Positions 1 to 64,000 of a DNA stretch of 64,000 bases are shown here, piece by piece (within the stretch, counting starts at the first letter, position 1; each line of letters starts with the position of its first letter). Under the pieces are notes generated by a model. The model was not told where the DNA came from. It searched no databases and saw only the letters and a program-made list of their open reading frames with translations. The translations under genes and the position numbers were made by a program. Origin of the DNA: Phytoseiulus persimilis (lineage: Eukaryota > Arthropoda > Arachnida > Mesostigmata > Phytoseiidae); assembly GCA_037576195.1 (NCBI GenBank), contig CM075103.1, forward strand, positions 24,304,001-24,368,000. Direction: 5' to 3'.

Positions 1-844
1 ATTGGCATGTGTGTGAATGTGATAGCTTTGCGTCCTCATGAGAATACAGCGAAATCAAGCCAATTCCGATGACGAGGGAATGATCCAGGAGGAGATCCTG
101 AATCCTGCCATTGAGGAGATATTCCGAAAATTCCACCGTGAAAACCAAAGGATGCCGAAGCGGATCGAGCGGATATCCAGTATCGGGCCAGTGCTCTGAC
201 GTGAGTACGCAGAGTAACTTTGGGTTCCATGTGAACCGGAAGCGTGCTTCCAACTCCTCCTTCGAGGACAGCTTTCAGTACGATGGTTTTACGAAGATTA
301 TTGGGACAGGGATTAGGAACGGCATCCTGAACAATCCCTCCTTGTGACAAAGAATTGATCCAAGAGGAGATCGTGTTTGCCATTGAGAAGATACTCTGAG
401 GTTTCCACCTTATAATCAGAGGGAACTGGAGCGAATCGGGCATCGAATTCTCCTCCATGGGCCTCGGGAAGTATGGTTAGATCGTAACCTAGTCCTCCGC
501 CTCAAAGAAGTCTGGTTTTGGACGGCTACTTCGGATCGCCACGCGTGTTCTGTGTGTGTGTTATCGGTTATGGTCCCGCAATGATCCACGCGATGCGGGC
601 TCGAGACACCGGACCACAAATTTCAAGATCACTGTGGAACTTTCATTCTCGTTTTCCTCCGTTGAGGTGGGTTCGGGAGGCCTTCGAAAAGATCACCACT
701 ATCTATCTCCGGGTCCAACCGTACTATTTGAAACCGCACTAAATGGGGTACTCGATACATGGCAGTTCGACTTCGTGGATCTCCACCAGTTCCCAACCGA
801 TTTCAAACATGCATCCCGACCAAGGAAGAACCTTGGCTTGGGTT
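1..844. other. Unassigned sequence with a short direct repeat
   Basis: No recognisable coding domain on either strand; the open frames here are short and resemble no family I know. A segment of about 45 bases near 81-128 recurs imperfectly near 356-402: both copies begin GATCCA(A/G)GAGGAGATC and continue through GCCATTGAG(A/G)AGATA. The spacing is about 275 bases. This could be a decayed terminal or internal repeat of the Tigger-like element to the right, but no terminal inverted repeat could be matched. Confidence 0.3.
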
Positions 845-2069
845 CAGAGGCAGACTCGGTGATTCTTCGACCTCGCTCTTGCCGCGGATCAACCCTGGAA
901 ATATATTCTGCCAAGTCATCAACCATCCGAAGAAGCTTCGCTAGGTGGTCACTGGTGAGCTCCTCTGGTGGAACCTCGATACAGTCTTCGTCGTTCTCAG
1001 ACTCCTCGTGAGCTCGTTCTTGATCCATTCCGAAGAGCGTCTGATTGTCAAACCCGTCTGGTTTCCAAATTATTAGCTCTTCTATGGTCTCCGTATTCAC
1101 GTCATCTAGACCTCATTGCTTTGCGATTTCCACCCTGTTTCCAATAATCTCAGTACGTTGTTCCTTATTGTTGACTGACACACTCGCGCAATGTGGGAGA
1201 ATGATTTTCCAAACTGCTCTCATATTGTGTGCCGAGACCTCATCCCAGGCCTCGACTATGTTGACGACAACTTTCTTGATGTCGTATGTTTTCCTGAATT
1301 CGACCTACATAGGATCATCTCCCGTCGCGTCCTTGATAGTTTGGGACATCGTTCGGCGCCAGTAGTAAGCCTTGAAGGTTGAAATAACACCTTGGTCCAT
1401 GGGTTGGATCAAGGGGGTCGTATTTGACAGTCCCGTTTGATGACCCGGAGCATTAACCAGGAGTAGAAGGATTTTGAATCCGATTCTCTTCGTGCGACAG
1501 TATCTTTCTGTCGCTGGGCAGAAATAGTTGATGGACCAATCCTCGAAAAGAGCTTTTGTCATCCACGATTTTGGATCCGACCGCCAGAGCACAAACAGTG
1601 CCTCTTTGCGAATTTCCTTGAGAGCTCGAGGATTCTTTGCTCGGTAAACAAGCATCGGCTTCAGCTTGAAGTCTCCTGCTGTGTTGATGCCAAGATGGAG
1701 TGTCAGACGATCTTTTGCGATTTTGTGACCGTTGAAAAATTTTACGGTTAACGCTTCGAATGTTCAGGAGGGACTCTCCTCTAAGAAGAGCCCTGTTTCA
1801 TCTTGATTGAAGATCTGCTCATCCAAGTAGCCTTCTCTCTGGATCAGTTCTCCAAGTTACTCAGGGGATAGCGCAGCCGCTTAGTGGTCGGCGCTGGCGG
1901 ACTCGCCTTGAATGCGGATGTTGCGGAAGCCTGCTCGTTGCTTGAAACGATCGAACAATCCTCGACTTCCAACAAACGGTTCGGAGCCTGTCCCGTTTTC
2001 ATCTACATTGAATGTTCCGAGATCCTCGTGCAGACTCAAGGCTCCGCATGACACACTCGCACGAACCAC
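845..2069 (-). pseudogene. Tigger/pogo-like DDE transposase, decayed
   Basis: Reads right to left. Near 1881-2000 lies a CENPB-type DNA-binding segment (GLFDRFKQRAGFRNIRIQGE followed by SASAD). Near 1690-1740 come KIAKDRLTL and GINTAGDFKLKPMLVY, typical of the DDE_1 core, and near 1415-1500 the block LLLLVNAPGH...NTTPLIQPMDQGVISTFKAYY. The C-terminal acidic part is near 860-1100. Family members cut and paste DNA at TA sites using three Asp residues. Here the second Asp, normally in DNAPGH, reads Val, and the gap to the PMDQG Asp is about 12 residues shorter than usual. The frame is also broken several times. The family call is firm; the copy is dead. No terminal inverted repeats were found. 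Confidence 0.8.
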
Positions 2070-2642
2070 AATGCCCGAATCTTATATGTGCCGGGACTTG
2101 AGGTGTGAAACTTGACCCAGGAAGTTTCATTTGGCAACTAAGATCGGAACCATATCCGTTAACTCTGATTGTTGAAGGGATTTTTTCGAGGCTTACTCCA
2201 AAAAATAAAACTGTGGAGCCGAATGGGTTCCCTTCCCCTTCGAAAATAATGACTGGGGGATGACGTCAATGAAACCTACAATAGGGGGTACAGAGTGAGA
2301 GTCAGCCAAGATAGTGGAAATTATCGACTCAGAAAGCGATTCGGAGAGGAATCGAGACGCGGTGAACGAGGAGCGGGGAAAAAGGCGCATTCGATGACGG
2401 TTACTGAAAGTGAACTCCGGTTCCTGGAGAAAAACAGAGAGAAAGTTTGAGGTGAAGACGGCCAAAGAAAAATACGAGCGGAACGAGGGCCTGGGAGGAA
2501 AGCACCAGCGACGTGAACCCTCATAGACCGGTGAAACGCGGACTTCACCGATCTGTTCTATGGCAGTCTTCAGGATACTACCCTCTTCAGTTTCAGTTTC
2601 AGATCTCTTTATTCATGAATAAAGGTTTATACAAGTCTGGCT
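2070..2642. other. Unassigned; contains a perfect 18-bp palindrome
   Basis: No recognisable coding region. At 2607-2624 the sequence CTTTATTCATGAATAAAG is a perfect palindrome that places an AATAAA polyadenylation hexamer on each strand. It lies just upstream of the Helentron fragment beginning near 2643. Whether it is a working signal is unknown. Confidence 0.4.
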
Positions 2643-3582
2643 TTGTTGAATGACGTCAGGAGTAGAGGTTGTGGAGGTGGCAACTTTGACGAGATCGTAT
2701 TTGAATACTATAAAAATCTACAACAACAGTTGGTTTACGTCGCTATGTCGAGAGTGAAAACGGTCGAAGGCTTATTCTTGAGAACGCCCGATGATTGTCC
2801 CGAAAAATTCCATCATTCGAAACAAACGACCGCTCCTCAAATGGTACAATTTCGAACGGAACTACAACGTTTGAGTAATCACCGATTCAAAACTCAAGAT
2901 CATCAACTATTAGAACGAATGGATTCTGCGACCACGATCCTAATGTCATGCAACGTCCAAAGTTTGCCAGCACACGCATTGGATGTCACAAGCGACAAAG
3001 TATACAAGCGATCCACAGTTTTCTGTCTCAGTGGAACTCGGAATGATAACTACAAAGTAATCATGCTAGATGATTTCAACCTCGTGACACGAAACAGGAT
3101 ACAACACAGAACTGGTGGAGTTGCTATTTACGAACGGATAGGAGCACCCATGCAAGCAATTCCCACAATTACGCCAGATCTCATCGATGAAGATCATGGT
3201 GACATTTGTGCCTGTTTAATACTTCTACGTAACCAACTAACCGTCATTGTGACAGTATATATAAATCCGGGAACATCGTTCGAACTCATTAAAGAGTTCC
3301 TACTGAAATATGACCATATTCTGTCCCTTGGTGTACAAAACTCCACTAATTCCATGGGGTGATTTAAACTGGAACTTGTAAGACCCCCTCAAAAAGGAAA
3401 TAATTATCGAATTCATGGAAAATCAATTCGATCTTGAACTATTGACCGATCCTGAGACATCGACAACGCGTGGCCAAACATGCATCGATATTATATCCTC
3501 AAGAGGCAACCGAGATTGCTCCTGTGATACACGCATAAGCTATTTCAGTCATCATAACCCGGTATTCACTTTCCTGAAATAA
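2643..3582 (+). pseudogene. Helentron helicase C-terminus fused to endonuclease, fragment
   Basis: The fragment starts inside the last PIF1-type helicase motifs (QQQLVYVAMSRVKTVEGLFL) and runs into an endonuclease/exonuclease/phosphatase domain (MSCNVQSLPAHALD, TGGVAIYER, VYINPGTS). The first frame stops at 3362. Shifting one base gives GDLNWNL, then a TAA, then a further stretch ending RISYFSHHNPVFTF at 3582. The layout is collinear with the fuller copy at 35427-36742, of which it is a clearly diverged relative. A helicase with a C-terminal apurinic-type endonuclease is characteristic of the Helentron (Helitron2) branch. This copy lacks the Rep half and all upstream helicase motifs, has one frameshift plus one stop, and is inactive. 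Confidence 0.85.
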
Positions 3583-4498
3583 TTGTAACCGATTTTCTAA
3601 CCTTCAAATGCCAATTCGATGAACGCCCGTCAACGTTCCGGAGCACTGAAGATAAGACTGTCGATAATGAATTGAGGGGGGTTGCAGGCGGACGCACTCG
3701 AGAAATTTAGGATACATGTCACCGCCATCGCCGGAAAATCTCGATGCGCTGAAGCATTTCCCCCTCTCGAGGGGGTGGAACACACCCCCTCAAAAATTGT
3801 TGTCCCTCGCGTTTCTGCGCCCCGGTTCAACCCGTGGATGAACCGTTCCTGGTTTTTTTTTCCGGCTGATACACAGGGAGGCCCCTTTAATTAGAGATTC
3901 CGTATTCCCTGTGTCACTTGAGGACTTTCGAGTCGACTTTTTCAGTACTTACCGTCGAACCCCAGAAGATTGGACAGTCGACTTCAACGGATCCAGATCG
4001 ATAACTCAACACCGGAAGCAGGGTTCAGCGCCGTTGTCCTGTCAAGTGATCCACGGTGTTCGGGAAGAGCGGGACTCAAGGAAGTCAACATGGGCGTGGG
4101 AACGAGGACCCGATATTTCTTGCTCATCGGCTTGGCTGGGTTCCCTTCGTTTAGGAGGATTTGCTGGATCTTGAAGTCGTGCTCGTCGTGCTTGGGATGG
4201 TTCATCATCTCGAATATGCTCACATGTGGCGATCTTGTCTTCTTGGTGGGGGCGTTGTGCCATCCTTCCAGATGGTTTCTTGTGCGGCTGCCGAACCTTC
4301 TGTGGTTATCCGTGGGATCTGTGAGTTAGTTACTGAAAGGAGGATATATTGAGTAATTGTATCAGTCAATGTGTCAGAGGGCTTCATTGGGATCTCAATA
4401 AAGAATCAAATCGCAACCATGATGATTCCAGAGGGAGCGCGGGTGAGTGGGGCTCTCTAGCCAAGTTCGGATGTAGTATTCTTCGTACACATCACTGC
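3583..4498. other. Non-coding tail with stacked hairpins
   Basis: No coding region recognised. There are three hairpins in about 150 bases. The arms GAGGGGGTG and CACCCCCTC (3769-3777, 3783-3791) enclose five bases. CGGTTCA and TGAACCG (3823-3829, 3839-3845) enclose nine. ACACAGGGA and TCCCTGTGT (3871-3879, 3906-3914) enclose 26. They lie 190-330 bases downstream of the endonuclease fragment, where a rolling-circle element would be expected to keep its 3' hairpin. That link is inferred from position only. The stretch from about 3920 to 4498 shows nothing I can assign. Confidence 0.4.
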
Positions 4499-6350
4499 TT
4501 ACTTGTTCGGGAGTAGGAAGTACGCTAAGGGCATCATCCGGCCCTTGAAGATGCCATGTAAGGAGTCCAGCTGGCTGACGAGCGAGGGAAAGACCGTGAA
4601 GGTTCTATCCATGAAGACACAGGAAGCCTCGCATAGAACTTTCAGTGTTTCCTCGGTGCAGAAGCCCAACGTTCGATCTTTTTGGACCGTCATCCACTGC
4701 CAAGAAATTCCCTTCATTCTCGGTTCTGGTCCAAGGAACCTCCAAGTCGATTTCAGCCAGCGTTTTCGGGAGCGCAGGCCGGCTGTGAGAGCGGTGTCTT
4801 CGCAAGCACGATTATGATTATTATTCATGGTCATAATCATGATTATGATTATACCCATCTCTGCTCTCGGGTATTATTAATCAACTACACCCTCTACCCA
4901 TGCAAGACTGATAATTCGAATGATTTCGACTGAATGAATAATACTCATGAGGACTGGCTCCAGCCATGGCAGTCGAGATCTGATGAAATCAAGAGAGGTA
5001 ATAGTTCGGGTTGATGTCATCAATGTAAGCGAACGTCGTAGTGGTTATTTGTGTCCAAACATTCGCATTATCAAACACTCATCAGATAGGATAAGACCTT
5101 TATTTTCGAAATCGAGGACTCCACAGAGGAGAAGTTATTGGGGTGTCGAAAGACAGCTGTCAGCCCAGGCAAGGTAATCTCGGTGCTTCCTCTGCTCCTC
5201 GAGGATTATTTCGTCGCCCGTTTCGAGTAACCTCAGGATCTCCTCCAACTTTGCCGACGGACTCTCCGGCTGTTCGATTATCTCCGTTTGTTGGGAATCC
5301 AGCAGATCGAACAAGCTTTGATCTGGGTGGAAGAAGTTGATCGGGGGCCCACTACACTTGGCCTCGCTGCCTCCATGATGGACGCTGTAATTTTCCGACG
5401 GCACGTTTTCCGTATCACTCCGCTCCATCTCCGAGCTTTCCATGTAGACGGTATCGAACTCCGTGTCCGCTCCGCTCAATTCCATATCCGAGCTCTCCAT
5501 GGAGTCGGTATCGGACTCCGTGTCTGCATAACTCCGCTCCATATCCGAGCCCTCCATGCAGTCGGTATCGGACTCCGTGTCTGCATAACTTCGCTCCATA
5601 TCCGAGCTCTCGAAGCACTCGGTAGCGGACTCCGTGTCCGTATACGAGCTGCTCATGTCGTCTGTATCGGACTCCGTGTCGGCGACGTAACCAGAGTCTG
5701 GAGCGGAACCAGCGTCACATCCGTCTGATTCGATCACGACGGAGCTCACGAACCAGGGCACGTTCGTATCCATATCACCTTCAGGACATTTGCGTTCCTT
5801 AGGCACCAGAGATGTCGAGGCTGGACCATTGATTCTGGTTGGATATGGCTGTTGGAGCTCCAGGCGGTGAGCACTGCAAATGGTGTTCATTGTGAAGTTC
5901 GGAGCTACAATGTAGTCAGACGCAAACTCTCGAGTGAAGCGAAGCAGGCGCATCCAGCGCGTTTTATGCCTCTCTCGCGGTTGCGATGCTCTTTCTCTCA
6001 CTGTGTGCATCTCGCCGAATTCCTCCGGAAGCCCGATCCATGATTTCGAAGTTTGATTCAATCTCAACCAGGCTGTTCCGCTCTTGATCAGATATGCAGG
6101 ACCTCGGCAGGTACCCAGAAAGACCGCAACAGCAGATTCAGCTGCTGCGCCCCTGTATCGAGAGCAGCGAGGTTCCCGTTTGGAGCCCCAGATGCTCTGG
6201 GTATTTGAAACGAAACGAGGCCCGTCCAACATTCCGTGATTGCGCACATTCCATACATCCATCGCATGGTTGAACTGTCTGAACGAAGTGGGAAATGGTG
6301 GCATGGGGACATGGCCTAGGTTGGGGGAGCTCACGACGAACCCCTCAAGA
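4497..6350 (-). repeat. Tandem duplicated block, copy 1 (MULE fragment plus acidic-repeat ORF)
   Basis: About 1.85 kb that is closely repeated at 6551-8346, with an offset of about 2,055 bases at the left end. The left boundary lies at ACTTGTTCGGGAGTAGGAAG. The right boundary lies just after CCTAGGTTGGGGGAGCTCA and CCCCTCAAGAGCTC. Copies differ by scattered substitutions and by length in the acidic-repeat segment. About 200 bases (6351-6550), continuing the MULE-like frame, separate the two copies. Confidence 0.8.
4499..4858 (-). pseudogene. MULE-like transposase fragment, copy 1
   Basis: The translated segment contains TLGFCTEETLKVLCEASCVF, then MDRTFTVFPSLVSQLDSLHG and MMPLAYFLLPNK. This matches the start of the DDE core of MULE-type transposases found in animals, where the first catalytic Asp sits in a DGTF motif before F.Q...IHG and P..YALL. 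In this copy DGTF reads DRTF. Only about 120 residues remain and the other catalytic residues are not visible. The segment is part of a duplicated block; its partner is at 6455-6859. Confidence 0.65.
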
Positions 6351-6394
6351 GCTCGTCGAATCTCAGGAGGGAGCTCCTGAAAAAACTTATTCAT
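5135..6394 (-). CDS. Acidic-repeat protein of unknown function, copy 1
   Basis: Open frame of 419 codons; I do not recognise the family. The N-terminal half is mixed and contains WNVRNHGMLDGPRFVSNTQS. Residues about 215-340 hold repeats of roughly 20 residues built on (D/T)ADTESDTD.MESSDMERS, very rich in Asp, Glu, Ser and Thr. The C-terminus (LLETGDEIILEEQRKHRDYL) looks helical. The frame begins 60 bases downstream, on the same strand, of the MULE-like fragment at 6455-6859, so its first part could be a degenerate C-terminal portion of that transposase. It is duplicated at 7189-8247. Codon-level decay is mild, with no internal stop over 1.26 kb. It may be a real element-encoded protein or a chance long frame. 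Confidence 0.45.
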   Translation of the reverse strand: MNKFFQELPPEIRRALEGFVVSSPNLGHVPMPPFPTSFRQFNHAMDVWNVRNHGMLDGPRFVSNTQSIWGSKREPRCSRYRGAAAESAVAVFLGTCRGPAYLIKSGTAWLRLNQTSKSWIGLPEEFGEMHTVRERASQPRERHKTRWMRLLRFTREFASDYIVAPNFTMNTICSAHRLELQQPYPTRINGPASTSLVPKERKCPEGDMDTNVPWFVSSVVIESDGCDAGSAPDSGYVADTESDTDDMSSSYTDTESATECFESSDMERSYADTESDTDCMEGSDMERSYADTESDTDSMESSDMELSGADTEFDTVYMESSEMERSDTENVPSENYSVHHGGSEAKCSGPPINFFHPDQSLFDLLDSQQTEIIEQPESPSAKLEEILRLLETGDEIILEEQRKHRDYLAWADSCLSTPQ

Positions 6395-6454
6395 TCGTGC
6401 GAGAAATGTTCAACCATGGGACCCCTGTGAGTGTAGAGCCTCCGGTTGGACGGC

Positions 6455-6859
6455 TCAGATCTGAGCGATCTCAGGTGATCCACGAGAATCTCGATCCATC
6501 CGGTCCTCGAGAGCTCTCCGCAGAAGTCTGCGGAAGCTTTCCCAGAACTCTGCTTCCTTGTTCGGGAGTAGGAAGTACGCTAAGGGCATCATCTGGGCCT
6601 TGAATAAGCCATGTAAGGAGTCCAGCTGGCTGACGAGCGAGGGAAAGACCGTGAAGGTTCCATCCATGAAGACACAGGAAACCTCACATAGAACTTTCAG
6701 TGTTTCCTCGGTGCAGAAGCTCAACGTTCGATCGTTTGAACCGTCATCCACTGCCAAGAAACTCTCTTCATTCTCGGTTCTGGTCCAAGGACCCTCCAAG
6801 TCGATTTCAGTCAGCGTTTTCGGGAGCGCAGGCCGGCTGTGAGAGCGGTGTCTTCGCAA
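6455..6859 (-). pseudogene. MULE-like transposase fragment, copy 2
   Basis: Same family as the fragment at 4499-4858 but longer at its C-terminal side. It keeps the DGTF form of the motif with the presumed first catalytic Asp (VFMDGTFTVFPSLVSQLDSL) and continues past FLLPNK into EAEFWESFRRLLRRALEDRM. The frame stops at 6455, shortly before the acidic-repeat frame at 6394. No second Asp, zinc-binding CXH or third acidic residue could be placed, so the core is incomplete. Confidence 0.65.
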
Positions 6860-8346
6860 GCACGATTATGATTATTATTCATAGTCATAGTCATGATTAT
6901 GATTATACCCATCTCTGCTCTCGGGTATTATTAATCAACTACACCCTCTATCCATGCAAGACTGATGATTCGAATGATTTCGACTGAATGAATAATACTC
7001 ATGAGGACTGGCTCCAGCCATGGCAGTCGAGATCTGATGAAATCAAGAGAGGTAATAGTTCGGGTTGATGTCATCAATGTAAGCGAACGTCGTAGTGGTT
7101 ATTTCTGTCCAAACACTCGCATTATCAAACACTCATCAGATAGGATAAGACCTTTATTTCCGAAATCGAGGACTCCACAGAGGAGAAGTTATTGGGGTGT
7201 CGAGAGACAGCTATCAGCCCAGGCAAGGTATTCTCGGTGCTTCCTCTGCTCCTCGAGGATTATTTCGTCGCCCGTTTCGAGTAACCTCAGGATCTCCTCC
7301 AACTTTGCCGACGGACTCTCCTGCTGTTCGATTATCTCCGTCTGTTGGGAATCCAGTAGATCGAACAAGCTTCGATCTGGCTGGAAGAAGTTGATTGGGG
7401 GCCCGCTACACTTAGCCTCTCTGCCTCCATGATGGACGTTGTCGTTATCCGACGGCACGCTCTCCGCATCACTCCGCCCCATCTCCGAGCTTTCCATGTA
7501 GTCGGTATCGAACTCCGTGTCCGCTACGCTCAATTCCATATCCGAGCTCTCCATGCAGTCGGTATCGGACTCCGTGTCTGCATCACTTTGCTCCATATCC
7601 GAGCTCTCGATGCATTCGGTGGCGGACTCCGTGTCCGTATACGAGCTGCTCATGTCGTCTGTATCGGACTCCGTATCAGCGACGTAACCAGAGTCTGGAG
7701 CGGAACCAGCGTCACATCCGTCTGCTTCGATCACGATGAAGCTCACGAACCAGGGCACGTTCGTATCCATATCACCTTCAGGACAGTTGCGTTCCTTGGG
7801 CACCAGAGATGTCGAGGCTGGACCATTGATTCTGGTTGGATATGGCTGTTGGAGCTCCAGGCGGTGAGCACTGCAAATGGTGTTCATTGTGAAGTTCGGA
7901 GCTACAATGTAGTCAGACGCAAACTCTCGAGTGAAGCGGAGCAGGCGCACCCAGCGCGTTTTATGCCTCTCTCGCGGTTGCGATGCTCTTTCTCTCACGG
8001 TGTGCATCTCGCCGAAAGCCCGATCCATGATTTCGAAGTTTGATTCAATCTCAAACGGGCGCTTCCGCTCCCGATCAGATATGCACGACATCGGCAGGTA
8101 CTCAGAAAAACCGCAACAGCAGATTCCGCTGCTGCGCCCCTGTATCGAGAGCAGCAACGTCCCCGTTTGGAACCCTAGATGCTCTGGGTATCTGAAAGGG
8201 AACGAGGCCTGTTCAACATTCCGTGATTGAGCGCACACTCCATACATTCATCGGATGATTGAATTGTCTGAAAGAAGGGGGATATGCTGGCGTGGGGACA
8301 TGGCCTAGGTTGGGGGAGCTCAGAACGAACCCCTCAAGAGCTCCTT
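6551..8346 (-). repeat. Tandem duplicated block, copy 2
   Basis: Partner of the block at 4497-6350. Both share the MULE fragment, an AT-rich spacer with GATTATGATTAT runs, and the acidic-repeat frame. After 8346 the sequence changes abruptly (CCACCATCTGCGCATCTGCG). About 80 bases further right the truncated gypsy element begins, so the duplication may have removed that element's 3' end. Confidence 0.8.
7189..8247 (-). CDS. Acidic-repeat protein of unknown function, copy 2
   Basis: 352-codon frame with the same composition and C-terminus (ending SCLSTPQ) as the copy at 5135-6394. It carries fewer acidic repeats, which suggests repeat loss or gain by slippage or unequal exchange. The N-terminus differs because of a frameshift: the segment matching the start of copy 1 (SSPNLGHVP...SFRQFNHPMNVW) lies in the neighbouring frame at 8213-8422. 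No known domain is visible and no function is proposed. Confidence 0.4.
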   Translation of the reverse strand: MYGVCAQSRNVEQASFPFRYPEHLGFQTGTLLLSIQGRSSGICCCGFSEYLPMSCISDRERKRPFEIESNFEIMDRAFGEMHTVRERASQPRERHKTRWVRLLRFTREFASDYIVAPNFTMNTICSAHRLELQQPYPTRINGPASTSLVPKERNCPEGDMDTNVPWFVSFIVIEADGCDAGSAPDSGYVADTESDTDDMSSSYTDTESATECIESSDMEQSDADTESDTDCMESSDMELSVADTEFDTDYMESSEMGRSDAESVPSDNDNVHHGGREAKCSGPPINFFQPDRSLFDLLDSQQTEIIEQQESPSAKLEEILRLLETGDEIILEEQRKHREYLAWADSCLSTPQ

Positions 8347-8428
8347 GAAGCCACCATCTGCGCATCTGCGCGGACCCTCCTCGCGTCTTGAGTGATGTGA
8401 CCGCTACACAATCTGACACCACTACGAA

Positions 8429-9577
8429 TCATTGACCGTATAGATAATGTCGCAATCGTTCCATGCTCCACACTACCGCAAGTTGTTCTAGTTTCGTGGA
8501 ATGGTAATTTTTCTCCGATTCCGACAGCTTCCTACTGATCGCGTAGCACATTTTCAATGTTCCGTTCACCTCCTGCATGAGCATCCCTGCTAGTCCTACG
8601 CAGCTTGCATCGGTGTGTAATTCCGTTCTCCTTCCTGGTACGAATCTTTCCAACACTGGATCCCTCAGTAACATGGTTTTCAGTTGTCTGAATGCTTCAT
8701 CGCACTTCGGTGACCACACGAACTTCGCTCCTTTCTTCAATAGTTCCGTCAGTGGGTTTGCCATGGTTGAATAGTTCCATACGAATCTTCGGAAAAACGA
8801 CGTTAGTCCTAAGAACTTCCTCACTCCGTTGACGTCTGTCGGTGCTGCGAATCGCTCAATTGTCTCCCACTTCACTCCTCCCGGTTGTACTCCCCTCTTT
8901 GAAAGTTTGGATCCCAAGAATTGGACCACTCCTCTGAAGAATTTGCATTTTCCCAACCGAATCGTCAATCCTGCATTTCTCAGTGCCTTCATTATTTTCT
9001 CGATCTGTTCCGGATGCTCCAAGTAATCGTCCGACGCTGTGATTGAGTCGTCCAGGAATGGAAACGCTTGTTGCTTTCCGACCATGTCTCTGACTTGCAC
9101 CATCAGTTCTCGAAATTTCGAGGGCGCGTTACACAGTCCCATCATGAGGACCTTCGGCTCATAGTGTCCCTCCTTCGTGACGAATGCTGCTTTCTCTGAA
9201 GCCCTCGTTGTCATCGGTATTTGGAAATATCCCCACGCCAAGTCGAATGTTGAGTACAGTCATTTGCCTCCAACCCAGTCCAATATGTCGTCGATGATGG
9301 GTAGTGGGTGACTGCGTTTCACTGTTTGCGCGTTCAGTTCCCTGTAGTCTATGACCATCCTCCAGCCGCCATCCGCTTTCCTCACCAGCAACACTGGACT
9401 CGCATACTCTGACTTCGACCTCTCTATCATAATCGCGTCTTTTAGTTGCGCTATTATTTCGCTCAAGGCCTTATTCTCAGCTTCTGACAATCTATACGGC
9501 TTACACCTGACCGGTCTGCTATCTTTCACTCCGTCTATGTCGAATTCTGTGAGGTCCGTTCTCCCTAGTTCCCTCAT
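8429..9577 (-). pseudogene. Gypsy reverse transcriptase and RNase H
   Basis: One continuous frame with a single TGA at 9260-9262, at a position just after the conserved GGK. Reverse transcriptase motifs in order are ASPVLLVRKADGGWRMVIDY, ELNAQTVKRSHPLPIIDDIL, FDLAWGYFQIPM, the active-site box FPFLDDSITAS (both catalytic Asp present), and FLGSKLSKRGV. RNase H follows with LHTDASCVGLAGMLMQ and SEKNYHSTKLEQLAVVW. The reading frame ends at HYLYGQ, about where RNase H ends, and integrase is missing. One stop in an otherwise well-kept domain suggests moderate age. Confidence 0.9.
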
Positions 9578-10696
9578 TGAAGTTGCGATGGCTTCACGAT
9601 TCTAATTGAGTATTCCAAGCTACTTGGTCCTGTAGGTTTGCGGTACACTGGGTTCCACGTCGATGTCTTATTCCCGTATGCTATCTTCTTCACTCGCCTC
9701 GACTCTCTTCACTTGTGCCACCTTGCTGTCCTCTTAGGTCCTCTTCAGTTTGAAAAACTTTTCTTCCCCGTTGATTTTTCCTCGCGCGACCACTGTGCCC
9801 TCGTTCAGGATGATCTTTGTATCCCCCACATTTGCAAGTGGAACTACTAATTCACCATCTCTCACTTCGCATAATGCTCCCCATCAAGGTTCCTGATCGA
9901 TCACGAGCGTTCCTTCATTTTTCTCTATCGGGATCGTCGTGACCATCGAGACTGATTGTGGTTCCAACGTCACCATGGCTTTTAGTCTCAGTTGGACCTT
10001 CACGTCCTCCTCCGGTGAGATGTTCGCGATTTTTTCGAACGCTTCTCCCTTCAAAATCCATGATCGCCCTTCGCAGTACACCGTTACGAGCCCTCTATCC
10101 AACAGATCCTCTCCTAGCAATATTTCTCTTTCACTCATTGCCCCCGTCGGTAGGATGGTGATTGTTACCTCTTTCAACTGCAATCCATCCACTTCTAACA
10201 GAATTTTTGTTTGCCCCACTGGGTCACATGAGCCCTCTCCTATCCCGCGGATACTTCTAACTGGTCTTGGGCTTCGTACCAATCCGAGTTCTTCCGCTGA
10301 CTTCTCTGAAATGATGCTGAGCTCTGCTTCCGTGTTTACTCTGGCTGGCCATTCTTTACCGTTGACCGTTACTTTCTCTAATCCTCTCTGCCGTTCCGAA
10401 TCCACTGGTTCGATCTGCTCGAAACTCCACTCCCTCTTGACTTGTCTGACATTCTTTTGCCCTCTCTCATGACTTCCGCTATTTCTTCCTCCATAACTCC
10501 CTCCTTCCGCTGGCGTTGCCGCTCTTGGTTGATAATTTGTAGTCGGCTCCCTTGTCGGCGGCCCCCAGGTTCCTTGACGGTCTCGCGGTGCTCGGTCTCT
10601 GCTTGCCGCTGCGTCTCTCCATGTCGATTCCCTCATTGGCGGTCTTGTGTGACTCTTTTGGTCCCTTCCGCTGTCAGGTGCTGTTGGCGCCGGCAA
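9578..10696 (-). pseudogene. Gypsy aspartic protease region and linker to RT
   Basis: The retropepsin signature normally reads (V/L)DTGAE.S.I. Here it reads VNTEAELSIIS, so the catalytic Asp is Asn and the neighbouring Gly is Glu. Flanking features fit: the arginine- and glycine-rich N-terminal linker, LGLVRSPRPVRSIRG, and EILLGEDLLDRGLV. From 9884 to 9578 the frame continues with several stops but keeps recognisable text (ELVVPLANVGDTKIILNEGT, VVARGKINGEEKFFKL), as between protease and RT in gypsy polyproteins. The upstream junction with gag (10697-10954) keeps a CX2C half-knuckle (CFICNKE). Confidence 0.8.
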
Positions 10697-10954
10697 CCTC
10701 TCTCTGACGTTCTCCTGAAGATCCTCCTAAATTTTTCGTGGCGTGTGTTCCGGATTCTCGGTAGTCTACGGGCTCTCCTTGTTGCAGATGAAGCACGTTG
10801 GTCTCGCCTCGAATCTATTTCCTGTTCCGATTGGTGATGATCTCACTCGACTTATCCTCCTTCGATCCACCTCCATCGTTTCTTCGATGTCCTGCACTAA
10901 TTCCGTCGTATTTTTATGCTCTTTCCCCCTCATTATGTGTATCATAAATGTGTA

Positions 10955-11518
10955 TTACGGTAACAGTCCTTCGAGTACTTGCTCTTTGATCTCTTTGAAC
11001 TCCAGTTCTAACTTTGGAGCGACGTGTTCTTTCCTTCTAACATACATTTCCAACCCCTCCCCTCGTTCCTGACCGCGTTGTAGGATTTCCTCCATCAATT
11101 CCCTCCTTTTTCTCTTCGGCGCGTACGTTTCTATGAACAACGATTCCCAGTCCTCGAATTTCTCGCACTTACTCCCATGATCCCTCTGCCAATATTTCGC
11201 CGGGCCAACCAATTCAGCATGTAACCCGCTTTTCGTATAGTCCTCCGTCCATTTCCCTACTGTCTTTGCCTGTACTCCATCTTGCGACCAGCTTTCTGCT
11301 ATAGCTACGGTCCCACCTGAGAACGTCCTCAAGGGCGTTGCCAAGTCGTATGTTTTTATTCTCGCCTCCAGTTTCGGTTCGCTGGACTCCTTGTTCTTCA
11401 CCTCTTGTATCTGTTGCGTCTGGCCTTCCATCCTATTTTCTACACTCGCCAGTGCCTTGCTTAACTGCGCCAGTACGGCTGCCAAACTTCCCTTTGCCAT
11501 TTTCGCTTGTCCTTCCAA
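10955..11518 (-). pseudogene. Gypsy gag (capsid-like) region
   Basis: About 187 codons with a helical N-terminus (LAAVLAQLSKALASVENRME) and a capsid-like core: LRTFSGGTVAIAESW, KYWQRDHGSKCEKFEDWESL, FIETYAPKRKRRELMEEILQ, then EGLEMYVRRKEHVAPKLEL and EQVLEGLLP. This matches the W-F-Y-P-Q-Y-L pattern of Ty3/gypsy Gag. The first ATG in frame is about seven codons inside the listed end; the true start is uncertain. The frame breaks before the zinc knuckle near 10760-10800. Confidence 0.75.
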
Positions 11519-13400
11519 CTGATCTTCTTGACACTTCTCGTATTCTCCTCGGTGCTGGTTCTCTCACCACCGCTGCTGCTGTGAGATCTATTGCTCACGG
11601 AATGACTACACCGGTACTCAGTGTGGATACTGGGGTTATTATGGGATCACTCCGTCACCTCTTTACTCTCGTCGTAGTATCCTCATGCACACTAATTCGC
11701 ACTCTACTCATTCATCATCTCTCTTATTCTCGCAATATTCTCTTCTTTCTCTCCTGACTTCCCTCTCCACTACAACTGGCCGCCGCTGGTTCGTCTCTCA
11801 AGACGCTCCTCTTTAGAATGGCCGTATTTCTCTTTAGTCTCCCGCCAATTCCTTCCATGAACTCTCTCAGCACAACCCGGAATTCTGTCTGTGGCAGCGT
11901 CACAGGACACTCCAGGCTCCACTGCCTCAACACATCCCCGCCAGGTTTGTTCCACTGGTTTGAACCGAGTTACAATCGAGGGTCGGCAAAGGTGTGTCAA
12001 GTTCAGCGGTAAAAGCTTGAACTGAATGCCTCGATCTCCGCATGCTCCGACCGCATAACGGTCAGGACATATTCCGACTCAAAACTTGAAATACAAATTC
12101 GTCCTTGTCTCGAATACTGCTCGCATGTCGGGGGTAGCGCCGCTTCGTTATCCCTTCCCATCCTCGATTCTATACATAAGCGTGCTTTTCGCCGCAGTGG
12201 TGGTGAGACCCTGTCCTCCTCCCTCGAAACCTTGTCCTTCCGACGCAAGGTCGCCGACCTCTGTCTATTCTACCAATACTTCCATGGGAGATGCTCAACT
12301 GAAATGACTTCCCTTGTTCCTTCCCTTTTGCCAAACAACGCCCCTATTCTGTCCAATTATTCACCAATCGTTCTGCTCGGTTCGACTCTACCTTCATCCC
12401 TCGCACATCTCGCCTTCCCTGGAATCTCCTCTCCTATCGGGCCTTCCCTCCGACTTACAATCCCAAGCTCTTCCGAATTTCGATCCTCTCGCATCGTGCG
12501 GATAATGAGCCATGGGCTCCGGATGAGTATCATCCGGATGAGCCCCACACTGCAGCCGAATTTTCCTTCAATTTCAAGTTTATTAAACTAGATCAGATCA
12601 TCTGGTTCGCTTCACAAACGATCGTTGAGACGGGAACACCAGTATGCGGCCTCGACTTAACAGACTCGAAGTGCTTTTGGAGGAACTCCGTCATTTTCAC
12701 GAACCCTAAGCCGGGGCTTATGCAGAAGGCTGCAAGGATTGTTTGGCGTCTATGGATCACAACATCGGTCACACAGACATAGCCGCAACCACTGTCTAAG
12801 CTGGGTTGTACACGACTCCGCGACCATGGTTACCACAGAACTTTCTCATGTATCATTACACCCCTGCTCCTAGTGCGCCGTTTGTTCTCAGCATGGAGTT
12901 CCGATCCAGCTTCATTGATGATTGTACTCTTCGCCACCCATGTTTCAGTCAAATGTCAAGTGATGCCAATCGCTAGGGCTGCAAAGCGTGCAGCGGAATG
13001 AGGGGGCTTTTCAGGCCGAACCTGGAATTCCGAATCTCGATGCATGGTTCGATACCTCCCTCAGATTGACTCATTTTGCCGTATTTGGATGCAGCGGAAT
13101 TCGGATTACCTCCGATCCATGCGGAAGAAAGAGACGAACCGCTGAAAATGGCTGACATCGTCAACATTCTTTCAACGCTTACCGTGCAACAACGAAGAAT
13201 GCTAGAGACTCATGATGACTGCATGAGCTGCATGAATCTCATTGCTGAGGAGAACCAACCGATTGTAGAGCCAGAATATGGACTTGTTTTGGTATTTTTG
13301 GCCGTGCGGAACTGCTCGAGCAGAAATTGTCCTGTTCAGTTACCGTCCGTTTTTCTACTGCTCGGTTTTCCGAACTAGAACACCCGTTGCTAGTCCTGTT
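11519..13400. other. Unassigned sequence between gypsy element and minisatellite
   Basis: Pyrimidine-rich on the plus strand from about 11520 to 12590, with only short overlapping frames. It may include the gypsy 5' leader or LTR, but no second copy exists here for comparison. From 12600 to 13400 a short plus-strand frame at 13076-13378 (MPYLDAAEFGLPPIHAEERD...) has no recognised domain. I see no RNA gene or repeat in this stretch. Confidence 0.3.
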
Positions 13401-15244
13401 GTTGAAAAGTATGGTCAGAATGGTCCCGGGATCACTCCTCCAAACTTGGGAAGTAATGGTCCGATTGGTCTCGGAATCACCCCTCCAGACTTGTAAAAGT
13501 ATGGTCAGATTGGCCTCGGAATCACCCCCGAGACTCGGAAAATCATAGTCAGATTAGTCTCGGAATCACCCCTCCAGACTTGGAAAAGTATGGTCAGATT
13601 GTACCGGGAATTACCCCTTCAAACTTGGAAAGTAATGGTCAGATCGGTCTCGGGATCACCCCTCGAGACTTAGAAAGTAATGGTCAGATTGGTCTCGGAA
13701 TCACCCCTCCAGACTTGAAAAAGCATGGTCAGATTGGCCTCGGAATCACCCCTCGAGACTTGGAAAAGTATGGCCAGATTGGTCTCGGAATCACCCCTCC
13801 AAACTCGGAAAAGTATTGTCAGATTGGTCTTGGGATCACTCCTACAGACCTGGGAAGTAATGGTCAGATTGGTCTCGGGATCACCCCTCGAGACTTAGAA
13901 AGTAATGGTCAGATTGGTCTCGGAATCACCCCTCCAGACTTGAAAAAGCATGGTCAGATTGGTCTCGGAATCACCCCTCCAGACTTGGAAAAGTATGGCC
14001 AGATTGGTCTCGGAATCACCCCTCCAAACTCGGAAAAGTATTGTCAGATTGGTCTTGGGATCACTCCTACAGACCTGGAAAGTAATGGTCAGATTGGTCT
14101 CGGAATCACGCCTCCAGACTTGAAAAAGTATGGTCAGATTGATCCCGGAATCACCCCTCCAGACTCAGAAGAGTATGGTGAGATTGGTCTCGGGATCACC
14201 CCTCGAGACTCGGAAAGTAATGGTCAGATTGGTCTCGGAATCACCCCTCCAGACTTGAAAAAGCATGGTAAGATTGGCCTCGGAATCACCCCTCGAGACT
14301 TGGGAACATATGGTCAGATTGGTCTCGGAAGCACCCCTCCAGACTCGGAAAAGTATTGTCAGATTGGTCTTGGGATCACTCCTACAGGCCTGGAAAGTAA
14401 TGGTCAGATTGGTCTCGGAATCACGCCTCCAGACATGAAAAAGTATGGTCAGATTGATCCCGGAATCACCCCTCCAGACTCAGAAGAGTATGGTGAGATT
14501 GGTCTCGGGATCACCCCTCGAGACTCGGAAAGTAATGATCAGATTGGTCTCGGAATCACCCCTCCAGACTTGAAAAAGCATGGCAAGATTGGCCTCGGAA
14601 TCACCCCTCCAGACTTGAAAAAGTATGGTCAGATTGGTCCGGGAATCACCCCTCCAAACTTGGAAAGTAATGGTCAGATTGGTCTCGGAATCACGCCTCC
14701 AGACCTGGGAAAGTATGGCCAGATTGGTCTCGGAATCACCCCTCCAAACTTGGAAAATAATGGTCAGATTGGGCTCGGGATCACCCCTCCAGACTTGGAA
14801 AAGTATGGTCAGATTGGTCCGGGAATCACCCCTCCAAACTTGGAAAGTAATGGTCAGATTGGTCTCGGAATCACGCCTCCAGACTTGAAAAAGTATGTTC
14901 AGATTGATCCCGGAATCACCCCTCCAGACTCAGAAGATTATGGTGAGATTGGTCTCGGGATCACCCCTCGAGACTTGGAAAGTAATGCTCAGAGTGGTCT
15001 CGGAATCACCCCTCCAGACTTGGAAAAGTATGGTCAGATTGGTCCGGGAATCAAGCCTCCAAACTTGGAAAGTAATGGTCAGATTGGTCTCGGAATCACG
15101 CCTCCAGACTTGAAAAAGTATGTTCAGATTGATCCCGTAATCACCCCTCCAGACTCGGAAGAGTATGGTGAGATTGGTCTCGGGATCAACCCTCGAGACT
15201 TGGAAAGTAATGGTCAGATTGGTCTCGGAATCACCCCTCCAGAC
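13401..15244 (+). repeat. 45-bp minisatellite, array A
   Basis: About 41 tandem 45-bp units; a typical unit carries CAGATTGGTCTCGGAATCAC, CCCTCCAGACTTGG and AAAAGTATGGT. Each unit can be read as 15 residues (GQIGLGITPPDLEKY and variants), giving a 569-codon frame with no stop. Because 45 is divisible by three and the units are similar, other frames are open too, so the frame is not good evidence for a gene. Variant types recur at spacings of 225 and 315 bases, indicating higher-order structure. The right edge is exact: the array stops at ...CCTCCAGAC and the poly(A) tail of LINE A1, read as T-rich on this strand, follows at once. Confidence 0.95.
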
Positions 15245-15331
15245 TTTTTATTTTTATTTTTTCCATGTGGGAACTTTCCCTCATGTTAATTTATTGTCTG
15301 GCACCTCAACGATTACATCAGACCGCTCGTA

Positions 15332-15365
15332 CAGTGAAACCTGTCTAGACGGTCCACTTGCCGTT
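15332..15365 (+). repeat. Tigger-like left terminal inverted repeat
   Basis: Starts CAGTGAAACCTG and continues through GGTCCACTTG. It pairs with the right terminus at 17579-17612. It is preceded by TA, one half of the target-site duplication. Confidence 0.85.
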
Positions 15366-15574
15366 CCTCCGGAAAGCGGTCCAATATGTCAGGTGGACCC
15401 ATGGAACAGGTATTGTTGACGACGGGCTTTTTTATGGTGCATGTACCCTTGCACCTGTCTCGCAGCAAAGTGTAAAATACATACAGAAATCATAGTAACA
15501 GGGTCGAATTTATTGTATTCTTCGTGCGGAATGTATTCTCCTCTTCCATGATCTCGTACTTTTGAGACTGATAA

Positions 15575-17039
15575 TTATACAAAGAACGAATCCAGAGTGC
15601 TCTGGTGCATTGTTTTCGACTTTTTCACAAGTATTCTGTCCTGAATCTGCCTCTCGCATACTAGGAGGGCTTTGAGCGTGTCTGGTGAGAGGGAGCCCGA
15701 GCTGACGGCGTACAACTTGAGAGATTCGACGGCGCGCAGCGCTTCTTCCGCAGTGGGGGGGCTAAAAGGCTCAGCCTCAGCGATGTCTTCGTCGGTCTCA
15801 ACAAGCACATCTTCTTCGCCATCTTGACAATCAGAACCATGATCGCTTGAATCAAGGATTCCGAAGCAATTGATGTCCTCTTCAAAACAAGGATCCTCGA
15901 CGCCTGCTCTTTCCAACAATTGTAAGAGCTCCGGGTCGATCGCTGAAGTCTGTACCGTAGCATTTTCAATCTCATCATCACAAGGGATCCCACAACGACG
16001 GAAACATCCAATGATGGTCTCTTCTCGTACAGCCATCCAGGCTCGACTCACCCACTGAATCGCGTCGAAAACGTTGATTCTCTTCGCGAGCTGACTCGCT
16101 GAGTCGCAGTCATCGATCTTGGTCAGTGGCCATCGCAGCATTAGACTTCTATACTGCAGTTTGAAGGCCTGAATGATTCCTTGATCTAATGGCTGCAGCT
16201 TACTTGTGACGTTTGGCGGCAGAAACAAGAGACTCATATTGCTCATGATGCGACGCCCGTTGAACTTACTGAGCCAAAGTTCAAAAATTGAGGTTGTCAT
16301 CCAAGCCTTCGCGTTAGCTTCCCAATATACCCCGATGAGCTTCACGTCCCGGCCCTTGAAACAGCGAGGATTCAGGGATTTCCAAATCGCCAAAGGCTGG
16401 AATTTCTCGCCCATCGCACTACAACAGAGAGCTATAGAGAGCCTGTCCTTAGCCAATTACCCGCCGCGACATTCATGGCCTCTCTGAACGAGCGACTTGT
16501 TGGGAAGCGATCTGAAGAACAACCCAGTCTCATCCATGTTGAATATGTCTCTCGTATTATACTCTTTGAACACATCCGGCAGTCTTGTGATCGAGTCGCT
16601 GACAACGTTTTCATTCACGTCTCCCGCTTCACCGCAGAGGGTCTTGGGAACAATGTTGTGTCTCTTGCGAAAGCTTTCCAGCCAGCCGTTGCTCCCTGAG
16701 AAACCCTGAACTCCGGTTTCCTCCGCAAAAGATCTCGCTTTTTCCTGGATCATCCTCCCACTTACCGGGATGCGCTTCGCGGTCACTTTTCGAAACCAGT
16801 TCATGGAATGTTTGTCGAGCTCTTTGAGCCTTGGTTTCTGTCGTCGCTCCCTGTCATCAATGGAGGAAAACGTTTCCCATTCATTCAGGAGAGCTGCTCG
16901 ATGCTTCAGTATCCTCTGCACTTGCCCTTTTGCTGATACCGAAGTCTGAAGCGAGATTTCTTTGGCTTCTCCCGCGTTGCAGCTCACGGATCACATCGAC
17001 TTTTCTGTGTAGTGGAAGCTCGTTGCGCTTCCTAGCCAT
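15575..17039 (-). pseudogene. Tigger/pogo-like transposase (HTH, CENPB and DDE domains)
   Basis: Start chosen at 17039 (MARKRNELPLHRKVDVIREL), which supplies a psq-type helix-turn-helix ahead of SKGQVQRILKHRAALL. A one-base insertion near 16935 breaks this part. A CENPB-type second DNA-binding domain follows (NGWLESFRKRHNIVPKTLCG), then the DDE core with the first Asp in FNMDETGLFFRSLPNKSL. A TAA at 16457-16459 interrupts GG-LAKDRLSI. The segment carrying the second Asp (normally DN.P.H) is deleted: GRRIM runs straight into SNMSLLFLPPNVTSKLQPLD, which keeps the third Asp. The C-terminus is acidic and ends STLDSFFV. The family moves DNA at TA sites; this copy cannot be active. Confidence 0.9.
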
Positions 17040-17578
17040 ATTCTCAGCCAAGAATGGTGGGATCCAGCTCTAACGCAGGTAGTCGGCAGCCCGATATTCG
17101 AACGTCGACGAGTCGCCTGTCTTGCGGTGGCGAGGAGAGGAGCACGACGAACGACAAAGGAACGTGCACACATCACACAGAGCGCAAGTGAAACCGTCCC
17201 CGCGCGACGAAACGCTTGAGCGGTCCCTAGGCCGACATTCAGCTTCGTCCGCGGCTTTTTCCATGTAAAGGATGATTCTAATGAGTCGCATGCTCGCTGA
17301 ATTTACATACTGATGTAAATGATGCTCTCATCCCTCGATCCCATTTCCAGTTTCTGAATCTCTGCAAGGAATAGTGCGGAGAGAACCACAAAGTCTTCCC
17401 CTTGTGGAGGCCAGAGAATCGGACCCACTGCGTAGGTAATGAGCAGCATTCGTTCCTGAAAGAGGTGGACCGTGGACACGTCGATCAGGTGGACCGATAG
17501 TACGTCTGGAATACATCGGCGTCTATGGCCTTGAAAATCGGTGCCTGAAGAAGCTGGACCGATACCTCAGGTGGTCCT

Positions 17579-17612
17579 TTCATAGAGGTGGACCCTACCT
17601 CAGGTTCCACTG
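17579..17612 (-). repeat. Tigger-like right terminal inverted repeat
   Basis: Read on the minus strand it starts CAGTGGAACCTGAGG and continues through GGTCCACCTC. It is followed on the plus strand by TA (17613-17614). Confidence 0.85.
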
Positions 17613-17623
17613 TATATGCATCT

Positions 17624-20600
17624 TCACAATTCTCGTCTCTCCTTCTCCAGACGTTCTTTCTCGTGGAATATTGCTCCCACCCTTCGAGTTATGTCGTACC
17701 AGTCGTCCCTCGTTTCCTGCATTTTCGAAACCAGCGCGGGGATGTCCCTCACCGGCAGCGTCCCACGCTGCGGCGCGTAGGCAGGGCACACAGGAATTGT
17801 GTGTTCGACATCGTCTTTAGCTCCCATATCACAGTACATGCATCTGTCGTTTTCTTTTAGTCCGAATCTTTCTAGGTACTCCCCGAAAGCACCATGTCCC
17901 GTAAGAAGTTGCGTGGTGTGGTAGGTGAGTTCTCCAAACTCCCTTGTGAGCCACTTCCTCACGTCGGGAATGCATTTCCTCGTCCACTCGCCTTTTGGGG
18001 ACGCTTGCCAGCGGGCCTGCCACTTACTCAGGGTCTCCTCCCTGAGATCCTCCTCCGTTTGGCTGCTCGGCCCTTCGATTTTTACGTTATCGGTCCTCCT
18101 TCTGTAGATTTCTGCTCGCTCCTCAGCTAGTAGCGACCATGGTATCGTCTTGGCGAGTACCAGTATCGCTTCGGCAGAAACCGTGCGATAGCTTCGGGTT
18201 ATTCGAATGCCCATTGTTCTCTGAGCTCTGTCAAGCGCGGTCTTGTTTGTCTTCTTGGCCAGCGCCCATGGGGCCCATACTGGGGCCGCGTATAGGGCAA
18301 TGGATTCGGCTACCGTGGCCAGAGTTCTTCTCTGGGCCTCAGTAGCGCCGTGTGTTCTTGGCAGTATGCGGGCAATCTCTGCCGCCGCCTTGATCGCCTT
18401 CTCCGTGGCTCTACGTACATGCTGGGTGCAAGTGAGCCTCTTCTGTAAAAGGAGGCCCAGGTACTTAACCGTCTTTCTGATCTGAATTTGATGCCCTTCA
18501 AGGAGCAGGCGTGGTGGACCGGTCCTCCTTTCGCGTAGCATGACCGCCTCTGACTTCATTGGCTCAAGCGCGAGCTCATTCTCCCTCATCCATTTGGAGA
18601 TGATCTCCAGCGATTGGTTTGCTACCTCTCCAAGCTTTTCAGTCGTTCGCGCCTTCACCCAGAGCGCGAGATCGTCTGCGTACGCGATCGTTTTCGCTCC
18701 ATCGGGCAGTTCCAATCGTGGCACATCGTCGTATGCTATGTTCCATAGTGTGGGGCCCAGGACGGATCCTTGTGGCACTCCGGCGCTCATTTGATACCTC
18801 TCACCATCCCATGTTACCCATCGGTCTGAGAGATAAGAGTTTATGACTCTCCTCAAGTAAGGGGAAATCCTTCTTCGCTCTAGACTTCTCAGGATCACCT
18901 TCCAGCTCATCGAGTTAAAGGCGTTTTTGACGTCAAGGAGCACGAGCAAGCAGGTGTTCTCGTATCCCTTCGCGTACTCGGCCGCAGCCTCCTTCATAAG
19001 CCACTCCATGGCCATCAAGGTCGACTTCCCGGAGCGGAAACCGAATTGCCTTTCGGAAAGACCCTCATTTTCTTCGAGTTCCTCTTGGAGTCGTTTGTTC
19101 ACTACCGATTCCATGCCCTTCGCAATCGTGTTGAGGAGGCAAATTGGTCGGTAGGAGCCCTTCGTTCCTTTTGGGATTAGCACAAGTTTCGCTGTCTTCC
19201 AAGACTGGGGGAAGGTACCGGCGGGTAGCATGCTATCGGCCATTCTGGCAACTTGTATAGGCCATCTTTTCATGAGGAGCTTCGTTGCCTCTGGTGGGAT
19301 GCCATCCGGCCCAGGGGCTTTTCCGGCTTTCATTTTCTCCGCGGCTGCTACTATTTCGCAGGCTCTTATCCTCGGTATTCCCTCAGGGTCTACCTGTGGC
19401 GCCGGTCTTTCGAAGTCTTCCCTGTTTGGGAAAAGCTCTCGGATAGCCTTTTCCGCTGACGCTCTCGGAATCGGGTGATGTTTGTGCCCAATTTTGCCTC
19501 TGATGGCCTTGTAAGGCAGGCCCCAGATGTCGTCCCGGAGGCTCTCACAGAACTCTCTCCATTTGCTACGTTTGCTCTCGTGTATCTCGTCTTGGTAGGT
19601 CCTTTTCGAAGATAAGTAGGCCCGAAGTGCCTCTTCGTACTTGTGCGGTTCCCCGTCCATCTTCTTACGGGCTCTCACGAATTTTCGTCTTGCCTTGATA
19701 CATTCTTCTCTGCGCTCCGCTATACTGCTTGTCCACCAGTAGGCCGGCTTCCGGTTTGCCCGGTTTGGGCGCGCTGGTGGTGCTGAAGCCTCGCATACTC
19801 GGGTGAGCAAGTCATGCAGGATGTGTTCGTCCAGTTCAAGGTTTTCGTCTTTTATTTTCCGGCAGCTTTCGTCTATGCTTTCGATGAGGTATTCTCTTCT
19901 GAGTTTCTCCCCTCGCCATATTCTCTCAGTCGGTCTTTCTACCTTCGTCTGTCCCGTCACTACAAAGAATTCGATATAAAGATGATCGCCAGCGGATTCA
20001 TCTGCCTCGTTTACGAGCCATTTCGTTATCCGGTCCGGTCGGTTTGTCACTGTCAGGTCGATGAACGATTCGGCAGTAACAGCGTAAGATCTTTGTGGGC
20101 CCGGGAGCATGGCCTTCCTGTAGGTCGGCGTCCTCCCGTCGTTCAGTACGATGAGGTCGAGTTCCGCGATCCACTCCTCCATATCTGTGCCTCTCCTGTT
20201 TTGTATCGTATTTCCCCATGTTTTCGACTTCGCGTTGAAGTCCCCTGCAATGACTTCTGTTTCAGCTTGGGTGGCCCGAATGCGCTGTACTCAGGAATCT
20301 CTTGAAGTCCATCGGGCTTCCCGGGTTCGGTGAGAAATAGCAACTCGCTACCAGGGTTCCGCTGCTCAGGAGCATCATGCTGATGCCTTTGAAGGTTTCC
20401 TTCTTTTCTATTCTGTCGGTGGGATTTCGGCCCGTCCACCACAGGGCCTTGTCGCCGTCTTCTCCGGCAATCCATCCGTCATCTTTCCTCGAGTTGTCAC
20501 TCGAGATTCTTCGATTCGCTTCGTTTATAATACACATGTGTATATCGTCCCGTTTCAGTTTCTCTTTCAGCTCGTCATGAGCGTCCCTGCACCTATTTAA

Positions 20601-20627
20601 GTTGATTTGTAGAACTTTGACCATCAT
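17624..20627 (-). pseudogene. LINE A1 ORF2: endonuclease and reverse transcriptase
   Basis: Starts near 20627 (VLQINLNRCRDAHDELKEKL). Endonuclease landmarks are NEANRRIS, VIAGDFNAKSKTW, ESFIDLTVTN and SAGDHLYIEF. A frameshift near 20280 separates the first 120 residues from the rest, which is open for 852 codons. RT motifs include APGPDGIPPEATKLL, LIPKGTKGSYRPICLLN, RQFGFRSGKSTLMAMEWL, LLVLLDVKNAFNSMSW, SAGVPQGSVLGPTLWN and the active site AYADDLALW. The C-terminus has a CCHC finger (CMYCDMGAKDDVEHTIPVC). The order APE endonuclease, RT, CCHC is that of R1-clade LINEs. Apart from one frameshift it is well preserved. It overlaps the end of ORF1 by about 35 bases in another frame. Confidence 0.92.
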
Positions 20628-22992
20628 TGTTTTCTGTGGTTTGTGTTTCTCCCGTTCGTGTCCGATTTCCCCTCTGTCCGACTACCTGCCAACCTTCGCC
20701 GTCCTTCTTTGTGGCGCAGGTGGCTGGCTCGGATTCGGCTCGCTGTACGTTGGTCGTTGCGGGGTTCGTTTGGCTTATCTTGCCAGGCGTGCCCCTGTTT
20801 GTTATCTGCTGTCTTGCGAGCGCTGTTTTGGCTTTGAGAGCCTCGAGTAGATCTCTGTATTTCGGGCAGTCTCTCGAGTAGCCCGAGTGGCCCTCCTCTT
20901 GACAGTTCACACAGTGATAGTCCTCCCGGTTTGTTTCGCAGTTCCTGCTCGCATGGCCAACAATACCGCATTCGTAGCATTTCTTCTCCTTTTCTTCTTC
21001 GAGTTCACATGTCGTCGAGCGGTGACCGGCTCTCTGGCACTTGAAGCATCTCGGGACTTCGAGCCACTCCTTGACGTGGCAGAGTCTCCACCCGATCTGG
21101 ACGTTCCGCATATTCAGCAGTCGGTCCGCGTCCTCGTGATTCATTTTAACCACCGCGATGCGAGTTCCTCTACCGTTCCTCCCGATCTTCTCTGACTTAA
21201 GTTGCCATGGCTCTTTGCGTCTTAGGGCCTTATTGAGATCCTTCTCGAGCTCTTCTTCGTCGAGGCCTGTGAGCCTGCGGCTGGCAGTCGTCGGCTCTTG
21301 ATCGCTGTCTCGTGTCTCAGCTCTTCGGTGATGAACGCCTGGAGTCGATGCTGCCCTCCGGAGCTTCTCTCCGCTATCTGTAGTTGGACTTCCTGCCGTG
21401 CTTGGCGGCAGCCTCGGATCTCGACATCCAGTGCTTTAGGGTCCACTTTTTCTTTGAGGTTCTTCAGCACCTCGGCGAAAGTTTGACCCTCTGCGCTGAT
21501 GCTCATAGTTGTCTGGTTTGCCTTCTGCAATCGTTTATTCTTGGGTCGTTCTTCTCCGTTTCTCGCCGTCTTCGTCGAGATCTCCGCCTCTTGCTTTCAG
21601 CCACGTCCAGCAAGCTTCAGTGATTTTGCGGACTTTCATAGCGTCAGCCTTTGCCGGTATCCTTATAAGGGTTTTGTCACCATCGTTGATCTGCGTTTTG
21701 TTTACTTCTCCTATGGCTTTTTGAAGTACCTCCGCGTAGTCCTCTGCTTTTGCTTCCTTCTTCAAACGACCTATTATGAGAGTTCGCCTCTCCTCCGGTG
21801 GTTGTGTGCCCCCCGCTCTCAGTAGAACGGGACATACCACCATGGAGGTGGTGGCGACCTCTCCATCCTCCCGTGTGTCGATTCCCCTTACCGCCGGGAA
21901 GAATTGGGCTAGCTGGGTTATCACGTTGTCGTCTTTTGGATGCTTGTCCCCCGGACAGTGCAGCAGGATGCAGCACTTCCTGTTACCGACGATTCCAGCT
22001 TTGGTGAGCGAGGTCTTGTTGTAGACGCGTTTCGGCCAGTGTTTCCCCGCTAATACGGAGATGTCTTCCGCGGTTTGAAGTAGCTCGATAGCCTCCAGGA
22101 TCTCGTTGGCCGCCTTCAGTTCTTCTCCTTCCTTGCGAGCTGCCTGTGTGTTGCTGTCTCCGCCTGTTGCGCTCTCTAGTTTGGCGATCGTGGCCTCTAG
22201 TTCGGCGATCCTTGCATGGGCGTCGTTCAGCTGCTCGGCGGTCCGCGTCAGCAGGTCCGTTTTCTGTTCCAGTTGCTCGTTCAGGATCTCCAGCTCTTCT
22301 AGATATTCGTGCGGCCTTTCGTCACTGCTGATGATTTCCTCTATGATGCACTTGGCGGCGGAAGGAATGTCGGTCTCCAGTCGGGTGACTCCTCCCTGCA
22401 GTTGCTGGGTGAGCTGTTTCATCTCCTTTGCCGTAGTCTTGGTCTCGATTGCTTTCATACGGTCAACCTTGTCCTTGATTTCAGTCTTGATCTTCTGCCT
22501 GATGACGATTGCGAGGTTCTGGAGGAGCTTACCCCTGCTTGCGATTTTGGCTTGCTTCTCCTCTTCGAGTTCCGGCGTATTCTCTCGATGTCTTTTGAGC
22601 GGTCTTGGGGTGCTCGGTTGGGCTCTTTTTCCTGCAGGGACTTGCTCTTCCGCTCCCCTCTTGTTCTCCGCCTCGCGGGGTTGGTCGGGTCTCGCTGGCT
22701 GGAGCTTCGTTACGGAGGTCGCCGCTGTCACTCCCTCCTTCAGAGTGTCGCTGGTCGAGCCCTCAGTGTCATCCATGCACTCCTGATCGGGGTCCTGGAT
22801 TACGGTGCTGGTGGCAGCCTCCATCGTCGTTCCCTTCTTCTCCGGCGATCTTCCTACTCGCCCTCCCTTCGCGAAGGGGTTGTCGTCAGGGGCTACCTGG
22901 GGTTGGCCGGGTCGGCCTGTCGCTGTGGGCAATTCAGCGGTTTGTTCATTCTTGTGACTGTCCATTATAATCTTCTTGTTCTGTGCCGTCAA
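20593..22992 (-). pseudogene. LINE A1 ORF1 (Gag-like, three CCHC knuckles)
   Basis: About 800 codons in three pieces: 22992-21535, 21530-21222 and 21153-20593, joined by frameshifts near 21530 and 21190. The first piece is long, charged and partly coiled coil (EELEILNEQLEQKTDLLTRT, then AEQLNDAHARIAELEATIAK). The second holds GQTFAEVLKNLKEKVDPKAL, a typical R1 ORF1 stretch. The third carries three zinc knuckles: CFKCQRAGHRSTTC, CYECGIVGHASRNC and CVNCQEEGHSGYSRDC. ORF1 proteins bind the element RNA and chaperone target-primed reverse transcription. It is much longer at its N-terminus than ORF1 of LINE A2. Confidence 0.88.
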
Positions 22993-23841
22993 TCTCCCCT
23001 ATTGTGACGCGGTCCGGTGTCGCTCCCACCTCCTCTCCGCGTTATGATATTGTGGTCTCAGCAGGTCCCCGTGGGCCAGACGGCTAGGGCAACGCACAGC
23101 ATGATTCCTGCATCTCGCGCCTCAGGGTCCCTTCCGGCCACCAACCGGCACTAAGTTGCTGTTTGCTTTTAACGTAGGCTTACGTTCTACCGGCGAGGGT
23201 TGGCTTGTTTTGCCGGAAGCTAGCCGCAACGAAGCTGAAACCACTCAGAGTTGTGGTTTGCAGCACTGTCGTTCGGAATACACCATTCGCTCTGCCGCTA
23301 CCCGTGACCGACTCGCTTCCATAAGACTGATCGTGAATGAGAGCGATTTGTCGAGTTCATGAGCAGTTCAAGATTTCGACCCACTTTGCACACTTCGACG
23401 TAACTGAACTTGAACACCGCCTGAGCCACGAGCATACGGAAATCGGAAAAATGATTCGTCCTTGTGGACGCGCGATGATCCACCTTCCTCCTCTTCAAAC
23501 TCGGAGACTCACTGCGCACCTTGCTTTCGGTACTATCGGCCTAACGAGCGTGCTGTTGTCAAAAAACTCGGCAGATTGATTAGCCTGTTTCCCATGAGTC
23601 TCGAACAATAACCACAGAATTTCTAGAGGTCAATCCACGCTGGCGTCTTCCGCGTCGTCAATACGGTTGGAGCCGGTCACTAAGCTGGAGAGAGCATTAT
23701 TAATACATCGTTCTCTTCCACTGCGAAAACCTGCGTGGTCCCTCAACCCAATTCCAATAGGGGTGCTAGAGGCGTTCGCTCTGAGGATTTTAGGTGGGAT
23801 TGTCATTCGTGCCGACCGTTCGTCTGTGTTGCTCCTTCATC
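22993..23841. other. LINE A1 5' region and possible Helentron 5' flank
   Basis: From 22993 to about 23240 the minus strand is probably the 5' untranslated region of LINE A1. From about 23240 to 23841 nothing is recognised apart from the approach to the Helentron Rep start at 23842. No minisatellite units occur here, so the 5' flank of LINE A1 has been replaced, deleted or was never in the array. Confidence 0.35.
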
Positions 23842-26800
23842 ATGCCTCCGCCTTTGACTTCAACTGAGCGTTCCCGTCGACGTCGACGCAGAGCAGCAAT
23901 TGACCAGACTTGTAGCGAGCCAACAAGACCTTCTACAGCATCCTTGTTGAGGACGATTCAACTCCAGTCTCCAAGCGGACGATGCCCAGCTGATGTGGCG
24001 GTTTTCGAAGTTCAAGCTACGAAAGAATTCGAGAAAGCTTTCTCAAAGCAGGAATACGGGGTCGCGTGTACCGTGTGTGACCGGCTCTGGTTTAGTTGTA
24101 ATCTCCGACCTGCTCGACCCTGCCACGAGTCACTCCTTCAAGTTCTCGGCTGTGAGCTTTCGCGAACAAAACTTTGTTCGACGTGTGCTGCTTCCCTTGA
24201 TCACGGGAAAATTCCCAACTTAGCTGCTTTTAATGGATTCAAGTATCCACCGAAACCTCCAGGATTGCCACCCTTGAATGCCATCACAACAAGACTGATT
24301 AGCCCACGGCTGCCTTTCATGCAAATTCGACGGCTCCGTTATGAGGCAGGTACCTATTTGATTACAGGACAGATCATCAACATTCCCGTTGACGTGCAGC
24401 AAATGGTGACTTCTCTCCCGCGTTGCCTGGAAGACGATCAAGCCTTCAATGTGTCCTTGAAGAAACATATCATTCATAAGAGTTCGGCCTACTCCGGCCT
24501 CGTTAAGAAAGCTGATCTGAAAGTTTGGCTGAATTTTCTGCAAAATACGCCGTTGTATCAGCAGTATAACATCAAGGTCGATTGGAACTCAATGGCCGAC
24601 GTTTCTACAGTGACCGAGCAACAATCCTTAGAAGAGGTGGAAGCCAATAATGATACCGAATTGTTGCTTGCAAACCAGCAAACTTTACTTTGGAGTGAAG
24701 AGAAATATTTATGCATTGCTCCGGGTCAAAAAGTTCTTCCTTTGAGTATAGTCTATGACGAGTATGCCGAGGAGCTTTCTTTCCCTGGCATATACTACGG
24801 TGTGCCTCGTGTTTTCAGACCAGGGCTGAGGATAACTCCATTCATGGTTGTAACGAGCGAGATAAGGCGACGAGATCGGCGTGGGACTACCCCCGAGCAC
24901 ATTCTATACATGGCAGTCAAGATCATGAGACTTCGCGTTTCTCGCGGTCTCTTCGCGACCTTCCGTTATAGTGGTGATTTACGTCACATCACGCGCGAGC
25001 CGTTGCAGGATCATCGATTTCTCGAGCAATGTGTAGCCAACAATTTCGCGTTCATGAAATCCATCCCCAATTCCGTGCAATACTGGTCGAGCCGCAAGAG
25101 AGATTTGTTCGCGATGATGCGGCAGATGGGGAAACCGACGCTATTCCTGACCATGAGCGCCGATGAACTCCGCTGGCCTCATTTGCTCAATCTCCTCCAT
25201 CAAATCCGCACAGGAGCCAACGAGCTGACACAGGATCCCCTCAGAGAATTTTCCGCAGCCTACAGAGCTAACTTAGTGAACGAAGATTCCGTCACCTGCT
25301 GTATATACTTTTGGAAACTGATTTGTACTCTGATGCGGATTCTGAGATCTTCGAGGTGTAGTCCGTTTTCACCTCATCTCGTCGTGGATTACTTCCTTCG
25401 AGTGGAGTATCAACATCGAGGGAGCGCCCATGTTCATATCTTGGTGTGGTTGAAGGACGCTCCACAAGAAGCTCTTTCCGAGAGTATGCCCAAAACTGTG
25501 GCTCTCATTGATAAGCTGTGTTCGGTGGATTTGAGCGCACTCAAAGATCCATACTACTCATCGCTTCAAGTGCACAAACATACTTTCACCTGTTTCAAAC
25601 AAGGGAAATCGCGATCGACCTCTTGTCGTTTCGGGATTCCATACTGGCCGTGTCGAGAAACCAGGATTTTGTTGCCAATGCCCAAAGAAGACGGTCGCCG
25701 GGAAGCCTATCTCAAGAAAGGCAAGGCGATGAAGCAGGCTCTGGAAGAGCTGTTCTTCGACAGCCTAGAGCACTTCCTAAAGGAGACCGGTGTGACCTAT
25801 GAAACGTACTTGAACATCATTAGAGCTACCTTGAAACGACCGACCGTTTTGTTTCATCGTGAAGTTTCGCAGATTTGGACGAATACGTTCAACCCATGGC
25901 TCGCAAGTACCTTGAAATCCAACATGGATTTGCAGTTCATTCTGGAGGAGTATAGCTGTGCTTCTTATGTTGTGGAATACATCAACAAAACTAATCGAGG
26001 TATCTCTAATCTACAAAAACTTCTTGCTGAACTGCAAAATGAATATCCAGACCAGGATTACACTGAGCTGCTAAAGCGGGTCAGCCTCCGTATGTTGGAC
26101 ACCGTCGAGATGAGTACGCAAGAAGCAGCTTGGTACCTCCTCCGGCAACCCATGTCAGAGGCTAGCCGGGAAGTTTTGTACATCAACGTCCAGGTGCCAA
26201 ACCTGAGACAACGGTGCCGTAAGCATCACGCCCAGATGGAACGAGAAGGGTTAGCGCTGGATTCAACCGATGTTTGGACCGCAAGTGTGCTCGACAAGTA
26301 CGAGGGTCGGCCTCAACTGCTTTCAGAGATGTGTTTGGCGGATTTCGCGGCAAAGATGACTGTTCACAAAGGAAAGCGGGATGCTGATGGTCGACAATTG
26401 TATCATGAGCGACCCATCAGCCGCATACTACGTTGGACTCAGTATGATGCTGTGGATTATCGGAATTACAAACGATCCATGGTGCTCCTCTTTCATCCAT
26501 TCTCGAACGAACATGAGGACTTGTTGGATCATGATAAATATTTGGAACTCTATGACAAGCATGAGGGCGAAATCCTGGAACGTCGCAAAAACTATGAGAA
26601 GTATATTGATTTCGAGAAGCTCATCCAAGAAAACCGCGAGTTAGGGTGTCGATGGCGATAATGAACAGCATCCGGCTGTCGTTGTTGAGCAATATGTTCA
26701 CGATGTTAACAACTTGCATCGGCCGCACAATGAAGATTTTCGCCAAGTTCCAGTTCCGCATTCGTTATCGGCGGTAGTGAAGAGACGACTGAATGTTATG

Positions 26801-28044
26801 TCGTCCGCGGAATACTGCCGTCAGATGCGACAAACTAATCCAGAACAACGAGCGCTTCTGAAACATTGCATCGCGCGGATCACTGATTCAACAAATCCAC
26901 CCGTTCAAATATTTTTCACGGGACCCGCTGGTTGCGGTAAAACGTTCACCCTGAGACTCCTGATGGAGACGTACAATCGCTTTAGTCAATCTCACGATGT
27001 TCGAACAAACGTTTATATTGCGGCAGCTTCTACCGGAAAAGCTGCTGTGGCGATCGGAGGAACGACTGTTCACACGGCGTTCAGTATACCAACCCTGCAG
27101 CGTCGCGGGGGTTTGTCTTTCGAGGCTCTTCAAGCGTATAGGAACGCCTTTGTGAATATCCGCGTCGTGATTATTGATGAAATCAGCATGATCGGTAGCG
27201 GTGTATTCCATACGATCAATGAGCGGATGAAACACATCAGCGACTCTCATGATGGTTCGTTTGGTGGTATGGATATCATCTTCTGCGGCGACTTGCGTCA
27301 ATTACCGCCGATGTGTACCACTCCGATCTATGAGCCCGTGAAGAGAGGATTGAGCCGTTCGGAGCTGTGGTAATCTCTAGCCTTTTACCCATTGACTCAA
27401 GTGAGTATCGTTCTGTGTGGACTCCAAAAATATTAGGGTCAGACTAGAGATCTGCCAGGATCTGTACATAAAGTTCTGCCGCCGGACTCTTCGGCCTCAA
27501 GACAATTCGGCCCCGAATGGTGGCATCAATCCGTGCAAGATACTGAGCACTTGGACGGGACCGCTCGCATCGTTGCGTTCGCTTGACACGGCCCCAACCT
27601 AACCGATATGCCAAACCTGCAAGCACCGAATCTCGGAATACATGTGGACTAAGCACAGGTATCATTCGGGACCGAAGAGTCTTAGGACCGGAAGTTATCG
27701 ATCGTGATCTACTAGGCATCTTCAATTCTTCCAGGTGATGAGACAGCGAGACGTTATATTTTCGACCATTCTGACCAAAATCGGCAACGGCGAAGAACTC
27801 TGTTCAGAGGAACGTCGAATAGTTGAATCGCGGTTCAGAACTCAACAATGGTGCAATGAGAACGTTAAGGACGCCGTCCGTTTATATCACAAGAACATTG
27901 ATGTCGATGTCTACAATCGATCCGTCCTAGATCCGACCTAGACGTCAATCGCGGCCGATTCGTACAGCGGCTACCGTGAGCATAGTCAGCTCCAGAGTGC
28001 CCGTTCACGGGTTCATAAAATGCCGAAGTCAGAGACAGCAAATA
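23842..28044 (+). pseudogene. Helentron Rep and PIF1-like helicase, N-terminal and central parts
   Basis: Start placed at ATG 23842 (MPPPLTSTERSRRRRRRAAI); the same frame is open 16 codons further upstream. The Helitron-like N domain is followed by the HUH motif EYQHRGSAHVHILVWL near 25408 and the paired-tyrosine motif YVVEYINKTNRG near 25967, the catalytic residues for nicking and strand transfer. One extra base near 26643 breaks the frame. Helicase motifs resume with Walker A FFTGPAGCGKTFTLRLLM, Walker B VVIIDEISMIG and GGMDIIFCGDLRQLPP. A TAA replaces a codon at 27371 and an intron-like segment lies at 27401-27734. Coding text then resumes (VMRQRDVIFSTILTKIGNGE). A TAG at 27939-27941 follows, and the gene is cut at 28044 by the Helitron insertion. 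Defects are few, so it decayed recently. Confidence 0.9.
27401..27734 (+). other. Probable intron in the Helentron helicase
   Basis: The coding sequence stops matching helicase at ...FYPLTQ and resumes exactly at VMRQRD. Between lie 334 bases starting GTGAGTATC and ending TTCTTCCAG, good donor and acceptor sites. The intervening sequence has stops in the coding frame and no recognised domain. Removing it places the two helicase segments in phase. An inserted element is the alternative, but no target duplication or terminal repeat is seen. Confidence 0.7.
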
Positions 28045-28714
28045 TCTATATATATAAAAATCCAGGGTCTGTTTGTTTGTTTGTTTGTTTGTTTGTTTGT
28101 CTGTTTGTTTGTTTGTCCTCAATAGGCTCCTCCGGTATTGATCGGATCGACTTGGAACAAACTGCATAATGTAGGGCGACTCACCGGGAAGGACATAGGC
28201 CACCCACTCCTCCCCCCCTCCCCCTCCCCTCCTTCCCCCCTCGCGATTTACCCCAACTTTGACCCCCTCCATACTGTCACCCGCATCCAAATTCTGACGA
28301 TAAGGTGCACCGCCCCGTTATGACGCCAGCCAGACTCATCCCATTGTCATCGGATATCCTTCCCCACCTCCTCTCCTATACATCTATATATATAAAAATC
28401 CAGGGTCTGTTTGTTTGTTTGTTTGTTTGTTTGTCTGTTTGTTTGTTTGTCCTCAATAGGCTCCTCCGGTATTGATCGGATCTACTTGGAACAAACTGCA
28501 TAATGTAGGGCGACTCACCGGGAAGGACATAGGCCACCCACCCCTCCCCCCTCCCCCTCCCCTCCTTCCCCCTCGCGATTTACCCCAACTTTGACCCCCT
28601 CCATACTGTCACCCGCATCCAAATTCTGACGATAAGGTGCACCGCCCCGTTATGACGCCAGCCAGATTCATCCCATCGTCATCGGATATCCTTCCCCACC
28701 TCCTCTCCTATACA
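28045..28714 (+). repeat. Duplicated Helitron 5'-terminal segment
   Basis: Two near-identical units, 28045-28382 (338 bases) and 28383-28714 (332 bases), both starting TCTATATATATAAAAATCC. Each contains a GTTT microsatellite, CCTCAATAGGCTCCTCC, GGGCGACTCACCGGGAAGGA and a C-rich tract, and ends CCTCTCCTATACA. A third start (TCTATCATAAAAATTCC at 28715) follows and leads into array B. Each start is preceded by A, as at a Helitron insertion point. Confidence 0.85.
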
Positions 28715-28729
28715 TCTATCATAAAAATT

Positions 28730-30748
28730 CCTGGAGGGGTGATTTAGAGACCAATAAGGCCATTACTTCCCAACTCTGGAGGGGTGATTCCGAGACCAAT
28801 CTGGCCATTAGTTTCCAACTCTGGAGGGGTGATTACGAGACCAATCTGGCCTTTAGTTTCTAACTCTGGAGGGCTGATTGCGAGACCAATCTGGACATTA
28901 CTTTCCAACTTTGGAGGGGTGATTCCGAGACCAATCTGGCCATTACTTTCCAACTCTGGAGGGGTGATTCCGGGACCAATCTGGCCATTACTTTCCAACT
29001 CTGGAGGGATGATTCCGGTGCCAATTCGACCATTAGTTTTCAACTCTGGAGGGGTGATTCCGGTATCAATCTGGCCATTACTTTCCAACTCTGGAGGGGT
29101 GATTCCGGTGCCAATTTGACCATTAGTTCTCAACTCTGGAGGGGTGATTCCGGTATCAATCTGGCCATTACTTTCCAACTCTGGAGGGGTGATTCCGGTG
29201 CCAATTTGACCATTAGTTTTCAACTCTGGAGGGGTGATTCCGAGACCAATCTGGCCATTACTTTCCAACTCTGGAGGGGTGATTCCGGGGCCAATCTGAG
29301 CATTACTTCCCAACTCTGGAGGGGTGATTCCGAGACCAATCTGGCCATTACTTTCCAACTCTGGAGGGGTGATTCCGGTGCCAATTTGACCATTAGTTTT
29401 CAACTCTGGAGGGGTGATTCCGAGACCAATCTGACATTACTTCCCAACTCTGGAGGGGTGATTCCGAGACCAATCTGAGCATTACTTCCCAAATCTGGAG
29501 GGGTGATTCCGAGACTAATCTGAGCATTACTTCCCAACTCTGGAGGGGTGATTCCGAGACCAATCTGAGCATTACTTCCCAACTCTGGAGGAGTGATTCC
29601 GAGACCGATCTGAGCATTACTTCCCAACTCTGGAGGGGTGATTCCGAGACCAATCTGAGCATTACTTCCCAACTCTGGAGGAGTGATTCCGAGACCGATC
29701 TGAGCATCACTTCCCAACTCTGGAGGGGTGATTCCGAGACCGATCTGAGCATTACTTTTCAACTCTGGAGGGGTGATTCCGGGGCCAATCTGAGCATTAC
29801 TTCCCAACTCTGGAGGGGTGATTCCGAGACCAATCTGGCCATTACTTTCCAACTCTGGAGGGGTGATTCCGGTGCCAATTTGACCATTAGTTTTCAACTC
29901 TGGAGGGGTGATTCCGAGACCAATCTGGCCATTACTTTCCAACTCTGGAGGGGTGATTCCGGGGCCAATCTGAGCATTACTTCCCAACTCTGGAGGGGTG
30001 ATTCCGAGACCAATCTGGCCATTACTTTCCAACTCTGGAGGGGTGATTCCGGTGCCAATTTGACCATTAGTTTTCAACTCTGGAGGGGTGATTCCGAGAC
30101 CAATCTGACATTACTTCCCAACTCTGGAGGGGTGATTCCGGGGCCAATCTGAGCATTACTTCCCAACTCTGGAGGAGTGATTCCGAGACCGATCTGAGCA
30201 TTACTTCCCAACTCTGGAGGGGTGATTCCGAGACCAATCTGAGCATTACTTCCCAACTCTGGAGGAGTGATTCCGAGACCGATCTGAGCATCACTTCCCA
30301 ACTCTGGAGGGGTGATTCCGAGACCGATCTGAGCATTACTTTTCAACTCTGGAGGGGTGATTCCGAGACCAATCTGAGCATTACTCCCCAACTCTGGAGG
30401 GGTGATTCCGAGACCGATCTGAGCATTACTTTTCAACTCTGGAGGGGTGATTCCGGGGCCAATCTGAGCATTACTTCCCAACTCTGGAGGAGTGATTCCG
30501 AGACCGATCTGAGCATTACTTTTCAACTCTGGAGGGGTGATTCCGAGACCAATCTGAGCATTACTCCCCAACTCTGGAGGGGTGATTCCGAGACCGATCT
30601 GAGCATTACTTTTCAACTCTGGAGGGGTGATTCCGGGGCCAATCTGAGCATTACTTCCCAACTCTGGAGGGGTGATTCCGAGACCAATCTGAGCATTACT
30701 CCCCAACTCTGGAGGGGTGATTCCGGGACCGATCTGAGCATTACTTCT
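28730..30748 (-). repeat. 45-bp minisatellite, array B (inside Helitron unit 1)
   Basis: About 45 units in the opposite orientation to array A. Read on the minus strand the units encode GQIGLGITPPELESN-type repeats. Two 44-base units (near 29430 and 30105) break the frame. The first several units occur in the same order as at the start of array C, including the unusual CTGATTGCGAGACC and CAACTTTGGAGGGG variants, so B and C descend from one array. A 180-bp period (four units) is visible at 30361-30720. Confidence 0.95.
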
Positions 30749-30940
30749 CGAAACCTTAATGCTGACCCAGTGAAGAGAAGGAAAAGTGCCTCGATCCCAG
30801 GTCAGAATCCTATCGAGAATCGGTGGCCACCCCCGAAGGTGTCCCGATGACACCGCATGTTAGGCAAGGTGTGTCTGTCAGCAGTAGACTCCCAAAGCAA
30901 GGGACGGGCCAGCCAGCGTAGTCGGCCGAAGGCCGGCTAG
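30749..30940 (+). repeat. Helitron 3'-terminal segment, unit 1
   Basis: About 190 bases shared with 35241-35426: CCAGTGAAGAGAAGG, GTGCCTCGAT, CCTATCGAGAATCGGTGGCC, GTCTGTCAGCAGTAGACTCC, then the terminal hairpin and CTAG. Both copies end at the same base. The internal GTCAGCAGTAGACTCC and hairpin are probably recognised at the end of rolling-circle transfer, by analogy with the family. Confidence 0.8.
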
Positions 30941-30968
30941 TCTATCATAAAAATCTATCATAAAAATT

Positions 30969-33900
30969 CCTGGAGGGGTGATTTCGAGACCAATAAGGCC
31001 ATTACTTCCCAACTCTGGAGGGGTGATTCCGAGACCAATCTGGCCATTAGTTTCCAACTCTGGAGGGGTAAATACGAGACCAATCTGGCCTTTAGTTTCT
31101 AACTCTGGAGGGCTGATTGCGAGACCAATCTGGACATTACTTTCCAACTTTGGAGGGGTGATTCCGAGACCAATCTGGCCATTACTTTCCAACTCTGGAG
31201 GGGTGATTCCGGGACCAATCTGGCCATTACTTTCCAACTCTGGAGGGATGATTCCGGTGCCAATTTGACCATTAGTTTTCAACTCTGGAGGGGTGATTCC
31301 GGTATCAATCTGGCCATTACTTTCCAACTCTGGAGGGGTGATTCCGGTGCCAATTTGACCATTAGTTTTCAACTCTGGAGGGGTGTTTCCGGTATCAATC
31401 TGGCCATTACTTTCCAACTCTGGAGGGGTGATTCCGGTGCCAATTTGACCATTAGTTTTCAACTCTGGAGGGGTGATTCCGAGACCAATCTGGCCATTAC
31501 TTTCCAACTCTGGAGGGGTGATTCCGAGACCAATCTGGCCATTACTTTCCAACTCTGGAGGGGTGATTCTCAGACCAATCTGGACATTACTTTCCAACTC
31601 TGTAGGGGTGATTCCGGAACCTATCTGGCCATCACTTTCCAACTCTGGAGGGGTGATTCCGAGACCAATCTGGCCATTACTTTCCAACTCTGGAGGGGTG
31701 ATTCTCAGACCAATCTGGCCATTACTTCCCAACTCTGGAGGGGTGATTCTGAGACCAATCTGAGCATTACTTCCCAACTCTGGAGGGGTGATTCTGGGAG
31801 CAATCTGACCATTAGTTTCCAACTCTGGAGGAGTGATTCCGAGACCAATCTGACCATTACTTTCCAACTCTGGAGGGGTGATTCTGAGACCAATCTGAGC
31901 ATTACTTTCCAACTCTGTAGGGGTGATTCCGGAACCTATCTGGCCATCACTTTCCAACTCTGGAGGGGTGATTTCGGGACCAATCTGACCATTACTTCCC
32001 AACTCTAGAAGGGTGATTCCGGGACCAATCTGAGCATTACTTCCCAACTCTGGAGGGGTGATTTCGGGACCAATCTGACCATTACTTCCCAACTCTAGAA
32101 GGGTGATTCCGGGACCAATCTGAGCATTACTTCCCAACTCTGTAGGGGTGATTCTGGGAGCAATCTGACCATTAGTTTTCAACTCTGGAGGGGTGATTCC
32201 GAGACCAATCTGGCCATTACTTTCCAACTCTGGAGGGGTGATTCCGAGACCAATCTGGCCATTACTTTCCAACTCTGGAGGGGTGATTCTCAGACCAATC
32301 TGGACATTACTTTCCAACTCTGTAGGGGTGATTCCGGAACCTATCTGGCCATCACTTTCCAACTCTGGAGGGGTGATTCCGAGACCAATCTGGCCATTAC
32401 TTTCCAACTCTGGAGGGGTGATTCTCAGACCAATCTGGCCATTACTTCCCAACTCTGGAGGGGTGATTCTGAGACCAATCTGAGCATTACTTCCCAACTC
32501 TGGAGGGGTGATTCTGGGAGCAATCTGACCATTAGTTTCCAACTCTGGAGGAGTGATTCCGAGACCAATCTGACCATTACTTTCCAACTCTGGAGGGGTG
32601 ATTCTGAGACCAATCTGAGCATTACTTTCCAACTCTGTAGGGGTGATTCCGGAACCTATCTGGCCATCACTTTCCAACTCTGGAGGGGTGATTTCGGGAC
32701 CAATCTGACCATTACTTCCCAACTCTAGAAGGGTGATTCCGGGACCAATCTGAGCATTACTTCCCAACTCTGGAGGGGTGATTTCGGGACCAATCTGACC
32801 ATTACTTCCCAACTCTAGAAGGGTGATTCCGGGACCAATCTGAGCATTACTTCCCAACTCTGTAGGGGTGATTCTGGGAGCAATCTGACCATTAGTTTCC
32901 AACTCTGGAGGAGTGATTCCGAGACCAATCTGAGCATTACTTTCCAACTCTGTAGGGGTGATTCTGGGAGCAATCTGACCATTAGTTTCCAACTCTGGAG
33001 GGGTGATTCTGAGACCAATCTGAGCATTACTTTACAACTCTGTAGGGGTGATTTCGGGACCAATCTGACCATTACTTCCCAACTCTAGAAGGGTGATTCC
33101 GGGACCAATCTGAGCATTACTTCCCAACTCTGTAGGGGTGATTCTGGGAGCAATCTGACCATTAGTTTCCAACTCTGGAGGAGTGATTCCGAGACCAATC
33201 TGAGCATTACTTCCCAACTCTGTAGGGGTGATTCTGGGAGCAATCTGACCATTAGTTTCCAACTCTGGAGGGGTGATTCTGGGAGCAATCTGACCATTAG
33301 TTTCCAACTCTGGAGGGGTGATTCTGAGACCAATCTGAGCATTACTTCCCAACTCTAGAAGGGTGATTCCGAGACCAATCTGGCCATTACTTTCCAACTC
33401 TGGAGGGGTGATTTCGGGACCAATCTGACCATTACTTCCCAACTCTAGAAGGGTGATTCCGGGACCAATCTGAGCATTACTTCCCAACTCTGTAGGGGTG
33501 ATTCTGGGAGCAATCTGACCATTAGTTTCCAACTCTGGAGGAGTGATTCCGAGACCAATCTGAGCATTACTTTCCAACTCTGTAGGGGTGATTCTGGGAG
33601 CAATCTGACCATTAGTTTCCAACTCTGGAGGGGTGATTCTGAGACCAATCTGAGCATTACTTTACAACTCTGTAGGGGTGATTCCGGAACCTATCTGGCC
33701 ATCACTTTCCAACTCTGGAGGGGTGATTCCGAGACCAATCTGGCCATTACTTTCCAACTCTGGAGGGGTGATTTCGGGACCAATCTGACCATTACTTCCC
33801 AACTCTAGAAGGGTGATTCCGGGACCAATCTGAGCATTACTTCCCAACTCTGTAGGGGTGATTCTGGGAGCAATCTGACCATTAGTTTCCAACTCTGGAG

Positions 33901-35240
33901 GAGTGATTCCGAGACCAATCTGAGCATTACTTTCCAACTCTGTAGGGGTGATTCTGGGAGCAATCTGACCATTAGTTTCCAACTCTGGAGGGGTGATTCT
34001 GAGACCAATCTGAGCATTACTTTCCAACTCTGTAGGGGTGATTCCGGAACCTATCTGGCCATCACTTTCCAACTCTGGAGGGGTGATTCCGAGACCAATC
34101 TGGCCATTACTTTCCAACTCTGGAGGGGTGATTTCGGGACCAATCTGACCATTACTTCCCAACTCTAGAAGGGTGATTCCGGGACCAATCTGAGCATTAC
34201 TTCCCAACTCTGTAGGGGTGATTCTGGGAGCAATCTGACCATTAGTTTCCAACTCTGGAGGAGTGATTCCGAGACCAATCTGAGCATTACTTTCCAACTC
34301 TGTAGGGGTGATTCTGGGAGCAATCTGACCATTAGTTTCCAACTCTGGAGGGGTGATTCTGAGACCAATCTGAGCATTACTTTCCAACTCTGTAGGGGTG
34401 ATTCTGGGAGCAATCTGACCATTAGTTTCCAACTCTGGAGGAGTGATTCCGAGACCAATCTGAGCATTACTTCCCAACTCTGTAGGGGTGATTCTGGGAG
34501 CAATCTGACCATTAGTTTCCAACTCTGGAGGGGTGATTCTGAGACCAATCTGAGCATTACTTTCCAACTCTGTAGGGGTGATTCCGGAACCTATCTGGCC
34601 ATCACTTTCCAACTCTGGAGGGGTGATTCCGAGACCAATCTGGCCATTACTTTCCAACTCTGGAGGGGTGATTCTCAGACCAATCTGACCATTAGTTTCC
34701 AACTCTGGAGGAGTGATTCCGAGACCAATCTGAGCATTACTTTCCAACTCTGTAGGGGTGATTCCGGAACCTATCTGGCCATCACTTTCCAACTCTGGAG
34801 GGGTGATTCCGAGACCAATCTGGCCATTACTTTCCAACTCTGGAGGGGTGATTCTCAGACCAATCTGACCATTACTTTCCAACTCTGGAGGGGTGATTCC
34901 CAGACCAATCTGAGCATTACTTTCCAACTCTGGAGGGGTGATTCCGGGTTCAATCTGAGGATTACTTTCCAACTCTGGAGGATTGATTCCGGGACCAATC
35001 TGAGCATCTTTTTCCAACTCTGGAGGGGCGATTCCGGGATCAATCTGAGCATCTTTCTCCAACTCTGGAGGGGCGATTCCGGGACCAATCTGAGCATCAT
35101 TTTCCAACTCTGGAGGGGTGATCTCGAGACAAATCTAACTATACTTTTCAAAACCAGGGGGGTGATTCCGGGACCAATCTGACCATGCTTCTCCGAATAT
35201 GAAGGGGTGATTACGACACCAATCTGACCATACTTCTCAA
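30969..35240 (-). repeat. 45-bp minisatellite, array C (inside Helitron unit 2)
   Basis: About 95 units. Higher-order repeats are obvious: a 720-base block of 16 units at 31441-32160 is repeated at 32161-32880 with almost no change, and a 360-base block of 8 units starts at 33481, 33841 and 34201. Minus-strand frames of 704, 196 and 481 codons result, but frames on the plus strand are also open (SNSGGVIPRPIWPLL and WRGDSETNLAITFQL types), so coding is doubtful. Units near 34900-35240 are the most diverged, as expected at an array edge. Confidence 0.95.
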
Positions 35241-35426
35241 AACCATGATGCTGACCAAGTGAAGAGAAAGGAAAGTGCCTCGATTCCAGGTCAGAATCCT
35301 ATCGAGAATCGGTGGCCACTCCCGAAGGTCTCATGACACTACATTTAAGGCAATGTGTGTCTGTCAGCAGTAGACTCCCGAAGCAAGGGACGGGTCGGCC
35401 AGCGTAGTCGGCCGAAGGCCGGCTAG
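35241..35426 (+). repeat. Helitron 3'-terminal segment, unit 2
   Basis: Second copy of the terminal segment at 30749-30940, with about ten substitutions and a few small gaps. Its arms TAGTCGGCC and GGCCGGCTA around a GAA loop pair with one wobble. The terminal CTAG is at 35423-35426 and the next base, T, belongs to the Helentron. Confidence 0.85.
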
Positions 35427-36742
35427 TGCCATATAATTTGCCGCTCGCGTTGCACCAGCCGTACATGATTACATGTAATATCGATGTAGAGGATGGGCTC
35501 GTGAACGGCGCGATTGGTATATTGAAACACGTTGATCTGAAAGTCGATGATGGAGATGAGCTGGACTTCGAGAACACGTTTGGGGTTGAAAGGCGGAACC
35601 GAGAAGTCGTTCACTGCGTGTGGCTTCAGTTTGAAGAACACAGTCGGATTGGCCAGCTGGCCCGCAGTAAGTGCAGGCACATGGTGCACAGTCGATCAGA
35701 TATTCTAATCGATTGGACGCCTATTTTCAAGAGAAGAGCTACCTTCTCCGTTTCAAAAAACAATACCATAAAGTGTCGGCGTCGAAATTTGCCGTTGGTT
35801 CCTGCTTGCGCTATGACTACTCATAAGTCACAGGGTGGAACTTTCGATAAAATAGTTTTCGATTACCACCGGGGTTTGCAACAGCAGTTAGTTTACGTGG
35901 GACTCTCGAGAGTGAAATGTCTTGAAGGCCTCTTCCTCGTGAACAGCCAAGATGATTTCTGCTTCCATCACGCAAAGCCTGTCAACTCTCCAGGGCTGAG
36001 ACAGCTGCAGAAGGAGTTGCAACGATTGGAGTCGTATAAATTGATAACGAAGGACCACGAAATCTTGCAGAAAATGCAAGCTGCTCATTCGATCGTCTTG
36101 AACTTCAATGTGCAAAGTCTCGCTGCTCATGTAGAGGATATAATCACGGATGTCGTTCTAATGAAAGCCACGATCTTCTGTTTAACTGAAACTTGGTTCT
36201 CTGTTGGAACGCCATTCGAAATCGAAGGGTTGACATTGTTGAGTCAAAATAAGCGCCCGACGAAAACTGGCGGCGTAGCCATATATTGTCAAAAGAATGC
36301 GACTGTGACAACGTCTCGAATGCAACCCCAGTTGTCCGACGAAGATATCGGTGATATCTGTGTGGCCGAGACGTTCCTAGAATCTCAAAGCGTGCTCGTG
36401 ATTGCTGTATACATGAACCCGGGAATTTCCGTTCAAGGGGCTATTCAGTTTCTCCTCAAATTCAACATTGTGCTGAAACCCACTGGCGGTGTCCACGACA
36501 ACGTTCCGGTGGTACTTTGCGGAGATTTCAATCTCAACATGAAGGTCGAGTCACAGCGACAGGTTTTACTTGGGTTCATGAAAGAAGAGTTCAATCTGGA
36601 GTTGGCAAATGATGCCACTCAAGGGACAACGATTCATCAAACATGCATCGATCTCATTTTCACGAAGAACTTCGGAACCCCAAATTGTCTGCCGCACATC
36701 AGCTATTTCAGCTATCACAAGCCACTTTTTCTTCTTGGGTAA
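35427..36742 (+). pseudogene. Helentron helicase C-terminus fused to endonuclease
   Basis: Continuation of the gene cut at 28044. It opens with MPYNLPLALHQPYMITCNID, then DGLVNGAIGIL and the last helicase motifs ACAMTTHKSQGGTFDKIVFD and QQQLVYVGLSRVKCLEGLFL. From about residue 215 an endonuclease/exonuclease/phosphatase domain follows: LNFNVQSLAAH, FCLTETWF, TGGVAIYC, VVLCGDFNLNMK, TCIDLIFTKN and SYFSYHKPLFLL. The Glu, GDFN Asp/Asn and final His positions expected for this fold are present. AATAAA sits at 36745-36750, just after the stop. The sequence of this half is intact for 438 codons; it is listed as a pseudogene only because the full gene is disrupted. Confidence 0.9.
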
Positions 36743-37077
36743 ATAATAAAGTTTCATGTCAGGCTGCCTTTACGCGCGCGCAGTTTTCACATCGTATTCT
36801 TCTAAGCAGTTTTGTCTAACGGTGCTCCTAACGGGTGTCGTCAATCAGCGAACGGAGACATTCTGTGACGGTGGATGCAATCATCTGCGGCTGAGACTGA
36901 CACCGTTCGACGATCCCTCACGCCAATCAACTCTATCGAAAGTGTTTTGCTAGCATCGCCGCAGGTCCAGAGCGAATCCAGAAGCGCACGACGAAGACGT
37001 CGACATAGCGGTCACAACCCATCTGATCCTCGATCTCCGCCATCAGGCTGTACCATCAGACTTCATCATCCAGCGAG

Positions 37078-38898
37078 ATGGCTCAACCAGGCGATCGAAC
37101 AAACTGCTCCATGGAGGAACATCGCGCGTTCCATGACGTTCCTGACTTCGACATCGAGTCGGCAGCACCTGCTTTATCACCGACACCTGTGCCAAAGAGG
37201 CGGAAATTGAAAGCCGTTGCTCCATGTCTACAGGAATCGAAGCGGAAGAATTCTGATGGGTTGGGTCGGGAAGTTGACAGTGGGAACCTGGGAAGGATGA
37301 GGCCCGTCGCAGCAGGAGCCCAAAGAAGAGTGTCCGCTGAAAACCGTCGTCCAGGTCCAACTGCAAGCACTTCGATGAACTCGTTCTACAGTCCTGGTGC
37401 AAAGGAAAGTTCATTTGAAACCCCAAGAAGTTCGGAGTCAACCTGTCCTGCCCCCCCGAGAATGGCCACGGAGAAGACTGCGGCCATCGTACTCCCGTTG
37501 AGTAAGTTGACTCTGGGGAAGCGATCAGAAACTTTGCGCGTGCAAGTCAGATCGAAGAATGAGGTGAAGTCTTGGGCTAGGAATGGCAAGTCCGGTAAAG
37601 TTTTCTCTGCGGATCTCATTGACGAGACAGCCGATGTCCGTCTAGTTTGCTTCCAAAAAGCTTGTGAAAAATTCTACGAGACTTTGCAAGTCGGACAGAC
37701 CGTGGAGATCGCGAACGTCTTCTGTCGGCTCACCGATGGTCGCTTCAAAACCACCGAATCAGCCTTCGAAATTGTTCTCGACGACAATTCGAAAGTGCAG
37801 CATTGCTTACACATCAACCTGAAGATTCCAGAGAAGAAAATCGAATTCGATGACTTGACTTCCCTTGCCACCCGAGCACCGGATCAGGTGGTGAACGTCT
37901 GTGGCGTCTTGTTTGATATCACCAGTGCTCGAGAATATAAACGGAAGAGCGATCAGAAACTCGGCACTCGTCGTGTTGCTCGGCTCATAGACGAGCGGAA
38001 ACGATTGGTATCGTTAACAATTTGGAATGACAATTCTGGCGTTTTCGATCGCCACGAGAACCCTGTGGTGAACATTACTCGTGCTCGGACGACTCTGTAC
38101 AACGGCGTCCTGGAGCTTGTCGCCACAGCTTTGACTAAATTCGAGCTGAATTTGAACAACGTCCGCACTTATGAACTTCGTCAGTGGTGGGCTGGTCAAC
38201 AGAAAACCGAGTTGCTCGAGATCATCGCAGCTGGACAGCAAGCCACGGAGCCATGGTTTTGTTTCGCTGCTGTGTCGGACGAGTTCATGGCACCGTCGCC
38301 GAGGCGTGATCCAACACCGCTCGTGTTCTGGAACAAAATCGATTTGCTCATGGTCCAATCGCATACCCTTGTGTATAAGGGCTGTCCTGCCGATGGATGC
38401 AGAAAGAAGCTCAGCGAGGATGCCAATCGTTTGTACTGCGCCAAATGCAAGATCTTTCAATCAACATTTTCGTGGAACTATGCTCTCCGCTTGTTAGTGA
38501 GGGATGCTACAAGGGAGATCCACTGCACAGCTTTCGGGGAGGTGAGCGGACCCATTTCATTGTAATCTAATCACAACTTTTATAAGAAGCCAGACCAACA
38601 AGCCAGAAATTTCTCACGCCTTCTTCCATGTACAGCCGGCAACGCGTCTCATGGGTTGCGATGCTGCGAGTTTGAAGGAGATCATGGACACGGACCCCGA
38701 AGAGCTTTTTGATCGTCTAGCAGCTCCTGTCGGGAAGACTTTCGCCATGAAGTTCGCCTGTCGTAATGACTCAACTCAAGTAAGTCGAGAAACACACGGA
38801 CATTGGACAAATCATGATTGTACGAATACTATCAGGGATGCTATATTTTGCAGGCCGCTGTTCTGTCATGGATCGTAACAGATATTGATCTGTCATAA
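37078..38898 (+). CDS. RPA70-like single-strand DNA-binding protein, three exons
   Basis: Exons 37078-38541, 38636-38779 and 38854-38898 give about 550 residues. Introns of 94 and 74 bases have GTGAGC...TACAG and GTAAGT...TGCAG boundaries. The N-terminal 130 residues are disordered and the protein-interaction RPA70N domain is missing. Then come three OB folds: DBD-A (LPLSKLTLGKRSETLRVQVR to VQVGQTVEIANVFCR-like text), DBD-B (DDLTSLATRAPDQVVNVCGV onward) and DBD-C with its zinc ribbon (CPADGCRKK...YCAKC). The C-terminus (AFGE, then LMGCDAASLKEIMD) matches the RPA C domain. RPA coats single-stranded DNA; Helitron-type elements often carry such genes, presumably to assist strand displacement. 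Every frame is intact. A captured host RPA1 is the alternative. Confidence 0.82.
38542..38635 (+). other. RPA-like gene intron 1
   Basis: 94 bases between GTGAGCGG and CTTCCATGTACAG. It falls exactly between codons (phase 0). Without splicing the protein would end eight residues later. Confidence 0.75.
38780..38853 (+). other. RPA-like gene intron 2
   Basis: 74 bases from GTAAGTCG to TATTTTGCAG, also phase 0. The third exon adds 14 residues (AAVLSWIVTDIDLS) before TAA. Confidence 0.7.
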
Positions 38899-39899
38899 CC
38901 GTCGTCAGAGTCATCGAGATCTAACGCGGGTCTTACAGAGCTCACCGTCTTCGCATGCCTGAATTCTATTCCCTATCTCTGTAATTGTGAGCTTTGTGCG
39001 GTCACATATAAATTCAAAAAGCTCACTCGAAAAGAGAGACTTAATTAAACCCACTTACTCGACGAGAAAGTTAGCTCTCGGAACATCGTTGAAGACCATC
39101 TGCTTTTCACGGACGGCTGTTGCATTCGCGTTTGATGTTTGAGGGCGCGTCGATCATATGCTATTCCAGGCATATGTGAGGCTTGATGCAAGCTGGATTT
39201 CGAGAAGTCGCAGTAGAGCAAACAGTACGTTTTGTTCAGTCCTGTTCGTCTTCCGTTTTGAACGGGTTCGAGAACTGTCATTGCGACGAACTTAGCCATC
39301 ACAGTTGAGATGGCAGGCAACACTCGGAAGTTATTTCTTCGAAGCTTGTGCACGCTCATCAGACCCGGTCTAGTTTTTAGTCAGACTTTCGAGCGACGCA
39401 TCAGCTACTCGTCTTTCACTGAACTCCCAAATTTCCGCTTCATAGGTATAGACGGGTTATTCAGTTCTCAGGTTCACCAGTACTTGGGTGCTCAGCGAGT
39501 GTAACGTAAGCCTACGGGACCACTAGTTCAGCTACTGAACTTGACCCCGCTTTTTTTTTTCAGCGCATGCGGGGCAGCCAGGTTGGATTGGTTGGATCCA
39601 CTCGGGCCCGTGTACTACACGCCGGCGCCACCTCGCCCAAGTGGTTTTCCAAGCTGTACCCTCCGTATCGCTGTGAGCCACACACAACGCTTCGGTTTGG
39701 AGTTTGCTCCACCCTCCCGTTCCACGGTTCGCTCTCGGGCACGTTTGCCATCGCCGCCCCCAAGGAGTCAGACGCGATGACGTCCTGGTTTTAGTCCGTC
39801 CCGGCTATTTTATTTCACCGGTACCCGCCATATCTGGCGGGCCCTCCCCTATCCGCCACCCGGGGACGCGCTCAGTTGGGGATCCAGAAACCCCGCTGA
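38899..39899. other. Unassigned sequence between Helentron and array D
   Basis: Only short frames, none recognised. The first few hundred bases may be the Helentron 3' end. The part 39541-39899 is GC-rich, starts after a T10 run and ends CCCCGCTGAG directly against the first minisatellite unit. It could be a small retroposon or a LINE 5' region, but no boxes or terminal repeats support that. Confidence 0.3.
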
Positions 39900-40281
39900 G
39901 ACCCCTCCAGACTTGAAAAAGCATGGTCAGATTGGCCTCGGAATCAACCCTCGAGACTTGGGGAAGTATGGTCAGATTGGTCTCGGAATCACCCCTCCAG
40001 ACTTGAAAAAGTATGTTCAGATTGATCCCGGAATCACCCCTCCAGACTCAGAAGAGTATGGTGAGATTGGTCTCGGGATCACCCCTCGAGACTTGGAAAG
40101 TAATGGTCAGATTGGTCTCGGAATCACGCCTCCAGACTTGAAAAAGTATGTTCAGATTGATCCCGGAATCACCCCTCCAGACTCAGAAGAGTATGGTGAG
40201 ATTGGTCTCGGGATCAACCCTCGAGACTTGGAAAGTAATGGTCAGATTGGTCTCGGAATCACCCCTCCAGACTTGAAAAAG
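39900..40281 (+). repeat. 45-bp minisatellite, array D
   Basis: About 8.5 units. The last five units are almost identical in order and sequence to the last five units of array F, and both arrays are followed by the same LINE 5' end. The array ends with GACTTGAAAAAG (40270-40281), the left copy of the LINE A2 target-site duplication. Confidence 0.95.
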
Positions 40282-40350
40282 CCTGATGAGCTAAAACTGA
40301 GCGCGAAAACGCGAGGGCCCCAACTGAACTCCACCATCATTGTGTCTCGC

Positions 40351-40965
40351 ATGGACATGGTCACTGATGAGTTGGAGATCGATAAAGAACTCAGAAGCGC
40401 ATTAGGAAGGCAGCAGGAAGGATACATTCGAGTGGAACAGATTAGAGAAACGAAATCAGGGGAAAGAACAGCCTTGGTCCGACTATCCAAATCCGACGCT
40501 GAAAGGATGCTTAAGATAGGAAAGATCAAGATCGGATGGCAACTCTGCAGCGTAAAAGAATGGTACGATGTTCCTATCTGCTACAGGTGTCAGGGCGTGG
40601 GCCACAAATCCAACACTTGCTCAGTGAAAGAAACAAGAGAGAGGAAGTGCTACCGATGCGGAGGCAACGGCCACATCGGCAAGAATTGTGAATCAGCGGA
40701 AGCTTTCTGTACAAGCTGTGAAGCAAGCGGACATTCGGCATACTCATCACTGTGCCCGAAATATCGACTGATCATCCAGACGATGCGAGACCGGTCGCGA
40801 AGGAGTGGACAGCGAACTGAGAATGTCGAGAACCGCGGACCAGCAATCGGAAAACCCACAGAAGCCGAGACGCAAGAGAAGACCATAGGAAACAGAACAA
40901 AAGAGTCTGAAGGATGGATCACAATGCAGAACGGGAAGAGGGTCCCGTCAGGAAACCTACAATGA
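40351..40965 (+). CDS. LINE A2 ORF1 (Gag-like, three CCHC knuckles)
   Basis: The ATG at 40351 (MDMVTDELEIDKELRSAL) is the first inside the LINE; the frame is also open leftward, through the LINE 5' end and the whole of array D to 39913. Three zinc knuckles are present: CYRCQGVGHKSNTC, CYRCGGNGHIGKNC and CTSCEASGHSAYSSLC. Upstream, GERTALVRLSKSDAERMLKI and KIKIGWQLCSVKEWYDVP match the same part of LINE A1 ORF1. About 205 residues from this ATG is short for an R1-clade ORF1 (usually 400 or more), so the N-terminus is missing or is supplied by the array frame. The stop TGA overlaps the ORF2 start (ATGA). Confidence 0.8.
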   Translation: MDMVTDELEIDKELRSALGRQQEGYIRVEQIRETKSGERTALVRLSKSDAERMLKIGKIKIGWQLCSVKEWYDVPICYRCQGVGHKSNTCSVKETRERKCYRCGGNGHIGKNCESAEAFCTSCEASGHSAYSSLCPKYRLIIQTMRDRSRRSGQRTENVENRGPAIGKPTEAETQEKTIGNRTKESEGWITMQNGKRVPSGNLQ

Positions 40966-43644
40966 ACATGAAGATAGTACAGATCAACCTCAACAGATCT
41001 AGAGCAGCACACGCTCTCCTGGAAGACAGAGTCAACAAGGAAGATATCAGCGTATGTATACTGAGCGAAGTTAATAGAAAAATATCCAACAGAAAATTTG
41101 GAAGAGACCAGGGATGGATTTCTGAAGAATCAGGGGATACTGCCATATGGATCACCCGTAACTGTAAGGAAAGTATCAAGGAACGGAAGATAGCTGGAGG
41201 TATCACCGAGGTGGCCCTCGCCGAGGGCAACACACGCCTCCTCAGCTGTTATTTCTCACCGAATCGGAATACGGAAGAATTCATTGAATACATCGAAGCA
41301 CTAGAAAACGTCGTTGAAGGAACGATCGGACAGCTTATCCTCGCGGGAGACTTCAATGCGGCATCAACGGCCTGGGGAAGTGCTCGCAACACAACCAGGG
41401 GCAATGCCCTGGAGGAGCTACTGGCAAGACACGGATTGTATATACTCAATGACAGCAAGACCCCCACATTCCGAAGAGGTACACAGGAGACCTTCATCGA
41501 CATCACAGCAGCACGAATCCCGTCTGGGATCTTAGGATGGACAGTCAATGATGAATTCGAGTCGCTCAGCGACCATCTGTTTGTGGAGATGGAAGCTGTA
41601 GGAGAGGAACAACAAATACCAGAAAGACAGACCGGCTGGATTGCAAGACGACTCGACCAGGAGATCCTCGCGCAAAACATAGATGAGGAATGCAAGAGAC
41701 TTAAAGACTTCAATATGAATGTAAATGAACATGTTATTCTGAAGATCCTACGCAATGCCTGTCAGGCAGCATCCTCGAGAGCATCACCCCAGCTTGGCCG
41801 AAAAAGGCCAGCGTACTGGTGGACGCGAGAAGTCGTGGAGCAGAGAAAAACTTGCCTCTCAGCACGAAGAAACTACGTGCGATCGAGTAGAACAATACAC
41901 ATGAGTCCCTAAGCAACGAAGCAGTCCTTAACAAGATACTCGCTGGAAAAAAAGAAGTACATGAAGACTATCTTGGACGCAAAACGCGCGAGCTGGAGGG
42001 ATCTCCTTGAGAATCTCAGACAGGATGTGTGGGGTCTTCCATACAAGATCATCCGAGATAAGGTTGGCCGACACAGGCGACAACTATCCTCCGAAACAAT
42101 TGACAAGGCAGTCTCGGACCTCTTCCCAGAGGGCACCGATTTCGAGAGAGAAAACTTATCCATCAATGAAGAAGATATCCCCGAGGTAACCAATAAAGAA
42201 GTTATAGACGCTGCCGATCGAATCGCGCTCCGCAAAACATCGGGACCCGATGGCATCCCAGCAGAAGCTCTCAAGATACTCATGAAGAGATGGCCATCCA
42301 TCTTCAGAAAAGCCGCAAACGCGATCATACAGAGTGGAATCTTCCCACCTCAATGGCGAACTGCAAGGCTCGTACTGATCCCGAAACCTGGGAAACCGAA
42401 CTCCTACAGACCCATATGCCTGCTGGACACAACCGCCGAGGCAGTGGAGAGCATAATAAACAGAAGACTACAAGATGAGCTTGAAGAGGACGGGCGTCTC
42501 TCCGAAAACCAGTTTGGCTTTCGAAGAGGAAGATCCACCCTGTCTGCCCTGGAAAGGGTTACGCATATAGTTGATGCCGAGAAGCAGCGCTCACGGAAGC
42601 TGAGAGACCGTGTCCTCATCACCCTTCTGGATGTCAGGAATGCCTTCAATTCGGTCGAGTGGGAGGTCGTCCTGGAAAGTCTGCAGAAGAGGCAGATCTC
42701 CCCTTACCTCCGGAGAATACCGAGCTGCTACCTACAAAATAGATGGATCGTCGACGAGAAAGGTCGAACCCATCGAATGTCAGCGGGAGTTCCGCAGGGT
42801 TCGGTGTTAGGACCGACCTTGTGGAATGTGGCTTATGACGACGTTTTGAGAGAGGTACTCCCAAGGGGAGCTGTGACTATCGCATACGCTGACGACCTTG
42901 CGATCATAACTAAGGCAAGATCAATCGAGGAACTGGAAGAAATCACACAGGACTCACTTGACATAATCTCACGGTGGATGAAAGCGAATCACCTCGCCCT
43001 TGCGCCTGAGAAAACGGAGGCTGTGATGCTGATCAAACGCGAAAAGGAGCGCCTCCCGATAGTGGTAGTGGAAGGACGTAGAGTAGAAGTGGCCAGATCC
43101 GCGAAATACTTGGGAGTTCTATTACAGTCCGACCTGGCGGGGACTGAGCACATCAAGATGGTCGTCAATAAGGCCACGAAAGCGGCAACCGACATAGCGA
43201 CGATTTTACCGCGCACCTATGGAGCATCTGAGGAGCAAAGGAGGATTTTGGCCACAGTAGCCCAATCCATCGCACTGTATGCCGCCCCTATTTGGAGTCC
43301 ATCTGCGCTGCGATACTAGAAGAACAGAGTCAGCTTTGCTTGTGCTGGCCCGCGCGATCCCGTGGCCCTTCCTAGCGCAGGAGAGAGTGGAGACCTACAG
43401 GAGCGACAAGATCCGAGATGGGACGACGAGTCCGGAAGTGACGAGGAGGCCCACAAAAAGGTTGAAGAGTTACGCGAAGAGACGCTCAACAAGTGGCAAC
43501 AATCTTGGAGCAGCTCGCTGACCGGCAGAACGACCTACGATAGCATATCGGATCTGCGAAGCTGGTACAAGCGGGAATTCGGTGAACTGACGTACCACAC
43601 AACCCAAGTCCTCACAGGACATGGAGATTTCCAGAAGTACCTTC
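40962..43644 (+). pseudogene. LINE A2 ORF2, 5' part: endonuclease and reverse transcriptase
   Basis: Start at 40962 (MNMKIVQINLNRSRAAHALL), overlapping the ORF1 stop as ATGA. Endonuclease landmarks are LSEVNRKIS, LILAGDFNAASTAW, ETFIDITAARI and LSDHLFVEME. An in-frame TAA at 41910-41912 interrupts the linker. RT motifs are SGPDGIPAEALKILM, LIPKPGKPNSYRPICLLD, NQFGFRRGRSTLSALERV, LLDVRNAFNSVEWE, SAGVPQGSVLGPTLWN and AYADDLAI. Near 43310 about 25 residues are missing relative to LINE A1 and the frame shifts twice. The last coding stretch (YKREFGELTYHTTQVLTGHG) stops at the BEL insertion point and continues at 51331. Confidence 0.9.
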
Positions 43645-44043
43645 TGATGCTAAACCCTACCGGCTCCAACCTGGAATTTGCACTTCGTTGAGAGCGCTGG
43701 CTCTCTCGTTCCGTTAACTCGAACGGCGACTATGATACTGGACGTGCAACGTTCCACCCTGTGGCGCTGCAACGCAGCTATCCGCCGTGCACCCTGGGAG
43801 CGACTTGACCATTTTATTTGGCATCCACATATCGATTAACCGTACTGCCAACGGGCCCTTTACCTAGATACAAAGATGCAGGTGGCGCCCTGGCGCTACA
43901 CTCTAGGAATTCTAGGCAAAATGGAGCGATTTTGTGTTTCCACCAGGTGCGCTTGTGGCGCCCCGCTGTGGCCTACGGCCGAACTACAAAAATCGCTTCC
44001 ACGAACGAGTCGAGACTCTGGGGTCCGACCACCTTTCGTGACA
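43645..44043 (-). repeat. BEL 3' LTR
   Basis: 399 bases, the downstream LTR for the minus-strand element. It is adjacent to the GGCGGGAG tract (minus strand, at 44044 and up), a weak candidate polypurine tract. It differs from the other LTR at about five positions. Confidence 0.93.
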
Positions 44044-45284
44044 CTCCCGCCGAACCGGGTTCCGGTTCTGATTATAATTGGACAATTCATTTACGCACTT
44101 GTTGTACCTACTCCGATATTGCTTCGGCGAGACTGGAGCAACTCGTCTCCAGCAACCGGAGAGTTTCGCGCTACATGATACATTGAGCACACTTGATCTG
44201 CACATTTGAAACTCCGAAGAAAGCCTGCCATGCCATTTGACACCGTAATCCCGATATCTTCTTATGCAAAGCCAAGGAACTTGATTGGATGATTATGGAC
44301 GAATCACACTCCGGGCCGCACTGGCGGTGACTTTTACTCCACCCCCAATGTGTTCTCGACAATAAAACTCGCCATGTCGACTCTCACTTGTTCTTGGTCT
44401 TGCGACCAGTGCGTCCACCCGTCTCCACCGTCTCTCCAGACCGTGCCCCCTTCAACTCAACACACCGTAAGTTTTGTCTCTGGAACTTTCCCCGACCGCG
44501 CTGTTTCTTTCCCGGACGCTGCCCCAGATTCTTCCGAGCTTCCTGCTTTCAGGTCCGATGGCCTACGCTTTCAACCACACCCATGAGCGCGTCGGTCGCC
44601 AGGGCATGCATTCGGAGTATGCGTGCACGCCCCGCGGTTTCCTCGACCTCATGTGGCGCATCACGTGCCCTGGTTTCGAGGCGCTGTGCGATGCCGCTCG
44701 GGGCCAATACCTCGATCACTACCTGGCCGCGGCCAGCCCGGCTGCCCCCGCGCGCTTTCCCGTCTGGCCACCGCGTTGATCGACGCCAACTGGCTACTCC
44801 CACTCACCGCGCCATCTCTGAGTTCGTTACCGCTTCCCCTGCCACCGCAGCCCATGGGTGCCATGCCGCCCGTGCCGCGCGCATCAACCGTCCGCCCCAC
44901 GCTGCCCGTGCCGCACGGCTCATCCCCCCTGCCGCCGCAGCCGGAACCATCGCCAACTCCGACAAAGCCGCAGCCGCCGCCAACTCCGACCACGCCGCCG
45001 CCGCCGCCAACTCCGACCAAGCCGCCGCCGCCGCCGAACCCGACCACGCCGCCGCCGCCGCCAGCCCTGACCCCGCCACAACCATCACCCGCCCCCATCC
45101 CCGATCCCAGTCCGGAAAGCCGGCGCGCTGCCGCCCACGCGGCCGCGTCGGCCGCCCGAATGGCCCGAGAGATAGCTGACTGGAATGAAGAGGACCCCCC
45201 CCCCCCCCCGAGATGGTGGGCTCCTGTGTTTGGCGGGATGAGTAATAAACGCAACTGACCCCGATTTGACCCGACTCCTGTTCT
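44044..45284 (+). other. Antisense segment in BEL 3' region with proline-rich reading frame
   Basis: This 1.24-kb stretch between the BEL stop codon and 3' LTR has no BEL-sense gene I recognise. On the plus strand there is a possible small gene. GTAAGT near 44467 and CTTCCTGCTTTCAG ending near 44552 could bound an 85-base intron, followed by ATG at 44558 (MAYAFNHTHERVGRQGMHSE) open to 44779. A second, overlapping frame, open from 44623 to 45258, is proline-rich (PTPTKPPPPPNPTTPPPPP). AATAAA follows at about 45244. A frameshift joining the two frames is conceivable. It could be a captured gene, an antisense gene of the element or chance in GC-rich repetitive sequence; no domain is recognised. 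Confidence 0.4.
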
Positions 45285-48200
45285 CTAATTTACGGCTGGC
45301 GCCACATCTATCTTATAGAGTAGCTGGATGGGTCTTTTAAGAAATTTCCCCGTAGGTAGTCGTACGATCACGGTTCTGACGCGTCCGTCTGAGCCTCCCT
45401 CCCCGCGGCAAACAGAATGCACGCGAGCCATGGGCCAATACGCTCGCGATGCCGCTGGATCGTCTAGGAGAACTATATCGCCCTCTTTCAATGATCTACT
45501 TTCTACCGGTAGCCTTGCTAAATTGGACTTCAGCTGAACCAAGTATTCTTTGCGATATCTTGCCCAAAACGCGTTCATGATATTTTGCTGATATTTCCAT
45601 CTTTCCGACAAGATGATCGGTGTGGCTAACTCCGACGTGTTTATCACGTTCGTCAGATCTGGCAACGCTGGCTGCACCTGATTCCCGTATAGCAAATCTG
45701 ACGGTCTCAACGGTAGCAGCTCATCGGGATTCGTGCTGACGCACGTTAACGGCCTGTCGTTCACTATCTTCTCGATGTCCGTGAGAATCGTTTCTAGTTC
45801 CCTAAACGTGGGAATGTTTCTCCCCAGAATTTTCCTCAACGGGCGTTTGATCGTTCCTATTAGCCTTTCCGTGAAACCATTCCTCCACGGCGCCCTCGCC
45901 GTCGAGTGAAACCAACTGAGTGAATTTTTTGCTAGGAAACTCTGCGTTTCCGCCGCTCTCGACAAATCAAACATGGCTTTCACTTCTTTCGCCGCCCGTC
46001 GGAACGCAGCGGCGTTGTCCGAATAAAAAGCTTTAACCGTAGGGTTTCTGTTGTAGAACCGCCGCATGGCCATCAAGAATTCATACGTGGATAAATTCTC
46101 GACCAGTTCTATCCTCACTGCCCGCGCTACTGGACATACGAAAATCATTGCGTACGCCGGAACCTTTCTCCCCACCGAATTCCTGACCGTGAGTGGTCCC
46201 GCCGCGTCGACACCTGTCGTGTGAAACGCTGGTGCCGTAGCCACTCTGAACCCGGGCAAGTCCGGCATCTCTTCGGCCGCTGGTCGCGCCTTGAAACGGT
46301 TGCATGTGCGACACGCCACCAGCGCCTTGCTAGCGGCACGACGTGCTCTTAACACGAGAAACCTCCTCCTTAACCCCTGTAGAATCCCTTGCACCGCGCC
46401 GGCGTGCAGACATAACTGCTCATGTGTCCACCGAATGTATGCCGCTACCACCTCGTTCTCTCCTGGGAGAATCACTGGATTCTTGATGTCGAACGTGACA
46501 TCTTTGAGATTACTCAACCGCGACCGACACCTGATGAGCCCGTCCGCATCCAGGAATGGGCTGAACTGGGAAATTTCGCTCTTTTTCGACAGCTCCTTGA
46601 GCCCCTGGCTGAGTTCTGCCCCGAAGTGCTGCTGTTGCACCCGTTTGAACACTTCCCGTTCCGTAGCTTGCCATTCTGGCGCCGTGACTATCTGTAGCCA
46701 CTGTGGTTTGAGAACCCTCTTATACCGTCTCCATCGAAAGATGTATGCCAAAACTCTCATCGATTTCGCCCAAGAAGAACCCAACGGTATGTTCAGCGCT
46801 CCTACACTTGCCGTGGTTGCCCCGACGAAACACTGAGACCTTCTTTCGTTCGCGACCTCCCGTTCTGACTCGTCTGAGTTTAGCGAATGACTCTGGGGCA
46901 TACCCTCATTACCCAGCCAACTCGGTCCCGACAACCAAAACTTTCTGAGCTCCTCCGTATCTAGCGCCGAGAACCTTGAAACAAGATCAGCCGGGTTATC
47001 CGCTGTCCTGACATATCTCCATTGCCGTGCTTCCAAACTACTCTGGATTTCCCTTATGCGATTTTCCACAAAGCTCTTCCACCGCTCCGGTCAGTCTCTA
47101 ATCCCAGCTAGGACACACGCATTGTCGCACCAGAAATTCACCGACACAAAGGGAACGTTCACCGCCTCGCCTATTTTCTTTGCGATTCTCGTGGCCACAA
47201 TGGCACCCAACAGCTCCAGTCTGTGGATGGACCATTCCCCCTTCAACGGTGCTACTCTGCCCTTCGCCATTATGAATGCTACCTTCACCTTACCCGGCTC
47301 GCCGATATCTCTCGCATAGGCTACACACCCATAACCCAGCAAACTGGCATCGCAAAATATATGCAATTCTTGCGCACTGGCGCAAGACTGCCCAACCATC
47401 TTCCGGAAATTCCGCTCGACGCGGACCTCTTTCACGTGCCTTAAGCGACCCGTGGTTTCCAAATATTCCGCCTTATCCACCTCGTCTAGCGGTGCGTCCC
47501 AATCTACTTTTTTCTGCCAGTACTTCTGTAGCAGCCTCTTGAATCCTAGCATTATCGGCGCGACAAGACCGATTGGATCGAAAACTTGACTAGCGCCTTT
47601 CAGCAAAGCTCTCTTCGATGGCGAACCCGCCTTGAAAAACTCGATTGTCTTAGTCGCGTCAATATGCAGCGAATCCGCTCTTTGATTCCATCGGACACCC
47701 AGAAATTTGAAATTCTCGTCTTGGAAAGTAACGGTCGCATCCGGATATTTTGCTGTGATGAATTCCCCGAGTTCCGCTGAATTCGTTGACCACTTCTTGA
47801 GCGGAAAACATCCCGCAGCAAACGACTCATTCAGAACTTCAACCACTTTTTGTCCCTGTTGGACATTTTCCGAGCCTGCCAACAAATCGTCGACGTAGAA
47901 ATATTTCTTTACGAATTCCAGGAGTGTTCGATGCTCCGGTCTCCGCGCGATCTCGTGCTCTGAATGCAATCGGATCCCCGCGCAGTGTTGAAATGGTGCC
48001 GAGATCAAGCCGAATGACAAACGACACGATCGCATTTCTCGAAACTTGGCTCTCGGATTCTTGCTGATTCCTAACGGCCACAGAAACCTCAAAAACTTTC
48101 TTTGTTCCGGCGTGATTTCGAATTGTAGATATGCCCTTTCTATATCTGCCGTTATGACTATTGGTAACTGACGAAACTGTAACACCACCGCAATCAACTC

Positions 48201-50813
48201 CCTAATGAGATTTTCACCCTGGAACAATACATCATTCAGGCCTGCCGCATTTCGTGACCGCGCACTGGCGTCGTTCACTACTCTGACTTTCATCTTCGAA
48301 GTGGCTGTCGCCTGCTTCTTGATTACTGCTAGTAATGGCAAATAATGAGACTGCTCTCCGGGCCTGGGAGGATCCGTGAGTTCTATGAACTCCTGCTCGA
48401 GCAAATCTTGCATCTCTGCATCCACCGCTTCGAGCAGCTGTGGGTTTTTTCTTGCTTGAGCTAGGAAACTCCTCAGACGCCGCTCCGTGAGATCCCGATT
48501 GTCTCCCAAAGTATGAATGTTTGGCTTGAACGGCAGCTGAATGACGTACCGCCCGTCTGGGTCTCTCGTCGTCGTTGATTCAAAGAACCGCCTGATCTCC
48601 TCATCCGGTGCTTCGTCGTCCTCCTTGAAGTATGGCTCGATACCCATGACTTCCGTGTCCCAGAGAAACGAAATGTCCTCCGGTTCGTACTTCGCGCGTA
48701 CCGCCACCGCCAATGAAACTGCTGTTTCACTCCTAGGTTCCTTCCCTCCAGACCAAGCTTCCCTCTTTTGCCTAATAACCGACAATAAAGGCGAGTTTGC
48801 CTGAGTCTCCTGGTGTTGCCCGGTTCCACACAGGAAGTACCCGAACAGCGTCTCGAGCGCTACGAAACCCCCGACCTTCTTTATGGACTGCCCCACGATA
48901 GGATACAAGTAATCCACCCCAATGAGGATGTTGATCTCGCTCGACCATTGTCCTTCGTTCCTGTCAGCTATTGGGCCCAGGTTCCCTACACATCCCGCCT
49001 CCGGCAAACAGCCTTCTACCACATTCGGCAGCGCAGTGGCGTGTATGACCAAATGTTTATCCGAGAATCGGCTCTTTAACGCGATCTCGACAATCCTTCC
49101 CTTGCATTTTTTCGGCTCTGCTTGGCCAGCCGCCTGTAGGAAGAAACTATCCGTGCCCACCGCCTTCGCTCTAATAGCGTCCGCGAACCGATTCGAAATA
49201 AGAGTCTTCTGCGACCCTGTGTCCAGCACGATCCTCCCGACTGCCTCACAGTGGTCGCTTACCACCTCCACATACCCAGTGGGGAGCCGCCTTTCCGCAA
49301 CATTCGTTATCCTTATCGAATTCACGCTAGCACGCCCCGTCGCCTGGGTCACCACCGGTGCCGACGCCGCAACCTCTGCGTTCGACTTTACGCACAGCAA
49401 CTCGTGATGTCTACCCTTACATCTCGCACAAGGCTTGGCCTTGCACTTGTCGACCCGGTGATTACGGTTCAGGCATTTGTAACAGGCATTCTTCGTCGTT
49501 GCACACTTCCTCCGCTCCTCGTGCGACATTGGCTTCCTACACTTATTACTAGGATGCTGCTCAGAACAAAAAATACACGCCTGATCTGCGGATAGGTTAG
49601 TGGCATGAACTGCGAACGAGTGTTGGCTACTTACAGCCCCGGTTGCACCGGCAACACTGAACCTATTATTCTCTGCTCGCCGGAAAGAGTTGCTGCTTGA
49701 GGCGCCGCCAAACCGATTTCCCTTCATATTCTTTGAAGGACTCGCCACCTCCACTATGCCTCTCGACGATAGCTTCAGCCGTTCGACCTGTTTTTTCTCT
49801 TCAGACAAAAAAGCGACCAACGCCTCCAGCCTCGACTCTCTTTCCTCCTCCGGCTGTGCTCTATATGCTCTATCAAAATCCCTCCGCAGATCATACGATA
49901 GCGTTTGCATAATCAACGTAGAAGCGAAAGCCGACATACCCTCGTAGCTGTTGCCCAACAAGACCAACGAATCGATGTTTTGTGCGAGGTCTTCGACGAA
50001 GTCTACAAACTTGCGGTTGACCACCGCTTCCCGCCTGAAACTCCAGCCGCATAGGCTTATGACCGTATTGACATGTTGCTCCTCAGCCAGGACGATGTCA
50101 TCAAATCTGTCGTAAAGAGAGTTCCTCGCGTCTTCGTAATTTTCTGCCGTGACGTCGCGGCCTCCCAGGCACCTCGCTGCTCTGCCCGACAACGTCTTAA
50201 GCATGAGTTCAAATTTTTCCAGCGAGTCCATCGCCGATGAGTCCACGTGCAGCACAAACGCGTTTTTCCATCTCCGGAACCTCGTGGGATCACCGTCAAA
50301 TTTCGGTATCCTCTCCAAAATGTCCTTCCATGAGCTTCTCGGCCCTGATGTCCTGTGCTCCAAAGTCGAGTGGAGTCGTGACTCTCTCTCTCTGACGCAA
50401 TCATGTTGGACGGAATCGGATTCTCGCCGGGACCCCGCGCTGTCGGACGTCCCTGGCTCCAGGCTCCTGATGAATGCCCCGATATCGAACTTCGCATCGG
50501 CGATTCTCAGCTCGTAATCCATTGCCTTCGCGGCTTCCGCCTCCTGCACGTCATCCGAGAACAACTTCGAGTTCACGACCCGCTGCGTCGCTTTGGTCAG
50601 CCGCTTTTCCTGCTCGCTAAGCAGATTGGCTGCTTCCTTAGCATTTGCTGCTGCTTTTTCACCGGGACCCTGTTCGATCACGTTCTTTGTTCGCGTAACC
50701 GACCGGGTAACTAGGGCTCTCGCCAACGAAAGCTCCCGCTTCAGGCCATCTAAACTTCCACCTGCGGTCTCTCGTCCCGACAGCTCGACGTCCGCTTTGT
50801 CTTCAGTTGGCAT
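45285..50813 (-). pseudogene. BEL/Pao Gag-Pol polyprotein with one internal stop
   Basis: One frame from 50813 to 45285, about 1,840 codons, interrupted only by TGA at 47091-47093. Gag has the capsid-like segment WKDILERIPKFDGDPTRFRR near residue 160 and zinc knuckles at about 418-471 (CIFCSEQHPSNKC, CYKCLNRNHRVDKC, CARCKGRHHELLC). The A17-type protease has IVLDTGSQKTLIS near 530. RT has VITADIERAYLQFEI and active site YFYVDDLLAGS near 973. RNase H has LHIFCDASLLGYG and RLELLGA near 1150. After the stop come the integrase HHCC segment, core residues in GVDAAGPLTV, FYSDNAAAF and NGFTERLIG, and a C-terminal domain with LKEGDIVLLDD. The stop could come from a single CGA-to-TGA change. Confidence 0.93.
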
Positions 50814-50913
50814 CCTGCCACGATATTTCCACTAGCGTCACTCAGAAATCTTCTCCTTCACGCGTGACCTTGTCCGACCTTGCTCGAGCGTTGGCTCTTG
50901 CGTGGATTTCTTT

Positions 50914-50931
50914 TTAAACTTCTGACACCAC
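50914..50931 (-). promoter_or_regulatory. BEL primer-binding site
   Basis: On the minus strand TGGTGTCAGAAG follows the 5' LTR end (GCATCA) after one base. TGG is the invariant start of sites complementary to a tRNA CCA end. The donor tRNA was not identified. Confidence 0.75.
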
Positions 50932-51330
50932 TGATGCTAAACCCTACCGGCTCCAACCTGGAATTTGCACTTCGTTGAGAGCGCTGGCTCTCTCGTTCCG
51001 TTAACTCGAACGGCGAGTATGATACTGGACGTGCAACGTTCCACCCTGTGGCGCTGCAACGCAGCTATCCGCCGTGCACCCTGGGAGCGACTTGACCATT
51101 TTATTTGGCATCCACATATCGATTAAGCGTACTGCCAACGGGCCCTTTACCTAGATACAAAGATGCAGGTAGCGCCCTGGCGCTACACTCCAGGAATTCT
51201 AGGCAAAATGGAGCGATTTTGTGTTTCCACCAGGTGCGCTTGTGGCGCCCCGCTGTGGCCTACGGCCGAACTACAAAAATCGCTCCCACGAACGAGTCGA
51301 GACTCTGGGGTCCGACCACCTTTCGTGACA
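50932..51330 (-). repeat. BEL 5' LTR
   Basis: 399 bases, the upstream LTR for the minus-strand element, expected to hold its promoter. It is followed on the plus strand by the CCTTC target duplication and the resumed LINE A2 ORF2. Confidence 0.93.
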
Positions 51331-51865
51331 CCTTCATCGCTTCAAGAAAGCTCCTAGCCCACTGTGCATCCTTTGCGATTCAGGGGCAGAAGACGATGTG
51401 GATCATACGGTCTTCACTTGCGAAGCGCTGTCTCAGCCAAGACGAGGCTTAGGAGGAGGCACGGTCCCATAACTGGTCCAGAAGATGCTGCAAAATGAAG
51501 GTAAGTGGAATTTAATCTCACGCAAAATAGGATGTATGCTCAAAAAAAAGGAGAACATGCTCATGCGAAGAAACGCAGAACTAAACAGGCAAATTATGCC
51601 TGCGCCTGAGGTCCCGTAGGGAACCCTAGCCGCAAGACACAACGGAGAATAGATAACAAAAGGGAGACGAGAGCTGACTGACGAAGCGGACGGCCCTCGG
51701 TGACCCGGAAGTAATACAATACAGGGCTTGCCTTGAGTGCCCAGTCACCAAAAGGGCGGAGGGAGGGGTTTTAGAGGACACACCTCATAACTAGGGTAAC
51801 GGACGTAAGTCCCATCTCTTGTATCCGAAGGGATTTCCCCTCCCGCCAGGAAGAAAAAAAAAAAA
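51331..51865 (+). pseudogene. LINE A2 ORF2 C-terminus and 3' UTR
   Basis: Continuation of LINE A2 after the BEL insertion. The first 140 bases encode the C-terminal CCHC finger (CILCDSGAEDDVDHTVFTC) and CEALSQPRRGL, with a stop at GGTVP where the homologous copy at 52148 reads on to MPAPEVP. The 3' UTR of about 240 bases ends in GGGATTTCCCCTCCCGCC and 12 A residues, then array E. Confidence 0.88.
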
Positions 51866-52147
51866 GACTCGAAAAAGCATGGTCAGATTGGCCTCGGAAT
51901 CACCGCTCGAGACTTGGGAAAGTATGGTCAGATTGGTTTCGGAATCACCCCTCCAGGCTGGGAAAAGTATGGCCAGATTGGTCTCGGAATCACCCCTCCG
52001 AACTCGGAAAAGTATTGTCAGATTGGTCTCGGGATCACTCCCACAGACCTGGAAACTAATGGTCAGATTGGTCTCGGAATCACGCCTCCAGACTTGAAAA
52101 AGTATGGTCAGATTGATCCCGGAATCACCCCTCCAGACTCAAAAGAG
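51866..52147 (+). repeat. 45-bp minisatellite, array E
   Basis: About six units between two LINE insertions. It begins with the right copy of the A2 duplication (GACTCGAAAAAG) and ends with the left copy of the next insertion's duplication (GACTCAAAAGAG, 52136-52147). Confidence 0.95.
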
Positions 52148-52613
52148 TGGATGTGGATCATCCGGTCTTCACTTGCGAAGCGCTGTCTCAGCCAAGACGA
52201 GGCTTAGAAGGAGGCACGGTCCCAGAACTGGTCCAGAAGATGCTGCAAAATGAAGGTAAGTGGAATTTAATCTCATGCAAAATAGGATGTACACTCAAAA
52301 AAAAAGAGAACATGCTCATGCGAAGAAACGCAGAACTAAACGGGCAAATTATGCCTGCGCCTGAGGTCCCGTAGGGAACCCTAGCCGCAAGACAGAACGG
52401 AGAATAGATAACAAAAGGGAGACGAGAGTTGACTGACGAAGCGGACGGCCCTTGGTGACCCGGAAGTAATACAATACAGGGCTTGCCTTGAGTGCCCAGT
52501 CACCAAAAGGGCGGAGGGAGGGGTTTTAGAGGACACACCTCATAACTAGGGTAACGGACGTAAGTCCCATCTCTTGTATCCGAAGGGATTTCCCTCCCAC
52601 CAGAAAAAAAAAA
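52148..52613 (+). mobile_element. 5'-truncated LINE (A2 family) tail
   Basis: 466 bases corresponding to the end of ORF2, the 3' UTR and an A10 tail, very similar to 51400-51865. It is flanked by perfect 12-base duplications GACTCAAAAGAG at 52136-52147 and 52614-52625, and the array resumes in phase. The coding part is open: the finger region through RRNAELNGQIMPAPEVP ends at 52374, about 50 codons beyond the premature stop in A2. It is a textbook target-primed insertion truncated at its 5' end. Confidence 0.93.
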
Positions 52614-54875
52614 GACTCAAAAGAGTATGGTGAGATTGGTCTCGGGATCACCCCTCGAGACTTGGAAAGAAATGGTCAGATTGGTCTCGGAATCACCCCT
52701 CCAGACTTGAAAAAGCATGGTCAGATTGGCCTCGGAATCACCCCTCGAGACTTGGGAACATATGGTCAGATTGGTCTCGGAAGCACCCCTCCAGACTTGG
52801 AAAAGTATGGCCAGATTGGTCTCGGAATCACCCCTCCAAACTCGGAAAAGTATTGCCAGATTGGTCTCGGGATCACTCCTACAGACCTGGAAACTAATGG
52901 TCAGATTGGTCTCGGGATCACCCCTCGAGACTTGGAAAGTAATGGTCAGATTGGTCTCGGAATCACGCCTCCAGACTTGGAAAAGTATGGCCAGATTGGT
53001 CTCGGGATCACCCCTCCAAACTTGGAAAATAATGGTCAGATTGGGCTTGGAATCACCCATCCAGACTTGGAAAAGTATGGTCAGATTGGTCCGGGAATCA
53101 CCCCTCCAAACTTGGGAAGTGATGGTCAGATTGGTCTCGGAATCACGCCTCCAGACTTGAAAAAGTATGTTCAGATTGATCCCGGAATCACTCCTCCAGA
53201 CTCAGAAGAGTATGGTGAGATTGGTCTCGGGATCACCCCTCGAGACTTGGAAAGTAATGGTCAGAGTGGTCTCGGAATCACCCCTCCAGACTTGGAAAAG
53301 TATGGTCAGATTGGTCCGGGAATCAACCCTGCAAACTTGGAAAGTAATGGTCAGATTGGTCTCGGAATCACGCCTCCAGACTTGAAAAAGTATGTTCAGA
53401 TTGATCCCGGAATCACCCCTCCAGACTCAGAAGAGTATGGTGAGATTGGTCTCGGGATCAACCCTCGAGACTTGGAAAGTAATGGTCAGATTGGTCTCGG
53501 AATCACGCCTCCAGACTTGGAAAAGTATGGCCAGATTGGTCTCGGGATCACCCCTCCAAACTTGGAAAATAATGGTCAGATTGGGCTTGGAATCACCCAT
53601 CCAGACTTGGAAAAGTATGGTCAGATTGGTCCGGGAATCACCCCTCCAAACTTGGGAAGTGATGGTCAGATTGGTCTCGGAATCACGCCTCCAGACTTGA
53701 AAAAGTATGTTCAGATTGATCCCGGAATCACTCCTCCAGACTCAGAAGAGTATGGTGAGATTGGTCTCGGGATCACCCCTCGAGACTTGGAAAGTAATGG
53801 TCAGAGTGGTCTCGGAATCACCCCTCCAGACTTGGAAAAGTATGGTCAGATTGGTCCGGGAATCAACCCTGCAAACTTGGAAAGTAATGGTCAGATTGGT
53901 CTCGGAATCACGCCTCCAGACTTGAAAAAGTATGTTCAGATTGATCCCGGAATCACCCCTCCAGACTCAGAAGAGTATGGTGAGATTGGTCTCGGGATCA
54001 ACCCTCGAGACTTGGAAAGTAATGGTCAGATTGGTCTCGGAATCACCCCTTCAGACTTGAAAAAGCATTGTCAGATTGGCCTCGGAATCACCCCTCGAGA
54101 CTTGGGAGAGTATGGTCAGATTGGTCTCGGAATCACCCCTCCAGACTTGGAAAAGTATGGCCAGATTGGTCTCGGAATCACCCCTCCGAACTCGGGAAAG
54201 TATTGTCAGATTGTCCTCGGGATCACTCCTACAGACCTGGAAACTAATGGTCAGATTGGTCTCGGAATCACCCCTCCAGACTTGGAAAAGTATGGTCAGA
54301 TTGGTCTCGGAATCACGCCTCCAGACTTGGAAAAGTATGGCCAGATTGGTCTCGGAATCACCCCTCCAAACTTGGAAAATAATGGTCAGACTGGGCTTGG
54401 AATCACCCATCCAGACTTGGAAAAGTATGGTCAGATTGGTCCGGGAATCACCCCTCCAAACTTGGAAAGTGATTGTCAGATTGGTCTCGGAATCACGCCT
54501 CCAGACTTGAAAAAGTATGTTCAGATTGATCCCGGAATCACCCCTCCAGACTCAGAAGAGTATGGTGAGATTGGTCTCGGGATCACCCCTCGAGACTTGG
54601 AAAGTAATGGTCAGAGTGGTCTCGGAATCACCCCTCCAGACTTGGAAAAGTATGGTCAGATTGGTCCGGGAATCAACCCTGCAAACTTGGAAAGTAATGG
54701 TCAGATTGGTCTCGGAATCACGCCTCCAGACTTGAAAAAGTATGTTCAGATTGATCCCGGAATCACCCCTCCAGACTCAGAAGAGTATGGTGAGATTGGT
54801 CTCGGGAACAACCCTCGAGACTTGGAAAGTAATGGTCAGATTGGTCTCGGAATCACCCCTCCAGACTTGAAAAAG
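52614..54875 (+). repeat. 45-bp minisatellite, array F
   Basis: About 50 units. A 540-base block of 12 units at 52921-53460 is repeated at 53461-54000 with almost no change. The array ends GACTTGAAAAAG (54864-54875) against LINE A3. The frame through the array (from 52662) runs without a stop into LINE A3 ORF1, giving 965 codons. Confidence 0.95.
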
Positions 54876-54944
54876 CCTGATGAGCTAAAACTGAGCGCGA
54901 AAACGCGAGGGCCCCAACTGAACTCCACCATCATTGTGTCTCGC

Positions 54945-55559
54945 ATGGACATGGTCACTGATGAGTTGGAGATCGATAGAGAACTCAGAAACGCATTAGG
55001 AAGGCAGCAGGAAGGATACATTGGAGTGGAACAGATAAGAGAAACGAAATCAGGGGAAAGAACAGCCTTGGTCCGACTATCCAAATCCGACGCTGAAAGG
55101 ATGCTTAAGATAGGAAAGATCAAGATCGGGTGGCAACTCTGCAGCGTAAAAGAATGGTACGATGTTCCTATCTGCTACAGGTGTCAGGGCGTGGGCCACA
55201 AATCCAACACTTGCTCAGTAAAAGAAACAAGAGAGAGGAAGTGCTACCGATGCGGAGGCAACGGCCACATCGGCGAGAATTGTGAATCAGCGGAAGCTTT
55301 CTGTACAAGCTGTGGAGCAAGCGGACATTCGGCATACTCATCACTGTGCCCGAAATATCGACTGATCATCCAGACGATGCGAGACCGGTCGCGAAGGAGT
55401 GGACAGCGAACTGAGAATGTCGAGAACCGCGGACCAGCAATCGGAAAACCCACAGAAGCCGAGATGCAAGAGAAGACCATAGGAAACAGAACAAAGGAGT
55501 CTGAAGGATGGATCACAATGCAGAACGGGAAGAGGGTCCCGTCAGGAAACCTACAATGA
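54945..55559 (+). CDS. LINE A3 ORF1 (Gag-like, three CCHC knuckles)
   Basis: Nearly the same protein as A2 ORF1, ending VPSGNLQ. The knuckles are CYRCQGVGHKSNTC, CYRCGGNGHIGENC and CTSCGASGHSAYSSLC. As with A2, the frame is open upstream across the insertion junction into the minisatellite, because the insertion point is the same and the unit is 45 bases. No internal defects are visible in this ORF. Confidence 0.8.
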   Translation: MDMVTDELEIDRELRNALGRQQEGYIGVEQIRETKSGERTALVRLSKSDAERMLKIGKIKIGWQLCSVKEWYDVPICYRCQGVGHKSNTCSVKETRERKCYRCGGNGHIGENCESAEAFCTSCGASGHSAYSSLCPKYRLIIQTMRDRSRRSGQRTENVENRGPAIGKPTEAEMQEKTIGNRTKESEGWITMQNGKRVPSGNLQ

Positions 55560-55888
55560 ACATGAAGATAGTACAGATCAACCTCAACAGATCTAGAGCA
55601 GCACACGCTCTCCTGGAAGACAGAGTCAACAAGGAAGATATCAGCGTATGTATACTGAGCGAAGTTAATAGAAAAATATCCAACAGAAAATTTGGGAGAG
55701 ACCAGGGATGGATTTCTGAAGAATCAGGGGATACTGCCATGTGGATCACCCGTGACTGTAAGGAAAGTATCAAGGAACGGAAGATAGCTGGGGTATCACC
55801 GAGGTGGCCCTCGCCGAGAGCAACACACGCCTCCTCAGCTGTTATTTCTCACCGAACCGGAATACGGAAGAATTTATTGAATACATGT
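55556..55888 (+). pseudogene. LINE A3 ORF2 fragment (endonuclease start)
   Basis: MNMKIVQINLNRSRAAHALL through SEESGDTAMWITRDCKESIK matches A2, then a single-base deletion shifts the frame. The sequence stops matching A2 at GAATTTATTGAATACAT. Confidence 0.85.
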
Positions 55889-58800
55889 AATTTCGCGCCA
55901 CTCCTATCAATCTTTCCGTGGAGCCATTCCTCAGCGCCGCTCTTTCAGTCGAGCAGAAACAGCCCAGCGCGTGTTCAGCGAGAAAACTCTGAATTTACGC
56001 CGCTCTCGGAAAGTCCATCATGGCCTCCACTTCCTTCGCCACCTGTCTGAACGCAGCGGCGTTATCCGAGTATAGAGGTTCAACCGTAGGTTTTCTCTTG
56101 TAAAAACGGCGCATCGCCATCAGAATTCGTTATATTCGGATATATTCTCCACTAATTCTATTCTCTTGGATGGACAACTCACAGTGGGTAGACCCTATGC
56201 AGACGCTAGACGTTGGAGACGCCGGGGAATGTCCCTGAGGGTAGGGCTCCAAAAATCGGAGCTGCTGAGAAAATGGGATTTTCTGATTCGAGTCCATGAG
56301 TCTGTGGCTCTGAAAGGTTATCTGGCCCTGGGACGAGCTGCTCCTCGAGCGGATTTCACGCGGATCCAATGGTTCACAAAAGGAACTGCGGGAGCGAAAA
56401 AATGGGAAATTGGTCCTTCCCCTTCAACGCCTGTCGTGTGGAAAGCCGGTGTCGTGGCCACTCAAGCCAGGCAAGCCGGGCATCTCTTCCGCCGCAGGTC
56501 TAGCCTCGGAACGATCGCACATTCGACACGCCGAAACTGCTCTGCTTGCGGCGCGACATGATCGCAAACGAGAAACCTTCTCCTCAGCCGCTGCGGAATG
56601 CCCTGCACCGCGTCGGAGCGCCGACACAACTGCTCGTGTGTCCAACGAGTATACGCTGCCACAGCGTCGTCCCCTCCTGGGGGAATCGCTTGGTTTTCAC
56701 ATCACACTTGAAGTCTCCGAGATTTTTGGGTCTCGAGCGACACCTAATCGTGCTCAACCGGCTCGGCCCTGACACTCAAGACTTTCGAAGCTCCGTTGTA
56801 TCGGGAGGTGAGAATCTTTGGACGAGATCGGCCGGGTTGTCCGCCGTTCTGATATATCTCCACTGTCGGGTCTCCGAATTGTTTTGGATCTCTCTTATAC
56901 CATTCTCCACGAAACGTCTCACCGATGCGGTCGATCCCTGATCCTAGCCAACACACGCGTGGTCGCACAAGGAATTCAACGACACAAAAGGCTCATTCAG
57001 GGCATCGACTGTTTCCTTCGCGATTCTCGAAGCAACGATACAACAGACTTTTTAGCTCGAAGCGACCCTTTGAAGTGGGTTTGCTCATTTCCGCTCCGTT
57101 CGCTCCGTATCGACCCGCGGCTTCCCGGCGCTTGCGAAAATCGCGCTCATCTGTTTGAGCCCACTTGTCAATATTCGGCAGAGCTTTCCTTCAGTCAGTA
57201 TTTAGATGTGCTCCGGGACGATCGCCGCTCCATCAAAGAGAGCATGTACGGCTCTCCATGTACGGCTTGCTATACCAGGCGGTAGGAAAAGTCTGATAAT
57301 AATGAGCATATCGATTTCACCAGATACTTTCGTCAGAAGTGAAGCTTATATGGAATCTGACTGAGACGTGCTCCCTCCCCCGAGATCTTTGTCGCAGGAA
57401 GATAGAAGTATTAACGACTTCATTTGTTTGAGGAGAGGTTCACGTTATCCGTGATCCGCCGAGAAAAACGCCTCGACTTCGCCGTGAATTTTCGCGGAAA
57501 CCACCATGACAAATTCACAGCCTTAGCCATGATGAATCACCTCCACGTTCCCCGGGTCTCTGATATCTCTCGCATAGGCGACACAGCCCTAACCCAATAA
57601 ACTGGCATCGCAGAGCATAACCAATTCTCGCGCATCGGCGCGTCGACGCCCAACCGCCCCACAGGAGTTCCGCTCAACTTCGACTTATTTTACGCAGATC
57701 AGACTTCCCGTGATTCGCAATGATCATTCTCATTCGCCTCGCCTAGCGGTGCATCCCAATCTAACTTGCTTTCGCCAATGTTACCGGAGCAGCCTTTCGA
57801 GCCTCAGCATTATAGACGCGACCACGCCAATGGGATCGAAAACCTGGCTGGCTCCCATCAACAGGGCTCCCTTCGACGGGGAGCTAGCGTTGAAAAACTC
57901 GATCGTCTCGGTAGCGTCTATATGCAGCGAACCCGCTTTTTCATTCCACTGGACGGCCAAAAACTTGATAGTTTCATCTTGGAAAGTGACTGTCGGGTCG
58001 GGGTACTCCGGTCCCATGACTCTGCCCAGTTCCGCCGAGTTTGTTGACCACTTCTCTCGGGGAAAACAACCTGCTCCCAAATATTCGTTCGGAACTGAAA
58101 TTTCTTCTCCTCCCTCCCTGATATTATCCGCGCCGGAGAGCAAGTCGTCGACATGGAAACATTTTTTCCGAACTCCAAGAGCATTCGATGCTACGGTATC
58201 CCCACGATTTCATGATCTAGATGCAACATGATGCCCGCGCAATGCCGAAACGGTGCCGAGATCAAACCAAACGACAAACGGCACAATCGTACTCCCGGAA
58301 CTTGATTCTCGGATTCCGCCTGATCCCCGACGGCCACAGTAATCTGGGAAACTTCCCGTGCTCGGGCGTGATCTTGAACAGCAAATACCCGTTGAAACTG
58401 TAAAAGCACCGAAGTCAACTTCCAAGCAGGTTATCGCCCTGGAACAACGCGTCATTCAGGCCTGCCGCATTCCGTAACCACGCATTGACGTCGTCCATCA
58501 TCTTGACTTTCACCTCCGACGTGGTTGTAGCCTACGACGCTACATACTGTTCCTTGCGAAACGCGATAACTGCGAGCAGCGGCGAAGAATGAGACTGGTC
58601 TCCGGGCCTTGGAGGCTCCGGGAGCTCAATGAACTCCTGCTCGAGCAAGTCCTGCACCTCCGCATCGACTGCTTCCAGGAGATGCGGATTCTTCCTCGAT
58701 TGGGCGAGGAAACTCCTCAGGCGCCAATCCATGACACCCCGGTTGTCTCCCGAATTCTGATCGTTTGGTTTGAACGGCAAACAGGATGACGGAACGCCCG

Positions 58801-60480
58801 TCTGGATCTCTCGTCGTGGTTGACTTCAAAAACCGCCAAATTTTTCCATCCGGTGCTTCATCATTCCTCTGGTTCAAAGCACATTACTTCTACGTCCCAA
58901 ACAAACGGGTTGTCATCCGGTTCGTACTTCACGCGGGTCGTAGCCGCAAACGAAACCGCTTAGTACAAGTAGTCGACCCCTATGAGAATTCTGATCTCGC
59001 TAGACCCTGTGTTCCTCGTTACTGCCAGCTATCGGACTCTTCTCCCCTACACAACCTGCCTCTGGCAAACAGCCTTCTACCACACTTGGTAACGCAGCGG
59101 CGTGCACGACCGAATGATTATCCGACAACCGACTCTTCACCGTGATCTACACCACTCTTCCCTTACATCCTTTGTGCGCGACCTGACCTGCGGTCTTCTC
59201 CGCGAAGTTTTTACTGATTCCCTCCTCCCTGAGCGTCTGAGCGGTGGCATCGTTTATCATCAATTCATAAAGCAGCGGTCGACGAACCCGTCTGTAAGAG
59301 AAGTTATTGGTGCCCACCGTTTTGGCCTTGTTTGCGTCCGCGGACCGATTCGAAATGAGCGTTCTCGCTACCCCGTGTCCAGAACGATCCTGCCTACTGA
59401 TTCGCACTGGTCGCTCATCACTTCTACACACCCCGTGCGGAGCCGCCTCTCCGATGGATTTGTTATCCTTATGGGATTCAAGCTAGCCCGCCCCACGTCT
59501 TCAGTCTTTACCGATGCCGACGCCGCAACCCCTGCGTGCGATTTCAAGCGCAGCAGCTCGTGATGTCCAACCTTGCATTTCGCACATGGTTTTGCTTTAC
59601 ACTCATCAACTCTGTGATCACGGTTCAGGCACTTGCAGTAGGCGTTCTTCGTCGTCTCTCATTGTCTACGCTCCTACTGTGACTAGGCTTCCCTTGCTCA
59701 TTACTATTAGCTGTTCGGAGCAGAAAATGCAGGCCTGATCTGCGAAGTGACTCGTGGCGTGAACTGCGACCGAGTGTTGGGTGCTCGGGGCTCACAGCCC
59801 CAGTTGCACCGGCAAGACTGAATCGACTGTTTTCCGCCCGATGGAAGGGATTGCCGTTCGAGGCGCTGCTGAAACGATTCCGTTTCACGCCCTTTGAAGA
59901 ACTTGCCGCTTCCCTAATGCCTCTCAACGATAGCTTCACCCGCTAGACTTTTTTTTTCCTCCTTGGACAAAAAAGCTACCAGCGCCTCCAACCTCGACTC
60001 TCTCCCTTCCTCGTGCTCTTTCCTCTCAGAGAATTTATCGCGTCCTCGTGAATCTTTGCGGTGATGTCCCTGCCTCCTGGGCATTCCGCTGTTCGTCTTG
60101 CACAGGTTCTCAACATCAGCTCGAACTTCTCAGTTGGGTCTATCGACGCTGAGTCCAGGTGTGGAACGAATGCGTTATTCCACCTCCGGAGCCTCGTTGA
60201 TCGCAGTCGATCTCGGACGTCCGCTCTAGAATATCCTCGCATGAGCTCGTTGGGCAAGGACTTCTGTGAACCAACGAGGAATGAGATCTTGCCGCCCTTT
60301 CCATGACGCTGGCGTGCTCGATCGACTCTGACTCCCGCCTGGACCCCGGGTTGTCGGATGTCTGGCCTTAACAGACTCAGCCCCTCACACGTCATCGGGA
60401 AAAGTCGCCGAGTCCACCACTCTTTGGGTCGCCCCGGCGAGCCTCTCCTGTTCGCCTGGGAGGGGTAGGAGACTAGTTGT
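55889..60480 (-). pseudogene. Second BEL/Pao element, heavily decayed
   Basis: Collinear on the minus strand with 45845-50480 of the intact BEL element but full of frameshifts, stops and small gaps. Recognisable pieces include the integrase segment (55890-56110), the RT region at 57781-58143 (FPREKWSTNSAELG, TVTFQDETIKFLAVQW), RLSFGLISAPFRHCAGIMLH near 58250, EAVDAEVQDLLEQEFIELPE near 58650, the protease and knuckle region near 59350-59650, and gag (LRRWNNAFVPHLDS, EKFELMLRT) near 60100-60200. About 240 bases at 56170-56420 have no counterpart in the intact copy and may be an insertion. LTRs are not clearly present; a short match to the BEL LTR (GCCCTGGCGCTACACT) occurs near 60640. Confidence 0.85.
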
Positions 60481-61229
60481 GCAACGTGCACGCATGCTAC
60501 GCTGCGAAGCAGCCAACCGCACCACCTCGCGTCAAAGAGCGACCCAACCTCTTATTTCTGCTTTTCAGAGTACATTTGTCACATTCTTCTGCCGCTATGT
60601 TGGCTTTTCATTCTACCCAAACTCCTGCATACATGTGGTGCCCTGGCGCTACACTATAGATCAGTGATTCCCAGAATGTTCTTAGATTGATCCGAACTAC
60701 CCTACAATGAAGTTCATGGCTGGGTCGCTGTGACTGCTTTTTTTCGCGCCCGAAAATCAAGTTCAGTCAGTTTCTCGTTTCAGGACAAGAAGCTCGATTT
60801 TCGGTCCCACTTCAGTCTACGACTGAATTTATCGGTTCGTGGGCTTACGCGTTATGAATTGAGTTTTCTGCTCGAAATCTGTTTCATAATCCAGCACGGA
60901 CTCGAGTTCTTTGATTCAGCTTCTGGAAATGTTTGTCGATTCTGCTCGAGTTCACGGAGGACTATGAGCAAAGGTCAGGGCGGAAAGACGCCCCGGGGCG
61001 CCCCGGCCAACTCAGAGAAGATGGTGCGAGGGCGATATCGGAAGTCGGTGATAGAGAGAGAACAGAGAGACACTCTGCTTTCGAACGAGTCTTGAACTGG
61101 TCGCAAAAGTGTTACACAGCAGTGAAATAAAGAGAGCTGTAAGAAGCATCCCCCAGGCGTAGTCTTACAAGTGGTGGAGTAAGCGGTTCGAGGCCCGTAG
61201 AAGATGCCAATGTTCGAGTCACCGGCAAA
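60481..61229. other. Unassigned sequence
   Basis: A short frame at 60730-61095 has no recognised domain. CAGTGATTCCCAGAATG near 60664 resembles a hAT-type terminus, but no partner end was found. A remnant of the second BEL element's LTR may lie near 60620-60665. Confidence 0.25.
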
Positions 61230-61770
61230 ATCTTCAAAGGAACGCGCGACACGTGCGGTGCGCCAGACCAAGCCCTGAAGAAGTTTGAAAGACGCAAGCC
61301 ACAGGTGGACGCGTGGCAGTGTTTCAGGCATGTCTTCGAAGCTAGGTTCATCGATCCGGCAGCGGAAACGACACAACGCGACCCGAAAACTGGAGTCACT
61401 TGTGAAGGTAAGCGGGGCGAGGTACGTGCCGCACATCGATTACGTGATACAGCTCTGCGAAGAAGTTGATTCTGCCAGGTTCGAAGCTGCGATCATCGAG
61501 AAGTGCATTCAAACGCTTCCGCCCGAGGACATCCGTACGCTCATCGCAACGGTGAAACCGACCGCCGTCAGTGGGCTTCGCAATCATCTAGCGTGGCTAG
61601 ATCGGACCCTGCCAGTATCAAACGCCGCAAAGGACCAGCCTACCTCTGAAGTGGCCGGACTGAACCGGATTGCAAAACCATCGATGCATCGAGACAACTC
61701 CAGCGGTGAAATCCAGTTCCTCCGCTCGCGTTCCAGCTCGAGAGATCGCGGAAATCGACCTCGACCGAGG
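61230..61770 (+). pseudogene. Retrotransposon gag-like fragment
   Basis: Spread over two frames: near 61280-61400 DAWQCFRHVFEARFIDPAAE, and from about 61420 YVPHIDYVIQLCEEVD and CIQTLPPEDIRTLIATVKPT. The W-F-F-F spacing, the IxxLC segment and LPPEDIRTLI resemble Ty3/gypsy Gag capsid regions. No protease, RT or LTR accompanies it. The call rests on pattern resemblance alone. Confidence 0.4.
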
Positions 61771-61909
61771 TACGCTCCCGCTACAAGAGTAAGAAGGTAC
61801 CACGTGTGGTACCAGGAGGCGGCCACGTTTTTGTTCGTGAACAAAAAAGTGAATATTTCTGGTTTTACCGGGCTCAAAAAGCACCTTGTGACGTGTAAAA
61901 CTGTGAATA

Positions 61910-63585
61910 GTGTCTGTGGGAAGAGTTCGCAAGCACACGAACATCCACCGTCTGGGTATGTCAGACGACACAGGCTTGTCAGATCAGGCTTACGCTTCAG
62001 GCATTCATGCCTGTGACAAATGCACTGTAATCGCCACAGCCCTGGCGGCAGAAGTGGGACAGTGTTGCGTCATTGGCAACCTGAATGTTAAGCTTGAGGC
62101 CTGGGAAGACAAATACCTGGCGGCCTTCACGACGGCCAATGAAGAGGCAGTGGATAATGTCCAACTCAGAACGGACCTAGACGAAGCACAGTCAAGGGTC
62201 GCGGATCTTGAGTTGAAACTCCAGGCTCATGAGGAACAGGCTGCCAACCTCAAAGCACAATTCGAACTCGACAAAAAGAAAATTGCCGAGCTTTCTGTCA
62301 AAACCGCAGCGCAGGGAATGACAGATGCGATTTCTGAGATCGCACGAGATGAAGTGCTTGAGGCACGTGGACACAGACTATCCAAAGTATGCGCGCTAGT
62401 ATTCACGGATCGAGCTTGCAGAAAGCTACGGTATTCTGCAGCCTCGCAGCCAGAGCTTGACCTGTACAGAAACCCTGCGGGGGACTATGTAGCCGGCGAG
62501 TTCGAAGTAAAGCAGGAAATGCTCGTCGCTGACGTGGTCAGCAGTGCGAGACAGTTCTGTATCGACTTCCCCGACCACAAATCTCATGTATTTGTGCATA
62601 TAGGAGCCGGTGATATTGAAAAGCACCTCAATAATGCGACTCCCGACGTGGCGAATACAATCGTTGAACCACTAGCCGAGCTGAAAGCCCAGGAGGCTAA
62701 CATACTCTCGGGGACGTGGTGCACCACGATCGAACTAGCCGATAGGCACCACTTCAGGCAGATCAACAGGTTGATCACTGAACCTGCGGAAGTCAAATCG
62801 CTGAGACAGCTAGAAGTTCTTAAGAATGATTTTGGCGAATAAGAATTGTGTCCAGGGTGACGTTAATATCGCCGCCTACTCCGAAGCTGGACTCAAAATC
62901 CTCTTCGACTGGCTCAAGAGCTCCATCATGACGAAGCTCGGAATGAACTCCGAAACGCTTCCTCAGTTGGAAACTTACAGGGCGCTGTTCGAAAAGGAGA
63001 GCAAGCAGCAGGAAGAGAAAAGGTGTGTCAGGCGGAGAGAGCTCCTGAAAAGGAAGCGCATCCTTGAACAGGCGATACGCCAGGCACAGAACACGAATCT
63101 GGCCTGCGTAGATTCGAACAAGGAGGATGAAATGGCCGGGCCTAGTGATACCGGTGATACTCGGAACCCGACGGGACAAGACAGAGCCGACAAACGAAGC
63201 TCACAAGTTGATCCGCAACGAAATCCGCAGGGTGCGGCTAGTGGGTGGAAAGGCACCAAAACATCGGAGCCATTCAGGAAACCCCACGGTAATCGGGGCC
63301 AACAGAGGTCCCCCGCACAAGCCGAGCCAAACACGTCCAGGGATCATACCAACACAGGGACCCCGCGGGCATCTGGAACCGAGCGCGGCTGAGAAGCGCC
63401 CCCGATCTCGGGTGATCGACACACCGACAAAACCGAGTGATGGCGGGCCCTCGACTTCGACTACGCCGAGTGAAGGCTCCAACCAAGCAAAGCGGAGGCT
63501 TCAACGTGAGTTGCCCGGGCCATTCATCAAGACGACAGCGGTTCCGTGGAAACCGACGTACATGTGGAACAAGAACTGTCAATAA
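61910..63585 (+). pseudogene. CR1/L2-type LINE ORF1 with SGNH-hydrolase-like domain
   Basis: Three pieces: 61910-62842, then about 62835-63392, then about 63390-63585, joined by two frameshifts. The first has a Cys-rich start (ACDKCTVIATALAAEVGQCC), a coiled coil (about residues 60-140), and then an SGNH/GDSL-like esterase fold: VFVHIGAGDIEKHL in place of the usual GxND, INRLITEPAEVKSL, and downstream CVQGDVNIAAYSEAGLKILF in the position of the catalytic D-x-x-H block. The His is not obvious (VNIAAY). The tail is basic and proline/serine-rich. Esterase-type ORF1 proteins are known from CR1 and L2 LINEs. The proposed catalytic residues look degenerate. Confidence 0.6.
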
Positions 63586-64000
63586 ATTCTGTACTGTAAA
63601 CAAGAACTGTATATCATCCCTTAATATCAATGGTACTAAATCTAGTATAGCCGAATGAGCTTCAATAGATAGTGATATTCTTCATGAACGTGATGTGAAC
63701 GTCTCGCTGCTCAGCGAGACAAGACTCATGAATGAGGAGGGAGTTCCTAACATTGACGGCTACTGTGCAGTAAACTGCAACCGCCGAGGATCCTCTCGAA
63801 GTAAATTAAATGGTGGAGTAGCAATACTGTTCAGGAATACCTTCGACTCCGAATCGATGTCGAAGGGTGATGACTACGTGACGCAAAAAATATGGCTCGG
63901 GGGAAAAAGATGGGTATTCATATCCTTCTACATGAAGCATGGGACCGTCAGAGAGAACACATCAATCTTAAGGTCGCTCACCATGTTTAATAAAACTGAG
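63586..64000 (+). pseudogene. CR1/L2-type LINE ORF2 start (endonuclease), cut by window end
   Basis: Frame from about 63601 with one TGA near 63656. Readable text is NCISSLNINGTKSSIAE, then VNVSLLSETRLMNEEGVPN, GYCAVNCNRRG, LNGGVAILFRN and WVFISFYMKHG. This matches the N-terminal APE-type endonuclease of CR1/Jockey-like LINEs (N-x-NG, the catalytic Glu in SETR, GGVAI). It directly follows the ORF1-like region, as expected for one element. The rest lies outside the window. Confidence 0.75.

Follow-up and report, generated by a model that had tools for sequence, protein, structure and literature searches.

Insertions of a LINE family at a preferred point of a dispersed 45-bp minisatellite in Phytoseiulus persimilis

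The stretch of P. persimilis DNA analysed here (64,000 nucleotides; hereafter the window) contains arrays of a 45-bp minisatellite that are entered by several LINEs, which raises the question of whether these elements choose a particular point of the repeat unit and, if so, how generally and by what means. The insertions of one LINE family, designated family A, and the arrays around them are arranged as follows.

39901..40281, plus strand: 45-bp array 5' of LINE A2, ending in GACTTGAAAAAG (40270-40281), the 12-base 5' copy of a duplication
40282..43643, plus strand: LINE A2, part 1, a 5'-truncated ORF1 with CCHC knuckles followed by ORF2
43644..51331, no strand assigned: LTR element nested within LINE A2 and separate from it
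51332..51865, plus strand: LINE A2, part 2, comprising the end of the element, the 3' UTR and poly(A)
51866..52147, plus strand: array separating two family-A insertions; 51866-51877 are the 3' copy of the A2 duplication
52148..52613, plus strand: second family-A insertion, 5'-truncated, 466 bp with poly(A) counted
52614..54875, plus strand: array, back in phase; 52614-52625 are the 3' copy of a perfect 12-bp duplication
54876..55886, plus strand: LINE A3, beginning only, with a 5' junction identical to that of A2, broken off after 55886

LINE A2 is a single element interrupted by the LTR element, whose direct repeats (43644-44044 and 50931-51331) are 98.8% identical and which has CCTTC on either flank, given TG...CA as its termini. 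The ORF2 of part 1 covers the endonuclease and the beginning of the reverse transcriptase (RT), and its reading frame is broken. At the second insertion the array ends with CACCCCTCCAGACTCAAAAGAG (52136-52147, the 5' copy of the duplication), the LINE follows, and the array continues with GACTCAAAAGAG from 52614; the duplication, recomputed, matches at 12 of 12 bp. Recomputation for LINE A2 gives a 12-bp duplication with one mismatch, GACTTGAAAAAG on the 5' side and GACTCGAAAAAG (51866-51877) on the 3' side. Both duplications, as well as the return of the array in phase 3' of the insertion, had been described in the initial annotation of this DNA, and coordinates and letters are confirmed. The same annotation listed A3 as a third copy; its 5' junction is indeed as in A2, but its independence is doubtful. 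A3 and A2 are truncated at the identical base, and mismatches between them number 1 in the 191 bp of array upstream, 33 in the preceding 190 bp and 17 of 1012 within the LINE. The shared truncation base and the near-identity of the upstream 191 bp, set against the divergence farther out, indicate that A2 and A3 are probably one insertion that was duplicated later, which would leave two independent family-A insertions within the window, not three. No 3' end of A3 was found in the window, where family-A sequence stops at about 55886; the sequence that interrupts it (55887-60003) shares 73-79% identity with A2's nested LTR element.

Whether copies elsewhere lie off the array or are scattered within the unit, the check proposed in the initial annotation, was addressed in the assembly that holds the window (181 Mb, 127 contigs, with four large scaffolds of 54.7, 52.0, 38.9 and 28.1 Mb). 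The last 28 bases of the LINE, with up to 3 mismatches, match at 95 places (control, 0). Seventeen of these matches start with TGTCC and represent a sister subfamily; the other 78 are family A, and 77 of their 3' ends were read (C1:20987413 was left out), yielding 76 distinct junctions, among which the nearby duplicates L057/L058 and L087/L088 are counted separately, so that independent events are slightly fewer than 76. A flank was called array when its score in an ungapped comparison with four unit variants exceeded the best of 96 shuffles. By this measure, array directly follows the tail in 61 of the 76 distinct 3' ends, and in 54 of these 61 the A-rich tail ends, by rule, within 2 bp of the boundary between ATCACCCCTCCA and GA(G/C)TTGG. 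Reading by eye brings the number to 60, as an indel or an A-rich start defeats the rule in six copies (L084, L090, L092, L097, L099 and L106); the sole exception, L089, joins the array at a different point of the unit. Two copies, L039 and L051, have only 16 and 12 bp of unit after the tail before other sequence begins, the latter (the same copy as L012) with array on its 5' side, and 13 of the 76 are off-array. A 32-base stretch of the unit matches at 39,639 places when at most 3 mismatches are allowed (control, 0); at 45 bp per match the arrays occupy about 1% of the assembly, a count that misses more diverged units. The binomial chance of finding 61 of 76 copies in array has a log10 P of about -107 if arrays make up 1% of the assembly and of about -64 if they make up 5%. 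The preference of family A for one point of the 45-bp unit is real and wider than the window, and its copies are spread over the four large scaffolds. We estimate at roughly 90% the probability that family A is a site-specific APE-type LINE, which would enter by target-primed insertion at a point of the unit recognised by its endonuclease.

The sister subfamily behaves differently in the same genome. Its last 28 bases differ from those of family A at 3 positions, and of its 3' ends, read at 31 sites (29 distinct), a single one was called array, marginally so (L146, 23/34 with a threshold above 22). A broken RT lying 1-2 kb upstream of the sister 3' end L207, assigned to the sister by position, groups with the family-A clade. 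These data bear on the idea that insertion occurs anywhere and that copies survive in the neutral minisatellite and are purged elsewhere. Insertion elsewhere is evidently possible, given the 13 off-array copies of family A, but such a retention bias leaves unexplained why a single point of the 45-bp unit is occupied (54 of 61 by rule); moreover, the sister subfamily keeps its off-array copies (28 of 29), and recent, near-identical copies of family A likewise sit in array. We therefore consider retention very improbable, even if it fares best among the alternatives to site-specific insertion. As a separate observation, nine sister 3' ends follow one another at intervals of about 12-23 kb close to the end of scaffold C1 (C1:54598338-54732319); three of their flanks were read and proved very similar, which would fit a long tandem unit carrying them.

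Family-A copies have many different 5' truncation points with array upstream, and L124, L126, L127 and L130 possess a common full-length 5' end (ACGATAACGAAG...) set in array. Both ends were read for 15 array copies, and a duplication of 12-14 bp was detected by rule in 8 of them (the second window copy, A2, L011, L041, L019, L124, L126 and L123). In L012 and L017, duplications of 8 and 10 bp are completed to 12 by the first letters of the LINE itself, duplications of 13-14 bp were recognised by eye in L056 and L127, and a clean duplication is absent from L035, L045 and L060. The unit variants agree on both sides of insertions, an example being the rare GATTGGAAAGTAAT. Slightly less credible still than retention is that a few insertions were multiplied together with the arrays by recombination, so that the common junction was simply inherited. 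This does hold for A2/A3, L041/L042, L057/L058, L087/L088 and a cluster of LINE A1 ends on C1 (see below); most copies, however, differ in 5' truncation, tail length and the unit sequence after the tail, the local unit variant is present in the duplications, and the 78 entries comprise 75 distinct 80-base flanks, with 5 near-identical pairs. Two off-array copies, L036 and L052, also carry duplications, of 12 and 14 bp respectively (with one mismatch in L052), with extra bases between the duplication and the LINE, so that the behaviour of the family as a whole resembles the usual target-primed insertion biased towards a certain sequence. ORF2 is open across 1026 residues at four places (on C4, C2 and C1) and is 99-100% identical there to P0001, which possesses Exo_endo_phos_2 and RVT_1 domains; the near-identity of these open frames points to recent movement of family A.

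Site specificity in family A would probably depend on recognition, by the ORF2 endonuclease, of a short sequence present once per 45-bp unit. The bottom strand would be nicked between ATCACCCCTCCA and GASTTGG, where reverse transcription of the poly(A) RNA would be primed, and a cut in the top strand 12-14 bp downstream would cause the insertion to duplicate GASTTGGAAAGT(AA). The 3' junction and the orientation of family A are fixed, and the 12-14 bp duplications are present at part of the sites; target-primed reverse transcription is the step that we infer by analogy. The specificity would likewise reside in the endonuclease, after the example of TRAS1 and SART1, between which domain swaps shift the target (PMC7265360). 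Altogether, family A most likely inserts by the mechanism already known for site-specific LINEs. Selection of the site through pairing of the 3' UTR of the RNA with the unit appears a still slimmer prospect than inherited junctions: although the LINE end (...CCCCTCC...AG) is similar to CCCCTCCAGA beside the cut, 16% of 2000 shuffles are equally good, and the sister, which lacks the preference, ends in 28 bases that are almost identical. The same shuffles led us to reject the idea that the 3' UTR mimics the unit, the similarity being insignificant. Least plausible of all is that the tandem repeat belongs to the LINE: array does adjoin both ends in many copies, but unit matches (39,639) vastly outnumber family-A 3' ends (78), flanking units vary among loci, and the off-array L036 and L052 lack array yet possess duplications.

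The use of this point extends beyond family A. A search for an A-run followed by GASTTGGNAAG produced 69 genomic matches (control, 8), of which 29 coincide with family-A ends already identified. Reading the remaining 40 showed clear array in 37, a borderline case (L179) and non-array sequence in L170 and L188; four of the 40 again proved to be family A. As the search itself fixes the phase, its new information lies in the variety of 3' ends, about ten types of which were distinguished at the GASTTGG junction; these were named by eye, automatic clustering having chained different types, and not all are established as LINEs. Family-A insertions reduced to poly(A) and roughly the final dozen bases of the element still occupy the same unit point in L161 and L176. 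A control search for an A-run at another phase gave 22 matches (control, 3), 14 of which read as an A-run directly followed by GATTGGTC. A sharper pattern for this second spot, between CA and GATTGGTC, gave 26 A-run junctions by pattern match (control, 0); they include C1:43701170, C4:1843452 and C4:50373-53762. The resemblance between CA followed by GATTGG and CA followed by GASTTGG suggests recognition of a short motif, and the unit appears to offer one or more additional points that can be used, if perhaps not by every element.

For three of the 3'-end types (F9, F3 and F4), ORF2 matches adjoin the array junctions, and their RTs form a clade with family A, the sister and three database proteins (SH-aLRT 95), the inner branching of which is poorly supported. 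The 3' flanks of 12 further ORF2 matches partly argue against a target common to the whole lineage. Two of them (L192 and L197) join array at the family-A point and L196 belongs to the reverse-orientation lineage considered below, while seven (L191, L194, L195 and L198-L201) have an A-run followed by non-array sequence; L202 has no tail, and the flank of L193 is ambiguous.

The reverse-orientation lineage is represented in the window by LINE A1.

13402..15246, plus strand: second 45-bp array, which LINE A1 enters from the right end in reverse orientation
15247..15290, minus strand: A1-type 3' end, ...GGGAAAGTTCCCACATGG with an A-rich tail that abuts AGTCTGGAGGGG, which is CCCCTCCAGACT in reverse complement
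17624..22998, minus strand: coding part of LINE A1, with a CCHC-containing ORF1 and an ORF2 for endonuclease and reverse transcriptase

The A1 lineage enters the 45-bp unit about 4 nt from the family-A point and in the opposite orientation. Its junction pattern recurs in 8 of the 12 genomic 3' ends of A1 type, six of them clustered on C1 (C1:54103783-54135056), one on C2 (C2:6488504-6488539) and one in the window, corresponding to about 3-4 events. In the RT tree, A1 and P0005 constitute the next branch outside the family-A clade (SH-aLRT 99 for all ten rows). The initial proposal that one LINE family selects one spot in the minisatellite thus holds genome-wide but was too narrow, considering the other 3' ends, the reverse lineage and the second, similar spot.

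Family A likely belongs to the R1 clade, as had been proposed from the window; the assignment draws support from its endonuclease, which has conserved GDFNA and SDH motifs and, compared with PDB sequences, matches TRAS1 best (E 2.5e-12), followed by R1Bm (E 7e-4). Three features of this clade are present, namely a CCHC ORF1 (zf-CCHC domains in both A2 and A1), an ORF2 with APE-type endonuclease and reverse transcriptase, and sequence-specific insertion. The RT tree, in which P0063 is the one R1-named element, which holds no reference set of other clades and whose midpoint root serves for drawing only, places family A in a group of 28 rows, apart from 97 rows that include the R1-like P0063. As for individual R1-clade families, 61 of the 76 family-A copies join the 45-bp unit and not the telomeric repeats that define TRAS/SART, nor the 28S target that defines R1.

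A SINE-like element, Cp1, reportedly inserts site-specifically into centromeric satellite repeats of the fly Chironomus pallidivittatus; it differs from family A in being SINE-like and centromeric. No LINE with a minisatellite target was found in the literature searched, outside of which most subscription papers fell, and minisatellites are absent from the target lists in the accessible parts of PMC4640811 and PMC5035012. TRAS and SART use telomeric repeats in opposite orientations (PMC7265360), as family A and A1 do in the minisatellite, and like family A they are APE-type elements occupying fixed points of a tandem repeat; their target, however, is a 5-bp telomeric repeat, whereas that of family A is a 45-bp minisatellite dispersed genome-wide. 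R1, RT and R7 (rDNA) and Mino (AC repeats) are R1-clade elements with strict targets (PMC3124438), as family A probably is, but they insert into rRNA genes or into a dinucleotide repeat rather than into a 45-bp unit. YURE of sea squirts is sometimes found in a satellite, U2_sat (PMC4640811), as family A is in its minisatellite; in contrast to family A, YURE is related to Utopia and NeSL, families with a different endonuclease type, and has a weak specificity, and its satellite derives from its U2 gene target.

The novelty, then, lies in the kind of sequence targeted, in how many 3'-end types use it, in its use from either strand and in the existence of a close relative that does not have the preference. 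We give even odds to a broader reading, in which APE-type LINEs would have radiated and specialised on the dispersed minisatellite (about ten 3'-end types told apart by eye, with RT placing four in a single clade), alongside a neighbouring lineage on the opposite strand and one close member that either lost the preference or never had it. If this is true, the satellite would offer LINEs a safe harbour across the genome, the LINEs in turn may break, extend or spread the arrays, and havens of this kind might exist in satellites beyond rDNA and telomeres. The unit varies among arrays, so that the genome offers thousands of natural target variants, and it unites families that have the preference, a close relative that lacks specificity and a lineage in reverse orientation; a comparison of these natural endonucleases could directly test how APE-type LINE endonucleases choose their targets.

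The window contains several other features. A Helitron-like element (23794-36742) comprises a Helitron_like_N ORF (23794-26661) and a helicase end with an endonuclease-like domain (35408-36742), between which lie a tandem pair of 332 bp and 6.5 kb of 45-bp array in reverse orientation (28731-35235). Adjoining this element is an ORF with replication protein A OB-fold domains (37027-38565). Finally, positions 4495-8343 hold a pair of tandem segments, about 92-95% identical, with minus-strand ORFs containing a 57-bp in-frame repeat.
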